A stretch of 64,000 nt of DNA from Rhodanobacter sp. A1T4. GTDB taxonomy: Bacteria; Pseudomonadota; Gammaproteobacteria; Xanthomonadales; Rhodanobacteraceae. The stretch lies in NCBI RefSeq assembly GCF_014207185.1, contig NZ_JACHCP010000008.1, forward strand, positions 62,001 through 126,000, written 5' to 3'. The notes beneath the pieces are model-generated. The model made no database searches and was not told the origin of the DNA. It saw nothing but the letters and a program-made list of their open reading frames with translations. Made by a program: the position numbers and the translations under genes. Positions 1 through 64,000 of this stretch are shown here, one piece after another. Each line of letters begins with the position of its first letter. Within the stretch, counting starts at the first letter, position 1.

Positions 1-1200
1 TTCACCGTCGTAGGGGAGAGTGCCATCCGGCAACTCGCGCTGTTCGGTGATGGTGCAGACGATATCGCGCCAGCCGTCGGCTTCATGCTTGGCGTTACCG
101 TTCCACTGGCTGTCGGTACGCCAGCCGTTCAATGCGCTGGAAAGCGCGTCCAGGCCAAGCCGCGCATCGGCAAGGATTTCCAACCCACCGCCCTTGAGCG
201 TGTCGTAGCCGTTGACGTTGAGCGTGATGATGTGGGCACCAGCAAACAGCGCGTTGGAGCCGGTAGTGAAATCCTGCAGCCGCGTGCCTACGGCGAGCAC
301 GACATCGGCATTGGCCAGTAAAGCATTGGCTGCGGTGGAGCCGCATACGCCGGCCGGCCCCAACTGCAGCGGATGATCCCAGGCCAGCGCGCCCTTGCCC
401 GCCTGCGTCTCGGCGACCGGGACGCCGTGGCTTTCGGCGAAGCTCAGCAATGACGCGCTGGCCTTGCTATAGAGCACACCTCCGCCGGCGATGAGCACGG
501 GACGCTTGGCTGCACGGAGGGCAGCTGTCGCAGCGGCAATTTCGTCAGGTGTTGCGGGCAACGCGCGGAATGCATGGATGCGCGGTGCGAAAAAACTTTC
601 CGGCCAGTCGTAGGCTTCGGTCTGCACGTCCTGCGGCAGCGCCAGCGTCACCGGACCGCACAGAGCTGGATCGGTCAGTACGCGCAGGGCACGCGGCAAC
701 GCGGTGAGCAGTTGCTCGGGCTTCACGATGCGATCGAAATAGCGCGATACCGGACGCAGGCAGTCGTTGACGCTGACCGTGCCATCGGAGAAATCTTCCA
801 GCTGCTGCAGAACCGGGTCGGGTGCGCGCGACACAAAGATGTCGCCGGGCAGCAATAAAACAGGGAGCCGATTGACGTGAGCCAACGCGGCCGACGTCAC
901 CAGATTGGTGGCGCCCGGTCCGATCGAGCTGGTGACCGCCATCATGCGGCGGCGCATGTGCGCCTTGGCAAAGGCGATGGCGGCATTGGCCATGCCTTGT
1001 TCGTTGTGCGCGCGATAAGTTGGCAGGACCTCGCGCTGCTGATGGAGTGCCTCGCCAAGCCCAGCGACGTTACCGTGGCCAAAGATCGCGAACACACCGC
1101 CGAACAACGATACGATCTGGCCATCGTCATCGCGTACCTGTTGCGCGGCGAGATAGCGTACGAGCGCCTGCGCCATGGTCAGTCGAACGGTGTCACTCAT
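1..1200 (-). CDS. iolD: IolD, 3D-(3,5/4)-trihydroxycyclohexane-1,2-dione hydrolase, 3' end cut by window edge
   Basis: Thiamine-diphosphate enzyme of myo-inositol catabolism; it opens the ring of trihydroxycyclohexane-1,2-dione to give 5-deoxy-glucuronate. About 400 codons are visible, starting at the ATG read from base 1200 back. The N-terminal part has the family hallmark FGHGNVAGLGEAL, followed by the TPP-enzyme Glu region (TSSIGPGATN) and the start of the central domain (LPATPDEIAAAT onward). The C-terminal cofactor-binding domain lies beyond base 1. The start codon overlaps the stop of the kinase gene upstream by ATGA, so the two are translationally coupled. Family identity is clear; that the rest of the gene is intact cannot be seen here. 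Confidence 0.93.
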   Translation of the reverse strand, partial: MSDTVRLTMAQALVRYLAAQQVRDDDGQIVSLFGGVFAIFGHGNVAGLGEALHQQREVLPTYRAHNEQGMANAAIAFAKAHMRRRMMAVTSSIGPGATNLVTSAALAHVNRLPVLLLPGDIFVSRAPDPVLQQLEDFSDGTVSVNDCLRPVSRYFDRIVKPEQLLTALPRALRVLTDPALCGPVTLALPQDVQTEAYDWPESFFAPRIHAFRALPATPDEIAAATAALRAAKRPVLIAGGGVLYSKASASLLSFAESHGVPVAETQAGKGALAWDHPLQLGPAGVCGSTAANALLANADVVLAVGTRLQDFTTGSNALFAGAHIITLNVNGYDTLKGGGLEILADARLGLDALSSALNGWRTDSQWNGNAKHEADGWRDIVCTITEQRELPDGTLPYDGE

Positions 1201-3170
1201 GCGGTGGCCTCCACCCCATGTGCCTTTTCAACCGAAGATGTGGATATCGCACGTTCTCCCCGAGACTGTCGCCACAACGCTGCCAGTTCGGCAAAGTTGT
1301 TGCTTGCCCGTTCGATCAGCGCAGCATCATCAATGTCACCGCGCAGCCAGGCACGTGCCGGCTCCACAAAAATGCTGCGGCCCACAGCAAAGCCACGGCA
1401 ACTGTGGCTGTGTGCGGCGGCGGCAAAGCCGGCGGCAAGTTCGGCAAACGGCGCGTTGAGGCCAAGCAGCAATACGCCGCGGCAGTGTGGATCGCGTTCG
1501 GCGATCAGCGCATCGAGCGCCGCCCAGTCCTGCGCCGGCAGTGGCGCCAGCTTCCACCACTCGGGGCGGATACCAAGGTTGTAGATGCGCTTGAGCGAAC
1601 GCAGCACACGCTCACCCTGGCTCACCTGCACAGCGGGATTGGCTGGCGGAATCACTTCCAGCAGCAGTTCATGGCCGCTGGCGCGGGTGGCCGCATAAAG
1701 CGCGTGCAGCTGGGTTTCCTGCTCCAACCGCTGTTCCGGCGTGCCATCGGGATCGAACGGCACCAGGCACTTGACCACCTGTTCGACCGGCCACTGGATC
1801 AGTTCACTGCCCAGCGCGCGGCCAGCCTCGAATTCAAGCGGCAGCGAACCAGGCAGTTCAACCGGGCGGCCAATCCACCAGCCGCGGCCGGTGGCGTCAT
1901 TGAGTGCATCCTGGCCATAGCGGCCGTCGCACAGCAAACCGATGCGCTGGGTCAGTTCCAGACTTTTCTCGGTGCGCGCCACAGCCTGCACCAACAACTG
2001 TTTCAGTTTGGGGATGCGTGACTCGTCGGTGCTCGACTCGTTCGCCAGCTCAAACAGCTGGCTGCGGTGATCGAACGCAAAAATGTGCAAATCGTCCCAG
2101 TGCGGTCGTGCCACGCTGACGCGATGCAGGTGGGCGAGTTGTTCATCGCGATCCGGCTGCTGCAGGCGTTCGGCGTGAGCTAGAAAATAGTCGAGTTCAG
2201 CTCGGCTCGGCATCGCTGGCGCGCAACCGTGACGAGACACCACGATCGCACCGCAGGCATTGGCATAGGCGCAGCAGCGTTCGATCGACTCATCGCGCAA
2301 CCAGCCCGAAAGAAAACCGGCGATAAAGGCATCCCCGGCTCCGAGTACGTTGAGTACGTCGACCTGCGCACCGCTGTAAGTCGGCGCGTCGTCAATAGCT
2401 ACAGGAATGGCCGCCTCGATCACGCTGCAACCCTGCGAACCGCGTTTCACCACCAGCGTGGCATTGCTCACTGCTCGCACAGCTTTCAATGCCGTAATCA
2501 AATCCTTACTGCCGCCGGCGATGTGGAATTCTTCTTCGGTACCGACGATCAGGTCGAACTGACTGAGTTCACCCTGCAGGTGCGCGGTGACGCCGTCATC
2601 GGCAATGAAACGGGTTTCGCCATCGCCGCGACTGGTCAGCCCCCATAACACCGGGCGATAGTCGATATCCAGCACGGTACGCACGCCGTGCTTGCGTGCG
2701 AAGCTCAGCGCCTTGCGGCTGGCAGCCAGCGTGCCGGGTGTGGACAGGTGCGTGCCGGTAATTGCCAGTGCCTTGCTTGAGGCAATGAAGCTGTCGTCGA
2801 TATCGTCTACCGACAACGCCATGTCGGCGCAGTTTTCGCGATAGAAAATCAACGGGAAGGTTTCGCGGTCCTTGATACCGAGCAGCACCATACCGGTCAG
2901 TCGGGCCGGGTCGACCACAACATGGCTGACGTCGCAGCCTTCCTTGCTCAAGGTCTCGGTGAGAAACCGCCCCATGTGGTCATTGCCCACGCGCGTCAGC
3001 ATCGCCGAGCGAAGCCCGAGTCGCGCCGCACCGAAGGCGGCGTTGCCGGAAGAGCCGCCAAGATATTTGGCAAAGCTGGAGGCATCCTCCAGACGCGCGC
3101 CGTGCTGTTGGGCATAGAGATCGACAGCGAGTCGACCCAGGCAAATCAAATCGTAGCGGTGTTCAGTCAT
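1197..3170 (-). CDS. iolC: Bifunctional 5-dehydro-2-deoxygluconokinase / DUF2090 aldolase (IolC-IolJ fusion)
   Basis: 657 residues, about twice the length of a lone IolC. Residues 1 to about 335 are a PfkB-type sugar kinase, with the first signature GGSSGNAAFGAARLG near residue 40 and the nucleotide/anion-hole motif LGAGDAFIAGF near residue 280. It should phosphorylate 5-dehydro-2-deoxygluconate. Residues about 355 to 640 match DUF2090, which is related to class I aldolases such as IolJ and probably cleaves the phosphorylated product to malonate semialdehyde and DHAP. The fusion occurs in other proteobacteria. It lies between the transporter genes and iolD and overlaps iolD by ATGA. No strong ribosome binding site precedes the ATG at 3170. 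Confidence 0.92.
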   Translation of the reverse strand: MTEHRYDLICLGRLAVDLYAQQHGARLEDASSFAKYLGGSSGNAAFGAARLGLRSAMLTRVGNDHMGRFLTETLSKEGCDVSHVVVDPARLTGMVLLGIKDRETFPLIFYRENCADMALSVDDIDDSFIASSKALAITGTHLSTPGTLAASRKALSFARKHGVRTVLDIDYRPVLWGLTSRGDGETRFIADDGVTAHLQGELSQFDLIVGTEEEFHIAGGSKDLITALKAVRAVSNATLVVKRGSQGCSVIEAAIPVAIDDAPTYSGAQVDVLNVLGAGDAFIAGFLSGWLRDESIERCCAYANACGAIVVSRHGCAPAMPSRAELDYFLAHAERLQQPDRDEQLAHLHRVSVARPHWDDLHIFAFDHRSQLFELANESSTDESRIPKLKQLLVQAVARTEKSLELTQRIGLLCDGRYGQDALNDATGRGWWIGRPVELPGSLPLEFEAGRALGSELIQWPVEQVVKCLVPFDPDGTPEQRLEQETQLHALYAATRASGHELLLEVIPPANPAVQVSQGERVLRSLKRIYNLGIRPEWWKLAPLPAQDWAALDALIAERDPHCRGVLLLGLNAPFAELAAGFAAAAHSHSCRGFAVGRSIFVEPARAWLRGDIDDAALIERASNNFAELAALWRQSRGERAISTSSVEKAHGVEATA

Positions 3171-3222
3171 GGTGCAAAAACTCGACGTGGCAATGGGGGA
3201 AGGGCAGTGCTACTTGAACTAC

Positions 3223-4041
3223 TCAGGCGGCCTGACGGCCCTCAAGCTCGTCGACCAGGCTCTGGATCTCGGTGCCGCCTGCCATCATGTCGAGCACTTC
3301 CTCCTTGCTGATGTCGCTCTTGGCGAAGGTGCCCATCGACTGTCCGCGATTGAGCAGGGTGAAGCTGTCACCGATCGGGTATGCGTGATGCACGTTATGG
3401 GTGATGAAGATCACCGAGATGCCTCGCTCGCGCGCCTTGTGCACCAGCTTGAGCACGTTGCAACTCTGCTTGACACCCAGCGCTGCGGTCGGCTCATCGA
3501 GAATCAAGACTTTCGCGCCAAAATGGATCGCCCGCGCGATCGCCAGACATTGCCGTTCGCCGCCTGACATCGTGCCCACCGGCTGATGCGGCGAGCGCAC
3601 GTGGATGCCCATCTCGGCCAGCTTGTCGACGGCGGTACTGGCGGCGAGTTGCATGTCGAGCACAGGGATCATGCCGAACAACTTCTTGGTCGGTTCGCGA
3701 CCGGCAAAAAAATTGCGAGCCACGCTCATCAGCGGCACCAGCGCCAGATCCTGGTACACCGTGGCGATGCCGCAATCCAGCGCCTCACGCGGCGACTTGA
3801 AACTGACCTCGTTGCCTTCGACCAGATAGCGGCCTTCGCTGGGTTTATGTACCCCGGCCAGCGTCTTGATCAGCGTCGACTTGCCTGCACCGTTGTCGCC
3901 GAGCAGGCAATGCACTTCGCCACGACGCAAACGCAGCGTCACGTTCTTGAGCGAGATCACCGTGCCGAAGAATTTGCTGACGCCTTCCATCTGCAGGATG
4001 TAGTCGTCGCTACCGCTGGGAGTTTTCACTTGAGTGTCCAT
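3223..4041 (-). CDS. Sugar ABC transporter ATP-binding protein (single domain, FrcA-like)
   Basis: 272-residue cytoplasmic ATPase of a carbohydrate importer of the CUT2 class. Visible motifs are Walker [10 protein letters not shown] (residues 48-56), Q-loop YQD (96-98), signature MSGGERQ (158-164) and Walker B VLILDEP (178-184). Typical CUT2 ATPases such as RbsA have two ABC domains and about 500 residues. This one has a single domain, as in FrcA, so it should act as a homodimer. GAGGA lies about seven bases before the ATG. It is 10 bases after the permease gene and 52 bases before iolC, so inositol is the probable substrate; that is inferred from context. Confidence 0.92.
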
Positions 4042-4051
4042 CAGTCGATCC

Positions 4052-5248
4052 TCACTTGCCGGTCGTTGCGCGCGAACGGATGTAATGGTTGAACAGCACC
4101 GCGAGCAACAGCATCGCGCCGAGCACCACGCGGTACCAATCAGAGTTGACGTTGGTATAGGAGATGCCGATCTGCACCACGCCGAAGATCAATGCGCCGA
4201 AGCAGGCGCCGAGAATCGAACCGTAGCCGCCGGTAAGCAGGGCACCGCCGATGACTGCGGCGATGATTGCCTCGAACTCTTTCTGCAGGCCTCGATCCGA
4301 CGCAGCGGAACCGACATCGGAAACCTGCAGTACCGCAAACAGACAGGCGCAGAAGGCGGTGAACACGAACAGGCTGATCTTGACCCGACGCACCGGCACG
4401 CCGACATTCTTGGCCGCGTTGGCATCACCACCGACGGTGAAGATCCAGTTGCCGAAACGTGTCTTGGACAATATGAAGCCAGCGGAGCAGGCCACCAGCG
4501 CCCACCAGAGCAGCACCTTGGGTAGGCCCGCGACGACGGGTTCCCCGCTAGGCAGTTTGTCGATCACACCAACCTGTGCCAGCCAGGCAAACAGCCCCTG
4601 CAGCGTGGTGCCCTGAAACAGCGCATGGGTCACCGGGTCCTGCGCGATCTTGTCGCCTACGCCGCTGACAATGGTGCTGCCGGCAAACTGGGTCGACAGC
4701 ACGATGGTGAGTCCGCGCAAAATAAACATGAAGGCGAGCGTGACAATAAAGCTGGGCAGCTTGGTACGCATCACCAGGTAGCCGTTCAACCAGCCCAGCG
4801 CCATGCATCCACCGAAGGCAAAGAGCACGGCCAGCCACATGGGCCAGCCGAAAAACATCGATGGCACGGCCAGCATCATGCCGGCAAAGCCGATCATCGA
4901 GCCCAGCGACAGATCGAACTCGCCGGCAATCATCAGCAGGCAGGCACCGACAGCGATGATGCCCAGGTAAGCAGCCACCTGCGACCAGTTCATGATGCCG
5001 TCGAGGTTGAACATGCCCGAGTCGCCGGCGAACACACCGAAGAACACGAAGACGAGAATGGTGGCTGCGATCGATCCTAGCTCGGGACGATTCAGCAGTG
5101 CACGCCATGGTGAGATGCGCCGCACGCGCTCATCACTCGGCGTAGCGGGGTTTGCGCCGGGTGGGGTGGTGTTCGGCTGCTTCAACGTGGCGTTCGACGG
5201 AAGGGTTTTGGCGAGGGTCATGGCCATATCGGAAGTCGTGGTACTCAT
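4052..5248 (-). CDS. Sugar ABC transporter permease (FrcC/RbsC-like)
   Basis: 398-residue inner-membrane permease of the BPD_transp_2 family (CUT2 class). A polar N-terminal stretch of about 55 residues precedes multiple hydrophobic segments, starting with the segment [18 protein letters not shown]. The characteristic [15 protein letters not shown] region lies in the first third, and a later segment reads [23 protein letters not shown] stands six bases upstream of the ATG at 5248. It sits between the binding protein and the ATPase genes and completes a three-component importer. Substrate assignment to myo-inositol comes from flanking iol genes, not from the sequence itself. Confidence 0.92.
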
Positions 5249-5287
5249 GAAATCTCCGGCGCTTGCGCGAGGGATGGTGTGTTGGCC

Positions 5288-5327
5288 GTTGACCGACCGA
5301 TCGCTGCAAGACGATCAGTCGGTCAAC
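5288..5327 (-). promoter_or_regulatory. Strong intercistronic hairpin after the binding-protein gene
   Basis: A 16-base stem (5288-5303 with 5312-5327) has one non-Watson-Crick position that can pair as G-U in RNA, and an 8-base loop. It begins six bases after the stop of the binding-protein gene and 40 bases before the permease start. There is no U-run behind it. Hairpins in this position usually protect the upstream mRNA from 3' exonucleases or partly terminate, so that binding protein is made in excess over the membrane parts. That role is inferred from position. Confidence 0.7.
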
Positions 5328-5332
5328 GCGCT

Positions 5333-6376
5333 TTAGCGGTACTGGCCGGCGTATTTCTCGACCGTGGCCACGTTGTCCTTGGTGACAAAGGCCGGGCCTG
5401 AACTGACGCCGTCGGCGTTGTAGACCGGCACCAGGCCATATTCCTTCAGGCGCATCTGGAACTTCGGATTGGCCTTCAGCGTGGCGATGATCTTGTCTTT
5501 GTCCGTCGTCTTGTCTTCATGCGCGATCACCACGGCGGCGATCGACATATAGCCCTGCAGGTACGGCTGCTGATCGATGGCGAAATTGATCGTGCCATCC
5601 TTGATCGCGTTGATGATGCCGGGCGACAGATCGAACGTGCCAAAATAGATTTTGCCGTTCAGATGCATCTGCTTCAGCGCCTGCACGGTTGGCTCGGCAG
5701 CGTTCGGGCCCAATGCAAGAATGGCCTGGGTCTTCGGATGGTTGCGCAGGTAGGCGGTGACCTTGCTATTGACCACGGTGGGGTCCATGCCGCTGTCGAT
5801 CATCGAGCTCTTGAAGTCGGCACCGATGGCGTCGGCAAAGCCCTTGCAGCGCTGGAACGAGGCCTGGTTGGTGGCGTAGTGGTTCACGCAGACGAAGGAC
5901 TTGATGCCCAGCGCCTTGGCGCGATCGCCGGCGGCTTTGCCTGCCGCGTATTCCGGCTGACCGATATGCATGATCGCACCGAGCTTTTTGCTTTCTTCGA
6001 TCGTGCCGGAGTTGAAGGTAACTGTCGGGATGCCCTTGGCAGTGATTTTTGCAGCGGGCTTGGACAGCACGTCATAGTCGGCGATGTCATACGCGACGCC
6101 GTCGTAATTGCGCGCGGCCGCCTGTTCCAGCAGACGCGCCATATCGGCCAGGTCGCCGTTGGGCGGATTGCGGTAATCGACCTGTACACCAAAGTCTTCA
6201 CCAGCCTGTTTCACCGAGTTCTTGATGGTGTTCCACCAGGAATCGGAATCGGCGCCGTGGCTGACCATGACATAGCGTTCATTTGCGTGTGGACCGTCGG
6301 CGGCCAGCAGTGTTGGCGTCAAGGTCATACCGGCCAGCAGGGTTGCCAGGCAGAGGGAAATTTTCCGAAGTTGCAT
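5333..6376 (-). CDS. Periplasmic sugar-binding protein of the ABC importer (Peripla_BP_4)
   Basis: 347 residues from the ATG at 6376, which has GGAGAG five bases upstream. A longer frame extends upstream, but only this start gives a proper signal peptide: MQLRKIS, a hydrophobic core, then TLLAADG with cleavage near AAD. The mature protein begins YVMVSHGADSDSWWNTIKNSVKQAG, typical of CUT2 binding proteins, and includes the hinge region IYFGTFDLSPGIINAI. It delivers substrate to the permease encoded downstream. The gene is divergent from the RpiR regulator, and the 232-base gap carries the predicted IolR operator. Inositol is the likely ligand by context. Confidence 0.92.
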   Translation of the reverse strand: MQLRKISLCLATLLAGMTLTPTLLAADGPHANERYVMVSHGADSDSWWNTIKNSVKQAGEDFGVQVDYRNPPNGDLADMARLLEQAAARNYDGVAYDIADYDVLSKPAAKITAKGIPTVTFNSGTIEESKKLGAIMHIGQPEYAAGKAAGDRAKALGIKSFVCVNHYATNQASFQRCKGFADAIGADFKSSMIDSGMDPTVVNSKVTAYLRNHPKTQAILALGPNAAEPTVQALKQMHLNGKIYFGTFDLSPGIINAIKDGTINFAIDQQPYLQGYMSIAAVVIAHEDKTTDKDKIIATLKANPKFQMRLKEYGLVPVYNADGVSSGPAFVTKDNVATVEKYAGQYR

Positions 6377-6501
6377 GCCACTCTCCAGTCGCTTGGGCCG
6401 GGTTTGCCGGCTCGGTTCAGATCGGGCCATGCCTGTTGACAGGCTGGGCGTTTCGAAGCTGGGACGAGGATGGACCCACTTTTTGCAATTTGCAATTTGC
6501 A

Positions 6502-6530
6502 TTGCACAATAAAAAAAACTGGAATAAATA
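6502..6530 (+). promoter_or_regulatory. Predicted sigma-70 promoter of the RpiR/iolG operon
   Basis: TTGCAC at 6502-6507 and TAAATA at 6525-6530 are separated by 17 bases that include a run of eight A residues. The spacing is ideal and the predicted transcript starts near 6537, about 70 bases before the chosen regulator start. The -10 box lies inside the GGAA-N6-TTCC palindrome, so a bound repressor would block RNA polymerase. Repeats of GCAATTT lie just upstream. Promoter assignment is by eye. Confidence 0.5.
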
Positions 6531-6534
6531 TTCC
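6521..6534. promoter_or_regulatory. Predicted IolR-type operator, GGAA-N6-TTCC
   Basis: The palindrome GGAATAAATATTCC fits exactly the GGAA-N6-TTCC pattern that I recall for the RpiR-family repressor IolR of Sinorhizobium meliloti. It lies between the divergent transporter and regulator genes and covers the -10 element of the predicted regulator promoter. It would allow one site to control both directions. No second copy was seen near the other iol genes. Confidence 0.65.
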
Positions 6535-6608
6535 ATTCGATGCATAACATGCGCCTCTCCGTCACATTTGCAGTGACCAACGCCACCGTAACGAATGGAC
6601 CCGAACGC

Positions 6609-7475
6609 ATGACCAAGAGCAGCGGTGTCGAACAGCTGATGCAACGAATTGCCGAGCAGTTCGATGCTTTGCCGCGGCAGCAGCAGAACGTGGCGCGTTA
6701 TGTCGAGGAACAGCGCGCCAACATCATGCTTCAGCGCGTCAACGAGGTCGCCGAAGGGGCCGGTGTGCATGCGTCGGCGGTGGTGCGTTTCGCGCAGCGC
6801 TTCGATTTTTCCGGTTACAGCGAGATGCAGGCCGTGTTCCGCAGCGAACACACGGCGCAAGTCGCACCGGCACGCAGCTACCAGCAGCGCATTCGCCGGG
6901 TGATCGAGGATGGGCCCGAACAGATGGAGCCGGCGCAGATGGCACTGCGTTTCATCGATGCCAGCCGGGCAGGGCTCGACGATCTGGCCGGCGAGTTCGA
7001 CGCGAAAAGCTTCGAGGACGCGGTGGATCTGCTGGTCAAGGCCGACACCATTTACGTGGTTGCCGTGCGCCGTGCTTTTTCCATCGCCAGCTATATCGCT
7101 TATGCCTTGCAGCACACGCACAAGCGGGTGTTGCTGGTGAACGGTCTGGGTGGCATGTATCGCGAGCAGATGCGCAGCATTGGCAAGAACGATGTGCTGA
7201 TCGCTATCAGCTTTCCTCCCTATGGAAAAGAAACGCTCTACTGCGCGCGCATAGCCAGCCAGCACAAGGCGAAGGTGTTGGCGATTACCGAAAGCGGTAT
7301 GGGGCCACTGGCCCGCCACGCTAGCGTATTGCTCAAAGTTCGCGAGGGTAGTGCCTTCGCCTTTCGCGCGCTAACCAGCACCATTTGCCTGTGCCAGGCG
7401 CTGTTTGTCGCGCTGGCTTACAAGCTCGAATTGACTGTTGAAGAAACCACACCCCCTGGAGAATACGATGATTGA
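6609..7475 (+). CDS. RpiR-family transcriptional regulator (HTH + SIS), IolR-like
   Basis: About 288 residues from the ATG at 6609; the frame stays open upstream to 6540, but the extra 23 residues do not look like the family. The N-terminal helix-turn-helix (about residues 1-77) contains MLQRVNEVAEGAGVHASAVVRFAQRFDFSGYSEMQ, the usual RpiR pattern. Residues about 110-250 are a SIS sugar-phosphate isomerase fold with DTIYVVAVRRAFSIASYIAYAL. It probably represses the inositol genes and is released by a phosphorylated intermediate. The stop overlaps the iolG start by 8 bases, so the two are cotranscribed and coupled. Confidence 0.9.
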   Translation: MTKSSGVEQLMQRIAEQFDALPRQQQNVARYVEEQRANIMLQRVNEVAEGAGVHASAVVRFAQRFDFSGYSEMQAVFRSEHTAQVAPARSYQQRIRRVIEDGPEQMEPAQMALRFIDASRAGLDDLAGEFDAKSFEDAVDLLVKADTIYVVAVRRAFSIASYIAYALQHTHKRVLLVNGLGGMYREQMRSIGKNDVLIAISFPPYGKETLYCARIASQHKAKVLAITESGMGPLARHASVLLKVREGSAFAFRALTSTICLCQALFVALAYKLELTVEETTPPGEYDD

Positions 7476-8460
7476 AGTAGCCGTTTTTGGTGCCGGCCGT
7501 ATCGGCAAGATCCATGCCGCCAACGTGAAGCGTCACCCGCAGGCAAAACTGAAATACGTGGTCGACACGCATGCGCCATCGGCCGACGCGCTGGCCGCCG
7601 AACTGGGCGCCAAGGTGGTGTCGGTGGAAGAGGCGTTGAATGATCCAGCCATCGGCGCCGTGGTGATCGGTTCCAGCACCGACACGCATGCCGACCTGAT
7701 CCTGCGCTCTGCGGCCGCAGGCAAGGCGATCTTCTGCGAGAAGCCGGTCGATCTCGACGTGCAGCGCGCGCGCGAGTGCGAAACTGCGGTAAAGAAAGCC
7801 GGCGTAGTCTGCATGGTCGGTTTCCAGCGCCGCTTCGATCCGACGTTTGCTGCGCTGAAAGCGCGCCTGGAAGCTGGCGAGATCGGCGATGCCGAGATGT
7901 TGGTGATCACCAGCCGCGATCCGGCGCCACCGCCGGTGTCCTACATCGAGCGCTCCGGTGGCGTGTTCAAGGACATGTTGATCCATGACTTCGACATCTT
8001 CCGCTGGATTCTCGGTGGTGAGGCGGTAAGCGTGTATGCCACTGGTGGAAGCTTGGGCTTTCCCGAAGTAGCTGCGGCCGGCGATATCACGCAGGCCACC
8101 GTCACCATCCGCACCAGAAGCGGCGGTCTGTGCCAGATCAACACGTCACGCCGGGCCGCCTACGGCTACGACCAGCGCTTCGAAGTACTGGGCAGCAAGG
8201 GCTTGCTGCAGGCCGGCAACGTGCGTCCGACCCAGGTGGTGGCATGGGGTGAGCAGTCGATCAGCACCGACAAGCCGGAGCACTTTTTTCTCGAGCGCTA
8301 CCGCGATGCATATGCGCTGGAAATCGCGCATTTCTTCGATGCCCTGAGCAATGGCACACCGGTGCGCACCACGATTGCCGACGGCATCAAGTCGCTGGAA
8401 CTGGCCGAGCTGGCGACGCGGTCATGGAAGGAAGGCAAGGTGCTGGACTGCTCCATATAA
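7468..8460 (+). CDS. iolG: Inositol 2-dehydrogenase, Gfo/Idh/MocA family
   Basis: 330 residues from the ATG at 7468, preceded by CTGGAG. It should oxidise myo-inositol to scyllo-inosose with NAD+, the first step of the pathway. The Rossmann motif is VFGAGRIGKIHAANV at residues 5-19. The catalytic Lys is in FCEKPVD near residue 92, and the Asp/His pair is in LIHDFDIFRW near residue 174. Length matches the family. It follows the regulator with an 8-base overlap and precedes a second oxidoreductase of the same family. The full set of active-site motifs and the iol context make IolG the best call. Confidence 0.92.
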   Translation: MIEVAVFGAGRIGKIHAANVKRHPQAKLKYVVDTHAPSADALAAELGAKVVSVEEALNDPAIGAVVIGSSTDTHADLILRSAAAGKAIFCEKPVDLDVQRARECETAVKKAGVVCMVGFQRRFDPTFAALKARLEAGEIGDAEMLVITSRDPAPPPVSYIERSGGVFKDMLIHDFDIFRWILGGEAVSVYATGGSLGFPEVAAAGDITQATVTIRTRSGGLCQINTSRRAAYGYDQRFEVLGSKGLLQAGNVRPTQVVAWGEQSISTDKPEHFFLERYRDAYALEIAHFFDALSNGTPVRTTIADGIKSLELAELATRSWKEGKVLDCSI

Positions 8461-8484
8461 GCGTGTGAGCGGGCATCAGGAAGT

Positions 8485-8509
8485 GAGGAATCCCGGAAGG
8501 TGATTCCTC
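8485..8509 (+). promoter_or_regulatory. Hairpin between iolG and the second oxidoreductase
   Basis: GAGGAATC (8485-8492) and GATTCCTC (8502-8509) pair perfectly around a 9-base loop. It lies 24 bases after the iolG stop and about 105 bases before the next start. No U-tract follows, so it is more likely an mRNA-stability or processing element than a terminator. Confidence 0.5.
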
Positions 8510-8614
8510 GCGGTCGCGCATCGAGCGTTCCCACGACGGGTGCCTTTGCATGACGATCAAAAATCGCGGGCGCGCTTGCCTGCTCTTCATCGACATATCT
8601 CATCGAGTTCCCGC

Positions 8615-9637
8615 ATGAATCAGAAAATTCTTACCATTGGCCTGGCTGGGCTAGGACGGCTGGGTCGGCGCTACGCGGAAAACCTGGCGCGCAATGTCCC
8701 GCGTGCAAGGTTGGCTGCGGTATGCAGCCCGCTGGAAGAAGAAATCAACTGGGCACGTGACACGCTGGGCGTGGAAAGCAGCTACAGCGATTACGCCCAG
8801 ATGCTTGCCGATCCCGCGTTGGATGCCGTGTTTCTGGTGACACCAACATCACTGCATGCCAATCAGATCGAGCAGGCGCTCGATGCCGGCAAGCACGTGT
8901 TCTGCGAGAAGCCGCTGTCGCTCGAGCTGGAAGCCTGCCAGCGCACGGTGGCACACGCGGCGCGTTATCCGCAGCTGCGTGCGATGGTCGGCTTCGTCCG
9001 GCATTTCGATGCGAGCTATCGCGATGCCAAGGCACAGATCGAGGCAGGTGTCATCGGCAAACCCTTTATGGTGTATTCGCAGACTGCCGACCTGCTCGAT
9101 CCCAGCGGCGCTTTCGTCAAATTCGCACCGACCAGCGGCGGCCTGTTCCTGGACTGCAGCGTGCACGACGTCGATCTGGCGCGCTGGCTATTGGGCCGTC
9201 CTAAAGCCATTCGTGCGTATGCCAGCGGTACGGTTGCCGTATACGACGAGCTGAAGGCGCTGGGTGACATCGACAACGGTGTGGCGATCTGCGAATTTGA
9301 AAACGGCTGCATGGCAATGTTCCACGCCTCGCGCACGCAGGCCCACGGACACGATACGCATACCGATATCACCGGTACTGCCGGCAAGCTCAGCATTGGC
9401 CGCAACCCGCGTATGGATCGTGTCGAAATCGCCGATGCGCGTGGAGTGCGTTCGTTATCCACGCCCAGCTTCTTCGAGCGCTTCGGTGATGCCTTCCACG
9501 CGCAGTGCCTGCATTTCGTTGATGCGGTACTGGACAGCACACCGTTCGATCTCACCCTGGAAGACGCGGCCGAGGCGACCCGAATCGCTATCGCCTTGCG
9601 GCAATCGATGCAGACGCATCAGCCCGTAGCGTTGTAA
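8615..9637 (+). CDS. Second Gfo/Idh/MocA oxidoreductase (inositol dehydrogenase-like)
   Basis: 340 residues from the ATG at 8615; the 25 upstream in-frame residues are non-conserved. The Rossmann motif is IGLAGLGRLGRRYAENL near residue 6. The catalytic Lys is in FCEKPLSLE near residue 97, and the Asp/His region is CSVHDVDLARWLLG near residue 180. It differs clearly from the iolG product just upstream, so it is not a recent duplicate. Candidate roles are scyllo-inositol dehydrogenase or an enzyme for another inositol isomer. It is the last gene of the plus-strand iol operon and is followed at once by a predicted terminator. Confidence 0.85.
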   Translation: MNQKILTIGLAGLGRLGRRYAENLARNVPRARLAAVCSPLEEEINWARDTLGVESSYSDYAQMLADPALDAVFLVTPTSLHANQIEQALDAGKHVFCEKPLSLELEACQRTVAHAARYPQLRAMVGFVRHFDASYRDAKAQIEAGVIGKPFMVYSQTADLLDPSGAFVKFAPTSGGLFLDCSVHDVDLARWLLGRPKAIRAYASGTVAVYDELKALGDIDNGVAICEFENGCMAMFHASRTQAHGHDTHTDITGTAGKLSIGRNPRMDRVEIADARGVRSLSTPSFFERFGDAFHAQCLHFVDAVLDSTPFDLTLEDAAEATRIAIALRQSMQTHQPVAL

Positions 9638-9655
9638 CAGCAAAGCTGTTGATCA

Positions 9656-9691
9656 TCTCGCGACGCTCAACAGTAAGGCGAGAGGCTTTTT
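9656..9691 (+). terminator. Rho-independent terminator of the regulator-iolG operon
   Basis: TCTCGC (9656-9661) pairs with GCGAGA (9678-9683) around a 16-base loop and is followed by GGC and five T residues. It lies 19 bases after the stop of the second oxidoreductase and separates it from the convergent GH35 gene. Confidence 0.6.
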
Positions 9692-11283
9692 CAGTAACTT
9701 CCCACGGTCACCCGAAGCATCGTGGGCTGTGTGCCGAAATTGAGTCCGTAGTCGGTTTCGTCACCGTTCCAGAGGCGCTTTACCTGCCATTGGCCGTTGA
9801 CGAAGCTGCCTTGCTCGACCCGAAGCAGTTGACCGTGACGATGATCGTCGTCATGCCGCTCGAACTCCACACGCGCATTGATGCCGGCCACCAGAAACTC
9901 GGTGGCACTTTGTCGAATGATCAGCAGGTGGCCATCGGCGGAGGGATTGCCGGGAAGCTCGGCAGGCGCGTCTCCCCACATAGGAGCGCCAAAAGAAACC
10001 CTGGCCTGCCAGCGGCCGAGATCCAACGTCTTTTGCGGTTGGCCGGGCTGTTCTACCGCTGCAAAGAGCTGGCCGACAAAGGCCGCCTGCGCCACCTGCC
10101 GTTGCATCGCCCCGACCAGTTGGAAGTTGCGAGCATGGGCGGCGGTTGCGGCCTGCCGTTTCGACGTGTCCTCATCGTTGTCGACGCCAAAGATCGAAAA
10201 GCCGATGCCACCTTTGGCGAGCACGTGAAAGAAATACGGCGCGTTGCCCGCCTCGTAACCTGTTTCTGAAATCCACACGGGGTTGTCGGATCGCGCGTAT
10301 TGATCGACCACCTTGGTGAATTCGTTGTAATCGGTGCTGTAGAGATCCGTGCCGACAAAGTCGATATGCGACGCGCTGGCCTTCCACAGATCCAGCACGT
10401 TCCAGGTCGCGCCGCCGCTGGGATAATCGTAGCCAGGCAGGTGTTTGCCCTTGTAGCGCAGCCATGCATTCACATACATCGGCAGCGGATATTCCGCCTT
10501 GCCAGCGGCGGCCACTTGATCGATATAGCGCGCTACGCCATAGGCGTTGAACATCTCATCGGCATCGGCGCTGAAGACGTCACTCCACGTGCCGGTTGGC
10601 TTGTGCAGGCTCGCTGCGAGCTGTGCCGGCAACTTGTCATTGAACAGCGCATTGGCGGCTGCACCGTGATCGCGAATGCTGCCGATCATGCCAGGCTCGT
10701 TTTCTACCTGGACCAGGATGACCGTGTGCTGCTGGCCATCTTTCTGCTTGAGATGATGCATCAATGCCGCGAATGCGGTTTTATCTGCCTGCAAGTTGGC
10801 GTCGGCATAAGGCGAGAGATCCTCCACGGGTTCACCGTGTTCGTCCTGCGCACGCGGGTAATGGACTGGGTCGTTCTTGATCCAGGTGGGCACGTAATGC
10901 ATCTGCCCGTTTTTCCAGCTGCCAAACCAGAGCAAGATCAGACGCACGCCATGTTGGCGCGACTGATCGATCAAGGCATCGATATTGGTGGTATCGAAAT
11001 GCCCGGATTGGGGTTCGAACTGCTCCCAGTAAACGGGTGCTTCCAAAGTATTTGCATGCAGCGCTTCCACGCTGGGCCAGATGCTTGGAAGTATCTCGGG
11101 CCATGCGCTGGAGTTGTGCAGTTGGGCGGCCATGACGGTATAGGGTGCGCCATCGACAAAAAGCGCGAAGCGCCCCTGCTGTTGCACCAGCCTGGGTTGT
11201 TCTGTGGCCCAAGCCTGTGACGCAAGCAGGATGCTAAGGCACCCTGCCCATAGTCGTACTCGAAACATGGGAGCAAAAACCAT
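9691..11283 (-). CDS. GH35 family beta-galactosidase-like protein with DUF5597 C-terminus, exported
   Basis: 530 residues from the ATG at 11283, chosen because GAGGA lies seven bases upstream; the ATG at 11268 has none. The signal peptide is VRLWAGCLSILLASQAWA. The TIM barrel starts with APYTVMAAQLHNSSAWPE and shows the acid/base Glu in LVQVENEPGM and the nucleophile Glu in VWISETGYEAG, the family pattern. The last 150 residues fit DUF5597. It probably removes terminal beta-galactose from plant polysaccharide or glycoprotein in the periplasm. It follows the TonB-receptor gene by 60 bases and is probably cotranscribed with it. Substrate is inferred. Confidence 0.82.
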   Translation of the reverse strand: MVFAPMFRVRLWAGCLSILLASQAWATEQPRLVQQQGRFALFVDGAPYTVMAAQLHNSSAWPEILPSIWPSVEALHANTLEAPVYWEQFEPQSGHFDTTNIDALIDQSRQHGVRLILLWFGSWKNGQMHYVPTWIKNDPVHYPRAQDEHGEPVEDLSPYADANLQADKTAFAALMHHLKQKDGQQHTVILVQVENEPGMIGSIRDHGAAANALFNDKLPAQLAASLHKPTGTWSDVFSADADEMFNAYGVARYIDQVAAAGKAEYPLPMYVNAWLRYKGKHLPGYDYPSGGATWNVLDLWKASASHIDFVGTDLYSTDYNEFTKVVDQYARSDNPVWISETGYEAGNAPYFFHVLAKGGIGFSIFGVDNDEDTSKRQAATAAHARNFQLVGAMQRQVAQAAFVGQLFAAVEQPGQPQKTLDLGRWQARVSFGAPMWGDAPAELPGNPSADGHLLIIRQSATEFLVAGINARVEFERHDDDHRHGQLLRVEQGSFVNGQWQVKRLWNGDETDYGLNFGTQPTMLRVTVGSY

Positions 11284-11330
11284 CAATAGTCCTCGATGGC
11301 CGGCGCTTGCACCGGCCATCTGGTGCAGAG

Positions 11331-11356
11331 TTAAAACGTAACTTTAGAACGTAACT
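11331..11356 (-). repeat. 13-bp tandem duplication carrying the TonB-receptor stop codon
   Basis: Two adjacent 13-bp copies (11331-11343 and 11344-11356) differ by one base. Read on the minus strand, each is AGTTACGTTNTAA, which encodes the terminal V-T-F of the receptor followed by a stop. The second copy therefore leaves an untranslated remnant of the same C-terminal codons behind the real stop. It looks like a small replication-slippage event. Confidence 0.7.
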
Positions 11357-14226
11357 GTGGCACGCACCCAGTAGTAACGGCCGATCTGGTCGTAGGTATA
11401 GGCATCCGTATTGGAGTTGCTGCCCCATTGATAGAACAGCGGTGGCGTCTTGTTGGCAAGATTGTCGATGCCCGCCGACAGGGTGGTGTGATACTTGGTG
11501 AAGTCGTAGCTCGCCGAAACGTTGTTGTACGTATAGGCACCGATCTTGTGTTCGACACCCGGAATGCTTTCGTCGGCGGAATAGCCCTCGGAGAGATCGT
11601 CGCTGCCTACCCGGGTACGGCCGATATAACGCATCGTCCAGCTGGCGCCCCAGTTGCCGAGTTTCCAGTTGAGCGTACCCAGGCCGCGCCAGCGAGGGAA
11701 CTCGCCGTACACCGAGCAATACGAACCGGCGCAGTGAGTGACTGCCACACTGGAATCGCCCGGCGCGGTATCGACGTCGTAGCGCGCCGTGTAGGTGCTG
11801 TTGAGGCTGACCGCAAACTTGCCATAAGTATCGGTGGCGAAGCTGTACTGGATCGTTGAGTCAATACCCTTGGCGGCCGTCTGCCCAAGGTTGACGGTCG
11901 GCAGATTGATGTAGGTGATCTGCCCGTTGCCGGCGCGATGGATCAGGCTGCAGAGTTTTTCGCTGTAGTAGCACTCGTTGAGAATCGTACTGGGATCGAG
12001 GCCATCGACGATGGTGTCGTTGAGGTTGATGCGCCAGACATCGGCACTGAACGACAGACCCGGAAGCCAATGAGGATCGTAGACAAGGCCGAAGTCGAAC
12101 GACTTGCCGTACTCGGGCTTGAGATCGTAGCCGGCAGCGACCGACCCCGAACTCTTGACACCTAGCTGCGCGTTGTTCTGCTGGAAGCTGCCATCGGTAG
12201 GAACGTTGGCGCATGCGGCGGCATGACCACCGGTATAGCCATCGCAGATATCGGTTGCGGCATAGGCACCACCCGACGTTCCCGAATAGAGTTCGCTGAT
12301 ATTGGGCGCACGGAACACTTGCGAAACCGTGCCGCGTAGCAAGAGATCAGCGACTGGGCGCCACTCGAGCGCGACCTTGCTGTTGGTGGTCGACCCCGAC
12401 ACGCTGTAATCGGAGTAGCGCGAACCGATATCGACGTTCAGCGAATAGAAGAACGGCTTCTGCGACAACACCGGAATCAGTGTTTCGACGTAGGCCTCCT
12501 TGACGTTGTAGCTGCCGCTGAGCACTGTGCCGCAGTCTTCCACCACGCCGCACAGGCCAGCGTAGTCGCCGTCGCTGATGGCGGTGGCAATCGGCGTGTC
12601 GGTGGTATCAGACTGCGATTCCTTGCGATACGAGAAACCTGCGGCCAGACTTACCGGGCCGGCGGGAAGATTGAACAATTCGCCGTTGGCGCTGACCTCG
12701 GCTTGCTTCATCGTATAGCTGTATTCGGTGACCGGATTGACGATCAGTTTCTTCAGCGCAGCAATTGTCGTGGGATCGTTGATGTTGAAAATATTGATCG
12801 GCGTGCAGCCGGAAATCACGTTGCCGGCGGAGCCGCACTTGACTACACCATCGGTATCCTTGAACGAGGGTCCGATCGCCTCCTCAAGACCTGCGTAATC
12901 GATAAAGCCTTCGTTTTCGGTCTTCTGCTTGACCTTGGCGTAGTTGATATCGGCATTCCACTGCCAGCTACTATCGCCAAAGTTGCCCTTGATACCAGGC
13001 GTTACCTGCAGGTTATAGGTCTGGCTGGCGAAATCGCGATTGCCTAGTGAGGTCAGGCGCGTGTTGAGATCGTTATAGCTTTCTCCAGTGCTGCGGTCGG
13101 TACCGAAATTGACACCGAAGGGATTGTAGTAGCTGTTCTTGGAGACAAAGAAATCGTCGGAGTTCGCGAAGATCGGCACCGGCGCAATGATCGAGGACGA
13201 CGAGGTCTTGTTGTAGAAGACGTTGGCGTAGGCATCGACATTTGGCGTGATCTTGAAGTCGCCGACCAACGAAAGGTTGGTGCGCTCCTGCGGAGTCTCG
13301 ACCAGGTTGTAAGGCTGGTAGTTGTACGAATCGGCCGAGGTATACGTGTGGTAGTCGGCCAGTGTGGTGGCGCCAGTTACGCCGCTGTTGAGAGTCACAT
13401 AGGTGCCGTTGGCGTTCTCGACCAGACCCGTGGGTGTGGCTGACGAACCCAAGTGAACTACGCTGCCGTTATTCAGAGCAAGCGCATACTTGGAAAAGCT
13501 GCGGTCGCTGGAAGAAATGCTGTTCTGGCTCTGTTGACTGGCGCCGACCAGCAGGTTCCAGCGGTCGCCGGAGATGCCGCCCATCGCGCTGAAGTTGCGC
13601 CGGTTGCCATCACCATGCGAGCTGATGCCGTAGTCGCTGGTCAGCTGCACGCCCTTGTAGTGATCCTTCAGGATGAAGTTGACCACACCACCGATGGCGT
13701 CGGAGCCATATACCGACGAGGCGCCATCGCTCAGCACCTCGATACGATCGATCATGTATGAGGGAATGATGTTGACATCGTCGTACGCCAGACGGTGACC
13801 GTTGACCAGAATCAGCGTGCGATTGGAACCGAGGCCTCGCAAAGACACTGTCGATGCGCCCGTGCCGCCCCCATTGTCGATGCCTGGGTTGGTGGCATTG
13901 CCGGCGATCGACGGCAGTTGCTGAATCAAATCGCCGACGGTTGGCTTGCCACTGGCAGCGATCTGCGCGCTGTCAATCGTCACGACGGGATTGGAGGTTT
14001 CGGTATCCACTCGACGGATCAGCGAACCGGTGACCGTCACGGCGTCAAGATTCTTGGTGCCGCTCTTGGCGGCATCGCTGTTGTCCTGCGTGGTACTTGT
14101 GTCCTGAGCGTGCAGGGCGACGCTGCCCATCAATCCAACAGCGAGAGCGGTCCGCACCGCACACGTGATTAGCGAAGGGCGTCGACATGGCGGATGGTCG
14201 TTCAGGATGGTAGATACATTGAGCAT
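11344..14226 (-). CDS. TonB-dependent receptor (oligosaccharide uptake type)
   Basis: About 960 residues from the ATG at 14226 (GAGGA seven bases upstream); the frame is open for a further 63 unlikely codons. After a long signal peptide ending VALHAQ, the plug domain begins NLDAVTVTGSLIRRVDTETSNPV and contains GKPTVGDLIQQLPSIAGN and VSLRGLGSNRTLILVNGHRLA, typical of Xanthomonadales carbohydrate receptors. The C-terminus is ATVTF, with the terminal Phe needed for outer-membrane barrel assembly. It lies upstream of the GH35 gene and downstream of GH127. The likely cargo is arabino- or galacto-oligosaccharide, an inference from neighbours. Confidence 0.9.
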   Translation of the reverse strand: MLNVSTILNDHPPCRRPSLITCAVRTALAVGLMGSVALHAQDTSTTQDNSDAAKSGTKNLDAVTVTGSLIRRVDTETSNPVVTIDSAQIAASGKPTVGDLIQQLPSIAGNATNPGIDNGGGTGASTVSLRGLGSNRTLILVNGHRLAYDDVNIIPSYMIDRIEVLSDGASSVYGSDAIGGVVNFILKDHYKGVQLTSDYGISSHGDGNRRNFSAMGGISGDRWNLLVGASQQSQNSISSSDRSFSKYALALNNGSVVHLGSSATPTGLVENANGTYVTLNSGVTGATTLADYHTYTSADSYNYQPYNLVETPQERTNLSLVGDFKITPNVDAYANVFYNKTSSSSIIAPVPIFANSDDFFVSKNSYYNPFGVNFGTDRSTGESYNDLNTRLTSLGNRDFASQTYNLQVTPGIKGNFGDSSWQWNADINYAKVKQKTENEGFIDYAGLEEAIGPSFKDTDGVVKCGSAGNVISGCTPINIFNINDPTTIAALKKLIVNPVTEYSYTMKQAEVSANGELFNLPAGPVSLAAGFSYRKESQSDTTDTPIATAISDGDYAGLCGVVEDCGTVLSGSYNVKEAYVETLIPVLSQKPFFYSLNVDIGSRYSDYSVSGSTTNSKVALEWRPVADLLLRGTVSQVFRAPNISELYSGTSGGAYAATDICDGYTGGHAAACANVPTDGSFQQNNAQLGVKSSGSVAAGYDLKPEYGKSFDFGLVYDPHWLPGLSFSADVWRINLNDTIVDGLDPSTILNECYYSEKLCSLIHRAGNGQITYINLPTVNLGQTAAKGIDSTIQYSFATDTYGKFAVSLNSTYTARYDVDTAPGDSSVAVTHCAGSYCSVYGEFPRWRGLGTLNWKLGNWGASWTMRYIGRTRVGSDDLSEGYSADESIPGVEHKIGAYTYNNVSASYDFTKYHTTLSAGIDNLANKTPPLFYQWGSNSNTDAYTYDQIGRYYWVRATVTF

Positions 14227-14503
14227 GATGTCCTCACTTGAATGGGTAAATGGGTGGCTGGCTTGGGGGACGCATGCCTGGATCGGTAGATTCGGCGACA
14301 CGGTTTTGCATCCATGCATGCTCCGCCGTAACGCCCCGAATTTCGGAACGACGGGCATGAAGATTTCACGTTTGCGAGCAGGCGCAGCGAGTGATCGCCA
14401 GCGATGCTCTGTCATGACGTGGACGATGAGTTGCGCATGAGCGCAGAACCTCGCCGATTTTCATTTAGCCGTCTTTATGACGACCTAAAAGATTCTTCGA
14501 TCG

Positions 14504-16462
14504 CTAGCCGTCAGCGGTCGATATATCCTGGAATTTCCAGTAAACCGCATAGCGCTCAGCATGAATTTCATTCAGCGGCGCAACGGTCAAAGTGCCTTGA
14601 CGGGTTGTTGCTTCGAAACGCAGCTCACTCGTCGAGAGCGCGCGTAGCCAGTTGATATCCTGCGTCGCGCTGGCAAAAATCTCCGGCGCAGGCTGTGCCT
14701 TCGGTTCGGGATTCGGCGCAGCGTCATAGCCGCAGTACTGCATTGCGTGCGTCAGCCCTGAACTGCCTAGTCGCGCAGCGAGTACCAGCGGTCCGTAAAG
14801 CACCGCGCGCTGATCGTCATCACCGGGCAACGCTTCGCTATGAAGTTGCATCGGTAAATCGAGCTCGATGCGATCGCCGTTTCGCCATTCGCGGCGCAAA
14901 GTCAGATAGCTTCCCGCTGAGGCGAACACGCCAAGCGTTTCGCCGTTCACGCGCACGGCGGCATCCGGCCCGATCCATTCGGGGATACGCAAATGGATCG
15001 CGCGATGTGTCGGCGCTGTCAGGCCCAGCGTAAAGCGCGTCAATGGCTCGCGCGGAAATATCGTTTCCTGGCGCAGCGTCAGCTGCTCCTGCGGCCAGCT
15101 CAATTCGGAGGCGATGAACAGGTTGACGTAAAGATCCTGCCCCTCGTGAAAATAGATGCTGTCATTGAAGCGGGCAAACTCTTCGGCACCGGAACCGGTG
15201 CAACACCAAAAGGAATCGGTGGGCGAGTTGTAGAACTTGTTGGCGCCGGGCTGCAACGGGTAGTAGTAAAGCTTCATGCCATCGGCATCTTGTGTGCCAA
15301 GGCGCGCGTTGTAGAGCGTGCGCTCGTAGTAGTCGAAGGCGCGCGGGTCACCGTTCCAGGCGTAGACGTGACGAGTGAGTTTGAGCAGGTTGTAGGCCAC
15401 ACAGCACTCGGCGGCGTAGAGGCCAAGCTGGCCTTTCAGATCACCGGGGCCGGTTTTCCAGAACTCATCGTTGCTGGAGCCACCGGTGGCATAGCGGCGC
15501 TGGGTGGTTACCGTCTCCCAAAAGAATTCCACTATGCGTCGATAGCGTGGGTCGCCGGTCAATTCGTAGCGGCGCGCGGCGCCGATGATCTTGGGAATCT
15601 GGGTGTTGCTGTGCAGGCCCTGTAGCTCATCGCGATGTGCCGCCAGCGGATCAAAAAGCGAGGCTTGATCGAAACGATGCGCGGCATCCATGTAGCGGCC
15701 GTTGCCGGTAATCGCATACAACTCATACATCGAGTCGTTCATGCCGCCGTACTCGGTTTTCAGGATGTGCGCGAGTTCGGCATCGGAGAAGCCGTTGAGC
15801 CAGCGCACTGTCCAATTTCCGATGCCGGTGGCCACGGCCAGCGCCTGCTGATTGCCGGCGTGCCGGTACATATCGAGCATGCCGGCCTGAATCTTGTGAA
15901 TGGTGTAGAACGGTGCCCAGACTTTCTGGCCGCTGCTGAGGCGATCGAAAAAGCTTTCCGGGAAGGCGCTCAAATAACCGTTGGGCTGTTGGCACGCTGC
16001 CAGCAGCGAAACCAGCTCGTCGCCCCGCGCCTTGAGTACTTTATCGCCCTGGCTGGCGTAGGCGAGCGCTACCGCGGACAGATAGTGGCCGCCGCTGAAG
16101 TGGCCGCGCAATTCACAATCGGGTTTTTCCCAGCCGCCCAGCGCTATCGCACTGGAGGGCCGTCCGGCTTGTAGCTGAAAGCTTCGGGCGAGCCTGTCGA
16201 CGGGCAGACTGTGCAGATAGTGCAAATTGACTGCTGCTGCGGTGGCGAAATCCCCGTCAAGTAGCTGCACCTGGTTCAACGGAAAGTCGTACATGCTTTG
16301 CACGGGCTTTTCGCGTGATGCTACTGCTGTCGCTGCGACGGTGGTGTTGGGGTCGGCTACATCGGGAGTGAAGGCGCGCGTCGCGGGTACGACCACAGCA
16401 GAGGCAAGCATGGCTGCGGCGCCTTTGATAAACCTCCTGCGTTGGTCGATGTTGTCGTGCAT
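14504..16462 (-). CDS. GH127 family beta-L-arabinofuranosidase (DUF1680), Tat-exported
   Basis: 652 residues from the ATG at 16462 (GGGGAG five bases upstream). The N-terminus MHDNIDQRRRFIKGAAAM is a Tat signal. The catalytic domain has GGWEKPDCELRGHFSGGHYL, the zinc/catalytic Glu-Cys pair AAECCVAYN near residue 351 and the nucleophile region SFWCCTGSG near residue 418, as in HypBA1-type enzymes. Such enzymes release beta-linked L-arabinofuranose from hydroxyproline-linked arabino-oligosaccharides of extensins, using a cysteine nucleophile. The gene carries the shared 18-bp operator 127 bases upstream, which ties it to the hydroxyproline operon 14 kb away. Family call is strong; exact substrate is inferred. 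Confidence 0.9.
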   Translation of the reverse strand: MHDNIDQRRRFIKGAAAMLASAVVVPATRAFTPDVADPNTTVAATAVASREKPVQSMYDFPLNQVQLLDGDFATAAAVNLHYLHSLPVDRLARSFQLQAGRPSSAIALGGWEKPDCELRGHFSGGHYLSAVALAYASQGDKVLKARGDELVSLLAACQQPNGYLSAFPESFFDRLSSGQKVWAPFYTIHKIQAGMLDMYRHAGNQQALAVATGIGNWTVRWLNGFSDAELAHILKTEYGGMNDSMYELYAITGNGRYMDAAHRFDQASLFDPLAAHRDELQGLHSNTQIPKIIGAARRYELTGDPRYRRIVEFFWETVTTQRRYATGGSSNDEFWKTGPGDLKGQLGLYAAECCVAYNLLKLTRHVYAWNGDPRAFDYYERTLYNARLGTQDADGMKLYYYPLQPGANKFYNSPTDSFWCCTGSGAEEFARFNDSIYFHEGQDLYVNLFIASELSWPQEQLTLRQETIFPREPLTRFTLGLTAPTHRAIHLRIPEWIGPDAAVRVNGETLGVFASAGSYLTLRREWRNGDRIELDLPMQLHSEALPGDDDQRAVLYGPLVLAARLGSSGLTHAMQYCGYDAAPNPEPKAQPAPEIFASATQDINWLRALSTSELRFEATTRQGTLTVAPLNEIHAERYAVYWKFQDISTADG

Positions 16463-16512
16463 GCCACTCCCCGAATCTGCGCTGCGCCATCTGGTCAAGA
16501 TGTAGCGCGTTC

Positions 16513-16535
16513 ATTGACTACCCTCGATAGTCAAT
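16513..16535. promoter_or_regulatory. Inverted repeat in the GH127 leader
   Basis: ATTGACTA (16513-16520) and TAGTCAAT (16528-16535) form a perfect 8-bp inverted repeat with a 7-base spacer, 51 bases upstream of the GH127 start. It may be a leader hairpin or a second operator; nothing in the sequence decides between them. Confidence 0.35.
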
Positions 16536-16587
16536 TTCATCGTGCCGTCACACAGGCGTCGCGTCTTGTGTCATTTGGGGGAGTTGA

Positions 16588-16606
16588 ATGCGGAATTCCG
16601 CATAGT
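16588..16606. promoter_or_regulatory. Shared operator, copy A (GH127 promoter)
   Basis: The site TGCGGAATTCCGCATAGT (16589-16606) lies within a perfect 16-bp palindrome, ATGCGGAATTCCGCAT (16588-16603). It matches the copies at 23065 and 30466 at 16 of 18 positions common to all three. It lies 127 bases upstream of the GH127 start and is in the same orientation as the others relative to the minus-strand genes. Confidence 0.7.
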
Positions 16607-16856
16607 TTTCGCGAGCGGCTGTAACGATACGCTGGAGATACGTATTTCTTGCTGGCAGAAATCGTGCGGGATATGGCCGTCTGCGATGATCGTGGCGTCT
16701 GTATGTTGTGGTCATCGAAACGAGTTATCGCCAACCCGATAGGCTTGGCGACGATCTTGCTGGGAGACACGCTGTGCGGTTTTCTGAAATCGCACAATGG
16801 GAGCCGCACACTGGTGCCGCATCAGGCATGGCGACCAGGCATGGAGAGGTGATGTG

Positions 16857-19226
16857 TCAGACGAAGCGGGCGCGCACCTCGATGCGCTGACCGGGCTTGC
16901 CGCGTATGCGAATGGCGGCATCTCGGTGTTCGGCGGCATCTGAGGCAACGCCATCCAGATGCACTTCGATCAGACGTTTGCCAGCGGGCACGCGCAAGCT
17001 CAGCCACGTGTCTTTGGGGCTGCTGCCATCAGGCAGGGTCAATTCGCCTTCGATGACATTGCTACCCGTGCTCTGTAACCGGAAGCTGACTTTGCCCCAG
17101 CGCGTTGGCGCGCGTTCAATGCCGACAGATTTGCCACTGGCCATCCACGTGCGGGGAATCGCTCGGCCCAGATAGAGTGTTTCTCCAGCGCTGTCGTCGA
17201 ACACCATGGTCCAGCGCAGCAACAACGGAATGGTCATCTGCGCAGGTATGCAGAACAGCGGCATGCCGCCGCTGATGTCGGAGACTTCACCGGCGGTCCA
17301 GCTTCCCGGCGTATGCGCATGATGGCGATGGGCGTAGAGGAAAAGCAGGTATTCGTCGATACGCCCAAGCCGCAGCAGCTGCTGCGCGTAGCCGTAGGAA
17401 ATGAAACCCAGGATATCGCGACTGTCCTTGTCGACTGGGCCAATATTTGCGACGACACCGATACTGGTGGCGCCGTGGCCGCGCATGCAGTCGATCACCA
17501 GATGAGCGAGATCATCGGGTAGCACGTCGGCTTGCAGCAACTCGGCGTAGGCCCGGTGCGGCCATTGCTGTTCACTGGGATTCTCCTTGGCCAGCGATTC
17601 GCGGAAGGTCAGTTTTACCCCGGGTAGCGGCCCAACATAGGGCGGCTTCAGATCATGGCGAATATTGGCGCGCAGCGTACGTACGGTCTGTTCGCGCAAG
17701 CTGTCGGCGCGCCGCTTCCATTCGTGCGCGTCCTTCGTCTCGCCAGCAACAAAGGTCGGCCACACGTTTGCCAGATCGTGCAGTCCACGCGCAGCCATGG
17801 CACTGTTGGCGTAGTACGGTTTCCACCAAAGCGTGGGATCCGGAAACAGGCAGGCATCGGATTCGTTCCAGCCGTGGATCAGGCCGTAGCCGGGATCATT
17901 GCTGGCAAGCTTCAGACTCTCGTCGTGAAGCTCCAGCAGAATCTGCGCAGTGGCTTCGATCTTCGCCCTGTGCTTCAGAATCAGTGCACGATCACCGGTG
18001 TAGTTGAAATAGCGCGCCAGCAGCGACAGCGTCAGGCCAAATTGCGCGGTTTCAGCGCCGCGCATGTTGATCATGCCGTCAGCCTGCACGAAATCGCTGA
18101 AATATTCGTCCAGTACGGCGGCAGCCTGTTCGAAGCGACCCCATTCGAGGTTGGCGTAGAGCGAGCTGGTGAAGGTGTCCTGGAAGCCGTCGTATTCGTT
18201 GCCGTAGTAGTCGCGATCCACCGCACCGTATTTCGGATACGTGCCGTCGGGGCGCACCACCAGTTCGCGGGCAAATGCGTAATGCGCCATATCGTTCCAG
18301 CCTGGCGTGGGTATGGAAGCGACGCTGGTTCCGCTCAGTTCGGCCTGCCAGTAATCGTGAAAACGCAGCAGGGCCGCATAGAACGTTGCCGGTTCCGGTG
18401 GCAGTCGCCGTGGTGGATAGCTGGGATAGCTGTGGCCATAGGAGACTTTGCTGATCGCACCGTGTTCGACCAATGCAGTGCGATGCCAGGTCTGCATCAC
18501 GAATCGATCAGTAGCATCGACATCGGCAAACACCAATACGTCGTACCAGCGCCCCTCGTCGATCGGCACCACTTTATGCACGGCCGGCATCCAACCACCC
18601 AGCAGGCCTTCGCGGCGGCGGGCGACGCGTTTTGGATCGTGCAGTTCGGCGAATATCTGGTCGGAGTGATAAGTGCGGGTACTCCCGGAGGTATACACCG
18701 GCATCGTGTCCGCGCATTGTCGCGTGCCAATGAAGGTCGTCCAGGGCAGGCGCCCGTAATAGTTCTCGGGGTTGAGCAGCGAGGCGACCGGTGGTGCAGC
18801 CAGGCGTACCTGCGTCTCGTCGGGCTCGCCGTGCGCCAGCAGGTAATCGGCCAGCAAGTCGGCTTCGGCCACCGCAATGTCAGCCAGCTTCATGCCGAAG
18901 TAGGGCACGCCGTCGGCGGCAAAGGACGGTTCCGTGCGCTTGCCCAGGACGCAGGCCACATCACCACAGACCAGCGTCAGCTCGCCATCGGGATGACTGA
19001 GGTTCTCGAATACCTGCCAGTCAAGATTGGCCTGCTTGAATGAGCCCAATGCATGGTGGCCGCTCGTTGAGATACTGGCCAAAGGGATACGTATCGGTGA
19101 CGGCACGGGTTTGCCAGCGGCTGCCGGCAGCGGCGATGCGTCGGCGATCTGGTCGCGCCCGGAAACGCAAAGTCCGACCGCTGCACCGGTCGCAGCGAGG
19201 CCCTGGAGAAAGCGTCGACGATCCAT
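16857..19226 (-). CDS. Tat-exported putative glycosidase with (alpha/alpha)6-like region, possibly GH121-related
   Basis: 789 residues from the ATG at 19226. The N-terminus MDRRRFLQGLAATGAAVGLC is a Tat signal. The central part (about 280-640) is helix-rich, with YDGFQDTFTSSLYANLEWG, MRGAETAQFGLTLSLLARYF and GLIHGWNESDACLFPDP, the look of an (alpha/alpha)6 glycosidase barrel. The C-terminal 120 residues are beta-rich. I cannot name the family with certainty. The position next to GH127 and the hydroxyproline genes suggests a beta-L-arabinobiosidase-like (GH121-type) or other arabinan-releasing enzyme; that is inference. A partial copy of the shared operator lies about 25 bases before the gene. 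Confidence 0.72.
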   Translation of the reverse strand: MDRRRFLQGLAATGAAVGLCVSGRDQIADASPLPAAAGKPVPSPIRIPLASISTSGHHALGSFKQANLDWQVFENLSHPDGELTLVCGDVACVLGKRTEPSFAADGVPYFGMKLADIAVAEADLLADYLLAHGEPDETQVRLAAPPVASLLNPENYYGRLPWTTFIGTRQCADTMPVYTSGSTRTYHSDQIFAELHDPKRVARRREGLLGGWMPAVHKVVPIDEGRWYDVLVFADVDATDRFVMQTWHRTALVEHGAISKVSYGHSYPSYPPRRLPPEPATFYAALLRFHDYWQAELSGTSVASIPTPGWNDMAHYAFARELVVRPDGTYPKYGAVDRDYYGNEYDGFQDTFTSSLYANLEWGRFEQAAAVLDEYFSDFVQADGMINMRGAETAQFGLTLSLLARYFNYTGDRALILKHRAKIEATAQILLELHDESLKLASNDPGYGLIHGWNESDACLFPDPTLWWKPYYANSAMAARGLHDLANVWPTFVAGETKDAHEWKRRADSLREQTVRTLRANIRHDLKPPYVGPLPGVKLTFRESLAKENPSEQQWPHRAYAELLQADVLPDDLAHLVIDCMRGHGATSIGVVANIGPVDKDSRDILGFISYGYAQQLLRLGRIDEYLLFLYAHRHHAHTPGSWTAGEVSDISGGMPLFCIPAQMTIPLLLRWTMVFDDSAGETLYLGRAIPRTWMASGKSVGIERAPTRWGKVSFRLQSTGSNVIEGELTLPDGSSPKDTWLSLRVPAGKRLIEVHLDGVASDAAEHRDAAIRIRGKPGQRIEVRARFV

Positions 19227-19244
19227 GGGTTCTCAATACTCCAC

Positions 19245-19264
19245 CGAATGATGCGGAATCATTA
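19245..19264. promoter_or_regulatory. Partial copy B of the shared operator
   Basis: The half-site ATGCGGAAT matches copies A, C and D, but the right half differs and reads CATTACG. The sequence makes its own inverted repeat, AATGAT-N5-ATCATT. It lies immediately upstream of the 789-residue glycosidase gene. It may be a degenerate or weaker binding site, or chance. Confidence 0.3.
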
Positions 19265-19272
19265 CGTTCTTC

Positions 19273-19347
19273 AAAAAAAGGGGCCCGCGCATAGGAGAGT
19301 TCGCGTCTCCAAGAGGGGAGGTTGGAGGTATGAAAATGCGCGGTCCC
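19273..19347 (-). terminator. Predicted terminator of the DUF885-permease operon
   Basis: On the minus strand, GGGACCGCGCAT (19347-19336) pairs with ATGCGCGGGCCC (19292-19281) with one mismatch, followed by a C and seven T residues (19279-19273). The 43-base loop may itself fold. It lies about 180 bases after the permease stop and before the next promoter, so it would separate the two transcription units. Confidence 0.55.
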
Positions 19348-19529
19348 TAAATTAATGATGCAACGCGAATGAGCGTTGCATCTTGTCGAATTCATTCGCG
19401 GGGCATGCGGATTTGTGCATAGGCCATGGTCATGGCATGTTGCCATGGACGGCCAGATGCTGAGATCCGCGGCATCGCCAGTCGGTGGCTCCGGCAGCAA
19501 ACGCAGAAAGCAGGTGTCTGGCGGATTTG

Positions 19530-21101
19530 CTAATCGTCGTCTTCATTGCCCAGATTCAGCTGGGAAGATGGCAGGCCGGTATAGGCACCCCAGTAATAAA
19601 TGAGCAGGGCAATGAGGGTGACCATCAGGGAGTCCCATGGGTGTCCGATGATGCCTTTTCCACCAAACGTGCCGAGATAAGAGGCGACGATGATCAAGGC
19701 ATAGAAAGCGATCAGCCACAGCGACGAATACACCTCTCTGGCAAGCAGCTTGCGGTCGGCGCGCGCGCCGAGCTTGCAAAGAATATAAATGACGAACATG
19801 CCGAGCTGCAGTCCGAGCAGCCATGACACGGTAGTCCATCCCGACCAGTAGACAATCAACGCCGCCACGATAAATGACAGCGGACCCAGTACGGCGAAAC
19901 CATGCACGAGGAAAGGACGGGGCAGTCCGGGTGCGCTTCGACGCAGCGCGGCGACCGTGATTGGCGCGACCGCATAGCTCAGCACCAGCGCGGCGGAAAC
20001 GACACTGATCAGCGCTTCCCATGAGGGGAACGGCAGCGTCCAGAAAATGGACAGTCCAAAGGTCAGCCATAGCGCCGGCCGCGGTATACCCGACTGGCTG
20101 TCAATCCGCGTAAACACCTTGAAAAATGAGCCGCTGCGCGCCCAGCCATAGATAACGCGCGGCGTGGCATTCATGTAGATATTGCCGGTACCACTGGGCG
20201 AGATCATGGCATCGGACACTACCAGCACAGCCAGCCAGCCGATGCCCAGCGCCAGAGCGATATCGTGATACGGCAACGAGAATTCCGTGCCGATGGCGTT
20301 CCAGCCGTGTGCGAGCATAGCGACGGGAATGCTGCCGAGAAAAGCGATCTGCAGCAGCACATAAATGACGGTAGAAAGCACTACCGAGAGAATCAGAGCG
20401 ATGGGAATCGTGCGCTGCGGATCACGTACTTCGCTGGCCACCGAGATGATCGGCGTGAGTCCGAGGTAGGCGAAGATAATGCCGCCGGCGGAAACGGCGC
20501 CTTCCACACCGGCAAAGCCAAACGGTGCAAAGCCGTGCACCTGCATGTTGTGCGGCTGAAAGTGCGTCAGCAGCACAATGATCACCAGCAGCGGAACGAT
20601 GAATTTGAAGATGCTGATGATGTTGTTCGCCTTGGCGAACGTCTTCACGCTGAAGTAGTTGAGCAGAAAGAACACTGTCAGCAGGACCAACTGCACGATC
20701 CAGCCAAACGGGGTTGGATCGCCGGTGCCGCTCTTGCTCAGCGAGGGAAACCAGGCGGCGGCATACTGGCGACAAGCCACAGTCTCGATCGCGATCAAGC
20801 TGGAAAACGCGATCAGCGTGATGAATCCCATCAACGAACCAAGCAAAGCCCCGTGCGAATATCCCGGATAACGCACCACGCCTCCGGCACGAGGTAACGC
20901 AGCGCCAAGCTCGCAATAGACCAGGCCGAGCAGCAGCACGGCAGCTCCACCGATCAGCCAGGAGACGATGCCTGCCGGTCCGGCGATGGCGGAAACATGA
21001 CTGGCCGAAAACAGCCAGCCAGAACCGAAGATGGCGCCAAGGCCGATAAGGGTCAGGTCGATCAGGCTGAGTTGTTTCTGAAACTTTCCCTGGCGAGGCA
21101 T
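19530..21101 (-). CDS. APC-superfamily amino acid permease
   Basis: 523-residue inner-membrane protein with about 12 to 14 hydrophobic segments. The N-terminus SLIDLTLIGLGAIFGSGWLFSA and the following GPAGIVSWLIGG are the conserved helix 1-2 region of amino acid-polyamine-organocation transporters. It begins 33 bases after the DUF885 gene and probably shares its promoter and operator. In this context it most likely imports hydroxyproline, proline or short products made by the peptidases. The cargo cannot be read from the sequence. Confidence 0.88.
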   Translation of the reverse strand: MPRQGKFQKQLSLIDLTLIGLGAIFGSGWLFSASHVSAIAGPAGIVSWLIGGAAVLLLGLVYCELGAALPRAGGVVRYPGYSHGALLGSLMGFITLIAFSSLIAIETVACRQYAAAWFPSLSKSGTGDPTPFGWIVQLVLLTVFFLLNYFSVKTFAKANNIISIFKFIVPLLVIIVLLTHFQPHNMQVHGFAPFGFAGVEGAVSAGGIIFAYLGLTPIISVASEVRDPQRTIPIALILSVVLSTVIYVLLQIAFLGSIPVAMLAHGWNAIGTEFSLPYHDIALALGIGWLAVLVVSDAMISPSGTGNIYMNATPRVIYGWARSGSFFKVFTRIDSQSGIPRPALWLTFGLSIFWTLPFPSWEALISVVSAALVLSYAVAPITVAALRRSAPGLPRPFLVHGFAVLGPLSFIVAALIVYWSGWTTVSWLLGLQLGMFVIYILCKLGARADRKLLAREVYSSLWLIAFYALIIVASYLGTFGGKGIIGHPWDSLMVTLIALLIYYWGAYTGLPSSQLNLGNEDDD

Positions 21102-21134
21102 TAGGTCATCCGAGTGATGCGTGAGTGTTGCCGG

Positions 21135-22961
21135 TCAGGGCGATGGCGTGGCGTAAGGCGACTTGCCACCGCTGGCGATGAACTGGTCAATGCGTTCATT
21201 GAGTACCGGTAGCGGCACCGAGCCTGTGGACAACACAGCGTCGTGAAACGCGCGAATGTCGAACTTCTGGCCCAGCGCCTTTTCGGCACGAGTGCGGTCG
21301 TCGCGTATTGCCATTTCACCCAGGTAATAGGACAGCGCCTGCGCCGGCCAGGCGATGTAGCGGTCCACTTCGGTTTCGATCTCGTGGTCGGCCAGTGCGG
21401 TGTTCTCGCGCAGATAATCCTGCGCCTGCTGGCGTGTCCAGTGCAGGTGATGCAAGCCGGTATCGACGACCAGACGCGCCGCGCGCCACGCCTGATAGCT
21501 GAGATAGCCGAATTGTTCGTACGGCGTGTGATAGATGCCCATCTCCTGACCGAGGTATTCACAGTAAAGCGCCCAGCCTTCGCCATAGGCCGAGATATAG
21601 CTGTAGCGGCGAAAGTCGGGAAGACCGGTCGTTTCTGCAGCGAGTGGCATCTGCAGGGCATGACCTGGCGAGGACTCGTGGAGGGTCAGGGCGGGCAGCG
21701 AATACAGTGGGCGCGAGGGCAGGTTGTAGGTATTGACCAGATAGATGCCCGGACCACCGCGACCACCCGTGTAAATCGGTGCCAGATCGGGCGGTACCGG
21801 TTCGATCGCAAAGCGACGTCGCGGCAGCCGGCCGATATAGTCGCCGACCTTGCCGTCCACCTGCTTGGCAATCCACGCCGCGTCCTTCAGCAGTTCGTCC
21901 GGGGTCTTGGCATAGAACTGCGGATCGGTACGCAGGAAATGCAGGAAGTCGGGGAAGCTGTCCTTGAAGCCGGTCTGCTTGATCGTATCGAGCATCTGCT
22001 GATGGATGATGGCCATCTGCTGCAGACCCAGCGCGTGAATAGCGTCGGGACTCATGTCCAGCGTGGTGTATTCGAGGATTTGCGCCCGATAGAACGCCTT
22101 GCCGTCAGGTAGATCCTCGGCTGCGATATCGGTGCGTGCGTGCGGGATGTACTCCTTTTGCATGAAAGTAAGCAGCTTGACGTAGGCAGGAATCACCTGA
22201 CCGTTGATCGTTGCCAGTGCCTCGGCACGCAGCTTCGCCTGCTCGGCGGCGGGAATGGTCGCCGGCATCTGCTTGAAAGGAGTGTAGAAAAGATTCTTCT
22301 CGCCGGGTGCATCGACGATGTCGCTGATCGACTGGGTACGCCCCTGCAGAATGATTTTCGGCTGGCTGAATCCGCGTGCAAGGCCAAGTCGCATATTGGC
22401 GGTCTGCTCGCCGAAATAGCGCGGTATGTCACGCAGCTTGCCCAGATAATCCTCGTAGCTTTGCGCGTTGGTATAGGTGGCGCGCGCGGTAAAACCCAGA
22501 TCGCTCCAGAAGCCGGAGTCGCTGTTGAAAGGCATTTGCCAGGTCTTGAAGCGCTGGTCGCTCAACAGCACCTGGATCTGCTGCTTGTAGACGGCGTAAT
22601 TGACCTGATCCTCGTCGGACAGTTGGCTGCGGGGAATCGCGTCGAGCGTCTTGAGCACCGTGGCCCAGTAGTTTTCGCGCATCGCCTGCGTGGCGGCATC
22701 GACTTTGGGCAGGTGGCTTGCTGCCTGGGCCGGGCCGTCCTCGTCGTCGGCGCCGGCAAATTGCAGCTGACGCCATTGCCACTCGCTGGTATAGAGGTCA
22801 TGGAAGCGCTTGCCTGCATTGTCTGCCTTGCTGCCCGCATGAGCGGCATCGGACGACGGGCCGATCGGTTGCACCGATGTTTCCACCATCGCCGCCATGG
22901 CCATGTTGCTGCCCAACAGGAGCTGCAGACCGAGGCCGCAGCAGATCAATTTCAATGGCAT
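21135..22961 (-). CDS. DUF885 family putative exported metallopeptidase
   Basis: 608 residues from the ATG at 22961; the frame opens further upstream, but only this start gives the signal peptide MPLKLICCGLGLQLLLGSNMAMAA. The C-terminal half has the DUF885 hallmark LHESSPGHALQ (His and Glu near residues 424-425) followed by AYGEGWALYCEYLG about 30 residues later, resembling a gluzincin HExxx..E zinc site. The family is a probable metallopeptidase without defined specificity. It is the first gene of a two-gene unit with the APC permease. The shared operator lies 104 bases upstream, so cleavage of proline- or hydroxyproline-containing peptides is a reasonable inference. Confidence 0.85.
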   Translation of the reverse strand: MPLKLICCGLGLQLLLGSNMAMAAMVETSVQPIGPSSDAAHAGSKADNAGKRFHDLYTSEWQWRQLQFAGADDEDGPAQAASHLPKVDAATQAMRENYWATVLKTLDAIPRSQLSDEDQVNYAVYKQQIQVLLSDQRFKTWQMPFNSDSGFWSDLGFTARATYTNAQSYEDYLGKLRDIPRYFGEQTANMRLGLARGFSQPKIILQGRTQSISDIVDAPGEKNLFYTPFKQMPATIPAAEQAKLRAEALATINGQVIPAYVKLLTFMQKEYIPHARTDIAAEDLPDGKAFYRAQILEYTTLDMSPDAIHALGLQQMAIIHQQMLDTIKQTGFKDSFPDFLHFLRTDPQFYAKTPDELLKDAAWIAKQVDGKVGDYIGRLPRRRFAIEPVPPDLAPIYTGGRGGPGIYLVNTYNLPSRPLYSLPALTLHESSPGHALQMPLAAETTGLPDFRRYSYISAYGEGWALYCEYLGQEMGIYHTPYEQFGYLSYQAWRAARLVVDTGLHHLHWTRQQAQDYLRENTALADHEIETEVDRYIAWPAQALSYYLGEMAIRDDRTRAEKALGQKFDIRAFHDAVLSTGSVPLPVLNERIDQFIASGGKSPYATPSP

Positions 22962-23054
22962 CAAGGTATCCGGGCGGTCATGGCATGGGTATTCGGCGAT
23001 ATGGTGTGGCTTCCATGCTCGCCGCCAGGTGGCGCGGCGTATAGAAAACATTGT

Positions 23055-23082
23055 TTCCGCACTATGCGGAATTGAGCATAGT
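23055..23082. promoter_or_regulatory. Shared operator, copy C (DUF885-permease promoter)
   Basis: TGCGGAATTGAGCATAGT lies at 23065-23082. Two overlapping perfect inverted repeats are present: TTCCGCA-N3-TGCGGAA (23055-23071) and ACTATGC-N8-GCATAGT (23061-23082). The site lies in the 157-base gap between the M24 peptidase and DUF885 genes, giving DUF885-permease its own regulated promoter within an otherwise colinear gene row. Confidence 0.72.
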
Positions 23083-23118
23083 TGTGATGCCGAAGATAGC
23101 TGAAGGCTAGCTGCGTCA

Positions 23119-24345
23119 TCAGGGTGCTGCAAAGGGTTCGTCGATGGCGGGCGAAGGCGCGGTAAACCAGGACGCCCCGTTTTCGGTCACGTAAAAGTGA
23201 TCCTCCAGCCGGATGCCGAACTCCCCGGGTACCACGATCATCGGCTCGTCGCTGCAACACATGCCAGGCGCGAGCGCGGTCTCGTTGCCACGCACCAGAT
23301 ACGGTGTTTCGTGGATGCTGAGCCCGCAGCCATGGCCGGTTCGATGAGGTAGGCCGGGCAGCCGATAATCCGGACCCAGACCCGCTGCCTCGAGTACTCG
23401 TCGTGCGGCGGCGTCCACATCGCCGCAAGCCACGCCCGGCCTTACCGCTTCGAAGGCAGCGCGCTGCGCCGCCTGTTCCAGTGACCAGATCTGCGCCTGC
23501 GCCACACTGGGTCGGCCGAAGATGTAGGTGCGCGTGATGTCCGATTGATACCCTTCCACACTGCAGCCGGTGTCGATCAACACCAGCTCGTTTTCTTTCA
23601 GCCGCTGCTCGCCGGGTATGCCGTGCGGATAAGCGGTTGCGTGACCGAATTGCACGATGCAAAAGGTCGAGCCGCCATCGGCGCCCAGCGCACGGTGGGC
23701 GTGGTCGATGAATCGCCGGATTTCATCGGTGCTGATGTCTTCATGCATCAGCCCGGCGGTCAGTCGATGTACTTGCAAGGTCATCGCCGTGGCCTGGCTC
23801 ATCAGGGCCAGTTCGGCCGACGATTTTTGCATACGACAGCCATCCACGACCGGGCTGCCGTCAACCACCTCGCAACTGCCCACGACAGCACGCAACCGCT
23901 CGTAAATCAGAAACGATGCCGCGGGATCCAGCGCCAGACGGCGAATGCCATGCGCAGCGAGAAGGTCTGCCACACATTGCTGGGGATCGTCGTGCTCTTC
24001 CCATAGCCGTGTTTGTGCCGGGATCTTCAACGCGTGTCGCAGCGAGCCCTCCTCGAACGCGGGGCACAGTACAAACGGATCACCTTTCAGGGTCAGCAGC
24101 ATGGCAACCAGGCGTTCGCTTGCACCCCACGATATGCCAGTGAAGTAACGCAGTGAATGACCGGCGGTAATCAGCAACGCCTCATCACCACGCAGGCGCA
24201 TCAGTCGTCGCGCCTGCTCCAGGCGGTGCTGATATTCCTCTGCGCCAATGGGGGCCGCCCGCTGTGTCCAGGGGCTGAGTGTAGTCTCAGCCTCATCGAG
24301 GGTGAGGCCGCCAATCTGTCGACCTGCTGGCAGCACTGCGTTCAT
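23119..24345 (-). CDS. M24 family Xaa-Pro dipeptidase/aminopeptidase
   Basis: 408 residues with an N-terminal creatinase-type domain (about 1-170) and a C-terminal pita-bread metallopeptidase domain. Metal ligands are visible as two Asp in LIDTGCSVEGYQSDITRTY, His in TGHGCGLSIHETPYL, and Glu in MIVVPGEFGIRLEDHFYV. These enzymes cut the bond before proline, and here probably hydroxyproline. There is no signal peptide, so it acts in the cytoplasm on imported peptides. Its start overlaps the stop of the aldehyde dehydrogenase gene by ATGA, so it is the last gene of the hydroxyproline operon. Confidence 0.9.
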   Translation of the reverse strand: MNAVLPAGRQIGGLTLDEAETTLSPWTQRAAPIGAEEYQHRLEQARRLMRLRGDEALLITAGHSLRYFTGISWGASERLVAMLLTLKGDPFVLCPAFEEGSLRHALKIPAQTRLWEEHDDPQQCVADLLAAHGIRRLALDPAASFLIYERLRAVVGSCEVVDGSPVVDGCRMQKSSAELALMSQATAMTLQVHRLTAGLMHEDISTDEIRRFIDHAHRALGADGGSTFCIVQFGHATAYPHGIPGEQRLKENELVLIDTGCSVEGYQSDITRTYIFGRPSVAQAQIWSLEQAAQRAAFEAVRPGVACGDVDAAARRVLEAAGLGPDYRLPGLPHRTGHGCGLSIHETPYLVRGNETALAPGMCCSDEPMIVVPGEFGIRLEDHFYVTENGASWFTAPSPAIDEPFAAP

Positions 24346-25937
24346 GCGTGGTCACCGATATCGCGCTCGGTCCAGCGACCATCGACCCGGCGCTGAACAC
24401 TTGTCACGTTGCGATCGCGCAGTTCGATCGGCAGCAGCGTATCGGGGACGTTGTCGTAGCTGTGCAGGGCGGTGAAACGATGAATCGCCGCCGGCATGCC
24501 CACCGAGGTAAAGCCCGGGTGGCTGGTACTGGGGTACGGACCACCGTGATTCATCGCGGGACTGACCGCTACGCCGGTCGGCATCTTGTTGGCAATCAAC
24601 CGACCGACCTTGCCTCGCAGAACAGGCGCGATGGCTGACCAGGCAAGGTCATCACTGCCGTTCGCGGCGCGGTAGAGCGTACCTGTGAGGTTACCTTCAA
24701 AAGCGCCGGCGACGCTCGCCATGACACTGCTGTCAGCAGCACGTACGAGCAGGCTGACCGGCCCAAAAGCCTCGGTCTGCAATACATCGGCGTGCGCGAT
24801 AAATACGTTTGCATCAACACTGAGCAGAGTCGGTTGATGACGATAACCATCGCCATCGCCGATGTTTCCACCGGCCAGCAGTTCGGCGCCTGCCGTCAGC
24901 AGCACAGCAACCGTGCGACTGAGTGACTCTTGCACACCGCGGGAAAACAACGGCCTGGGCGTGGCGGTGGCGAAGTGCGTCGTTGCAGCGGCAACAAACG
25001 CATCGCCATTGCCCTGTGCCGGCACCACCACGACGCCGGGGTTGGTGCAGAACTGGCCGCTGCCCATCACGCATGAGGCGAAGAATTCCTGCGCCAGTGC
25101 TTCGCCGCGTTCGGCCAGCACGCCGGGTAGCAGGAACACCGGATTGATGCTGGAAAGCTCGGCATAGACCGGTATCCCGGCCTTGTCAGCCGCAGCTTTC
25201 AGCGCCAATCCACCAGCGCGGCTGCCGGTAAAGCCGATCGCGCCCAGTCGTGCATCGCCGGCCAGTGTCAATCCGAGTGCGTTGTCGAAGTGATAGAGCA
25301 TTTGCACGGCTGCTGCAGGCAGACCGCTATCGATCAGCGCCTGGTACGCCAGCTGGGCCAGCCGCTGACTTGTTGCTGGATGGGACGGATGTGCCTTGGC
25401 GATTACCGGATTGCGTGCGGCGATGGCCGATGCGAAATCGCTGCCTGCGATGGCGTTGAAGGCGAACGGAAAATTGTTGGGGCCGAAAATCAGCACGGGT
25501 TTGCCGAGCGGCGCGCGGTGCGCACGCAGCCCGGCCTGGGTATCGATAACCGGATCTGTCCAACCGTAGTGATGTGCTGCGCTGGCCGCCTGACGAAGCT
25601 GGCCGCTGGTGCGCGGCAATTCCACCGAGCGCAGTCGTGGTTCGACCGGCAGGGCGGTTTCGGCATGTGCCAATGCGACCAGCGTGTCGGCGTCGGCGTC
25701 GATCGCTGCCGCGTACGCATCGAGAAAATTGGCAATGCGGTCAGCGGGCGACGCGGCCAGTTCATCCGCAACGGCCTGCGCTGATGCGATGGTCGATTCG
25801 ATATCTTCCGCACCGCTGACGGGAAAGCTCGGCCCGATGGCCGTGGCGCGCGTCGGATCTTCGGCCCGGAAACTGCCCTGCGGATCGAGCGATGCGCGCC
25901 AGCAACCGCCGACCAGCACATTTTCCGATGCACTCAT
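24342..25937 (-). CDS. 2,5-dioxovalerate (alpha-ketoglutarate semialdehyde) dehydrogenase
   Basis: 531 residues from the ATG at 25937, one base after the stop of the upstream gene. Aldehyde dehydrogenase fold: the catalytic Cys is in MGSGQFCTNPGVVVV, the general-base Glu region is AELSSINPVF, and the cofactor motif is GFTGSRAGG. The unusual QFCTNPG and AELSSINP signatures are those of the KGSADH class. It oxidises alpha-ketoglutarate semialdehyde to 2-oxoglutarate, the last step of hydroxyproline breakdown. It lies directly after the deaminase gene whose product is this aldehyde, which supports the call. Confidence 0.9.
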   Translation of the reverse strand: MSASENVLVGGCWRASLDPQGSFRAEDPTRATAIGPSFPVSGAEDIESTIASAQAVADELAASPADRIANFLDAYAAAIDADADTLVALAHAETALPVEPRLRSVELPRTSGQLRQAASAAHHYGWTDPVIDTQAGLRAHRAPLGKPVLIFGPNNFPFAFNAIAGSDFASAIAARNPVIAKAHPSHPATSQRLAQLAYQALIDSGLPAAAVQMLYHFDNALGLTLAGDARLGAIGFTGSRAGGLALKAAADKAGIPVYAELSSINPVFLLPGVLAERGEALAQEFFASCVMGSGQFCTNPGVVVVPAQGNGDAFVAAATTHFATATPRPLFSRGVQESLSRTVAVLLTAGAELLAGGNIGDGDGYRHQPTLLSVDANVFIAHADVLQTEAFGPVSLLVRAADSSVMASVAGAFEGNLTGTLYRAANGSDDLAWSAIAPVLRGKVGRLIANKMPTGVAVSPAMNHGGPYPSTSHPGFTSVGMPAAIHRFTALHSYDNVPDTLLPIELRDRNVTSVQRRVDGRWTERDIGDHA

Positions 25938-25938
25938 T

Positions 25939-26841
25939 TCAGAGGCTCGGCTTGGTGGCAATGGCGTGATCGATCACCTTGAGTGCCGCTTCGCGCTCGG
26001 CACCGGCGACGGGCAGGCGCGGTGCGCGCACCGTTTCGCTGCCGGTTCCGGTTTTCTCCTGCACCAGTTTGATCAGCTGTACAAAAGTCGGCACCGTGTC
26101 CAGACGCAGCAGCGGCAAAAACCACGCATATAGCGACTCGGCGGCCTTTGCACCGCCGCTTTGGGCCAGTTCGAACAGCTTCACCGACTCAAAGGGATAC
26201 GCATTGACCAGGCCTGCGACCCAGCCGACCGCGCCCATGCTGACGCCTTCGACGATGGCGTCGTCCATACCGACCAGCAACTGTAGCCGATCGCCGAGCA
26301 GCGAACGGATCGCGGCAAAGCGGCGGACGTCGCCGGAGGATTCCTTCACTGCCTGCAGGTTCGGAAATTCAGCAGCCAGTTCGGCCATTTGCGCCGGCGT
26401 GAAGTCGGTCTTGTAGGCGACCGGATTGTTGTAAAGCATGCAGGGCAGATCGGTAGCGCCGATCACGGCTTTTACGTGCGCACCCATCTCGCGCCAATCG
26501 GTGGAGTACACGTACGGCGGCAGCACCATCAGTCCGCCGCAGCCGAGGGCCTTGGCTTCCTTGGCCAACTTGACGGCTTCGTCGGTGGACAGCGAAGCGA
26601 TGCCGGGAATCACCGGCGCGCGGCCAGTGAGTACCTTGACCAGCGTTTTCAGGATAGCCAGCTTCTCTTCAAAGCTCAGCGTGGCTGCCTCGCCCAGCGA
26701 GCCCAGTGGCACAATGCCTTTACAGCCTGCGTCGATCAGCTGTCGGGCATGGCTGGCCAGGAACGCGTGGTCGATTGTGCCGTCAGCGTGGAAGGGGGTG
26801 GTGATGGCAGGCAGTACGCCGTGCCAGAGGGAATTGCTCAT
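25939..26841 (-). CDS. lhpC: DapA-family deaminase, predicted 1-pyrroline-4-hydroxy-2-carboxylate deaminase
   Basis: 300 residues from the ATG at 26841, with GAGGA upstream. The frame extends to 27126, but this start matches the family. It belongs to the DHDPS/NAL class I aldolase-like superfamily, with PLGSLGEAATLS near residue 45, the catalytic Tyr in LPPYVYSTD and the Schiff-base Lys in LQAVKESSGD. In a hydroxyproline operon this family removes ammonia from Pyr4H2C to give alpha-ketoglutarate semialdehyde. It lies between the dehydrogenase subunits and the semialdehyde dehydrogenase, in pathway order. Confidence 0.88.
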   Translation of the reverse strand: MSNSLWHGVLPAITTPFHADGTIDHAFLASHARQLIDAGCKGIVPLGSLGEAATLSFEEKLAILKTLVKVLTGRAPVIPGIASLSTDEAVKLAKEAKALGCGGLMVLPPYVYSTDWREMGAHVKAVIGATDLPCMLYNNPVAYKTDFTPAQMAELAAEFPNLQAVKESSGDVRRFAAIRSLLGDRLQLLVGMDDAIVEGVSMGAVGWVAGLVNAYPFESVKLFELAQSGGAKAAESLYAWFLPLLRLDTVPTFVQLIKLVQEKTGTGSETVRAPRLPVAGAEREAALKVIDHAIATKPSL

Positions 26842-26851
26842 GGGTAAATCC

Positions 26852-28135
26852 TCAAGGTTTATTGATGGAAGAAAGATTTGTGCCGGCCAAGGTAGACAGC
26901 CGGGCAGGGAAAAGCGGCGGTCGTTGTCCGCTGCGTGGAAAACGTCCGAGCTCAGCCAGCGCACTGCCACAGATACGGCCTTGGCAGGCGCCCATGCCGC
27001 AGCGGGTGGCGAGCTTGGCGCTGCGCGCATCCATATAGCCATCCAAAGCAGAGAGTGAAACGTCCTCGCAACGACAGACAAGAGTGTCCGGTTGTGCCAG
27101 GGCATGCACTCTTGGATCGAGTGCAAAGCACTGGTTCAGGGCGTCGGCAAAATGGCGGGCGTGCTGTCGTGACTGAAGCAGGCGATCGGCATCGGCCGTC
27201 TTGCCAGCTGCCGCATGCCCGGCGATGGCGCCCTCGATGCGTGCCGTGTCGCGTCCACCGATGCCGCACAACTCACCGGCCGCATAAATGCCATCGACGC
27301 TGGTGCGTTGGTATCGATCGGTATCGACATAGGCATGGGCACCTTGCAGTTGCAGGGTGCAGCCGAGCGACTGAGCGAGTTCTACATTCGCCAGCAAGCC
27401 GTAGCCGACCGCGAGCTGATCGCAGGCAATATGTTCGATTCCGCGTGGGCCATCCACATCGACAGCATGCAGTTCGGTTTCGCCGTGAGCGCGACGTACG
27501 ACGCTGCCACAGCGATAGGGCACACCGGCAAGCTGGGCTCGTAAACCCATGGCTTGAACTGCCTTGGCCGGCCAGCGCCACAGGCTTCGTGCAAAGCGCT
27601 GGATATTTTCAGTGGAGGATTGTTCGTAGATGCCGAGTACGTGGGCGCCATGCCGTTTTGCCGTCGCCGCGGCCGCCAGCAAAAGCGGGCCGCTGCCGGC
27701 GATTACGACGCGCCGTCCGGCCAGCGGCCAGCCTTGCTTGGCCAGCGCCTGCAATCCACCGGCACCGGTTATTCCAGGCAGCGTCCAGCCGGGAAACGGC
27801 AACAACAATTCACGTGCGCCAGTCGCCAAAACGAGAGTCTGGTAGTGCAATCGCCGCGCACGTCGGGGATCTTCCACCAGCAAACCGCCATCTTCGACGG
27901 TCACCACGCGCGTCTGCGCCAGCCAATCGATCGCAGGATGATCGAGCGTCCTGCCGATGCTTCGCCGAGCCAGCGCAGGCGAAGCATGCTGCACATCCTG
28001 ACGCCAGACCTGGCCACCGGCGGTCATCTGTTCATCGATCAGGCCCACGCGTGCACCATGACTGGCAGCAGCATGCGCGGCAGCAAGACCCGCGGGTCCG
28101 GCACCGACGACCAGCACGTCATAGCGATCAGTCAT
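26852..28135 (-). CDS. D-hydroxyproline dehydrogenase, NAD(P)/FAD-binding subunit with BFD-like [2Fe-2S] domain
   Basis: 427 residues from the ATG at 28135. The N-terminus YDVLVVGAGPAGLAAAHAA is an FAD-binding Rossmann motif; a second dinucleotide motif is VVIAGSGPLLLAAAATA near residue 150. The C-terminal 75 residues carry a BFD-type cysteine set (LVCRCEDVSL and RCGMGACQGRICG). It corresponds to the HcnB-like alpha subunit of the three-subunit D-hydroxyproline dehydrogenase. It overlaps the small iron-sulfur subunit gene by 8 bases and should form a complex with that protein and the FAD subunit. Confidence 0.88.
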   Translation of the reverse strand: MTDRYDVLVVGAGPAGLAAAHAAASHGARVGLIDEQMTAGGQVWRQDVQHASPALARRSIGRTLDHPAIDWLAQTRVVTVEDGGLLVEDPRRARRLHYQTLVLATGARELLLPFPGWTLPGITGAGGLQALAKQGWPLAGRRVVIAGSGPLLLAAAATAKRHGAHVLGIYEQSSTENIQRFARSLWRWPAKAVQAMGLRAQLAGVPYRCGSVVRRAHGETELHAVDVDGPRGIEHIACDQLAVGYGLLANVELAQSLGCTLQLQGAHAYVDTDRYQRTSVDGIYAAGELCGIGGRDTARIEGAIAGHAAAGKTADADRLLQSRQHARHFADALNQCFALDPRVHALAQPDTLVCRCEDVSLSALDGYMDARSAKLATRCGMGACQGRICGSALAELGRFPRSGQRPPLFPARLSTLAGTNLSSINKP

Positions 28136-28376
28136 CGCACGATACCTGCATGCCTTCGCGTACCGGCACCATGCATGCACGCCGCTGGCCAATGCCATCA
28201 ATCGCGACGCGACATTCGAAGCACACGCCCATGCCGCAGAACGCAGCGCGCGGTTGTCCCGTCGTCGATCGGCGAAAAATCAACGAGTGTTGAGCGATGG
28301 CCGCGGCCACGCTGGTGCCAGCTCGTGCCTCGACCGTACAGCCGTTGATCTGGAGACGTATCAGCGGCGCATTCAT
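28128..28376 (-). CDS. D-hydroxyproline dehydrogenase, small [2Fe-2S] subunit
   Basis: 82-residue ferredoxin-fold protein (Fer2_4, HcnA-like). Cysteines are arranged as FCGMGVCFECR near residue 47 with a fourth in RRACMVPV, the pattern for a [2Fe-2S] cluster. It starts at ATG 28376, overlapping the stop of the FAD subunit gene by ATGA, and its end overlaps the next gene by 8 bases. It should pass electrons between the flavin subunits of the membrane-linked dehydrogenase. Confidence 0.88.
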   Translation of the reverse strand: MNAPLIRLQINGCTVEARAGTSVAAAIAQHSLIFRRSTTGQPRAAFCGMGVCFECRVAIDGIGQRRACMVPVREGMQVSCDD

Positions 28377-29470
28377 GCAGCCACCCGCATCGGGTCATAC
28401 GGACGTGGGTCGATCGCTGTGGCGCGTCCGAGCAGCTGATCGATCAGTATGCGCGCGCTTCCCAGCGAAGTGGTGACACCGAGGCCTTCGTGGCCGGCTG
28501 CCACCCATACGTTGGCGTGTTGCGGAGCTCTTCCCAGGTAAGGCAGGCCGTCCACACTGACTGGACGAAAACCGGTCCAGATGCGAATGGCATCAAGTTC
28601 GCTCAAACCGGGAAGGAACTGGAGAGTGCGCGCCAGCATGCGTCGCACCATCGTCATCGAGATATCCGCGGTCTCGCTGCCGTACTCACGGGATGATCCA
28701 ATAAGAATCTGCCCGGTCGGCCGTGGTTGCACATTGAAGGCCACGCTGCTGTCGTCGCTGCCGTGCGCGCTGTCGGCATAACCCAGTTCAAGCAGCTGGT
28801 GATGCACGAGACCAGGATGGCGATCGGTGATCACCAAGTGACCCTTGCGGCTGCGCATCGGCAACTGCGGCAGTAGCTGCGGCAGTGCGCAGCCGGTGGC
28901 TATCAACACGTTGCCGCTGAGCTGTGTGTTATCGCTCAGACGCACGCCGCCGCTGTTCAATTGATGAGCGCGCTGGCGGTAAAGTTGGGCGCCGCGTGCC
29001 ATCGCCTGACCGATGAGGTATTGCGCTACACCGGGTGGATACACCACCGCTTCGCCCGGCACCCGCATGCCGCCCGCGAGGCCCGCGGCGAGCGCAGGCT
29101 CCAGCCGATAGAGTTGCTCGGCGTCGACTTGTTCGGCGTGCACACCCGCAGCGGCCAGGCGTGCCAGTTTGTCCGGAATGCGCGCGTAGTCAGCCTGATT
29201 ACTGGCAATCCACAACGTACCGCAGCGGCTGTACTCGGCCTGTGGCAGATCGACGAAGGCTTCCCATAAACCCAGTGAATAATGTGCCAGTGCCAGTTCG
29301 GCCGGGTCGTCGTCCATCGCGACCAGATGGCCCATGGCGGCGGCGGTTGCACCACCACCGATCGGACCCGGTTCAACGATCGCCACGCGCAGGCCTTCGG
29401 CGCTGGCGTAGTCGGCACAGGCAGCGCCGACGATACCTGCACCGACGATGATCAGGTCATGACTTTTCAC
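28373..29470 (-). CDS. D-hydroxyproline dehydrogenase, catalytic FAD subunit (DAO family)
   Basis: 365 residues. The N-terminus [23 protein letters not shown] is the FAD-binding motif of D-amino acid oxidase-type enzymes; near the C-terminus [19 protein letters not shown] and [20 protein letters not shown] complete the family pattern. It oxidises cis-4-hydroxy-D-proline, the epimerase product, to the pyrroline carboxylate. Its start overlaps the epimerase stop by ATGA, and its end overlaps the iron-sulfur gene in the same way, so the subunits are coupled. Confidence 0.9.
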
Positions 29471-30408
29471 GTAGCGCCGATGCCCCAGACCAGCGGATCG
29501 GCCTCGTCGAGCAGCAGCTGGCCTTGTGCGGTGACGTGCGCACTGCCGGTAATCCTTGGCAGCACCCCCTGTGAGCCTGGTGTGTACTGCGCTTCAAAGA
29601 CACTGCCCAGGATGCCGGCTTGACGCCAGACGCGCCCCGGTTCCAGCTTGCCGTCGGCGGCCAGGCAAGCCACTTTGGCGCTGGTGCCGGTGCCGCATGG
29701 CGAACGGTCGTAAGCCATGCCCGGGCACAGCACAAAATTGCTTGCATCGGCATCGTCCTGTGTGGACGCCGCATTGATCTCGATGTGGTCGATCTCGGCG
29801 CCGAGCGCACCGGTGATACCGGCTTGCTCGAGTGCGTCGCGAACCGCTTCGGTATAGGTGGTCAATCCACGCTGATGGGTCAGCGTCAATGGCAGCGGCG
29901 TGTCATTGGTAATGAAAAACCAGTTACCGCCCCAGGCGACGTCGCCGCGGACAATGCCATAACCGGGTACGTCCAGTGCGACGTCCTTGGCATGACGATA
30001 GCTTTCGACATTGTCGACAGCCACGCGCCCATCCGGATACAGCTCAACGCCCACCATGCCTACCGGTGTTTCGAGAAGATGCTTTCCGGGAGTGATGCGC
30101 TCCAGATGACGAAGTGTCTGGATCAGACCGATCGTACCGTGGCCGCACATGCCCAAGTAGCCGACGTTATTGAAAAAGATGACGCCGGCACAGGCGCTGG
30201 AATCCTGGGGAGGCAGCAACAAGGCGCCCACCATGGTGTCCGAACCGCGGGGTTCGCAAGCGATCGCCTGGCGCCACAGATCATAGTTTTCGCGAAACAG
30301 GCTGCGTCGCTCGGCCAAAGTGCCGTTGCCAAGATCAGGAAAGCCGGCAATCACTACACGAGTGGGTTCGCCGCCGGTGTGCGAGTCAATGAATTCGATG
30401 GTTTGCAT
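29467..30408 (-). CDS. lhpA: 4-hydroxyproline 2-epimerase (proline racemase family)
   Basis: 313 residues. Both catalytic cysteines are visible: MCGHGTIG near residue 88 and [10 protein letters not shown] near residue 236. Together they mark the two-Cys 4-hydroxyproline epimerases rather than the Cys/Thr dehydratases. It converts trans-4-hydroxy-L-proline to cis-4-hydroxy-D-proline, the first step of the pathway. It is the first gene of the minus-strand operon that continues through the dehydrogenase, deaminase, aldehyde dehydrogenase and M24 peptidase genes. The operator copy D lies 58 bases upstream. Confidence 0.93.
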
Positions 30409-30465
30409 GTCGCCATGCTCGCCTTCGGGAGCATAGGGCGTCTAGAAAGCCTTGTTGGTATTGAG

Positions 30466-30483
30466 TGCGGAATTCAGCATAGT
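30466..30483. promoter_or_regulatory. Shared operator, copy D (hydroxyproline operon promoter)
   Basis: TGCGGAATTCAGCATAGT is identical to copies A and C except at the two variable positions. It lies between the epimerase gene and the divergent PAS-AraC gene, so it could control both. Read on the minus strand it contains TATGCT, which resembles a -10 box, with CTGACC about 19 bases upstream. If so, the site overlaps the promoter and suits a repressor better than an activator. Confidence 0.72.
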
Positions 30484-30619
30484 CTTGATGTCGCCAGCGT
30501 GGTCAGTGATAAGCGAAAAAGCTTGCGGTTTGTCGTGTAAAACCATCTATTATGGGGCGTGCCAGGATCCGGCCCCATGGCGTATCCCTTTTGGCCTGGT
30601 TGTGGAGCGCTCGAATCGT

Positions 30620-31366
30620 ATGAAGATTTCAGCCGATGAAATAGAACCGCTTTTCGATGCGTTACCGGACGTTGTGTTTTTTGTAAAAGACGTCGCCGGT
30701 CGTTACACGCATGCCAACCTGACCCTGGTCAGGCGACTGGGTCTCAAGCGCCGTGATCAAGTGATCGGCAAGAGCGTGACCGAGCTTTTCCCTTCGACAA
30801 TGGGCGGCTCATACGCAGCCCAGGACAAGCGCGTTCTCGGCGGCGAACTCATCGAAAATCAGCTGGAGGTTCATATTTTCAGCAACCGTGCGCCGGGCTG
30901 GTGTCTGACCTGCAAGCGTCCGCTCATCGTGCGCGACGAAGTGCGTGGCGTCATCGGCATTTCGCGAGATCTGGGACAGCCTGATGGCCGGCACCCGACT
31001 TACGATCGTCTGCGTCGCGTACTGAACTACATGAATGAACACTACGCGGAAAGTCTGCGAGTGCGGGCGTTGGCCGAACTGGCAGCGCTTTCGATTGCTC
31101 AGCTGGAGCGACACTTTCGGCGGGTATTTCAACTGACTCCGCAGCAGGTGCTCACCAAGATACGCATTGAGGCGGCGATGCGCTCTCTTCAGGGCAACGA
31201 CAGTGTCGCTTCGATCGGCCTGTCTTGCGGATTTGTCGACCAAAGCGCTTTTGCCCGCCAGTTCAAGGCGACCGTGGGCATGACGCCGCGCGACTATCGC
31301 ACCATGGCCTCGGCGCCTGTTGAGAAAGAGGATCGAACGACAACGGTATCCTCAGCCAAACCTTGA
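30620..31366 (+). CDS. PAS-AraC transcriptional regulator divergent to the hydroxyproline operon
   Basis: 248 residues from the ATG at 30620; the longer frame from 30452 covers the operator region and is unlikely. Residues about 5-120 form a PAS-like sensor (PLFDALPDVVFFVKDVAGRYTHAN). The C-terminal 110 residues form the double helix-turn-helix of AraC/XylS, with LSIAQLERHFRRVF, IGLSCGFVDQSAFARQFKATVGMTPRDYR. It probably senses hydroxyproline or a pathway intermediate and controls the divergent operon. Whether it binds the shared 18-bp site is unknown. Confidence 0.88.
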   Translation: MKISADEIEPLFDALPDVVFFVKDVAGRYTHANLTLVRRLGLKRRDQVIGKSVTELFPSTMGGSYAAQDKRVLGGELIENQLEVHIFSNRAPGWCLTCKRPLIVRDEVRGVIGISRDLGQPDGRHPTYDRLRRVLNYMNEHYAESLRVRALAELAALSIAQLERHFRRVFQLTPQQVLTKIRIEAAMRSLQGNDSVASIGLSCGFVDQSAFARQFKATVGMTPRDYRTMASAPVEKEDRTTTVSSAKP

Positions 31367-31564
31367 AGATTGATGGCTGATCTTTGCATCAGTCGCCTAA
31401 ATGACATGCATTGCTCGACCCAACGCAGATAGTCTTACGCTTGTCGGAGCTGGCGCCGCTGCTTGGCGCTCAGGGCGTATAGACATCAACGTACTCGTGT
31501 ACCGGCATTTTTTCGAGCGTGGCCCGGTCGAGTGAAACATTAAGAATGGTTTGCTGGTCGACCA

Positions 31565-32974
31565 TCATCCAAAGGACATGCTGGCAACCTTGCCGGCAGC
31601 ATCAAGTCCGATGGCGAATTTCAGCATGCTACCTGGGCCAAACTGGATGACGTAATCGAACCATTTGAGGTTTGCTGCCGACCTTTGGCCCTTGAAGACG
31701 AACTTGCTCGGATGGCCATATGGCGCAAATTCACCCGCCAATCGTTTCGCAAGACCCGCCTTCATTTTTCCATTCAACCTGGCGGTCAGATTCGCAGAGA
31801 TTTCGACTCCCTTTTGCAGCTGTGCAAAGACTGCCTTTGCGCTAGCTGTCACTGCGGCATCTTCACCCGGGCTCGCAAGCGCTGCCGTTGCGGCTATATC
31901 GGGGTACAGATCGTTGAAGATTGCCGTGGTGATCATCTCGCCCGGCTCCGGATTATCGCCGTTGTTGGTGAATGCGATGATCTGAACTTGCTGCTTCAGA
32001 AAATATTCGTTCGCCGTCGTGAAACCGAACGATCCGCCGGTGTGTCCGACGCGTGGTTGCTCGTTGATGGAATCGACGAACAAGCCCAAGCCGTAGCCTG
32101 CGTCTCCTTGCTTAGTTGTTTGGACCGATGTGCTCATTAACGCGTAGTCGGCGGGCGTCACGATCCTGCCGTTCATCAGTGCGTCGTTCCATTTTTCGAG
32201 ATCGCCCACGGTCGATACAAGAAACCCCGCCGACCATCCGAATGTTTCGCTGATCGTCGGTGCACGCCCGACCACCTCGTTCTCATGTCGGTAGCCGATC
32301 GCCATGTTCGGCAAATGTGCCTCGTCACTCGTGGTGAAGGTGTGCTTCATGCCGGCAGGTTTCAGCAGATGAGTTTGCACATAGTCGCGATAGGACTCAT
32401 GCGAAATGATCTCAATGATGCGGCCCAGCAAAATGTAGCCCGTGTTGGAGTACGACCACCGGCTGCCCGGCGCGAAGTCGAGCGGCTTGCCCGCGATGCG
32501 CGCCATGAGCTGGTCGAACGTGGCCGGATTGCTGGCAACCTGCTCGATATTGGGACCATCGAGATACTCTGGCAGACCGCTGGTATGCGAGAGCATTTGC
32601 CGGAGCGTGACTTCATTGGCATGCGGCGCGTCAGGCAGGTAGGTCGCCAGTTTGTCGTCGATGTGCAGTTTGCCGGCCTCCTGCAACTGCAAGATAGCTG
32701 CAGCAGTGAATTGCTTGGTAATCGAACCGATTTCAAAATAGGTGTCTACCTTTACCGGCAGGCGCTGTTCGCGATCGCGCAAACCATAGGCTTTGCTGTA
32801 GATGATGCGACCGTGCTCAGCAATGGCTATCGAGGCGCCTGGTGTGCTGGTGCGTTGAAGTATGGTTTCGACATCGGCATTGATCCGCTTTGCTTGCTCA
32901 GGCCACACCGTATCGGTAGCGGCGATAGCCATGGAGGCGGAAAGAAAGGAAACAGCGAAAGCGATACGTATCAT
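31565..32974 (-). CDS. Beta-lactamase family (class C-like) serine hydrolase, exported
   Basis: 469 residues from the ATG at 32974, giving the signal peptide MIRIAFAVSFLSASMAIA. The serine-beta-lactamase/DD-peptidase triad is present: SxxK as GSITKQ near residue 79, YxN as YSNTGY near residue 160, and HTGGS as the KTG equivalent near residue 300. About 120 C-terminal residues extend beyond the catalytic domain. Such proteins are mostly esterases or D-aminopeptidases, so resistance should not be assumed. It is divergent from the phospholipase C gene and convergent with the AraC gene. Confidence 0.87.
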   Translation of the reverse strand: MIRIAFAVSFLSASMAIAATDTVWPEQAKRINADVETILQRTSTPGASIAIAEHGRIIYSKAYGLRDREQRLPVKVDTYFEIGSITKQFTAAAILQLQEAGKLHIDDKLATYLPDAPHANEVTLRQMLSHTSGLPEYLDGPNIEQVASNPATFDQLMARIAGKPLDFAPGSRWSYSNTGYILLGRIIEIISHESYRDYVQTHLLKPAGMKHTFTTSDEAHLPNMAIGYRHENEVVGRAPTISETFGWSAGFLVSTVGDLEKWNDALMNGRIVTPADYALMSTSVQTTKQGDAGYGLGLFVDSINEQPRVGHTGGSFGFTTANEYFLKQQVQIIAFTNNGDNPEPGEMITTAIFNDLYPDIAATAALASPGEDAAVTASAKAVFAQLQKGVEISANLTARLNGKMKAGLAKRLAGEFAPYGHPSKFVFKGQRSAANLKWFDYVIQFGPGSMLKFAIGLDAAGKVASMSFG

Positions 32975-33323
32975 CTGACGGTTCCGGTTGGGAATGGAAT
33001 GACTCGAGGGAGAAACGCGTTCGGCCTGTGGAGCAAGATGCGTACCAGTAAAGATCCATGGGTCATTCCTTTCACAGCGGCGATTTACCTCCAAGGCTTC
33101 GTCTACGAAAGATTGTCCGCGGACATAGGGCGCGGACGATCGGACAATAGCTTGGCGTCATCACTCGAGTGCCCCAAAGTATTCGCCTGCTAAGCGATGT
33201 TCCAAACTGAGAACTGGGAACGACAATGCATCGCCTCTACACATCACTGACCTTCACCTGCAACAATCCCGGAGTGAAATAGTTAATTGACTGCATCCGT
33301 CAGCCAACGATTTGGAACCTGAT
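32975..33323. promoter_or_regulatory. Divergent promoter region with nested inverted repeats
   Basis: 349 bases between the hydrolase and phospholipase genes. ATTGTCCG (33112-33119) and CGGACAAT (33141-33148) form a perfect inverted repeat, with a second palindrome GTCCGCGGAC at 33115-33124. The arrangement looks like an operator for a TetR-like or similar dimeric repressor, but no regulator gene is adjacent. No gene is supported inside the region. Confidence 0.4.
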
Positions 33324-35963
33324 ATGAGCGAGATCGACGACATCAAGCGCCGGCGCTTCCTGAAGATGACGGCAGGATCGGCTGGCGGGCTGGCGGCGTT
33401 ATCGATCTGGCCAGGTCTTATCGAAAAGGCCCTCGCGATCGAGCCTAACAATCCCACCGGCAATGCCAGCCTGGCGGATATCGAACACGTCATCGTTTTC
33501 ATGCAGGAAAATCGCTCGTTTGATCACTATTTCGGCATGCTCCCCGGTGTGCGTGGCTACGGTGATCCCCGGCCGACACCGATGCCGAGCGGAAACTATG
33601 TGTGGTATCAGCCGGAGGGACTGAATCCGAATTCAAGAGGATTCAGCGCGAGTGTCCCCTATGCCGACTGGACCACGCCGGCTGGTTGGTACAACACCGA
33701 TCGAGCGGCGCAATCGTCTAGCTATGTTCTGCCGTTCCGGCTCAATCAGCCCGGGAATGTGCAGTTCCAGTACATGACGGATTTGAACCATAGCTGGAAG
33801 GCATCCCAGGATACGTGGCGCAACTGGGACACCTGGGTACCCTTGAAGAGCAGGCAATCGATGGGCTGCCTGAACTCGGATGACTTGCCGTTCTATTACC
33901 AGTTGGCAAATGCCTTCACCGTATGTGATGCCTACCATTGTTCGATCTTTTCGGCGACGGACCCCAACCGGTTCTGCCTCTGGTCGGGTACCGTCCCGCC
34001 GCCGATGAATTTCCCCGACAACTACGGCAGCTGCGGTTACGTCTCCGATATTCAGTGCGATATCAATACCGACATCACGCCAGCGATGTATGGACAATCG
34101 CCGCAGGCGAAGAGTGCCGCCGTTGCTGCCGGTATTGCCGACTGGAAGACCTATGCAGAAACGCTGACGGACAACAGCATCACCTGGAAGATCTATCAGG
34201 AATACGACAACTACGGCGACAACTATCTGCAGTACTTCAAGAACTTTCGGATCGACAACAGTGGCACGCCGATCGACAAGTCGAGTGATCCGTATTTCCA
34301 GTCGCTGTATCAGCGAGGACGCGTTTTTGCCGCCGCTTCGGGCAAGACGGGCGATGCCATCATCGCCGAATTCGCCAAGGACGTTGCCGCAGGCATGGAG
34401 CCGGACAACCCTGCACTTGGCACGGTCAAATCCGGACTTCCGCGTGTTTCATGGATCGTGGCCCCTTACCAATTCTGTGAACACCCGAGTGCATCACCGG
34501 GTGACGGCGAAGCCTTCACCGCTCGGCTGCTCAACGTACTGGTCAACGATCATCCGGAAGTTTTCCAGAAAACCGTCTTCCTGTTGATGTACGACGAGAA
34601 CGACGGTTATTTCGATCATGTGCCGGCGCCTATTCCCGCCATCAGCGCACATTACGGAGCGATGACGCTGGCCGATGCCGGCGCAGCGGAGAACTATGCG
34701 TCGGTCCCGGTTGGGCTGGGTCCACGGGTGCCTATGTTGATCGTCTCTCCGTGGACAGTGGGCGGGAAGGTGTACTCACAACTTTGCGATCACACGTCCG
34801 TACTGCAGTTTCTGGAGCAGTGGTCGATCGCAAAAGGGCTCGGAACGGAAGACGCTGCACACGGAAGCACTCGCTGCCCAGGCATTTCGAACTGGCGCAG
34901 GTCGGTCTGCGGTGACCTGACCGAAGCGTTTGACTTCATGCGAACGCCCGCAAAGCCGATCAACACGGTCACGACGTTCAAGAACGGCACGACTCAAGCT
35001 GCCGTGCCCAATCCCCAAGTGTTTCCGATACAAACGCCGCTGACACGACTGGCGTGCCGGTTAGGCTATGCCTTTTCTGCCATTAGCCAGGTAGACAAAG
35101 AGAGTCTTACGCTTTTCTTCGCCAACACGGGAAATGTCGGCGTTGCCTTGGTCGCCTATTCGAAACCGATGTCGGGCAATCAGGAGCCATTCCATTACAC
35201 GATCGAGGCGGGCAAGTCATTGCTGGCGAAGCCGCCGATGTCTATCGGGGACGATGGTTTGTACGACTGGGCCGTTTACGGTCCCAACGGTTTCTTGCGT
35301 GAGTTCCGCGGTGATGTGAATACGATCGTGCCGTCCGGGCGGGCACCGGAAGTCACCACATCGCATCATGCCTTGCACGGCAATATTCTTATCAAGCTGG
35401 ACAATCGAGCCAGTTCGAGTGCCAGCGTCTTTCAGCTGACGGACAACGCGTACTACGAGAACGACCCGATCCAGCTTCGGGTTGATGCAAGGTGCGAGCG
35501 AACGATCGAATGGCGGGGGTGCTCTGGCTGGTATGACGTCAGTATTCGGCTGGCAGGCGACGCGGTCTATTTCAGACGTGCTGCCGGATGTGTACAGCAG
35601 TTGTTGCGCAGCCTGACGACCGACCCGGCGATCGGTAATAGCCAAATGTTCGGGGCGTTGTTCTCGATTCAAGGCGATGCCTACAGCACGCTACGGTTCG
35701 ACTATGCCGTTCCACCTTGGCACCATCGGCCGAAGAACTGGCTCGGCGTATATCCGGCAGGCGCTGAACCTACGAAGGCGAACCTGTTGCAGTGGGTCTA
35801 CGCGCCACGCGGGGTAGGTTCGGTGATGTTGTCTGCATCGGGTAGCGCGCCATTGCAGCCCGGTCGATACGATGTCTGGTATTTCTTTGATGATGGATAC
35901 ACGACTCTCGGGACAAAACCAGTATCGCTCAGGATTCGAGAGTCTGTTCACGATCTCGCGTAG
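33324..35963 (+). CDS. Tat-exported phosphocholine-type phospholipase C
   Basis: 879 residues from the ATG at 33324, with GGAA upstream. The Tat signal is DIKRRRFLKMTAGSAGGLAAL. The phosphoesterase domain opens with IEHVIVFMQENRSFDHYFGM and contains FLLMYDENDGYFDHVPAP, the metal-binding signatures of PlcC/PlcN-type enzymes. Two C-terminal DUF756-like beta domains follow (about residues 600-870). It hydrolyses phospholipids outside the cytoplasm, either for phosphate and choline or against host membranes. The last residues ESVHDLA are encoded by a sequence repeated 86 bases downstream, so the 3' end may have been remodelled by a mobile element. Confidence 0.9.
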   Translation: MSEIDDIKRRRFLKMTAGSAGGLAALSIWPGLIEKALAIEPNNPTGNASLADIEHVIVFMQENRSFDHYFGMLPGVRGYGDPRPTPMPSGNYVWYQPEGLNPNSRGFSASVPYADWTTPAGWYNTDRAAQSSSYVLPFRLNQPGNVQFQYMTDLNHSWKASQDTWRNWDTWVPLKSRQSMGCLNSDDLPFYYQLANAFTVCDAYHCSIFSATDPNRFCLWSGTVPPPMNFPDNYGSCGYVSDIQCDINTDITPAMYGQSPQAKSAAVAAGIADWKTYAETLTDNSITWKIYQEYDNYGDNYLQYFKNFRIDNSGTPIDKSSDPYFQSLYQRGRVFAAASGKTGDAIIAEFAKDVAAGMEPDNPALGTVKSGLPRVSWIVAPYQFCEHPSASPGDGEAFTARLLNVLVNDHPEVFQKTVFLLMYDENDGYFDHVPAPIPAISAHYGAMTLADAGAAENYASVPVGLGPRVPMLIVSPWTVGGKVYSQLCDHTSVLQFLEQWSIAKGLGTEDAAHGSTRCPGISNWRRSVCGDLTEAFDFMRTPAKPINTVTTFKNGTTQAAVPNPQVFPIQTPLTRLACRLGYAFSAISQVDKESLTLFFANTGNVGVALVAYSKPMSGNQEPFHYTIEAGKSLLAKPPMSIGDDGLYDWAVYGPNGFLREFRGDVNTIVPSGRAPEVTTSHHALHGNILIKLDNRASSSASVFQLTDNAYYENDPIQLRVDARCERTIEWRGCSGWYDVSIRLAGDAVYFRRAAGCVQQLLRSLTTDPAIGNSQMFGALFSIQGDAYSTLRFDYAVPPWHHRPKNWLGVYPAGAEPTKANLLQWVYAPRGVGSVMLSASGSAPLQPGRYDVWYFFDDGYTTLGTKPVSLRIRESVHDLA

Positions 35964-36043
35964 ATCTTCGACGATGGTTGGACGGGGCAGGGGTTCTGCC
36001 TCGATCGATCTCTTGGTAGATTTCAGAGCCTGTTTACGATCTC
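35939..36043. repeat. 19-bp direct repeat at the phospholipase 3' end
   Basis: AGAGTCTGTTCACGATCTC (35939-35957) and AGAGCCTGTTTACGATCTC (36025-36043) match at 17 of 19 positions. The first copy supplies the final codons and reading frame end of the phospholipase gene. The form, GAG-CTGTT-ACGATCTC, resembles insertion-sequence ends. The 162 bases from 35964 to 36125 hold nothing else recognisable. Confidence 0.5.
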
Positions 36044-36125
36044 CAACGGGCTTTTAGGGAAGTCATCGCGGCGAAAATATGCTGCTCACGCTAAGACAAC
36101 GACCTTGTACCGGGTGTTGAAGAAT

Positions 36126-36425
36126 TCAAACTGGATTGGGGCTTGCAACATGCCTTTGCGAGTTCAGTGTCCGCCAAGTCCAACGCATCATCAATGCCGA
36201 AGTGCCGATATTGACAATGACTTCCCCTGGCCAGATATCTCCGTAAACGAAGTTCCCGAGGTTGCATAGCGCAGCGATCATGCCCAAGGCGTTAACGCTT
36301 CCGCCGGTGGCGATCAGGGCGCAGAAGATGCGGACCAAACGAGACATGCGTCGTCCGGTCAGTATCCACAATCCGCAGGCGGTCATGATCAAGCTGCAGC
36401 CGAGATTTACGATCATCAGTGTCAT
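36126..36425 (-). CDS. Small membrane protein, last gene of the endolysin-DUF2589 cassette
   Basis: 99 residues with three probable hydrophobic helices: residues about 3-22, 31-55 and 65-82. AGAGGA stands eight bases before the ATG at 36425, and the gene starts two bases after the stop of its neighbour, so translation is coupled. I do not recognise the family. Size and topology resemble a holin or an accessory membrane protein. The position in a nine-gene row with a muramidase is the only functional hint. Confidence 0.7.
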   Translation of the reverse strand: MTLMIVNLGCSLIMTACGLWILTGRRMSRLVRIFCALIATGGSVNALGMIAALCNLGNFVYGDIWPGEVIVNIGTSALMMRWTWRTLNSQRHVASPNPV

Positions 36426-36427
36426 GG

Positions 36428-36760
36428 TTATTTCCTCTCTTCAGTGCCAGCGATACGGTCGATGATGCGGTTGGCCAGGGCTTCGCCGCGGCTATCGATG
36501 AGCTTCTGCGCTAGCTCGGCGAGCTTCAGTCCGAAACAGCCGATAAAAAACGAAATGCCGGCGTTGACCTCTGGTGGAGAGGTCGAAAAGAAGTGCCGTT
36601 CCAGGGCTGGTGCAAGGAACGTTGCCATCAGGGCGCCACAGCTCACTTGAGCAAGTGCTCGCCCTCGCGATGATGCCCCGTTGCTGAGTGCAACGGGCAG
36701 AAAAGCTCCGCCGACACCGGCGAGTAGAAGCCAAAATTGCGTGAGGAGGCTTGAGTCCAT
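36428..36760 (-). CDS. Holin-like small membrane protein
   Basis: 110 residues with two or three hydrophobic stretches (residues about 8-24, 37-52 and 67-82), then a charged C-terminal tail ending KLIDSRGEALANRIIDRIAGTEERK. This is the general build of a class II/III holin or phage-like membrane protein. The ribosome binding site GGAG is eight bases before the ATG. It lies 13 bases after the secreted 135-residue gene and two bases before the 99-residue gene. Function as a holin is inference from build and from the muramidase in the same row. Confidence 0.7.
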   Translation of the reverse strand: MDSSLLTQFWLLLAGVGGAFLPVALSNGASSRGRALAQVSCGALMATFLAPALERHFFSTSPPEVNAGISFFIGCFGLKLAELAQKLIDSRGEALANRIIDRIAGTEERK

Positions 36761-36773
36761 GACACATCTCCGA

Positions 36774-37181
36774 TCAATGTGAAGCCTGGGTGGACGTCAA
36801 GTTGCCGGTCCATGCAGTCTTCTTGTTTTTTAGCGACAGGGAAAGGGTGATCGCCGATGGGGCACTCACGAGTAGTTCGCCGGGATAAAGCCCCTGACAG
36901 AATTGACCACCATTGACCGAGGGCTTGAACGTGTAGTGGCTGCCGTCTTTATCCGCCTCGAGAAAGCTGGCATCGATGGCGCAGTTGAATGGTTCATCGA
37001 AATGCAAGCTGGCGAGCTTCGGGTTGAAGCTCGCGTCGACATGCACGCGAGCTGTGTCGGAACGTATAACGCCATCCCACGTGCCGGCCGGCGCCGGTGC
37101 TTGTTGCGATAACACGTTGCCGCAGACGCAAAGCAGCAGAGCGGCGACGATGGCATGGGACTTTCGATTGAAACGGAACAT
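36774..37181 (-). CDS. Small secreted protein of the cassette, unknown family
   Basis: 135 residues. MFRFNRKSHAIVAALLLCVCGNVLSQQ is a Sec signal peptide with likely cleavage after LSQ or ALS-like site; no clear lipobox is present. The mature part (GTWDGVIRSDTARVHVDASFNPKLASLHFDEPFNC) looks beta-rich and has two cysteines that could form a disulfide. The ribosome binding site AGGAG is well placed. I recognise no family. It sits between the 60-residue and 110-residue membrane proteins and is presumably periplasmic or extracellular. Confidence 0.72.
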   Translation of the reverse strand: MFRFNRKSHAIVAALLLCVCGNVLSQQAPAPAGTWDGVIRSDTARVHVDASFNPKLASLHFDEPFNCAIDASFLEADKDGSHYTFKPSVNGGQFCQGLYPGELLVSAPSAITLSLSLKNKKTAWTGNLTSTQASH

Positions 37182-37202
37182 GGGAATCTCCTGGTGTGTT
37201 GG

Positions 37203-37385
37203 CTAGTGGTGGATAAAGGCCATAAGCAAGGCAGTTAAGACGACGAGTACGACAATCAGGCTGACTAACAGAGCTACCTTTGACCAATGGAAGGAGGGCT
37301 TTTGCAACTGAAGCCCGGCACCAAGGCATTCGACCAAGGCAGCTTCAAACGCTGGGGAGAGACTCAAATGTTTGAGGCGTTGCAT
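37203..37385 (-). CDS. 60-residue C-tail-anchored membrane protein
   Basis: A soluble N-terminal part of about 34 residues is followed by one strongly hydrophobic helix, SKVALLVSLIVVLVVLTALLMAFIHH, at the C-terminus. This gives a tail-anchored protein with its N-terminus inside. GGAG lies about eight bases before the ATG. It is three bases after the stop of the DUF2589-like gene upstream. No family is recognised. It may be a spanin-like or antiholin-like part of the cassette, which is speculative. Confidence 0.65.
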   Translation of the reverse strand: MQRLKHLSLSPAFEAALVECLGAGLQLQKPSFHWSKVALLVSLIVVLVVLTALLMAFIHH

Positions 37386-37388
37386 GGC

Positions 37389-37853
37389 TCAGTCTCCAGT
37401 GGCTCGTGCAATGGCCGACATTCTGAGAAACTGTCCATCGATTTCTACCCGCGGCTGCCATCCATTCGCAGACAGATACGAGATGCGCACATGATGCTGC
37501 GGCCTGCGCAACAGCCAGATAAAGCGAGGTCTGTCCAGCGACATGGTTAGCTCGCGTACCGTCTGGCCGCGTCGCTTGCGAAAATGTATGGTGCAGTCGA
37601 ACTCGATCGACATCATCGCGATGCTCGGGATACGCCGGTCGCGGAAAAGGTTTAGCGGTATCGTGATAGGTGAGCAAGGCGCGTTGGCAGCGGGACTTTC
37701 GGGTATGTCTACACGTAAGACATGCTCGCTCGAGTCCGGCAGTTTTCCGGTCGCTGCAAAGAGCGCTTCGCGACGCCGGCGGATAGCTGCATTGGCGCCG
37801 ATAACCGCGTCTTGCACGGCATAGAGCAGCGTGTCGAACGTACATGTCGTCAT
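37389..37853 (-). CDS. Divergent DUF2589-type protein (third paralogue)
   Basis: 154 residues. An N-terminal amphipathic helix (TFDTLLYAVQDAVIGANAAIRRRREAL) is followed by a beta-rich domain with PITIPLNLFRDRRIPSIAMMSIEFDCTI. This aligns with the PLL..(V)P.L.I..V.V.FD core of the two DUF2589 proteins encoded upstream. Its homology to them is therefore probable but divergent. The start overlaps the stop of the 90-residue gene by ATGA. Function is unknown; the three paralogues could form a hetero-oligomer. Confidence 0.65.
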   Translation of the reverse strand: MTTCTFDTLLYAVQDAVIGANAAIRRRREALFAATGKLPDSSEHVLRVDIPESPAANAPCSPITIPLNLFRDRRIPSIAMMSIEFDCTIHFRKRRGQTVRELTMSLDRPRFIWLLRRPQHHVRISYLSANGWQPRVEIDGQFLRMSAIARATGD

Positions 37854-38122
37854 GGCGTGCCCTCAGTCTCTTGTAACCAGATGGGCTTGCGTGGAAAGCC
37901 GACGTGATAGCAGAGCCATTGCAAGACGACCTGGTGTTCGCCGATCTGCAGGATCGTGAAGCTCTTTTCGATACCGACAATGGTTCCCTTCGGCGTATCG
38001 GTGAAACAGCGGTTGAGTAGCGCACGTGCTTCCTCGACCTGGGCCTCGGAGCGCATCTGGTTCGGGTTGTCGCTGCCTACTACGACACGCTTGATGTATT
38101 TGACGTCGCTGAGATCGAACAT
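37850..38122 (-). CDS. 90-residue cytoplasmic protein of the cassette
   Basis: Starts at ATG 38122 (GGAT upstream); the longer frame to 38230 overlaps the preceding gene and is not used. The protein has a helical middle (SEAQVEEARALLNRC) and a beta-rich end (KGTIVGIEKSFTILQIGEHQVVLQWLCYHVGF). There is no signal or membrane segment. I do not recognise the family. It lies between two DUF2589-type genes and overlaps the downstream one, so it probably belongs to the same complex. Confidence 0.65.
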   Translation of the reverse strand: MFDLSDVKYIKRVVVGSDNPNQMRSEAQVEEARALLNRCFTDTPKGTIVGIEKSFTILQIGEHQVVLQWLCYHVGFPRKPIWLQETEGTP

Positions 38123-38187
38123 GGGGTGATCCAGGTTAGGATGAATGCGCGGCGTCGTTTCGACGCCGCGCATCAAAGGCAGAGATC

Positions 38188-38817
38188 TCAGGCCACAGCA
38201 ACTGGGGCACTGATGCGACGCGGTACGCATGCGGTCTGGAGAATGTCCATGACGCGAGCCAGGCCTTCCGGCATGCCCTTGTCCTCGGCATGCACGGCCA
38301 CGTGATACTTGGCTGAGTTGTCCGAGGTGCGCGTGTTCTCCTTGTGCGTAGCCACCGAACCAGACACGTGCACCTTGGCGGAGAATATGCCCCAGCCAAT
38401 CGACATGTCAGCCGAGAACTCACCCTTCTTGTCTTCCGACTCGACTTGCGAGAACGACGACTTCACATCCATATCGAAGGTGACATCGACAGTGGTGATG
38501 CTCAGGTTCGGCACCTTCACGATGGCCAGCAATGGCACTTCGAGTTCGACCTCTTCTTCGGCAATGCCACCGGCGCCAGGCGTTGGATTGTCGACAGGAC
38601 GTTTGAACTTGAAAGTTGCCGTGCGGGTACCGCCGACAGCGTTCGGATCGGTACTGCCTGCCGCGGGTGGCAGAAAGCCGATGACCTTAATGAAGTCGGC
38701 GGTGGCCTGGGCCAGTTTGACTTGCGCTTCGCAGGCAGCACTCAACGGCCCTCCGATGAGATCACCCATCGGCAGACCCTTGAACTGACTGGACATGTTG
38801 ACGAGTTCGTCAGCCAT
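38188..38817 (-). CDS. DUF2589 domain protein
   Basis: 209 residues and the clearest DUF2589 member of the row. The N-terminal signature is MADELVNMSSQFKGLPMGDL with IGGPLSAACEAQVKLAQATADFI, followed by the beta core ATFKFKRP, LEVPLLAIVKVPNLSITTVDVTFDMDVKS, and the conserved end SAKYHVAVHAEDKGMPEGLARVMDILQTA. GGGAG precedes the ATG by eight or nine bases. There is no signal peptide or membrane helix. The family has no known function; it has repeated FD-containing strands that could build an assembly. Confidence 0.88.
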   Translation of the reverse strand: MADELVNMSSQFKGLPMGDLIGGPLSAACEAQVKLAQATADFIKVIGFLPPAAGSTDPNAVGGTRTATFKFKRPVDNPTPGAGGIAEEEVELEVPLLAIVKVPNLSITTVDVTFDMDVKSSFSQVESEDKKGEFSADMSIGWGIFSAKVHVSGSVATHKENTRTSDNSAKYHVAVHAEDKGMPEGLARVMDILQTACVPRRISAPVAVA

Positions 38818-38895
38818 GATATTTACTCCCTATTACAAGTTGATATGGCGCGACGCACGAGAAAGGAGCGTCACGGTTCATCCATAAGACGATGT

Positions 38896-39435
38896 TCAAT
38901 CGCCCGGTTTGAACGTCTGGAAGACCCCTTGGGTCTGCGCAAGGTGGTTCATCAAACGCGCAGCTCCATCAGTGGGCTCGCTGCCCTCGACGCGGAGTAC
39001 CACGTGGACCGAGCCGCCTTTGCGATTCGGCGCACCGACTGCGGTATCGACCTGAAGAGCGCGCTTGCCTGGTTGTGGTTTGACACGCCAGTCGCGTGTT
39101 TCGGTATCTGAAGGCGTACCGGCTGTGCTGCCGGTGGCCGGTTCGTCATCGACGAGGTTGCCAAGGTCTGCATCGAAAGTGATCTCGACGTCCTTGATGC
39201 GTAGCACGTTGGTCGAGACCAGCGGCAGGATCGGCGCGCGGTAAAGATCTTCATCGCCTTCGTTGGCGTTCGGATGTAACGAAGGCATTCGGATGACAAC
39301 GCTTTTGGGTCGGTTGTCTTCGTCGAAGAAGTCGCTCAGGTGCGAGATCTGATGCTGCTCGATACGATCCTGCGCATCGCTCACCGCACCGGCGATGGCT
39401 TCGATCAGGTCGTTGAGAGAGGTCTGGGTTGCCAT
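38896..39435 (-). CDS. DUF2589-like protein (second paralogue)
   Basis: 179 residues. It has the same plan as the neighbouring DUF2589 protein: N-terminal helix SLNDLIEAIAGAVSDAQDRIEQHQI, then VVIRMPSLHP, then YRAPILPLVSTNVLRIKDVEITFDADL, then a variable loop and a short C-terminal region with DGAARLMNHLAQTQGVFQTF, which parallels EGLARVMDILQTA. GGAG lies upstream of the ATG. It follows the muramidase gene by 42 bases. It shares no close identity with its neighbours, so the duplications are old. Confidence 0.78.
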   Translation of the reverse strand: MATQTSLNDLIEAIAGAVSDAQDRIEQHQISHLSDFFDEDNRPKSVVIRMPSLHPNANEGDEDLYRAPILPLVSTNVLRIKDVEITFDADLGNLVDDEPATGSTAGTPSDTETRDWRVKPQPGKRALQVDTAVGAPNRKGGSVHVVLRVEGSEPTDGAARLMNHLAQTQGVFQTFKPGD

Positions 39436-39477
39436 GTGCCATTTGCTCCAAAATGCGAACGTCGATGTGGCGAGGTG

Positions 39478-40020
39478 TCAGGCGGCCAGATCAGGGAAAG
39501 AGTCGACCCGGTTAAGCCAGCCCTTGAGGAATTTCTGCAAGGCAGGACGCTGCGCGACCAGATTGCGGTAGTAGTCCGCCCGGTATTGCTTGAAGCGCGC
39601 ATACACGGCCTTCTGGTCGATGGCTCGCAAAGCTGCCAGCGTGCCGTTGCCGATGGCCCCATCCACCTGGAGCGGCGGTGTCGTGCCAAGATCGTTCAGC
39701 ACTTGCTGCAGCAGTTTCGCGGAGCGATTGCCGGCGTTGACCTGGAAGTCGAACACGATATTGGCGAGCGGCTGCAAGCTGATCTGATCGCCTTTGATCG
39801 GGTCCCAGTACAGCGCCTTGTAGATCACGCCGGCCTGGTCGTCGCTCAGTGCCTTCAGTGCGTCCAGCGTCGGCGCAATATTGAGCAGCCGTTGAGCGCA
39901 TCCCTTGAACGTTCCAAGCGTGACGCCTTTATTGGTTGCGCCGCCCGGGTCGGCCGGATCGTTGACGAAGCCACCTTCATGCTGCAGCAGCGTTGGAAAA
40001 AAGAGTTTGAAGTCAGCCAT
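39478..40020 (-). CDS. GH108-type N-acetylmuramidase (endolysin-like) with PG-binding domain
   Basis: 180 residues from the ATG at 40020. The N-terminal part has the GH108 signature LLQHEGGFVNDPADPGGATN, with the catalytic Glu in HEGG, followed by KGVTLGTF. The C-terminal half carries the peptidoglycan-binding type 3 pattern (VNAGNRSAKLLQQVLNDLG, VDGAIGNGTLAALR). It cuts the glycan strands of peptidoglycan. No signal peptide is present, so export needs a holin-like partner, which the small membrane proteins of the same operon could supply. It is the first gene of the cassette. Confidence 0.9.
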   Translation of the reverse strand: MADFKLFFPTLLQHEGGFVNDPADPGGATNKGVTLGTFKGCAQRLLNIAPTLDALKALSDDQAGVIYKALYWDPIKGDQISLQPLANIVFDFQVNAGNRSAKLLQQVLNDLGTTPPLQVDGAIGNGTLAALRAIDQKAVYARFKQYRADYYRNLVAQRPALQKFLKGWLNRVDSFPDLAA

Positions 40021-40143
40021 GGCGTGTATCCCGGAGTGCGGATTCGGAACCGGAAGCGCTATGCATCCGGTGACGTCACTATCGCCATCACTCACGCCGC
40101 GCAGCATCGGGAAAATGCTGATTGCACCGTTCCATTTCCCTGA

Positions 40144-40533
40144 TTGATCGTTCCCGATCCGCTCTATATCGAAATCGCCACCGACCTTCAGAAGAAATGC
40201 AGCACGGCTTTTCCCCAGGTGCACGCTGATCTCATTCTTGCGGCCAAAGAGGCGTTAGCCAGCCGCCAGGACGAGCGTCGTCGTTTGGCCGTACGTGATG
40301 CATTACTGCATTTTGTCGAGGTACTGGTGGACTGGGCAGCATTTGAAATCGGCAAGGGGCCAAGCCTGAAGGTTCTACTAAGAGGAAAGGGATTGAGGAA
40401 AGGGATTCGCGAAAACTCGATTCAGGATATCGAGCGCGGGACGGCCTTCAGCCATGCAGCAGTCGATAGGGCTTTTTACAAATCGTCCAACCTGATCGCG
40501 CTGCAAGCCTGCACGCCGGAAATCCTGCACTGA
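40144..40533 (+). CDS. Hypothetical 129-residue protein
   Basis: An open frame with helical, protein-like composition (ADLILAAKEALASRQDERRRLAVRDALLHFVEVLVDWAAFEIG). It contains no internal Met, and the only nearby starts are TTG at 40144 or other non-ATG codons without a good ribosome binding site. It is divergent from the endolysin cassette and ends just before a hairpin at 40542. No family is recognised. It could be a real gene with an unusual start, or part of an older, longer gene. Confidence 0.4.
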   Translation: MIVPDPLYIEIATDLQKKCSTAFPQVHADLILAAKEALASRQDERRRLAVRDALLHFVEVLVDWAAFEIGKGPSLKVLLRGKGLRKGIRENSIQDIERGTAFSHAAVDRAFYKSSNLIALQACTPEILH

Positions 40534-40541
40534 AGAAAAGT

Positions 40542-40574
40542 GACCATCGTCCCCGTACTGCGTGGACGATGGTC
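40542..40574 (-). terminator. Hairpin terminator between convergent genes
   Basis: GACCATCGTCC (40542-40552) and GGACGATGGTC (40564-40574) pair perfectly over 11 bases around an 11-base loop. On the minus strand the stem is followed by ACTTTTCTTC, so it should terminate the two-component operon. In the plus direction no T-run follows. Confidence 0.6.
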
Positions 40575-40581
40575 TGGCATG

Positions 40582-41235
40582 CTAGATATCGAGTGTGGTC
40601 AGGCCCTCGCGCAAGGCGTAGCGCGTTAGTTGCGCGATGCCATGCAGGCCGAGTTTAAGCATGATGTGTTCGCGATGCGTGCCCACAGTTTTTACGCTGA
40701 CATGGAGGCGCTCGGCGATGTCGCGTGTGGAATAGCCTTCGGCAAAAAGTTGCGTGATCTCGCGTTCGCGTGTGCTGAGTTCGATGCCGTCCATGACTTT
40801 CGGTCGGACTCGTGTGCGGCAGGTATCCACAAGCACATGGGCAACGTCGCGACTGACGTAATAGCGCGAACTCAATACCGTCTCCATTGCTTCGATAAGA
40901 TCTGCAAAGGCGCAGCGCTTCAGCACATAGCCATGGGCGCCGGCGTCGAAAGCCGAACGAACCCAATGTGGTTCTTCGTGCATGGATACGCAAATCAATT
41001 TTGTTTGTTCATCATGAGCTGCAATGCGTCGCGCGGCCTCGATGCCGCTGAGTCCGGGCATCGAACAGTCGAAAATGACCAGGTCAGGTTGTTCGCGCAA
41101 GGCCAGGCGCACGCAGTCGCTGCCATCGCCTGTGCAGCCGATGACTTTGAATGTCGGATGCTGGGCGATCAATGCCGCGATGCCTTCGCGCAGCAATACG
41201 TGGTCGTCAGCCAGAAGAACGCTTCGCGGCTTCAT
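40582..41235 (-). CDS. NarL/FixJ-family response regulator
   Basis: 217 residues. The receiver domain (1-120) has acidic residues in LLADDH, the phospho-acceptor Asp in LVIFDCSMPG near residue 55, and the Lys in GYVLKRC near residue 105. The C-terminal LuxR-type HTH reads LSTREREITQLFAEGYSTRDIAERLHVSVKTVGTHREHIM. Its start overlaps the kinase stop by ATGA, so both are made together. It may control the neighbouring endolysin cassette or the STAND gene; the position is suggestive only. Confidence 0.92.
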   Translation of the reverse strand: MKPRSVLLADDHVLLREGIAALIAQHPTFKVIGCTGDGSDCVRLALREQPDLVIFDCSMPGLSGIEAARRIAAHDEQTKLICVSMHEEPHWVRSAFDAGAHGYVLKRCAFADLIEAMETVLSSRYYVSRDVAHVLVDTCRTRVRPKVMDGIELSTREREITQLFAEGYSTRDIAERLHVSVKTVGTHREHIMLKLGLHGIAQLTRYALREGLTTLDI

Positions 41236-41954
41236 GACGGGCTATACGCGAGCGAGGTGTCGATATCATGCAACGGCAAGTCCAGCGCAACGCGGGTACC
41301 GCCACCGGGCCGCGTTCGAACATTCAGATTCCCTTTTTCTCGAGCTACCTGGTGACGCAGACTGCGCAATCCGAAATGCTGGCTGTCGCTCATCGTGGCT
41401 GCACCGATGCCGTTGTCGTCGACTTGAATATGCAACGTATCGTCATCACACCACACGCTCAGCTGGATATGCGTTGCAAAGGCATGCCTTTGGGCGTTAC
41501 CCACCAACTCGCAGATAGCCCGCGGTGCGAGTGGCGCCGCATGGGTGGTGAATTCTGCAAGCTTCGGATGCAGGATGCGTTCCAGTGGATATGGCGCCCA
41601 AGGACTGACGGCCAACGCATGCACTATTGTCGCGAGCAAGGAGCTGGTGCCTTGCGCTGTTTCAAGCCCCTGTGTGATCTCCCGTATCGACTGCGCGGCG
41701 CGTTCCAGGCTAGTTCGCAGTTGACTGAGCAACTCATGTAGCTCGGGTGTTGTCGCACGAATACCGTCAATTTGAAGGATGCCCAAGGCCAGCCATTGAC
41801 CAGCCTCATCATGCAAACGCAAGGCCACTGGATTCAATTCCGGGTCAACGAGGGATCGTCGGGCGAGCAGATACTTCGAACACGGGCGCAATGTGGATTT
41901 TTGGCGGGTCTTGGTAGATCTGAGGCCAGACGGTAGGTGGCGCATAGGTGGCAT
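41232..41954 (-). CDS. Soluble histidine kinase of the HisKA_3 class
   Basis: About 240 residues from an ATG at 41954. The phospho-acceptor motif is RLHDEAGQWLA, and the ATPase domain shows the N box (ELVGNAQRHAF), G1 (DDNGIGA) and G2 (PGGGTRVAL). There is no transmembrane helix, and the region before the His is only about 50 residues, so no classical sensor domain is encoded. The signal must come from a partner or the cytoplasm. The first 35 residues are basic and not family-like; the true start may be further in. Confidence 0.85.
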   Translation of the reverse strand: MPPMRHLPSGLRSTKTRQKSTLRPCSKYLLARRSLVDPELNPVALRLHDEAGQWLALGILQIDGIRATTPELHELLSQLRTSLERAAQSIREITQGLETAQGTSSLLATIVHALAVSPWAPYPLERILHPKLAEFTTHAAPLAPRAICELVGNAQRHAFATHIQLSVWCDDDTLHIQVDDNGIGAATMSDSQHFGLRSLRHQVAREKGNLNVRTRPGGGTRVALDLPLHDIDTSLAYSPS

Positions 41955-42158
41955 CCGCAATCAGGAGGCATGACCGTCGCGCTTGATGCGCACCCGCGTC
42001 CTTCCGAAAACCTTACGGTTGCACTTGGCCTTGCCGATCAAAGAGTTATTGCTGTTGAATGCGAATTGCAAAGTAGTATGGATTTTCGCGATTGACGGTT
42101 TGACTGTCTTGCCTCACCGCGTTATCACTGCGCGCCGGGGTCCAGGGGTGGAATCGCG

Positions 42159-45100
42159 ATGTCGGTCAAGGGAGATGCAGCATTTTTCAGCTTTGGCGAC
42201 TGGATCGCGCGTCCGGCCCAGCGATCGCTGGAAAGGGGGAAGGAGCGCGTCGTACTCGAACCCAAATTGATGGATGTACTGACCTACCTCGCCGGTACAG
42301 GCGGTGCGGTGGTCAGTGCCGAGCAACTGCTGATCGATTGCTGGCATGGGACCTTCTACGGTGACAACCCTGTCCACAAGACCATAGCTCTGCTGCGCAA
42401 GGCACTGAAGGACGACGCAAGAACGCCGCGTTATATCTCCACGGTGCGCAAACGTGGCTACCAGGTCATCGCCGAGGTCGCTTTTGCCGATGAGCGCCTG
42501 CGCGGTTCGCCGTCAATGCATACCTGGACCGAGGGTTCCCCCTTTCGAGGCCTGCTGCCGTTCGATGCTCAGCATGCCAAGTTGTTCTTCGGACGGGCCA
42601 GGGCCACCTCGGAACTCCTGGCTGCACTGCGCGCACAGTGGAATGGTGGATGTGCCTTTGTTCTGGTGACAGGGCCAAGTGGAAGCGGCAAATCATCGTT
42701 GGTGCATGCTGGCGTTATCCCGTCACTGCTTCGAGAAGCCGGCAGTGGTGGTATCCGGGCTCTTGCTTCGACCAGCTTTGCAGCCAGATCGCAAGGCCTG
42801 TCGCCGCACGACGCACTGGCCGCCGCCATGACGCGTTGGGAAGTCTCCGGTCGCCCGATTTTTCTCGACACGGAACGAAAAGCACTCGCCATAGCATTGC
42901 GGGAGGACATATCAAGTGTTCTCGACCGTATTGCCTATAGCCTCCACCATGGCGCGCAAAAGCGCGATGGAGATGCCGCGCTTCTTGTGGTCGAGACACT
43001 CGAAGCGTTGCTGACGTCTCCGGAAGTTACCTCTCCTGAGAGCTCGGCTTTTATCCATGTACTGGCAGAACTGGCCAAAAGTGGCCATGTCATGGTTTTG
43101 GCGTTATGCCGAAATGACTTCTATCCCCGACTGATGGAAATCCCCGAGCTGCTCGCGCTCAAGCGTGGTGGTGGCCTTTACGATGTCCCGATGCCGACCG
43201 AGGGCGAAATTGCGCAGATGATTCGCCTGCCCGCGCTTGCGGCAGGGTTGTCCTTCGAGCGCGATGCGGTGACCGAACGACAACTGGATGATGCGCTGCT
43301 GGAGAGTGCCTGTCGCAGACCTGGGGCGTTGCCTTTGCTTCAATACACGTTGCAGGCTCTCTACGAGCTGCGTAAAGCCAATGGTCTGCTGACGATTACG
43401 GCCTACCAGGAACTTGGCGGGTTGGAAGGCGCTCTTGCGCGGCAAGCGGAAAGTGCGTTTACGCGACTCGATGTCAGCGCCGTTGATGCCTTTACATCTG
43501 TCTTGCAGCGTCTGGTCGCGGTGAGCAGCGACAGCGATGAGGTTACGGCCTGCACGGTACGTTGGAGCGATCTAGCCGATCAAGCGCAACGTCAGGTGGT
43601 GCAGCATCTGGTCAATATGCACCTTCTCGTCAGCCTGCTTGAGGGAGAAGAGCCGTGTTTCACGGTTGCGCACGAGGCTCTGCTGCGGCACTGGCCCCGT
43701 GTGGCAGACTGGGTCGAATCACACCGCACGATGTTGCGCTCACGTGCGCGCATCGCGGAAATGGCGCGGCGCTGGCTTAACGAAGGGCGGCGCCAGGAGC
43801 ACCTTCTGCCGCGTGGTCTGCTCTTGGCCGATGCGCGGGCTCTCTATCACTCTGTTTCACCGCCGCTCATCGGTGAGCAGCGTCTTTTCGTGCGCCGCAG
43901 CCTGCGTGGCGCGCGCATAAGAACCATGCTGCTCGTCGCTACGTGCACGGTGATTGGGATGCTGGCGGCGCTTTCTTCGTTGGCTACCATCGCGGCGCGA
44001 CGCGCTGAAATAAGTGCGGAGCAGCGACGTGCCGATACCGAAGATCTGCTCGACTTCATGCTGGGTGACATGCATGAACGACTTGATGCCTTAGGCAGGC
44101 TGGATCTGCTCGATGCGGTGACCGAACGTGCCATGGTAGTTCTGAGTCATGGGTGGCAAACGGGCGAGCCGGATGATGTGCTGCGGCAGGCACGTGCTCT
44201 ACGCGAAGTCGGAGAAATTCGTTTCACCCGAGGGGATCTTGAGTCCGCCCAAAAAGCCTTCGGTTCTGCAGACGCCAGTCTGCATTTGTTGTCAGCACAA
44301 TACCCGAAGCTTCCAGCGATTTATGCTGAACTCGGAAAACTGGATTTCTGGCGCGGTCAGGTCGCGGCGCGGAGAAATCACCCGGACGAAGCTTATGTTG
44401 CGTGGATGGCTTACCTTGCCGATGCCGAACAACGTGCAGCATTGGAACCTGCAGCACCTGACGCTTGGCTGGAACTGTCCTATGCGAATAACTGCCTCGG
44501 TACCCACGCTCTTCAAGTCGATCGACTGGACGAAGCCGTCGCGCGTTTCAATCAATCGGTCGCATTGAAAAAGCGCATCCTTTCAATTCACGCGACGGAT
44601 CACAAAGCATGGCTGGAACTTGCCGATACGCTGAGTTGGCTGGCATTGGCCGAACAACAGCAGGGCAACTTGCGTCTGACGCTCGCCACACTCAAAGCCG
44701 AGAGGCAAGCTGTGTTTGCGGGGCGGGAAGCCGGTCCTCCGACAAATTTATGGCGATATCGCAATGCTCTTGCAGACCTCCATGTCGCCAAGGCAGAAGG
44801 CGACCTGGGTTTTGCGGCCCAGGCCGCCATGGACTACTCGGACGCAACGGCGAGCTTTAGCGAGCTTGTTGATGAGATTCCAGACAACCAAAGTTGGCAG
44901 CGTGATCTCGCTTATGCATTATTGCAGCAAGGCTGGCTGGCTTACGGAATGAACAATCCGCGCCTAGCATTACGCAAACTATCAGAGGCCGAGGACATAT
45001 TGCGGAGGCTGCTGGCGGTTGACCCCAAGGTCGCTGATTGGCATATCTTGCTGGCCCTGGATCACAATTACGAAAGCGTTGTCCTATTGGGGCAAGGTCA

Positions 45101-45461
45101 AACGACCAAGGCAAGCAGGCTGATAGCTGCTGCATGGAAAGACATGCCAGCGCAAGGTAATGCGAAGGCCACAGTTTCAGCACATGTGATGGGGGCGATA
45201 CTCGATGTGACATCGAGTGAAACGGCGGCAGCGAGAGGGGATCATGTTGCCATGAGTGCCTACTTGTCTGACGTGATCAAGAGCCTGGAACCGCGTGTCC
45301 TGACCAGCTACGATCCACGGTTGCTCGACCCTTACGTGCGCGCTTCTATTCTCATGGGACATCGTAACGACGCAAGCGTTTATCTACAGCGACTGAACCA
45401 CTCCGGGTACCAATTACCTATGTTCGAGTCGTATCTAAAAACCAGTCAGTCGAGGCATTGA
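42159..45461 (+). CDS. wHTH - STAND-type ATPase - transmembrane - TPR regulator
   Basis: 1100 residues. Residues about 8-110 are an OmpR/CadC-type winged helix (LEPKLMDVLTYLAGTGGAVVS, NPVHKTIALLRKAL, ISTVRKRGYQV). A nSTAND1-like NTPase follows, with Walker A GPSGSGKSS near 171-179. The expected Walker B, usually VVDQFEE, reads LLVVETLEALL near 273-283, so the Asp is replaced by Glu. One membrane helix lies near 589-611, and the rest is TPR-like. It is a membrane-bound one-component regulator whose TPR part should face the periplasm. Ligand and target are unknown. It is followed five bases later by a small gene. Confidence 0.85.
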   Translation: MSVKGDAAFFSFGDWIARPAQRSLERGKERVVLEPKLMDVLTYLAGTGGAVVSAEQLLIDCWHGTFYGDNPVHKTIALLRKALKDDARTPRYISTVRKRGYQVIAEVAFADERLRGSPSMHTWTEGSPFRGLLPFDAQHAKLFFGRARATSELLAALRAQWNGGCAFVLVTGPSGSGKSSLVHAGVIPSLLREAGSGGIRALASTSFAARSQGLSPHDALAAAMTRWEVSGRPIFLDTERKALAIALREDISSVLDRIAYSLHHGAQKRDGDAALLVVETLEALLTSPEVTSPESSAFIHVLAELAKSGHVMVLALCRNDFYPRLMEIPELLALKRGGGLYDVPMPTEGEIAQMIRLPALAAGLSFERDAVTERQLDDALLESACRRPGALPLLQYTLQALYELRKANGLLTITAYQELGGLEGALARQAESAFTRLDVSAVDAFTSVLQRLVAVSSDSDEVTACTVRWSDLADQAQRQVVQHLVNMHLLVSLLEGEEPCFTVAHEALLRHWPRVADWVESHRTMLRSRARIAEMARRWLNEGRRQEHLLPRGLLLADARALYHSVSPPLIGEQRLFVRRSLRGARIRTMLLVATCTVIGMLAALSSLATIAARRAEISAEQRRADTEDLLDFMLGDMHERLDALGRLDLLDAVTERAMVVLSHGWQTGEPDDVLRQARALREVGEIRFTRGDLESAQKAFGSADASLHLLSAQYPKLPAIYAELGKLDFWRGQVAARRNHPDEAYVAWMAYLADAEQRAALEPAAPDAWLELSYANNCLGTHALQVDRLDEAVARFNQSVALKKRILSIHATDHKAWLELADTLSWLALAEQQQGNLRLTLATLKAERQAVFAGREAGPPTNLWRYRNALADLHVAKAEGDLGFAAQAAMDYSDATASFSELVDEIPDNQSWQRDLAYALLQQGWLAYGMNNPRLALRKLSEAEDILRRLLAVDPKVADWHILLALDHNYESVVLLGQGQTTKASRLIAAAWKDMPAQGNAKATVSAHVMGAILDVTSSETAAARGDHVAMSAYLSDVIKSLEPRVLTSYDPRLLDPYVRASILMGHRNDASVYLQRLNHSGYQLPMFESYLKTSQSRH

Positions 45462-45466
45462 ACAAC

Positions 45467-45850
45467 ATGAATTCCAGTTCTTCTCAAATCGACGTAACGC
45501 TCACTGTCAAAGATAGCCTGCTCGGTGACGGCAATACCGGCGGTGGTCGTTACAACTATACGTTTGACCCGGATTTGATCCACGTGACGGAACACGATAC
45601 CGAGATCGTTTATCGGTTGGCTAAGGAAGACCAACCGCGGTTCCGCATCGCTAATTTATATTCGACCGATACAAGAGACCAGTTAGATGAATTGGAAATT
45701 CGCAAGGATGGCGCCGAGTTGAAAATTGTCCATCGAAATACCTACCAACAACTCACTGTCGTTTCGTTGCTTGTACATGACACAAAACATGATCACCCCG
45801 TCAACTGTGATCCGCAGGTAACGAACGACCCGCCACCTGTGGGTCCTTGA
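45467..45850 (+). CDS. Small hypothetical protein downstream of the STAND regulator
   Basis: 127 residues from the ATG at 45467, five bases after the regulator stop, with GAGG upstream. It looks like a single beta-sandwich: IDVTLTVKDSLLGDG, YNYTFDPDLIHVTEHDTEIVYRLAKE, then a Pro-rich tail. The FDP-I-V-T-I-Y pattern recalls small DP-EP-type proteins, but I am not certain. No signal or membrane segment is seen. The tight spacing suggests coexpression with the regulator, perhaps as its ligand, effector or partner. An IS remnant begins directly after its stop. Confidence 0.65.
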   Translation: MNSSSSQIDVTLTVKDSLLGDGNTGGGRYNYTFDPDLIHVTEHDTEIVYRLAKEDQPRFRIANLYSTDTRDQLDELEIRKDGAELKIVHRNTYQQLTVVSLLVHDTKHDHPVNCDPQVTNDPPPVGP

Positions 45851-46169
45851 CGACGTCCCCCCCGGTATTGAGTAGCGTCCGATCCCATAACGCAAGGAGA
45901 TCGGACGTGAAGAAGCGTTTTTCGGAAGAACAGATCATCGGCTTTCTGCGCGAAGCGGAAACCGGGATGACCGTGAAGGATATTTGTCGACGTCACGGCT
46001 TCTCCGAAGCCAGTTATTGCCTGTGGCGCAGCAAGTTCGGCGGCATGACGCTGGCCGAAGCCAAGCGACTCAAGGAACTGGAAACGGAGAACGCACGGTT
46101 GAAGGAGCTGCTGGCCGAGTCGCTGTTGGAGATCTAGGTGACCGGGGAAGTGCCCAGAAAAAGTGGTGA
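45849..46169 (+). mobile_element. IS3-family (IS407-like) remnant
   Basis: Remnant of an insertion sequence that begins at or just after the stop of the preceding gene. TGACGACGTCCCCCC at 45849 may be the left terminal end. Only orfA is left; no orfB (integrase core) and no right end can be found in the following 200 bases. The element cannot move. Confidence 0.6.
45907..46169 (+). pseudogene. Transposase orfA of an IS407-like element, broken near its 3' end
   Basis: From a GTG start it encodes KKRFSEEQIIGFLREAETGM, the HTH of IS3/IS407-type OrfA, and the leucine-zipper part LKELETENARLKELLAESLLEI. The codon after EI is TAG where relatives have GAG (Glu), and one A is missing from the run before AGTGG. 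The expected end EVTREALRKKW and stop at 46167-46169 are therefore reached only in another frame. One nonsense and one frameshift mutation, together with loss of orfB, show that it is dead. Confidence 0.8.
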
Positions 46170-46367
46170 CCACACCGTTACGGCGACTGTGACGGTGCGG
46201 CAGATGATAAGTACTGGATTGTGCATCTGGCGCTGGCGAGGTGTACCTACCCCGGCTTCGTACGCCGATGCTTCATCACAATGCAACAAAGCCTAACTAC
46301 TTTGTTTGACTGCCGAGGACCTCTTTAAAGAGATGCCTGAGATGCAGTCAAATTTCATGTAGGTGTC

Positions 46368-46904
46368 ATGTCTCATATCCTTGCTAGCGACCGCCGTAAG
46401 CGAATCATTCTCTTGTCCGGCGTTTTCGTTGCTGTCGTGCTGATAGCCGGCGCCCTATGGCATCTGCATGCATCCTCTAAAGCAAGCGAGGAAAGCACCG
46501 CAACCGACGAATCGAATGGCGTTGGCGTTCTACTCGGCCTTGCCGACAGCGCATTCCATGAGCACCGGCTGGTTGCGCCGGCGGGAAGCAATGTATACGA
46601 ATTCTATCTAAGCGTCCTGGAGCTCGATCCTCACAATAAGCCGGCACTCGAACGCCTTCACACCGCCTTCGAACCAGCTTGCCAGGAGGTAGAGCAGACG
46701 ATCGCCAAAGGGGACTTGGATGAAGCGGAGCGCGAGTTGCGCTTGTTGCGTGATTACGGCACGCAGGAGGGTGTTGAAAGCGACAATTACAAGGTCGCAC
46801 TCCTGGGCTCATATCTCTATGCCCAACGCAATGTACTGACTCGCAAACACGAGGCAGAAGCGTTACAGATTCAGGAAGGTCATACGGCAGCCTCCGCGAA
46901 TTAG
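46368..46904 (+). CDS. Membrane-anchored protein with TPR-like periplasmic part
   Basis: 178 residues; AGGTG precedes the ATG. Residues 12-33 (IILLSGVFVAVVLIAGALWHL) form one membrane helix after a short basic tail, so the remainder faces the periplasm. The segment YEFYLSVLELDPHNKPALERLHTAFEP followed by KGDLDEAERELRLLRDYG looks like degenerate TPR repeats, as seen in the N-terminal part of some TonB-like proteins of Xanthomonadales. No TonB C-terminal domain is present. Function is unknown. Confidence 0.65.
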   Translation: MSHILASDRRKRIILLSGVFVAVVLIAGALWHLHASSKASEESTATDESNGVGVLLGLADSAFHEHRLVAPAGSNVYEFYLSVLELDPHNKPALERLHTAFEPACQEVEQTIAKGDLDEAERELRLLRDYGTQEGVESDNYKVALLGSYLYAQRNVLTRKHEAEALQIQEGHTAASAN

Positions 46905-47067
46905 TTCCTGGTTCTTTGCGCCTGGCACAATCCACTCGTTTCGACGGATTACGAGAATTTGCTCTGAAATGAATGGACACGTTCAGTCATTTCACTGCCT
47001 CAGAATGACAAGGAGGGTGTCATGGCTGATTTATACGCTGGTGCTCTCGAAATCTCGGAGCTCTATC

Positions 47068-47328
47068 GTGTTGACGCAATATGTCCATCCTTCGAAATCT
47101 GGATTGCTGCGGATTGTTGAACATGGGCATCGATGGCGAACACTGCTTGAAGAGTGCGAAGTCGGGCGGCATGAAACCGCCGAAATGGCGCTAACCACCC
47201 TCCGTCATTGGTGGCCAGAGGCACGCCTTCCCGCATCGCTTCTGGAGTGGAGGTATCTGCCAGGGTCGAATTGGAGCTACTCACAAAAATCACCAAACAT
47301 CCGCAAAGGAAAATGCTTGGCGGGCTAG
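47068..47328 (+). CDS. Small hypothetical protein
   Basis: 86 residues from a GTG at 47068 with GGAG seven bases upstream; the frame opens earlier, at 46969, but without a ribosome binding site. The middle, GLLRIVEHGHRWRTLLEE followed by CEVGRHETAEMALTTLRHWWPEARLP, looks like a conserved small protein of gammaproteobacteria, while the last 20 residues look random, so the 3' end may be altered. No function can be assigned. Confidence 0.4.
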   Translation: MLTQYVHPSKSGLLRIVEHGHRWRTLLEECEVGRHETAEMALTTLRHWWPEARLPASLLEWRYLPGSNWSYSQKSPNIRKGKCLAG

Positions 47329-47358
47329 GGGTACGCATGCATTTTGCACCATGACGCT

Positions 47359-48489
47359 CTAGTGTCTGAATATCATCAATACGATCTCCAACATGATGAG
47401 CAGAACAATCGATACCTCGAGCAATTCGGCACGACGGCTCGATGCTTCTCCGTACAGCGCGGCATACGTATCGCGAATGATCGCAAGTTTCCGGTCGACC
47501 GATTCGCTCAGGGCTGGGACACGAAACAGTCCAAGCGCAGTGCTGTATACACGCGCGAGATAAACATCTTCAGTCACCTGTAGAGCGTTATCCACGCGCT
47601 CGGTGAGCTCAGTTACCTCAGCGACCAGCGTGTACAGGCGTCGCGCCAGATGAGCGAATCGACGTGAGGCGAGCAGGGACATTGCGCCACGTGCGTTTTC
47701 CACACGCTCGTACATTCGTGGAAGTTCATCATCGAGCAGCGTGTCGTAATACCGAAACTCAACCAGCTGGGCGTTTGCCACTTCGATAACGTCAGCCACA
47801 TCGGAGTCAAGTCGCGGCTCATAAATGAACGCACGGTCCCAGGTAAGGATCACCATGTCGTCCGCATAGTAGGAAAAGCTGCGCGCGAGGAGTTCCCTTC
47901 TCGATGCTGCCGACAAGGCGCGCTTCTCACCAGAAAGAAGCGCGGCAATATCCACGCGATCGCGAAGCGCTGACGCATCCAGCGGCTCGCTAAAGGCTTG
48001 CACCGTCCCGATGAGGTAATCCTCCTCGATCGACGCATCGGCTGCGGGACGATCGAGTGCAGGAAGGACGACTTCGCGAACGTGAGCAAGCAGGGTCGTC
48101 CAGAACGCAAGGGATGTGGGGCCAACCGCACGGTCCAGTGCGTCGAAATCGGCTACGAATGTATCCCACGTTTGGTCAGCCACGGCGACCCGGGCAGCCA
48201 GCGCAGCGACTCCGAAGTCATACAGTCGTACCGACAGTTCGGCGGTTACTTCGCGATTGCCCAACAACAGACGGGTCGATCCCAACGACAGTTGCAAGGG
48301 TGCCACGCCAAAGGTGAGCGCCTTGGGCGGCGTGCTGGTTAGTTGGGCCCGGCTAACCTTGCCACCTTCACGCGTAGCCCAAAGGGACTCTGCCTTCATC
48401 AGATCAATGGTGTAGGCGATATCGAAGAGCCGCAACGCGGCCAATTCGCCTGACGTGACTGCTAAGCCTAGCGAGTCCACATGGATCAA
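47359..48489 (-). CDS. RMD1/YagE (DUF155) family membrane protein
   Basis: 376 residues. The C-terminal half shows the DUF155 pattern: [61 protein letters not shown], and a C-terminal membrane helix [16 protein letters not shown]. Long helical stretches suggest a coiled-coil stalk. Eukaryotic relatives (Rmd1, Rmd8, RMND1) act at membranes, but bacterial members have no established role. It is divergent from the chemoreceptor gene; the annotated ends of the two do not conflict because the receptor starts at 48719. Confidence 0.8.
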
Positions 48490-48718
48490 GCCTGCGAGAT
48501 GGGTATATCTAGAGTCTAGCCCAACGGTGTTACAGAAGACCGTGAATATCGGGAACCATCAAGTTGCGTGCGGAGAAACATTTCTTAGATCTACCGTGCT
48601 CATTGCCATGTGGCCCAGTGGCGTGATGCCTCTCATGGATCAGTCCGTTCATTCGACGAAGTCACCTAAAGCAAGTGCTCCGACATGCCGATACCACGGT
48701 ACGACCGAGGAGTTATGT

Positions 48719-50386
48719 ATGCGTATCACCGTCAAATCAAGAATTATTGCGACCATGGCTGCGGCATTTTTCATCGCTATTGCAGTAGGCACATTTGGTC
48801 TGTGGTCTCTTGAGCGGACTCAAGCGGATTTAAGCTCGATGTACCGCGACCAGTTGATGCCTATCGTTCATCTCGGCGAGGTCAGAAATCTCATTTTCTT
48901 GGACCGCACTGCTCTGAATCAGGCATTGCTGGCCGGCACGCCCGACGCGGCTGCAGCAGCTGATGATCGCATCAAGACCCATATGGCGGAAATGGGCAAA
49001 CATTGGTCTGCCTACTATCCCGCATTGGTCAACAGCGATATCGAAATGTCACAGGACAAGACATTCATCGCCAAGCGGCTGCAGACTCGCGACCTAATCG
49101 CGCAAGAGCTGAAGCTGCTTAATTCCGACCAGCATGAAAAGGCCAGTGATTTCATGTTGCATTCGGTGGAGTCGAGCTTCGACGAAGAGACGTCGCTCAT
49201 CGGAAAAATCGTCAATGAGAACGTACGGCAGGCGCAGCAGGCGTCCGCCGATTCCTCAGCTCGCGGACATCGGACCGTCATCATCACGCTTCTCGTATTG
49301 GTTGTTGCCGCCTTGCTCGTACTCTTTTCGGGCTTTGCCCTGACGCGTGCGGTGATGAAGCCCCTGTTGCAGGCGTGTGGTCTGGCCGAGCGCATCAGCA
49401 AAGGGGAGCTTAACCAAGCCTTGGTTGTCACCGGACACGACGAGTTGAGCGATACACTTCGCGCGCTTAGCCAAATGGATACTCAGCTCACGGCTATCGT
49501 AGCCAAGGTTCGCGACAACGCGTCGGATGTAATGCATTCGGCCAGGGATATTTCGGCAGGAAATGATGATCTTTCCAGCCGTACCCAGGAGCAGGCGTCT
49601 TCCTTGGAGGAGACAGCCGCATCCATGGAAGAGATGACGGCAACCGTCAAGCAAAACGCCGAAGGTGCCGGACAAGCGCAAAACATTGCAACATCGCTGC
49701 GCAGTGATGCAATCGCCGGCAGAAAGATCGCGGTCGATGCCAGCAGCGCCATGGAACTTATTACGGAAGCGAGCCGAAGCATCAGCGAAATTGCCGTGCT
49801 CATTGACGAAATTGCTTTTCAGACCAACTTGCTTGCCCTCAACGCAGCGGTCGAGGCAGCACGCGCTGGCGATCAGGGCAGAGGATTTGCGGTAGTCGCC
49901 ACCGAGGTTCGGTCCCTCGCTCAACGCAGCGCGAGCGCGGCGAAGAGCATCAAGTCCTTGATCAACGACACCGTGGAGCGGGTCAGCGTTGGCGCAGAGC
50001 TGGTGCGAAAAGCTGGTCATTCACTGGAAACCATACAGACCGGCGCCACTAGAGTGTGCGATATCGTGAGTGAGATCGCCGCTGCCTCGGTGCAGCAGTC
50101 CTCCGGTATCGAACAAGTCAACGATGCCGTCACGGCTCTTGATCAGGTCACGCAACAAAACGCCGCCCTGGTCGAAGAGGCAAGCGCTGCGAGTCGGCAG
50201 GCGCTTGAACTGACGCAGGAACTCGTCCAGCAGATGGCGTTCTTCAAGATTGCCGGGATAGCCGAAGAGGCTGCATCCAGAATCAAAGTCCGTGCCGTAG
50301 AGAAAGTAGCGAGGACGAACACGAATGAACCAGCACACCGACTTCAACCAGTCAAACTGGTGCTGGATACGGCCAACGAATGGTGA
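48719..50386 (+). CDS. Methyl-accepting chemotaxis protein
   Basis: 555 residues from the ATG at 48719 (GAGGAG seven bases upstream). The first helix is [19 protein letters not shown], followed by a four-helix-bundle sensor domain of about 150 residues. A second helix, [22 protein letters not shown], leads into HAMP and the cytoplasmic signalling hairpin, with the tip [21 protein letters not shown] near residue 368. Trailing residues lack the terminal pentapeptide for CheR tethering. It senses small molecules in the periplasm and signals through CheA/CheW, whose genes are not in this window. Confidence 0.93.
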
Positions 50387-50413
50387 GAATTTCAAGTGCC
50401 GCGTGCCCAGGAC

Positions 50414-50431
50414 TCCCTGATTCAACAGGGA
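50414..50431. terminator. Short hairpin after the chemoreceptor gene
   Basis: TCCCTG (50414-50419) and CAGGGA (50426-50431) pair around six bases. It is 27 bases after the receptor stop and in front of the convergent HxlR pseudogene. No T-run follows in either direction, so the terminator call is weak. Confidence 0.35.
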
Positions 50432-50462
50432 AGGGGGCATCGATGCCGATGCTCGACTAGCC

Positions 50463-50831
50463 TCAGCGGTTCGCGTCGTATCGCAAACGATTGTCGTGAA
50501 TGCTTGCGAGATGCGCGCGCGCCCACTGCGCCAGCTGCCTCACCGGTTCGGACAGCGATCGTCCGAGTGCGGTCAGCGCATAGTCCACCTGCGGTTGCGT
50601 GCTGGCTCGGACCGTGCGCTCGACCATGCCATCGCGTTCGAGCGTCTTGAGGGTGCGCGTCAACATTTGCTGCGAAATACCACCAACTTGGCGCTTGATG
50701 TCGTTGAAGCGCCGCGGCTGGTCGCGAAGCGCCACCACTACCTGCATCGTCTATTTGTCCCCGACTCGACTAAGAACCTCACTGACCCTGCGGCAATCGG
50801 CCTGTGTGTCGAGCGGCGTGGGTACATTCAT
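50463..50831 (-). pseudogene. HxlR-family regulator interrupted by an amber codon
   Basis: The gene should begin at ATG 50831 (NVPTPLDTQADCRRVSEVLSRVGDK) and continue with T-MQVVVALRDQPRRFNDIKRQVGGISQQMLTRTLKTLERDGMVERTV, the winged helix of HxlR regulators. Between them the codon for the conserved Trp of GDKW reads TAG (50751-50753). No other defect is visible. A shorter product could start at ATG 50747 but would lack the first helix. It is divergent from a broken GST gene, the usual partner of such a regulator. Confidence 0.82.
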
Positions 50832-50927
50832 ATGACTTGGCCCTAAAAATATGCGTTTTGACGCGCAGCATAAAGTCACACACTTGGTGCTGGTCAACAA
50901 TCCAGACTCAGCACTAAGGAAAATATC

Positions 50928-51504
50928 ATGATCCTCTACTACGCCCCCGGCGGCTGCAGCCAAGCTTCCCACATCGCTCTTATCTAGGTGGGGATGCCCT
51001 ACAAACTCGTGAAAGTGGGCCGGGACAAGCAAACCGACGACGGACGAGACTTTAAGACAGGGTTACATCCCTGCGCTGGAACTTGATGATGGAACGATCC
51101 TGACCGAAAGCGTCGCCATTCTCACTTACATCGCTGACACGTCGGGCAAACTGCTGGCAAAGGATGGCCTTGATCGCTGGCGCGCGCTGGAAGCCACAGC
51201 CTTCATGACGACCGAGGTCCATGGTAACTTCAGGCCCTTCTTCTATCCCGACGCGACCGAGGCGGAGAAGGGTAAGGCCGGGAAGATGCTGGTCATGGGC
51301 TTCGCCACGATCGAAGAGCAGCTTGGCGACAAGAAGTTCCTGGTCGGCGAGCAGATGACGATCGCCGATGCCTACCTGTTCGTCATGCTGGCGTGGGCGG
51401 CCATGATGGGGATCGCGGTGTCGGAGCGGCTCGGTGCCTACTCAGCGCGCATGAAGAGCGTGCCTTCGACTAGCAAGGCGCTCGCTGAGGAAGGGCTTGC
51501 CTGA
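50928..51504 (+). pseudogene. Glutathione S-transferase gene with a stop and a frameshift
   Basis: From ATG 50928 the sequence reads MILYYAPGGCSQASHIALI, then TAG where relatives have a sense codon, then VGMPYKLVKVGRDKQTDDG. Near 51055-51065 bases are missing and the frame shifts. It resumes as GYIPALELDDGTILTESVAI with the C-terminal domain (LGDKKFLVGEQMTIADAYLFVMLAWA) up to 51504. The thioredoxin-fold and helical domains of a beta-class-like GST are both recognisable, but no intact protein can be made. AAGGA is still present before the start. Confidence 0.85.
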
Positions 51505-52166
51505 GCCTGAAAGTTAAACGGCTGACCACAGGAGCGGTGTTTCCAATGATCTAGGGAATACCGCTTCACTCTCGGCTTTTCTCACAGGCGGTGCTGCCCT
51601 GTCTCGATCATGGGAGGAGACCGGTTTCGTGTCCGCTTCCACGCACACGAGACCTAAAAGCCGACTGCCGCGAAGGTTTTGAGCATGGCCAAGTAAAGGG
51701 GCGACCGATCGTTTAGACCGGTCCGTTGGTAAGAGTCCGTTGGTAAGAAATGTCCGCAGTTGGAAGCAGTCTCTCCCAGCTTGCCGATGACGTTGCTGGG
51801 CAGCAATAGTGGTGCGTGAATCAGTGCTGGTTACAACCAGCGGCCTGTTCAGGCCTTCGTCGGAATCGGCGTTCAGCCCGATCGGAATCCGCAGTCTCAT
51901 CGGAACACCCCGATGCTGAGAACTTGGCTTATCAGGCCCCATCCAATGATGACTGGTCGAACCGAGTCGCGCGGAAGTACGGAAGGAAACTTGTGTTGTT
52001 TACATATCCTGTTGATTTAAATGGTTGTCATACCAAAAGCATGATTGCCGCATGCAAACCACATGCGCTTCTGACTCGTTCCTTTGAACATCCGCGTCGC
52101 CATGAGGGCGCACGTCATTAACCTGTGACGGTAAGCAGCTCTCGGCTCTTGTACGGGGGCAAGAAC
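51505..52166. other. Gene-poor region before the AraC gene
   Basis: 662 bases with no supported gene. Short frames on both strands have no recognisable product. It contains a perfect 14-bp tandem duplication at 51721-51748, and it becomes clearly A/T-richer toward 52000, where the promoter of the AraC gene should lie. The texture suggests an old insertion or deletion junction. Confidence 0.5.
51721..51748. repeat. Perfect 14-bp tandem duplication
   Basis: GTCCGTTGGTAAGA occurs twice without spacer (51721-51734 and 51735-51748). It is non-coding and probably a slippage product. Confidence 0.8.
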
Positions 52167-53213
52167 ATGAACGAATGGTACCGGGCCGACGTTTCGGCAG
52201 AATATGCCATGGGGCTGCTTCAGCTTCTGGAGCAGCGGAATATATCCATCGAGTTGGCGTTGGAGGATACGGGCATTAGCACCGCGCAACTTGATGGAGG
52301 CTTGCGTCTGACCACACAACAGGATGCTGCATTGCTGGCCAATGCGGTACGTCTGACCGGCGACCTTGGCATGGGATTCGAGCTTGGGCTGTGCTGCACG
52401 CTCACCTGGCATGGACTTCTTGGACTAGGACTCATGAGCAGCCGTACCCTGCGGGATGCACTGCGGTTATGGGCGGAATATCTTGATCTGCGCACCGCGG
52501 GATTCTGCATAGATCTGCATGAGCAAGATGGACTGGCGGAGTTGAACATACAGGATCTAGCCCCGGGAGCAACCATGCGAAACTGCGCCCTCGAGCGGCT
52601 TGCAACCATGACGGCATGTCTTGGCACGCAACTGACGGAACAAGCGCTTCCAGATATCGAAATGTGGTTCAGAGGAGGTCAGCCTTCTTACACATTTGCG
52701 TATCTTGATCGTCTGGCAAAAATGCGGTTCTCGACGGGGTTATGCCAAGTGCGTATGCCAAGCAACTATCTCGACCTTGTGTTGCCAAGTGCCCAAGCAC
52801 TGGTGTCGCGCCAGGTAAGACAGCAATGCGAACGCGAACGTATCATGCATGGTCAAAACAATTGCCTGGTTGCGCGCATAAAGAATCGGCTACTACTTGA
52901 AGACGGAACCTATCTCGGTATGGAGGAAATGGCTCAGACACTATGCATGTCTAGTCGGACCTTGAAACGAAAGCTGCGCTATCTTGGGTTCAATTTCCGT
53001 CAGTTGGTGGATGAGGCGCGCAAGCAGGAAGTGTTGCGTGACGTGTTGAATACGATGATGACAGTCGATGAGATTGCCAATCGTCGAGGCTATTCCGATG
53101 CGGCAAATCTGACCCGTGCTTTCCGACGTTGGACGGGCGAATCCCCCAGCCAATACCGCGCCAAGCTGCCTTACATGCTGGAGCGTAACGGCACCATGGA
53201 GATAGCGCTCTAA
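52167..53213 (+). CDS. AraC-family regulator with arabinose-binding-like N-terminal domain
   Basis: 348 residues from the ATG at 52167, preceded by GGGGGC. Residues about 15-205 fit the PF12625 type of N-terminal domain found in OruR/ArgR-like AraC regulators. The C-terminal 100 residues carry the HTH pair: MEEMAQTLCMSSRTLKRKLRYLGFNFRQLVDEAR and VDEIANRRGYSDAANLTRAFRRWTGESPSQYR. It ends three bases from the convergent GTPase gene end, so the two units are closely packed and could be functionally linked. Its base composition looks less GC-rich than the left half of the window. Confidence 0.88.
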   Translation: MNEWYRADVSAEYAMGLLQLLEQRNISIELALEDTGISTAQLDGGLRLTTQQDAALLANAVRLTGDLGMGFELGLCCTLTWHGLLGLGLMSSRTLRDALRLWAEYLDLRTAGFCIDLHEQDGLAELNIQDLAPGATMRNCALERLATMTACLGTQLTEQALPDIEMWFRGGQPSYTFAYLDRLAKMRFSTGLCQVRMPSNYLDLVLPSAQALVSRQVRQQCERERIMHGQNNCLVARIKNRLLLEDGTYLGMEEMAQTLCMSSRTLKRKLRYLGFNFRQLVDEARKQEVLRDVLNTMMTVDEIANRRGYSDAANLTRAFRRWTGESPSQYRAKLPYMLERNGTMEIAL

Positions 53214-53215
53214 AG

Positions 53216-53743
53216 CTAAAGCAACAACAAAGCTCGAACCAGTTGCCTTACTTGTGTTGGATCACGTGGGTCAATACTGAAAATCGGTACGAACAAGCTC
53301 ATGCGTCGCGTAAGAGCGTGCATGGTTGCCATTGAGAACGTGGGCGTGATATCCGTTTTGCTGATACCGATGACGAATTTGAGGTTCGGGTCGATGTGCG
53401 CCAAACTTTCAACGACGGCACAGCAATCGTCGCTGAGCGATGAAGATGAGGCATCGAGCAGCAATACAGCTCCGAGTGCGCCGCGTCCGACAATCGGACC
53501 CATGAAATCAAGGTAATCCTGACCAGGCAGACCATAGACGTGCAAGGTCTCATTCGGGCTCAGCTGGATCGTGCTGTAGTCGAGGGCGACGGTCGTTGTG
53601 ACTTTCCCCCCGGGCCTGGCATCCATCCATGGCCTCTCGGAAGAGACGGGTGCGGTATCGGAGATAGCGCGTATGGCTGTCGTTTTGCCGGAACCGACCG
53701 GGCCAACAAATAAGAGTTTGATCGTTTTTTCAGAATCAAACAT
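53216..53743 (-). CDS. Small GTPase of the COG2229/CvnD type
   Basis: 175 residues. The P-loop is FVGPVGSGKTTAIRAI (residues 12-27). Switch-like TTTVALDYSTIQL is followed by the G3 equivalent VYGLPGQDYLDFM, and the base-specificity motif reads GISKTD in place of NKxD. The order and spacing match the GTPases of Streptomyces conservons (CvnD) and MglA-related switches. It acts in the cytoplasm as a nucleotide-dependent switch, with roadblock proteins as likely regulators. Its start overlaps the upstream gene by 8 bases. Effector and output are unknown. Confidence 0.85.
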   Translation of the reverse strand: MFDSEKTIKLLFVGPVGSGKTTAIRAISDTAPVSSERPWMDARPGGKVTTTVALDYSTIQLSPNETLHVYGLPGQDYLDFMGPIVGRGALGAVLLLDASSSSLSDDCCAVVESLAHIDPNLKFVIGISKTDITPTFSMATMHALTRRMSLFVPIFSIDPRDPTQVRQLVRALLLL

Positions 53744-54668
53744 GCGAATAACCGAGCTTCAACCCGAAATGCCTTGCAACGCGCTGAATGACGGAGGCAG
53801 TGGCGGGAGAGGGGTGAGATTGAGTGAGCGTTGTGGCGATATTGCCGTCGTCGCACACCAATGCGCCACTGGCCAGCGTCGCCCAAAGAAAAGCGTTGAT
53901 GCGTTTTGCGGAGACATTGGTGTGTTGTTTCAACGCTTCAACAGGCCGGCCCGAACGATAGAGCAAGGAAGAAAGGCGCAACGAGTCCAGATCATCCGTA
54001 ACATTGCCGAGATCGGGCCATCGAGTCAGCCGATACATGTTCCCCCCCAAGGTTGGCAAACTGGACTCATGCCGCAGGCAGGCGTTGACCAGAAAACTAT
54101 CCAAGCTGCGGGAGACCAGCCATTCGTGTTCATGGGTATCCATGGCAGGTTTCGTACTGCATAACCACGTGTTGTCCAGCAGGCGTGCTTCTGCTGCGTG
54201 CAGATCGCTGACCGAGCGCGCATGAATACGGCTGGCCACATGCCGCAATACCAAAGCAATGCCGCTGCGTCTGACGAGCAGATCCTGGCCGCATTCAACC
54301 TCTCTCAGGCAGATGCCCAGCAACCCTTGAAAACTATCGGGCGAAGTCGTTGATGCTGGCAGCAGCCTCTCCTGCAACGTCCGGGCGAGAACTGCCGCTG
54401 GGGCTTGCCGGTCCAGTCGCGACTCGCTCGCATGTTCGGCGCCATCGCTGCGTGCAAAAACGAGTACAGGCAGCTTGCGCCGCGTTGCTATTTCGTGCGC
54501 GAGTCGTCCATAGCCGCTGTCCAGATCGACGATCAGGATGTCACTTTCCCGCCCCTTCCACTCTTGTACGTCGACATGAATATGGGAAGCCGCCAACAGT
54601 CCACAAGCCAGCGACAAGCGAAGCTCAAGCTCTTCCGGTAGACCTGCTACACCTATCTGGATATTCAT
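53736..54668 (-). CDS. Pseudo-receiver plus winged-helix-like protein of the GTPase module
   Basis: 310 residues; AAGGAAGG precedes the ATG. Residues 1 to about 105 resemble a degenerate receiver fold (DILIVDLDSGYGRLAHEIATRRKLPVLVFA) without a proper phospho-acceptor set. The end, about residues 215-280 (LRLSSLLYRSGRPVEALKQHTNVSAKRINAFLWATLASGALV), looks like a winged helix, comparable in place to the DUF742 component CvnC of conservons. No family is certain. It lies between a roadblock gene and the GTPase gene and overlaps the latter, so it probably links the switch to an output. Confidence 0.68.
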   Translation of the reverse strand: MNIQIGVAGLPEELELRLSLACGLLAASHIHVDVQEWKGRESDILIVDLDSGYGRLAHEIATRRKLPVLVFARSDGAEHASESRLDRQAPAAVLARTLQERLLPASTTSPDSFQGLLGICLREVECGQDLLVRRSGIALVLRHVASRIHARSVSDLHAAEARLLDNTWLCSTKPAMDTHEHEWLVSRSLDSFLVNACLRHESSLPTLGGNMYRLTRWPDLGNVTDDLDSLRLSSLLYRSGRPVEALKQHTNVSAKRINAFLWATLASGALVCDDGNIATTLTQSHPSPATASVIQRVARHFGLKLGYSHV

Positions 54669-54706
54669 GATTGCCTTCCTTACACCCGTATTACAGGGTG
54701 CTTATC

Positions 54707-55066
54707 TCAGGAGAAATCCAGCGCTTTCTCGAAAGCCTTGAGGTGGTGCCTGGCCATTGCCAGGTTCGACTTCTGACGGTCGATGATCACGTACAGGAAG
54801 ACATTCTTGTTCGACACTAGCGGGCGAATAAGGTGATATTGACGCTCAAGACTGATGAGTATGTCTTCGATCGTGTCATTGAGCTTGAGGGATGCAGCCA
54901 CCTTGCGCTTGGCACGTACGACTTCAGCATTGCCGGCCGCCGCCAGTTCCAGATCTATGCTGGACACACTGTCGCCAGCCATCAACATGCCACTGTCCTC
55001 GTCGACCAGGGCGCTGGCGACATACCCATCTATGCTTCGTAGCGACTCAAGGCTGAAATTTTTCAT
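54707..55066 (-). CDS. Roadblock/LC7-like protein, short form
   Basis: 119 residues; GGAAAG precedes the ATG. The pattern LRSIDGYVASALVDEDSGMLMAGDSV with NAEVVRAKRKVAASLKLNDTIEDILISLERQYHLIRPL and FLYVIIDRQKSNLAMARHHLKAFEKAL is that of the roadblock/LC7 fold found in prokaryotic GTPase-regulating proteins. It is likely to bind the GTPase encoded two genes downstream, either as an activator like MglB or as a scaffold. It differs in sequence from the second roadblock protein of the same row. Confidence 0.78.
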   Translation of the reverse strand: MKNFSLESLRSIDGYVASALVDEDSGMLMAGDSVSSIDLELAAAGNAEVVRAKRKVAASLKLNDTIEDILISLERQYHLIRPLVSNKNVFLYVIIDRQKSNLAMARHHLKAFEKALDFS

Positions 55067-55117
55067 GTGATGCTTTCCATAGGGAATAGAACGAAGAGAG
55101 TACGTATCTGATCAGGC

Positions 55118-55549
55118 TCACGAGGAGCCATACATGCGCGAGGAAATACGTGTGGCCAGATCCAAGGCAACGCGGCGTGAAAGCGCGAGCATGATGCTAT
55201 GGTCAACACCGATCGCTAGAACCAACGGATACTGAGGTCCTTCGATATGCACAATGATGCAGGTATAGTCGTCCATAGAGACAATGGTGGACCGGCAAGC
55301 GCCCGCCGACAGTTCCCTGGCCATGGATTCACACAGACCAAGTAATGCCCCGGTCATGGCTGCAAGGCGATTGCCATCTCTCGTTATTGCCGACTTGAAA
55401 CTGATCAATCGAGCATCAGCACTCGCTACTACGGCCAAACTTATTTCAGGGTAGTTCTGAGAGAGTTCGGCCAGCTCTCTATCGCAGATAACACGAAGCT
55501 CCGCCATTTCTTTATTGGCGCTAGTGGTGGTGATGTTTGAATCATGCAT
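55118..55549 (-). CDS. Roadblock/LC7 protein, first gene of the GTPase module
   Basis: 143 residues. An N-terminal linker is followed by the roadblock fold: CDRELAELSQNYPEISLAVVASADARLISFKSA, NRLAAMTGALLGLCESMARELSAGACRSTIVSMDDYTCIIVHIEG, and a last helix LSRRVALDLATRISSRMYG. This is close to the CvnB/MglB type. No strong ribosome binding site is visible before ATG 55549, so an internal start such as the Met before AELRVICD is possible. It opens the four-gene minus-strand unit. Confidence 0.82.
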   Translation of the reverse strand: MHDSNITTTSANKEMAELRVICDRELAELSQNYPEISLAVVASADARLISFKSAITRDGNRLAAMTGALLGLCESMARELSAGACRSTIVSMDDYTCIIVHIEGPQYPLVLAIGVDHSIMLALSRRVALDLATRISSRMYGSS

Positions 55550-55624
55550 GGGTGTAACCGAGCGATAGTTATCGCTGTGAGTGACGTCGACGAATGCGGT
55601 GACGCTTGGTTTATCCCCACCTCG

Positions 55625-55987
55625 TTATCCCGATGTCTTGGTAGGTCGGAATGATCGCGTTAGACCTTCAAGTTGACCATCGCATTTGAGGGTCGAATAG
55701 CTGTCAATTGAGGTCACCTTTATTCCGAAGCGTGAGATACGTCTAAATTGCACTGTGTCGTATGTCTCGCGATGGCATACATTGGGTTGCGCACCGGCAT
55801 TGAGCGTTTCGCCAATGCAGGGATGTGGTATCCAAATGTAGAAAGCCGGGAGCCCGAGGACATCGATGGTCATATCGGAGAACTTCTTGCGTAGCTCACG
55901 GACGACCTCTACGCCTGGGCTGCCCTCGGCGAGTATTTCGAAATCGAAACGCACTCGGGTTGCAAACGACCAACCGACTCTGTGCAA
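55625..55987 (-). CDS. Hypothetical protein downstream of pilY1
   Basis: A frame of 120 codons with a TTG start 32 bases after the pilY1 stop; an internal ATG lies at residue 39. The product (VRFDFEILAEGSPGVEVVRELRKKFSDMTIDVLGLPAFYIWIPHPC) is protein-like but matches no family that I know. Composition is A/T-richer than the pil genes. It could be a small extra gene at the end of the pilus operon or a remnant. Confidence 0.35.
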   Translation of the reverse strand: MHRVGWSFATRVRFDFEILAEGSPGVEVVRELRKKFSDMTIDVLGLPAFYIWIPHPCIGETLNAGAQPNVCHRETYDTVQFRRISRFGIKVTSIDSYSTLKCDGQLEGLTRSFRPTKTSG

Positions 55988-56019
55988 GAGTCCGCTTTTT
56001 TATATTTCTGGCAATTTCA

Positions 56020-59000
56020 TTAGTTGAGTATCTCGCGCCAGTTGACGCGCTTTATCTGATTTTGAACCGGACTGATACTGAGATTCTGCAGTCCGTTCTG
56101 CCCTGACGATGTACTCGATGAAAGAGTGGCGGCCGTCGAGCCGCTGCTGGTTGTCCCCTGCAGCAACTGCACACCGGTCACGGCGGATTGCGTCGTGAGA
56201 TAGGGTACCGCCGCGCCGCTATTGCTGAGCAACAACGATTCGCCCGCGAAACTCGTAGCGTATACCGCACCTTGCAGCGAGCAGGGATTGCTGGACGGTA
56301 TGATGGTGCCCCATGCAACGATATTCAGTCCGGCGGTGGCTGTCGGATTGACCACGATGCGTTCGGTACCGCCGCCGCTGCCGGCCGTGCCAGTCAAGTC
56401 GTAATACCAGCCGAGCGAGCTGTCGCTCAATGTGAGGCCGGTGGTTAGATTGGTATTGGCGACCAGGTTACTTCGCACCAGCGGCAAGCCGGTCGTCGAC
56501 GGTGTGGTGCCGCTGCCATCGCGCAGTGCATACATGGTCTGCTGCTGTGTATTGGTGAGGTCGGTGATGTTGAGGAACTGGCCTGTGCCGACAAACACCC
56601 ATCGGAGTGTGCTCAGTTGATTGGAGCTGAGACTCAGCTCGATGCGCGGCGCGGTAGTGATCGGCTGCGGATTGCCGGACGGATCGGCCAGCGTGGCGAG
56701 CAGTGTCGGCGAAGGATAGTTTCCTGTGCCCGCGCCTTCAGTCAGATCGAAACGCCAGACATTGCCCAGCAGATCGCCCGCATACACCTGATCGATGGTG
56801 CTGTCGGTGACATCTTGCGTATAGGCCGCGGCCTGGGCGAGGCCGGCCGGATTGCTGGTACCGCCTACACCTGTATCGATCTTTTGCAGCAGCGCACCGG
56901 TTTTGGCATTCAGTACGTACAGAATGCCGTGGCCTTGCAGCGCATCCGAGCCTGACGTGTTGTCGTAGCCCGACGTCATGATCACCACCCAGCCATACTT
57001 GCGAGTTTTCACCACCAGAGGCGCGCCGTAGCTGTAGCCCATGTCGGCATCGGTGAATTCCCACAGTACCTTGGCCGCCTGCGTGCTTTCCACGCTGTTG
57101 CTGCTGGTGGTGTCGAGCGCCTTCGGTACATTGGTGATATCCAACACGTAGATACCCTTGCCGCCCTTGCCAAGTCCGCCGACCAGGATCGTGTGCCAGT
57201 TGGCGCTAGCTGCCGTGCTAGTGGGCGCGGTACTGCCGCTACCGCTCAGGGTAAAGTCGACATCCGCGACTTGCGGCGTGGCGTCGACATAAAAATGGTG
57301 CGCGAAATTGTTGGTGGATACACCGTTGAGATTGGCCAGGGCAGGGAGGCCATCGACCAGCGGCGTGCTGTTGGGGCCGTTGTAAAGCAGGCTCGGCACG
57401 TAGGCAAACAATTCACTGCCGCCGCCGGTCACCGGATTGGTGCTGGTGGCGGACTGGAAGTCCGCTTCGAACGCATGCAGCATGCCGTCGTTGCCGCCGA
57501 CGTACGCTACCGGCTCGCGGTTGGCGATGCTGGTGGTAAAGGCGGTGTATCCCGGATTCGTGGTTTCCGAGTAAGACGGTGACAGCGCGCTTTGCACCAG
57601 TACGGCAGACGAATTCACGATGTCGCCGAGAATATGGCTGCGTGCACGGAACAAGGTGCCTTCGTTACTCTTGTCGCCGCGCAGGTAATTGACCAGCGCA
57701 GCGCCGTTGCCGGTCGTGTTGACCGCCGATTGCTCGGACGCCGAAAGGCTGCTGTAACGGAACGGTACGCCCGCGGTTCCATTCCACGTGACGATGCGCC
57801 GGCCGGTATTCCAGCCGATGATCGTGGCGCCTGACGAAGACGTGCTCTGGGTCAGCGTGTCCAACTGAAGTTGCGCATGCCATGGCGTACTGCCGGTCGC
57901 TGCCGTCACGGTGCTGCCTACTGTGCTGGTTGCTACGAAACCGGACAGGTCACCCGTCCACACCACGGGCGTGTATTGCGTGGTGTACGCGGGAAAGCCC
58001 GCCACCGGAGCGTAGTAGGGCGCCGTGCCGGCCGTGATATTGGCAAGGCTGCGCGTCGAGTTGACGGTAAGGCCCGAACCGGTCTGCGAAGCCGTCGATG
58101 CAATATTGTTGAAAATCTGCTGCAGGCCAGACTGGATCAAGTTCGCCTGGTTGCCGGGCAGATAATTGTCCGGGCGCAGATTCTGGGCTGCTGCAGTCGT
58201 GCTATTGGTATGCCAGGTGAGGATATTGGCCGGAATACCGTTGTTATTGATGTCGTTGAAGCCGCCGTACTTGGCCGCCAGCCAGTACATGTTGGGTCCG
58301 GGACCGCTGCCCAGCGAACTAGGGTAATAGGTCCATTCGTTGGTTTGTCCGTCGTAGCTGCCGGGTTCCAGCACGTCGATCGTATACGTGGAGACTTTCT
58401 GGTTGCCGGAGACGTCGCCACGAATGTCGTTGATGTGTGCGTAATAGGCGAGGCCGGCCATGTTGTAGGTGGCCTGTCCGGTGTCGCTGACTTCGAAGGT
58501 GGTGCCCAGAGATGTCACGCCTAGATACTGCGCCATGGTTTTGGAAGCGGCCGTCGTGCCCTGCGCCTCGATCAAGGGCAGATTGCCGAGCTGCGTGGTA
58601 TATGACGATGCATCCAGTCCTACGGCGACGGTGCCGCCGACACTGAGTGGCGTAAGCGGCGTTCCTGCCGCGCCGATCTGGCTGGCCGGCGCGCTGGTCG
58701 GTACGCGCGTGTCATACCAGGTGTGCGCATCGCCGATCGTAACGATGGCGTTGTTCTGGCAGGTGTACTGGATCGGATCGTTGACGGTCGGGTGCGCGGA
58801 CGAGTTGGCCGGCGCGCCGGTAAAGACCGGGAAACTGGGATCGGCACTGTTGGTTGAGCTGAGGCCGGCGGTATAGGTCGAGTCGAGTGGCACCTGCATG
58901 TAGTAGGCCAGCGTTGCCCAGTAGAGATCGCTGACGGTATCGTATAGCTCGTAATTAACCTGATAGCCAAATTGGTTCAGATAGTTGATGGCACCGCTCT

Positions 59001-60039
59001 TGGGAAAGGCGCCACCGCCCGGTGCGGTGGCGTAGATGGAGTCGGCCGCATCTGGATTCGTATAGAAAATACCGGTTTTGCTGTCCCATTCCGCGTAGCT
59101 GTTGGTTTGGCGGGCGCCGTAGCCGTTGTAGGTGGTGGGACCGTTGTCGCGCAGCAGCGCACGCACGGCGCCATTCGGCTGGCTACTACCATTCAGGAAG
59201 GCATAGGCCGACGCGCCTACACGGATCTTGGTGTAGTTCTGCTGGATCAAGCCTTCGGGCTTGTTGTAGGCGCCGGCGCCTACGTAATCAGTGGACTTGT
59301 GCGCCGAGTTGCAGTTGCTCTCCAGCATGCTGGCTACGCAGACCGCCACCTCCGCATTGTAGGTGGTCGCAAGGTTGTTGATGCCGTTGGTCTGGCCGCT
59401 GTTGCGGAAGCTGCTGTTGTTGGAAATGATGAAAGTGATACCTTGCCCGGCCGACTCCAGATACACATTCGTCAGCGAGGAATAATTGCTGTCACCGATC
59501 ACCGTCGAGGGCGACACGTTTACCGAACTGCCGATCTGCTTGTTGGGGAAATTGCTGGTACTGCTTTGTATCGCGTTGAGGTTGGAGCGCTCCAGCACCG
59601 TCGTCGATGACGTGTCGACGATGCGATTGCCACCCGTAAGCGCTTGGCGAAACTCGTCCAACGAGGTCATCAACGCCCAGTTGAGCATGTTTCCGCTCCA
59701 GTGCCCGCTGCAGGCTGGGCCAGAGGTGTTGATCGGCATGAAATAGCCCGCGCCGGTATTGTTGTTGTAGTCGTAGCACTTGGTCGGATCGAAATAGCCG
59801 AGATAAGTGGTACTCGGCGCGTAGCTGCTCGCATTCGTATAGGCGCCGACCGTGCCGGTTGGATATTCCACCGACAGGGCCAACATCAGGTTCGCCGGCA
59901 CGTTGGAGGTGCTGTAGACCGGTGTATCGGAGAGCGTCGTCTGCGCGGCGGCTTGGCCGATGACCAGCGAGGTGGCCACACAGGCAAGCAGTGCGCGATC
60001 AAGATAAAGCCGATGTAGTGCGCGAAGTAACTTGGACAT
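56020..60039 (-). CDS. pilY1: PilY1-type type IV pilus tip/assembly protein
   Basis: 1339 residues from the ATG at 60039, with GGAAG upstream and a signal peptide ending IGQAAAQ. The long N-terminal region, about 800 residues, is variable and rich in Ser, Thr and Asn. The C-terminal part has the PilY1 beta-propeller marks YVGGNDGMLHAFEA near residue 852, KILVEFT-like blade repeats and YAGDLLGNVWRFDL near 1095. The protein caps or primes pili with the minor pilins and affects adhesion and retraction. No clear EF-hand-like calcium loop was found by eye. It is the last pil gene of the operon. Confidence 0.92.
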   Translation of the reverse strand: MSKLLRALHRLYLDRALLACVATSLVIGQAAAQTTLSDTPVYSTSNVPANLMLALSVEYPTGTVGAYTNASSYAPSTTYLGYFDPTKCYDYNNNTGAGYFMPINTSGPACSGHWSGNMLNWALMTSLDEFRQALTGGNRIVDTSSTTVLERSNLNAIQSSTSNFPNKQIGSSVNVSPSTVIGDSNYSSLTNVYLESAGQGITFIISNNSSFRNSGQTNGINNLATTYNAEVAVCVASMLESNCNSAHKSTDYVGAGAYNKPEGLIQQNYTKIRVGASAYAFLNGSSQPNGAVRALLRDNGPTTYNGYGARQTNSYAEWDSKTGIFYTNPDAADSIYATAPGGGAFPKSGAINYLNQFGYQVNYELYDTVSDLYWATLAYYMQVPLDSTYTAGLSSTNSADPSFPVFTGAPANSSAHPTVNDPIQYTCQNNAIVTIGDAHTWYDTRVPTSAPASQIGAAGTPLTPLSVGGTVAVGLDASSYTTQLGNLPLIEAQGTTAASKTMAQYLGVTSLGTTFEVSDTGQATYNMAGLAYYAHINDIRGDVSGNQKVSTYTIDVLEPGSYDGQTNEWTYYPSSLGSGPGPNMYWLAAKYGGFNDINNNGIPANILTWHTNSTTAAAQNLRPDNYLPGNQANLIQSGLQQIFNNIASTASQTGSGLTVNSTRSLANITAGTAPYYAPVAGFPAYTTQYTPVVWTGDLSGFVATSTVGSTVTAATGSTPWHAQLQLDTLTQSTSSSGATIIGWNTGRRIVTWNGTAGVPFRYSSLSASEQSAVNTTGNGAALVNYLRGDKSNEGTLFRARSHILGDIVNSSAVLVQSALSPSYSETTNPGYTAFTTSIANREPVAYVGGNDGMLHAFEADFQSATSTNPVTGGGSELFAYVPSLLYNGPNSTPLVDGLPALANLNGVSTNNFAHHFYVDATPQVADVDFTLSGSGSTAPTSTAASANWHTILVGGLGKGGKGIYVLDITNVPKALDTTSSNSVESTQAAKVLWEFTDADMGYSYGAPLVVKTRKYGWVVIMTSGYDNTSGSDALQGHGILYVLNAKTGALLQKIDTGVGGTSNPAGLAQAAAYTQDVTDSTIDQVYAGDLLGNVWRFDLTEGAGTGNYPSPTLLATLADPSGNPQPITTAPRIELSLSSNQLSTLRWVFVGTGQFLNITDLTNTQQQTMYALRDGSGTTPSTTGLPLVRSNLVANTNLTTGLTLSDSSLGWYYDLTGTAGSGGGTERIVVNPTATAGLNIVAWGTIIPSSNPCSLQGAVYATSFAGESLLLSNSGAAVPYLTTQSAVTGVQLLQGTTSSGSTAATLSSSTSSGQNGLQNLSISPVQNQIKRVNWREILN

Positions 60040-60098
60040 GGACGCTTCCGTAATGCCGATAGATAGTTGGTCGTGCTGGCGACGATGCCGCCGTTGGA

Positions 60099-60707
60099 TC
60101 AGCGCAGAATGGTCTGCACGTAGGCGGTGGTTCCTTTTGGGCCATTGACGCGCACGGTCAGCCGAAAGGCCGCATAGGCGCCGTTGTCGAAGGGCGTCAG
60201 GTTGTCCGATGTCTGGTTGGACGAGGTGGCGCCAAGCAGCGAAGCGCCGGGCACGATGCAGGCCGTGACGGTGGCAGCACCGGATGTCGGGCACAGCCGC
60301 TCGACCACATAGGTCACGCTGTTGTCGGTGCTGTTGAGTGGCGTGACGCTACCGATGCTACCGCTGACTGCGTTCACCAACACGTTGGGCACGTCGCCGG
60401 CGGATCGCGCGGTGGCAGGTTGCGGCTCGGCGTAATAGCCGAGCGGGGCGTTATCCGCATCGCTGGTGGGTTGGGTAAAGGTGATCTTTTGCTGGGCGTC
60501 CACATAGGCGCGCTCCGCTTCCTGCAACACGCTCTGGCGGAAGGTGAGGCTGCCGGCGATGGTGTTGCTGGTGTCCACCGAGCGCATCAGCGCCATCGCG
60601 GCCAGCAACGACACCACCAGCACAATCAGTGCAATCAGGGTGGAGACCATGCCTTGTTGCCGATACCGGCGGCCATGGCGGATCGAATTCGTGATGGGAA
60701 TATTCAT
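60099..60707 (-). CDS. pilX: PilX minor pilin-like protein
   Basis: 202 residues from the ATG at 60707. The N-terminal RRYRQQG precedes the hydrophobic helix MVSTLIALIVLVVSLLAAMALMRSVD. There is no Glu at position 5 of the mature form, as is usual for PilX and its secretion counterpart GspK, which start the tip complex. The remainder is a pilin-like domain with two cysteines (LCPTSG and TACIVPG). It lies 5 bases after pilW and 59 bases before pilY1. Confidence 0.88.
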   Translation of the reverse strand: MNIPITNSIRHGRRYRQQGMVSTLIALIVLVVSLLAAMALMRSVDTSNTIAGSLTFRQSVLQEAERAYVDAQQKITFTQPTSDADNAPLGYYAEPQPATARSAGDVPNVLVNAVSGSIGSVTPLNSTDNSVTYVVERLCPTSGAATVTACIVPGASLLGATSSNQTSDNLTPFDNGAYAAFRLTVRVNGPKGTTAYVQTILR

Positions 60708-60712
60708 GTCGT

Positions 60713-61861
60713 TTAGTAGTGCATGGTGACGAGTGCGTTGCGGATCGGAATCGTGGTGTCGTAAACCTTGTAGCGATACTGCGTCTGCGTGGTCACGGTG
60801 TATTGCAACGACGACGACAGATCGGGAAACAGCGTCAGCGACGTGCCGCCGACGTAATCCGTGGAACGTTCCGACAATCGGCTTTGTGCGACTACGGCAA
60901 CGCGGATCGCCTGGATCTGCGACATAGCCGTTTGTGCCGCAGCCGTGCTCGCGGTGAGCGTGCCGATGTCCCAGGTGCCGGTGGGCTGTACCCATTGATC
61001 GATCTGGTTGGGATTGGTATCGCCAATATTGTGGATGCCGTACAGCGCCTTGAGCTGCACGATGCCATCGGCGATCGGCATGACGGTGGCGGCATTATTG
61101 TTGATCGGCCGCTGCAGCAGGTCGTACGACACCAATGAGTTGGTGCTGGGATCGACGCCGAACAGGGTGAAAGCGGGAGAGGGGCCCAGATCGAACAACT
61201 TGGTGGCCGTGATCAGGCCAGTCGGCGCACTGTTGGTCATATCCAGCGCGATGTTGGTACTGCTGACCTGCGCCGTCGGCGATGCGCTGGGGGTATGCAC
61301 CAATGCACAGGTGCCATTGGACAGCGTGCCTATAAGATAGTCGCCCGTCAGGATGCCCAGAGCATTACTGACCACCACGCTGCTTGCCGAGGGTGTGCTG
61401 CTGACGGTGATCTGGAAAACCTGCAACGCCGAGTTGCCGCTGACCGTACCGATGACATCCGCATTGCTGCCGCCGGCCGCAATCAACACCGGTACCAATC
61501 GTGCAGTCAGCGGCCAGCTGGAGGTGCTGAATGGAGCGGGCAGGGACGTGGCCGGCAAGGTTGGCGTCGTGCTGCTGCCCGTATAGCTATACGCACTGAC
61601 CGGGCAGCCCCATAGACTGTAGTTAAAGCCCTGCACGATGCCCGAACCGGCCGTACGCAATTGTCGCTCCATCGCATACAACGCATAGCTGCCGTTTTGC
61701 TGAGCATCGTTGCCGCTTGTCGTGGTGCGCTTATGGCCTTCGTAGACCGCGAAAGCCGACATGATCGCCAGGATGCAGATCATGCTCACCAACATGCCGA
61801 CCAACAGTTCGATCAACGAGAAACCCTGCTGTCTTAAGCGACGTAGTCGTAAGCGAAGCAT
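60713..61861 (-). CDS. pilW: PilW minor pilin
   Basis: 382 residues from the ATG at 61861, four bases after the pilV stop; an earlier ATG at 61894 overlaps pilV and has no ribosome binding site. The prepilin motif is RLRQQG before FSLIELLVGMLVSMICILAIMSAF, with Glu at +5. A long C-terminal domain, rich in Ser and Thr, contains QNGSYALYAMERQLRTAGSG, conserved in PilW. It is a tip-complex subunit with PilV, PilX and PilY1. Confidence 0.9.
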   Translation of the reverse strand: MLRLRLRRLRQQGFSLIELLVGMLVSMICILAIMSAFAVYEGHKRTTTSGNDAQQNGSYALYAMERQLRTAGSGIVQGFNYSLWGCPVSAYSYTGSSTTPTLPATSLPAPFSTSSWPLTARLVPVLIAAGGSNADVIGTVSGNSALQVFQITVSSTPSASSVVVSNALGILTGDYLIGTLSNGTCALVHTPSASPTAQVSSTNIALDMTNSAPTGLITATKLFDLGPSPAFTLFGVDPSTNSLVSYDLLQRPINNNAATVMPIADGIVQLKALYGIHNIGDTNPNQIDQWVQPTGTWDIGTLTASTAAAQTAMSQIQAIRVAVVAQSRLSERSTDYVGGTSLTLFPDLSSSLQYTVTTQTQYRYKVYDTTIPIRNALVTMHY

Positions 61862-61865
61862 GGGA

Positions 61866-62363
61866 TCAATAGCCAATGTCGGTAATGGATACATAGCTAT
61901 GCGGGTTGCTTTCACCGGGAGCCTGCCAGTTGATCGTGATCGTGACTTGGTATTGGGCATTGCTTGAATTGGTGATGGCCTGTTGGCTTACCTGGATGCT
62001 GGGAGGATTGGCCGGGACGCCGGGCAGGCAGCCCGTCACGTGCAATGTCGACGTGCAATCGATGCTGCTGAGCCAGGTCATATATTTGGTATCGCCTTTG
62101 CCGCCGCTGCCGACGTAATCAGTCAGCAGCTGACTGGGATCGCCATTGGCCCACATCTGCGCGATAAGCTGATCGGTCAGCATGGCTGCGTCGATGCGAT
62201 AGCCGGCGGCGCCGGTCATCTGCATCGCCGCCCCCTGCAATGCCACCAGTCCGACAATGCCGATCGAAAAGATCACGACCGCGACCAAGGCATCCAGCAG
62301 GACAAAGCCACGGCGTGTTGTGGCGGGCCGCGTGCGGCTCCATCGAGGGTCTACGTATTTCAT
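61866..62363 (-). CDS. pilV: PilV minor pilin with Asp in place of Glu5
   Basis: 165 residues from the ATG at 62363, overlapping the fimT stop by ATGA. The prepilin segment is TTRRG before FVLLDALVAVVIFSIGIVGLVALQGAAM, the PilV pattern. Position 5 of the mature form is Asp, not the usual Glu that helps subunits enter the growing filament. The change is conservative in charge but unusual. The soluble domain contains two cysteines (IDCTS and TGCLPG). The other prepilin features are normal, so the protein is probably functional. Confidence 0.88.
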   Translation of the reverse strand: MKYVDPRWSRTRPATTRRGFVLLDALVAVVIFSIGIVGLVALQGAAMQMTGAAGYRIDAAMLTDQLIAQMWANGDPSQLLTDYVGSGGKGDTKYMTWLSSIDCTSTLHVTGCLPGVPANPPSIQVSQQAITNSSNAQYQVTITINWQAPGESNPHSYVSITDIGY

Positions 62364-62977
62364 GGGCACCCCTGCGGGCTGTTAGCGCTTAGCGTGAAAG
62401 CGGGGTCGCACATGTTCACCATCCCGCCCACCGAGATGGTGGTGACGAGACGTCGGCTGGTCGCTTGCATTGACGCTTCGGCCGCGGTGACATCAATGCG
62501 CAGAATCGATGTATTGCCGTAGTCGGACGGGCGGCCCAGGGAGGTGAACGTGATGCCAGCCGGAATGCCGCCGCTGATGATTCCGCTATAGGCACTGGTG
62601 GCTACCTTGCTGGTGGCCGTCGTGGCGCCGACCTGCACGTTGCTGGCGCTGCCGGGCGAATTGACCGTCTGCAGCACCGTGCTCGAGGCACTGCTGCAAT
62701 CGGTGGCGGCAGCTGCGCTGGCTGCACTGGCAGGTAACGTGCAGACCTGCCAATTACTGCTGGAGATCAACTGAAAGCGCACGTCGGCGCCGCGCTGCGA
62801 TGCTTCGTTGCGGGCGAGCCGCAGCCCGTTTTGGATCGATTCGGTGACGCTGCGGATGCGCGTGTTGAGCATCCACTGCTGGAAGCTGGGAATGCCAAGC
62901 ATGACCAGGATGGCCGTGATCGTAATCACGATCATCAGCTCGATCAGGCTGACACCAGGCTGCCCGGATCGACTCAT
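62360..62977 (-). CDS. fimT: FimT/FimU (GspH-type) minor pilin
   Basis: 205 residues from the ATG at 62977. The prepilin motif is SRSGQPG before [27 protein letters not shown], with Glu at +5. It continues with the GspH/FimT signature [15 protein letters not shown]. Length is at the upper end for the family because of an Ala/Ser-rich stretch in the middle. Overlaps of four bases with pilE upstream and pilV downstream show translational coupling. It forms part of the minor pilin priming complex and may also bind DNA, as some FimT proteins do. Confidence 0.9.
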
Positions 62978-63423
62978 TGGCACACACCCGGAGCGGTAAC
63001 CCAGCAAGTAGTAGTTGGGGTGGTGTACCAGCTGCCAGCGTAGGAGGTGCCGCGCGCATTGGCCTGGTTGATCGTGAACTGGAAATTGATGGTAGAGGGA
63101 GAAGATCCGCTGGCCGTGATGGTGTAGCCCGCCGAGGTCAAGGCACAGGTGTAGCTGAAATACTGCGATGTGGGCATGCTCGCGCCGCAGTTAGCCGAGT
63201 TACTCGTGCTCGGGTATTGCCGGTTGTCCTGGTAGTACTGTTCCATCAGGACACGCGTGGCACTCAGCCCGTTCTGCGCATCGGTAAGCTTGCTACGCGT
63301 GACGTAGTTGCTATAGATCGGCATGGCGATGGCGGCGAGGATCGCAATGATCGCCACCACGATCATCAGCTCGATCAACGTAAAACCTGCCGCATGCCTG
63401 CGATGCAAGCATCTGTCATTCAT
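62974..63423 (-). CDS. pilE: PilE-type minor pilin, first gene of the operon
   Basis: 149 residues from the ATG at 63423, with AGGGGC upstream. The prepilin peptidase site is RRHAAG before [28 protein letters not shown], with Glu at +5. The region [25 protein letters not shown] is the PilE signature, and cysteines in the C-terminal half ([24 protein letters not shown]) can form the disulfide loop. It is the first gene of the minor pilin operon, unlike the Pseudomonas order in which pilE comes last. Confidence 0.9.
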
Positions 63424-63886
63424 GGATTGCCCCTGTAACGATCGGGAGCCCGTGCGTGGCTCCAAAAGATTGCGTCATGTGCAATCCGCACCGAATTGAC
63501 ATCCATGTGGCCGTGTCTGCCTGTTATCAGACATTGCGATCAAATCATCGCGTTTTGCGGACAGGCCATCTATCGCCGCAAGGTGCCAGATGTTTGTCAA
63601 TTTAGGACGCCGCCGCCGCATTGCGACCTATTGCACGTGACGAAGAACACGTTGGCCCCAATAGACAGGCATATATGGGGATCAGCCGGAAACCCACATT
63701 CGAATCTCGGAGCACGGAGGCCGCAACGAAAGTCGCTTCGGCCAAGTCATCAAGTCCCAACCGAAGCGACTCGCCCTAACTGGCAAGCTTGCGTTCGAGC
63801 GTGGCGTTCTGGATATTCAGCACCCAGGCTGAGCCTGTATCTTGCATCGCTGAAATGGCAAGCCCTTCAGGCCTATGATTCACCGC
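63424..63886. other. Intergenic region upstream of the pilus operon
   Basis: 463 bases between pilE and the divergent winged-helix regulator. No gene is supported. It includes a perfect 11-bp inverted repeat (63731-63741 with 63761-63771) and should contain both promoters, which I could not place with confidence. Confidence 0.5.
63731..63771. repeat. 11-bp perfect inverted repeat
   Basis: AGTCGCTTCGG (63731-63741) and CCGAAGCGACT (63761-63771) pair fully around 19 bases. There is no T-run beside it. It may be a hairpin in a leader transcript or a binding site. Confidence 0.5.
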
Positions 63887-64000
63887 ATGGAAGCCAAGAT
63901 TTACAAGTTCGGCGATTTTTGCCTCAACCCTGTTGCCAGAGAGCTGAGCCGAGATGGCGAGCCGCTCTTTGTCCCTGCCAGTGCTTTCGATTGCCTGGTT
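63887..64000 (+). CDS. Winged-helix (OmpR/CadC-type) regulator, N-terminal fragment at window edge
   Basis: 38 codons from ATG 63887; another in-frame ATG lies at 63875. The sequence EAKIYKFGDFCLNPVARELS followed by RDGEPLFVPASAFDCLV is the first part of a trans-reg_C winged helix, close in pattern to the N-terminus of the STAND regulator at 42159. The rest lies outside the window, so the effector part is unknown. Confidence 0.75.
   Translation, partial: MEAKIYKFGDFCLNPVARELSRDGEPLFVPASAFDCLV

Follow-up and report, generated by a model that had tools for sequence, protein, structure and literature searches.

Why do an arabinofuranosidase gene, a DUF885-permease unit and a hydroxyproline operon of Rhodanobacter sp. 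A1T4 share a promoter site, and which regulator would act there? A preliminary description of the window, meaning the whole stretch of 64,000 nucleotides that was analysed, proposed a local regulon joining the arabinofuranosidase with hydroxyproline catabolism, with a PAS-AraC protein among the candidate regulators. Both proposals are supported here, the regulon by the rarity and conservation of the sites and the regulator by its co-occurrence with the box. Judging from sequence comparison, the sites are very probably operators of this protein, an LhpR-type activator whose regulon would have been widened to the degradation of hydroxyproline-rich glycoproteins.

Sites in the window and the genome

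As previously described, one 18-bp site occurs at three promoters in a single orientation: TGCGGAATTNNGCATAGT is present without mismatch at 16589, 23065 and 30466 on the plus strand, and these are its only exact matches in the whole 5.08 Mb genome, where the sites are not scattered. With up to three mismatches allowed, the window contains 7 matches compared with a mean of 0.49 in shuffles, and the whole genome 39 compared with 18 for the backward control. All three sites (S1, S2 and S3) are intergenic, provided that the likely gene starts are used: 16589 is upstream of the GH127-type gene, which starts at 16462, 23065 separates the M24 gene from DUF885, which starts at 22961, and 30466 is upstream of hypE, which starts at 30408. 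The site is palindromic, as had been stated, but its length is 22 bp rather than 18 bp and the palindrome is imperfect in each of the three, with perfect outer arms (ACTATGC/GCATAGT) only at 23061-23082. Nor are these the only copies in the window, since a degenerate fourth one, S4, precedes the gene of the 789-aa Tat-signal protein (Table 1).

Table 1. Genes, boxes and promoter-like elements of the proposed regulon (window positions)
Feature	Position	Strand	Remarks
PAS-AraC regulator, 248 aa, LhpR-like	30620..31366	+	Pfam PAS_4 and HTH_18; proposed activator of S1-S4
4-Hydroxyproline epimerase (hypE)	29467..30408	-	NCBIfam NF010577, 444.8 bits (cut-off 442); Pfam Pro_racemase
FAD-dependent oxidoreductase	28373..29470	-	Probable D-hydroxyproline dehydrogenase subunit (Pfam DAO; operon position)
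FAD/NAD(P) oxidoreductase	26852..28201	-	Probable D-hydroxyproline dehydrogenase subunit (Pfam Pyr_redox_2)
DHDPS-family protein	25939..27126	-	Pfam DHDPS; listed start probably too early
Aldehyde dehydrogenase	24342..25961	-	Pfam Aldedh
M24 Xaa-Pro dipeptidase-like protein	23119..24345	-	
DUF885 protein	21135..22961	-	Pfam DUF885, E=3e-151; signal peptide-like N terminus
Amino acid permease	19530..21101	-	Pfam AA_permease_2; likely one unit with DUF885
789-aa Tat-signal protein	16857..19226	-	
Beta-L-arabinofuranosidase	14504..16462	-	GH127-type catalytic domain, PF07944, E=1.7e-112; Tat-like N terminus
TonB-dependent receptor	11344..14415	-	Probably one unit with the arabinofuranosidase
S1 box	16585..16606	-	Before GH127/GH146-type gene; gene strand ACTATGCGGAATTCCGCATTCA
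S1 -35-like element	16562-16568	-	CAAGACG
S1 -10-like element	16539-16544	-	CACGAT
S4 box (weaker)	19402..19423	-	Before 789-aa Tat protein; gene strand CCTATGCACAAATCCGCATGCC
S4 element	19379-19385	-	CAAGATG
S2 box	23061..23082	-	Before DUF885-permease; gene strand ACTATGCTCAATTCCGCATAGT
S2 element	23038-23044	-	CTATACG
S2 element	23015-23020	-	GAGCAT
S3 box	30462..30483	-	Before hypE; gene strand ACTATGCTGAATTCCGCACTCA
S3 element	30439-30445	-	CTAGACG
S3 element	30415-30420	-	GAGCAT

Promoter architecture

The 18-mer alone is unspecific at two mismatches, being present in 38 of 45 genomes of the genus while its backward control matches 11 of the 45; specificity resides in a longer promoter pattern. 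Five other two-mismatch places examined outside the cluster all fall within long open frames, which tells little because S2 and S3 also lie in such frames. The longer pattern consists of the box A[CT]TRTGCN(G/C)AWTTCCGCAY, followed at +38 by C[TA]AGACG and at +62/63 by nAnnAT, which is -10-like, and its genome matches are S1, S2 and S3 only (control, 0). A relaxed form of it finds S1, S2 and S3 at 0 mismatches, the weaker S4 at 2 and seven others at 3, with nine control matches at up to 3, so that the genome's four best matches are S1, S2 and S3, then S4.

Downstream of the box, each of the four window promoters has a -35-like element (C[TA]AGA[CT]G or CTATACG) in fixed register and, after another 17-18 bp, a -10-like nAnnAT; both elements are conserved in related promoters. 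From this register, the box appears to sit upstream of the promoter elements, where AraC-type activators usually bind. An alternative in which C[TA]AGAC is read as the -10 element, making the protein a class II activator with a site centred near -41, was also considered; it was dropped because nAnnAT follows 17-18 bp downstream, including in promoters with a differently placed start codon. As a rule, direct repeats are what AraC proteins bind, and a search by eye for a direct-repeat half-site pattern, which revealed no clear one, counts against the activator reading.

Conservation of the box

A family-wide search found the box in 62 of 233 genomes, with no match for the backward control, and an order-wide search, with a sample overlapping that of the family, in 87 of 398 (control, 1); here and below, the counts are not independent because the genomes are related. 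Conservation in front of orthologous genes holds for S1 and S3, as hypE and GH127/GH146-type orthologues are preceded by the box in several genera. In 60 of the 66 hypE loci scanned, the best match lies at -73 to -77 (degenerate in two, L088 and L117), and in L096 it lies at -136; column counts of the aligned hypE promoters leave out L082, L120 and L122, and L124-L139 were read separately. Of 26 GH127-type orthologues, 24 have the box in the same register at up to three mismatches; of 17 complete orthologues of the Tat protein, 9 have it at -179 to -202 at up to four mismatches and the other 8 have none. S2 had been expected to be broadly conserved as well but is confined to close relatives, with a box in front of 3 of 42 DUF885 loci, the window among the three. 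Another three boxes stand in front of DUF885-type genes that share only 35-37% identity. M24, M1 and TonB-receptor genes in other genomes are also preceded by the box, including an M24 gene that lies away from the hyp operon and has its own box in three loci (L193, L194 and L199) and TonB-receptor relatives in a second family. In L198, the gene behind the box encodes a BNR-repeat protein.

The PAS-AraC regulator and competing explanations

The PAS-AraC gene is divergent from hypE, and its distribution follows that of the box, which is present in 60 of 70 genomes with PAS-AraC versus 2 of 163 without and, among genomes with hypE, in 59 of 64 versus 1 of 12; 13 genomes were entered as lacking PAS-AraC because their sole relative of it is 34-46% identical. 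Of 93 PAS-AraC loci, 87 have the box core, at up to one mismatch, no more than 260 bp upstream, and these include eight genomes in which the PAS-AraC copy is not beside hypE or no hypE was found. In such unlinked copies, the box may have been carried along with the gene. Ten PAS-AraC genomes have no box at two mismatches, five of which have one at three. The unlinked copies in G206 (core at two mismatches), G102 and G156 and the second copy in G117 have no good upstream core, and the Myxococcus and Archangium relatives of the regulator (approximately 41%) have no such box. Among genomes with neither hypE nor PAS-AraC, G014 has the arabinofuranosidase with a box whose 3' element is shifted by 1 bp, and G047 has a two-mismatch match (L203) that is probably due to chance.

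The site was previously thought to overlap -10 boxes and to serve a repressor. The gene strand does carry TATGCT or TATGCG inside the box, and GntR-type HypR repressors of hydroxyproline genes are described for other bacteria (PMC5343134, PMC6608401). However, we consider this distinctly improbable and set it aside because the box of each of the four window promoters lies upstream of conserved -35/-10-like elements that keep a constant register; moreover, the 20 window frames scanned with Pfam include no GntR-family protein, and the regulator that co-occurs with the box belongs to the AraC family. It is also unlikely, though a little less so, that the palindrome is bound by another, unlinked dimeric helix-turn-helix regulator and that its link to PAS-AraC reflects common ancestry only. 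The palindromic core would suit such a protein, as would the boxes retained without PAS-AraC in G014 and in G027, which has hypE with a two-mismatch box and no PAS-AraC found (genome 97% complete), but the box directly upstream of PAS-AraC genes that are not beside hypE in eight genomes argues otherwise, and so does the pairing of this regulator with a box of altered right half in Burkholderiales and, as it seems from a single locus, in one Pseudomonas lhp cluster.

That three near-identical sites lie on one strand within 14 kb, and that S2 in particular is confined to close relatives, might instead suggest functionless copies, left when a promoter was recently duplicated or belonging to a small repeat element. 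This we regard as extremely improbable, for the spacers differ among S1, S2, S3 and S4, the sites S1, S3 and S4 have orthologues of their own in other genera, and the genome lacks the many dispersed copies expected of a repeat element.

Comparison with known systems

The reading of the sites as operators of PAS-AraC places them beside the LhpR regulon of Pseudomonas aeruginosa, in which an AraC-type activator controls the lhp genes. Both systems pair a PAS and AraC regulator with catabolic genes of the same kind, the predicted targets here including 4-hydroxyproline epimerase and downstream catabolic genes. The protein is approximately 48% identical to the AraC protein inside an annotated P. 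aeruginosa lhp cluster, which we infer to be LhpR from its position and from the PAS domain listed for PA1261 (LhpR) in PMC8694187. In Burkholderiales, hypE is preceded by a variant of the box, with CAAG equally spaced from it, and the Pseudomonas lhp epimerase gene (L250, a single locus) has a possible counterpart at two mismatches from the Burkholderiales form, the right half being CGTCA in the P. aeruginosa lhp and variant form versus CCGCA here. CTATGCCGCTTTCGTCAT is the sequence relevant to a comparison with the footprint of LhpR (Li and Lu 2016). A correspondence of the helix-turn-helix residues DQSAF versus DHSAF with the changed right half fits in two or three lineages only and is a lead. 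Unlike the LhpR regulon, the one proposed here adds an arabinofuranosidase, DUF885, a Tat protein of no known family and a TonB receptor.

HypR regulons of Proteobacteria and Streptomyces likewise control hydroxyproline genes, and that of Streptomyces also includes a putative collagenase gene, but they use a GntR repressor and a different motif, whereas the regulator here is of the AraC type. Removal of beta-L-arabinofuranose from hydroxyproline-rich glycoproteins, as in the route proposed below, is described for HypBA1/HypBA2/HypAA of Bifidobacterium and Xanthomonas euvesicatoria (PMC6085000); there, the GH121-GH43 operon answers to HrpX, and the part of that report available describes no link to hydroxyproline catabolism. 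In contrast to those systems, the arabinofuranosidase here is closer to GH146 structures, and its E-x-C and WCC motifs align with the zinc-binding Glu-x-Cys and Cys-Cys of 5opj and 8k7y, residues given as zinc ligands in PMC10850190.

A proposed hydroxyproline-responsive programme

Within the hydroxyproline operon, we take the DHDPS-family protein to be a probable pyrroline-4-hydroxy-2-carboxylate deaminase and the aldehyde dehydrogenase to be a probable alpha-ketoglutaric semialdehyde dehydrogenase. The PAS domain would sense free hydroxyproline or a first metabolite, and PAS-AraC would then bind the box, and probably also C[TA]AGACG, which would overlap a weak -35, and recruit RNA polymerase at the promoters of the hypE operon, DUF885-permease, the 789-aa Tat protein and the GH127/GH146-TonB receptor unit. 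Glycosylated hydroxyproline peptides, presumably derived from plant hydroxyproline-rich glycoproteins such as extensin, would enter through the outer membrane, beta-L-arabinofuranose would be stripped off and the peptides then cleaved, and Xaa-Hyp would be imported and split, with hydroxyproline converted to 2-oxoglutarate. Apart from its Tat signal and one TPR match at chance level, the 789-aa protein matched no family and no structure in searches with the single sequence and a 16-member profile.

More tentatively, and with belief and doubt nearly balanced, we speculate that in soil- and plant-associated Lysobacterales one hydroxyproline sensor may run a complete programme of feeding on hydroxyproline-rich glycoproteins of plants, starting with uptake across the outer membrane and removal of arabinose and ending at 2-oxoglutarate, in which the 789-aa Tat protein would represent a new exported enzyme family, DUF885 a peptidase acting on hydroxyproline-rich peptides, and the operator a two-part AraC site with one subunit on the pseudo-palindrome and the next overlapping the -35.

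One predicted signal, hydroxyproline, would thereby link a catabolic pathway to an outer-membrane receptor, to peptidases and to enzymes that strip sugars, and functions can be proposed for two groups of proteins, DUF885 and an exported family without a Pfam or PDB match. With the motif, this programme may be sought in other Lysobacterales, which include plant pathogens, and PAS-AraC offers a candidate regulator for the use of cell-wall glycoproteins outside the HrpX circuit.

RESULTS

The preliminary description had seen three copies of the box in the window, and a scan of the whole 5.08-Mb genome found exact matches to TGCGGAATTNNGCATAGT at the same three sites (S1 to S3) and none elsewhere; all three are intergenic, given likely start codons for the neighbouring genes. 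The longer promoter pattern matched only S1 to S3 in this genome at up to three mismatches, and its control matched nowhere. A relaxed pattern matched S1, S2, and S3 at zero mismatches, S4 at two, and seven further places, all at three, while the backward control gave nine matches at up to three mismatches. Random stretches of 380 positions from the related loci, 2960 in all, gave no match to the reversed pattern at five mismatches or fewer.

Box sites in the window (all on the minus strand) and their downstream elements
Site	Box	Exact match	Gene-strand sequence	-35-like	-10-like	Gene behind box
S1	16585..16606	16589	ACTATGCGGAATTCCGCATTCA	CAAGACG	CACGAT	GH127/GH146-type arabinofuranosidase
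S2	23061..23082	23065	ACTATGCTCAATTCCGCATAGT	CTATACG	GAGCAT	DUF885-permease
S3	30462..30483	30466	ACTATGCTGAATTCCGCACTCA	CTAGACG	GAGCAT	hypE (4-hydroxyproline epimerase)
S4	19402..19423			CAAGATG	CATCAT	789-aa Tat protein (16857-19226)

Matches occur in 13 of 45 genomes of the genus (three mismatches or fewer; control, 1), in 62 of 233 of the family (two or fewer; control, 0), and in at least 87 of 398 of the order (control, 1), a sample that overlaps that of the family.

The gene of the PAS-AraC regulator is divergent from hypE. Among the 233 family genomes, the box was present in 60 of 70 with a PAS-AraC orthologue (defined by identity of 55% or more, or by a partial sequence of higher identity) but in only 2 of 163 without one, the latter including 13 with a 34 to 46% relative (Fisher P of about 2e-42, with kinship of the genomes ignored). 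Among genomes with hypE, the corresponding counts were 59/64 and 1/12. PAS-AraC lies away from hypE in genomes G115, G117, G122, G200, and G201 and, as a second copy only, in G113, and hypE was not found in G203 and G204 (87% complete), which both have PAS-AraC; in all of these the box core (one mismatch at most) is 69 to 138 bp upstream of PAS-AraC. The core lies within 260 bp upstream in 87 of 93 PAS-AraC orthologue loci (some genomes enter twice through duplicate records), always directed away from the PAS-AraC gene; the loci that do not fit include G206 (core at two mismatches), G102, G156, and the second copy in G117.

At four loci from four genomes of one genus (L192, L195, L197, and L201), PAS-AraC is away from hypE and near a gene that we take to be ftsH-like, with a box 137 to 138 bp from PAS-AraC that resembles the hypE arrangement in related genomes; in G113 the PAS-AraC near this gene is the second copy. 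The second copy of G117 (L238) is 54 to 55% identical and has no box.

In the hypE promoters of the window and 61 related loci, with the leading A of A(C/T)TRTGC as the origin, the box columns are TGC at 4 to 6 (62/62), TTC at 11 to 13 (61 to 62/62), and GCA at 15 to 17 (60 to 62/62), followed by CA at 29 and 30 (51/62 and 55/62), CTAG at 38 to 41 (59 to 61/62), and C at 43 (60/62). The arabinofuranosidase-type promoters that carry the box, 18 in seven genera, all have CAAGACG exactly at 38 to 44, and GGCA(C/G)GATGAAA from 60 is kept in 14 to 18 of them per column, the C/G column excepted. DUF885-type promoters with the box carry CTA(T/G)(A/C)C and GAGCAT at 62 to 67 (five of six readable). 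Judged from this register, the element spacing of 17 to 18 bp is consistent with a weak sigma-70 promoter whose -35 lies downstream of the box. The predicted transcript start is approximately at the hypE start codon (30408-30439), and hypE mRNA may therefore be leaderless.

In loci fetched because they hold the box, the first gene after it is hypE, DUF885, a GH127-type enzyme, the Tat protein, or an M24 prolidase (directly behind the box in L193, L194, and L199, where it is outside the hyp operon); others are M1-family peptidases (L196 and L200), a TonB receptor (L202), and a BNR-repeat protein (L198). In the gene-first survey, GH127-type orthologues had a box at up to three mismatches in 24 of 26 genomes, the remaining two having it at four mismatches (G121) or with its downstream (3') element shifted by one base (G014). 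For hypE, the best match is at -73 to -77 in 60 of 66 loci (two degenerate) and at -136 in one. Complete Tat-protein orthologues had a box at up to four mismatches at -179 to -202 in 9 of 17, including S4, and none there in the other eight. DUF885 had a box in only 3 of 42 loci (the window, L060, and L063), which speaks against wide conservation; three more boxes precede DUF885-type genes of 35 to 37% identity. Most other loci have DUF885 downstream of M24 and in the same orientation, where it may be transcribed from the hyp promoter. In a second family of the order, 12 of the matching stretches were fetched and held 14 boxes in total, 4 before Tat-protein orthologues (61 to 66%), 7 before TonB-receptor relatives (4 at 54 to 56%, 3 at 28 to 40%), and 3 without an assigned gene.

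GH127-type promoters (CAATAAGCACAAGACG or CAAATACGACAAGACG) also stand at L216 16610, L227 5263, and G131 C25:214025, in genomes that yielded no GH127-type orthologue, and are perhaps remnants of a lost gene; downstream of such a box, L217 carries a short GH127-like fragment. The arabinofuranosidase orthologue with the shifted element (G014 C17:151777; L043, L284) is in a genome where neither hypE nor a PAS-AraC orthologue was found. At L202 (1693-5027), the TonB receptor directly follows the PAS-AraC gene and has its own box at three mismatches. The window also has a row of small minus-strand frames at 36428-38817, one encoding a DUF2589 protein, with no box.

DISCUSSION

The best Pseudomonas match of PAS-AraC (48%) belongs to a cluster annotated lhpB, lhpD, 4-hydroxyproline epimerase, and aconitase-family protein, with CTATGCCGCTTTCGTCAT upstream of the epimerase gene and CAAG at the same spacing; PMC8694187 includes PA1261 (LhpR) among PAS-domain proteins. 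A YTRTGCNGAWWTCGTCAY-N19-CAAGNC box precedes hypE at no more than one mismatch in 10 of 11 Paraburkholderia, Caballeronia, and Burkholderia loci scanned (L125 at two). In nine of the 11, the divergent DHDPS-type gene is preceded by another such box, on the opposite strand; the reversed control matched once, at four mismatches, in 16 loci. The Myxococcus, Archangium, and Acidobacteriales loci scanned had no such box. By title and abstract, with subscription journals thinly covered, we found no published description of the operator or of a joint arabinofuranosidase-hydroxyproline catabolism regulon in these bacteria.

The closest solved structures to the GH127-labelled enzyme are 5opj/6yqh and 8k7x/8k7y, of which we take 5opj to be a GH146 enzyme and 8k7x/8k7y to be Bll3HypBA1. 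The enzyme keeps both zinc-site motifs, Glu-x-Cys and Cys-Cys, which PMC10850190 describes for the GH146 enzyme Bll3HypBA1. RRRF-type Tat signals are present at the N termini of the arabinofuranosidase and the 789-aa protein, and the DUF885 N terminus is signal-peptide-like. With 15 orthologues (61 to 85% identical) and, in Pfam, NCBIfam, and PDB searches, no match except the Tat signal, the 789-aa protein represents, by sequence, an undescribed, predicted-exported family within the regulon.

According to PMC6085000, extensins typically carry beta-L-arabinofuranose on their hydroxyproline, and xehypBA1, which has no PIP box, rises in infected plants. We infer the substrate and inducer of the regulon. 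An outer-membrane receptor, a predicted-exported sugar-stripping enzyme and DUF885 protein, a permease, a prolidase, and the hydroxyproline pathway together read as the use of plant hydroxyproline-rich glycoproteins.
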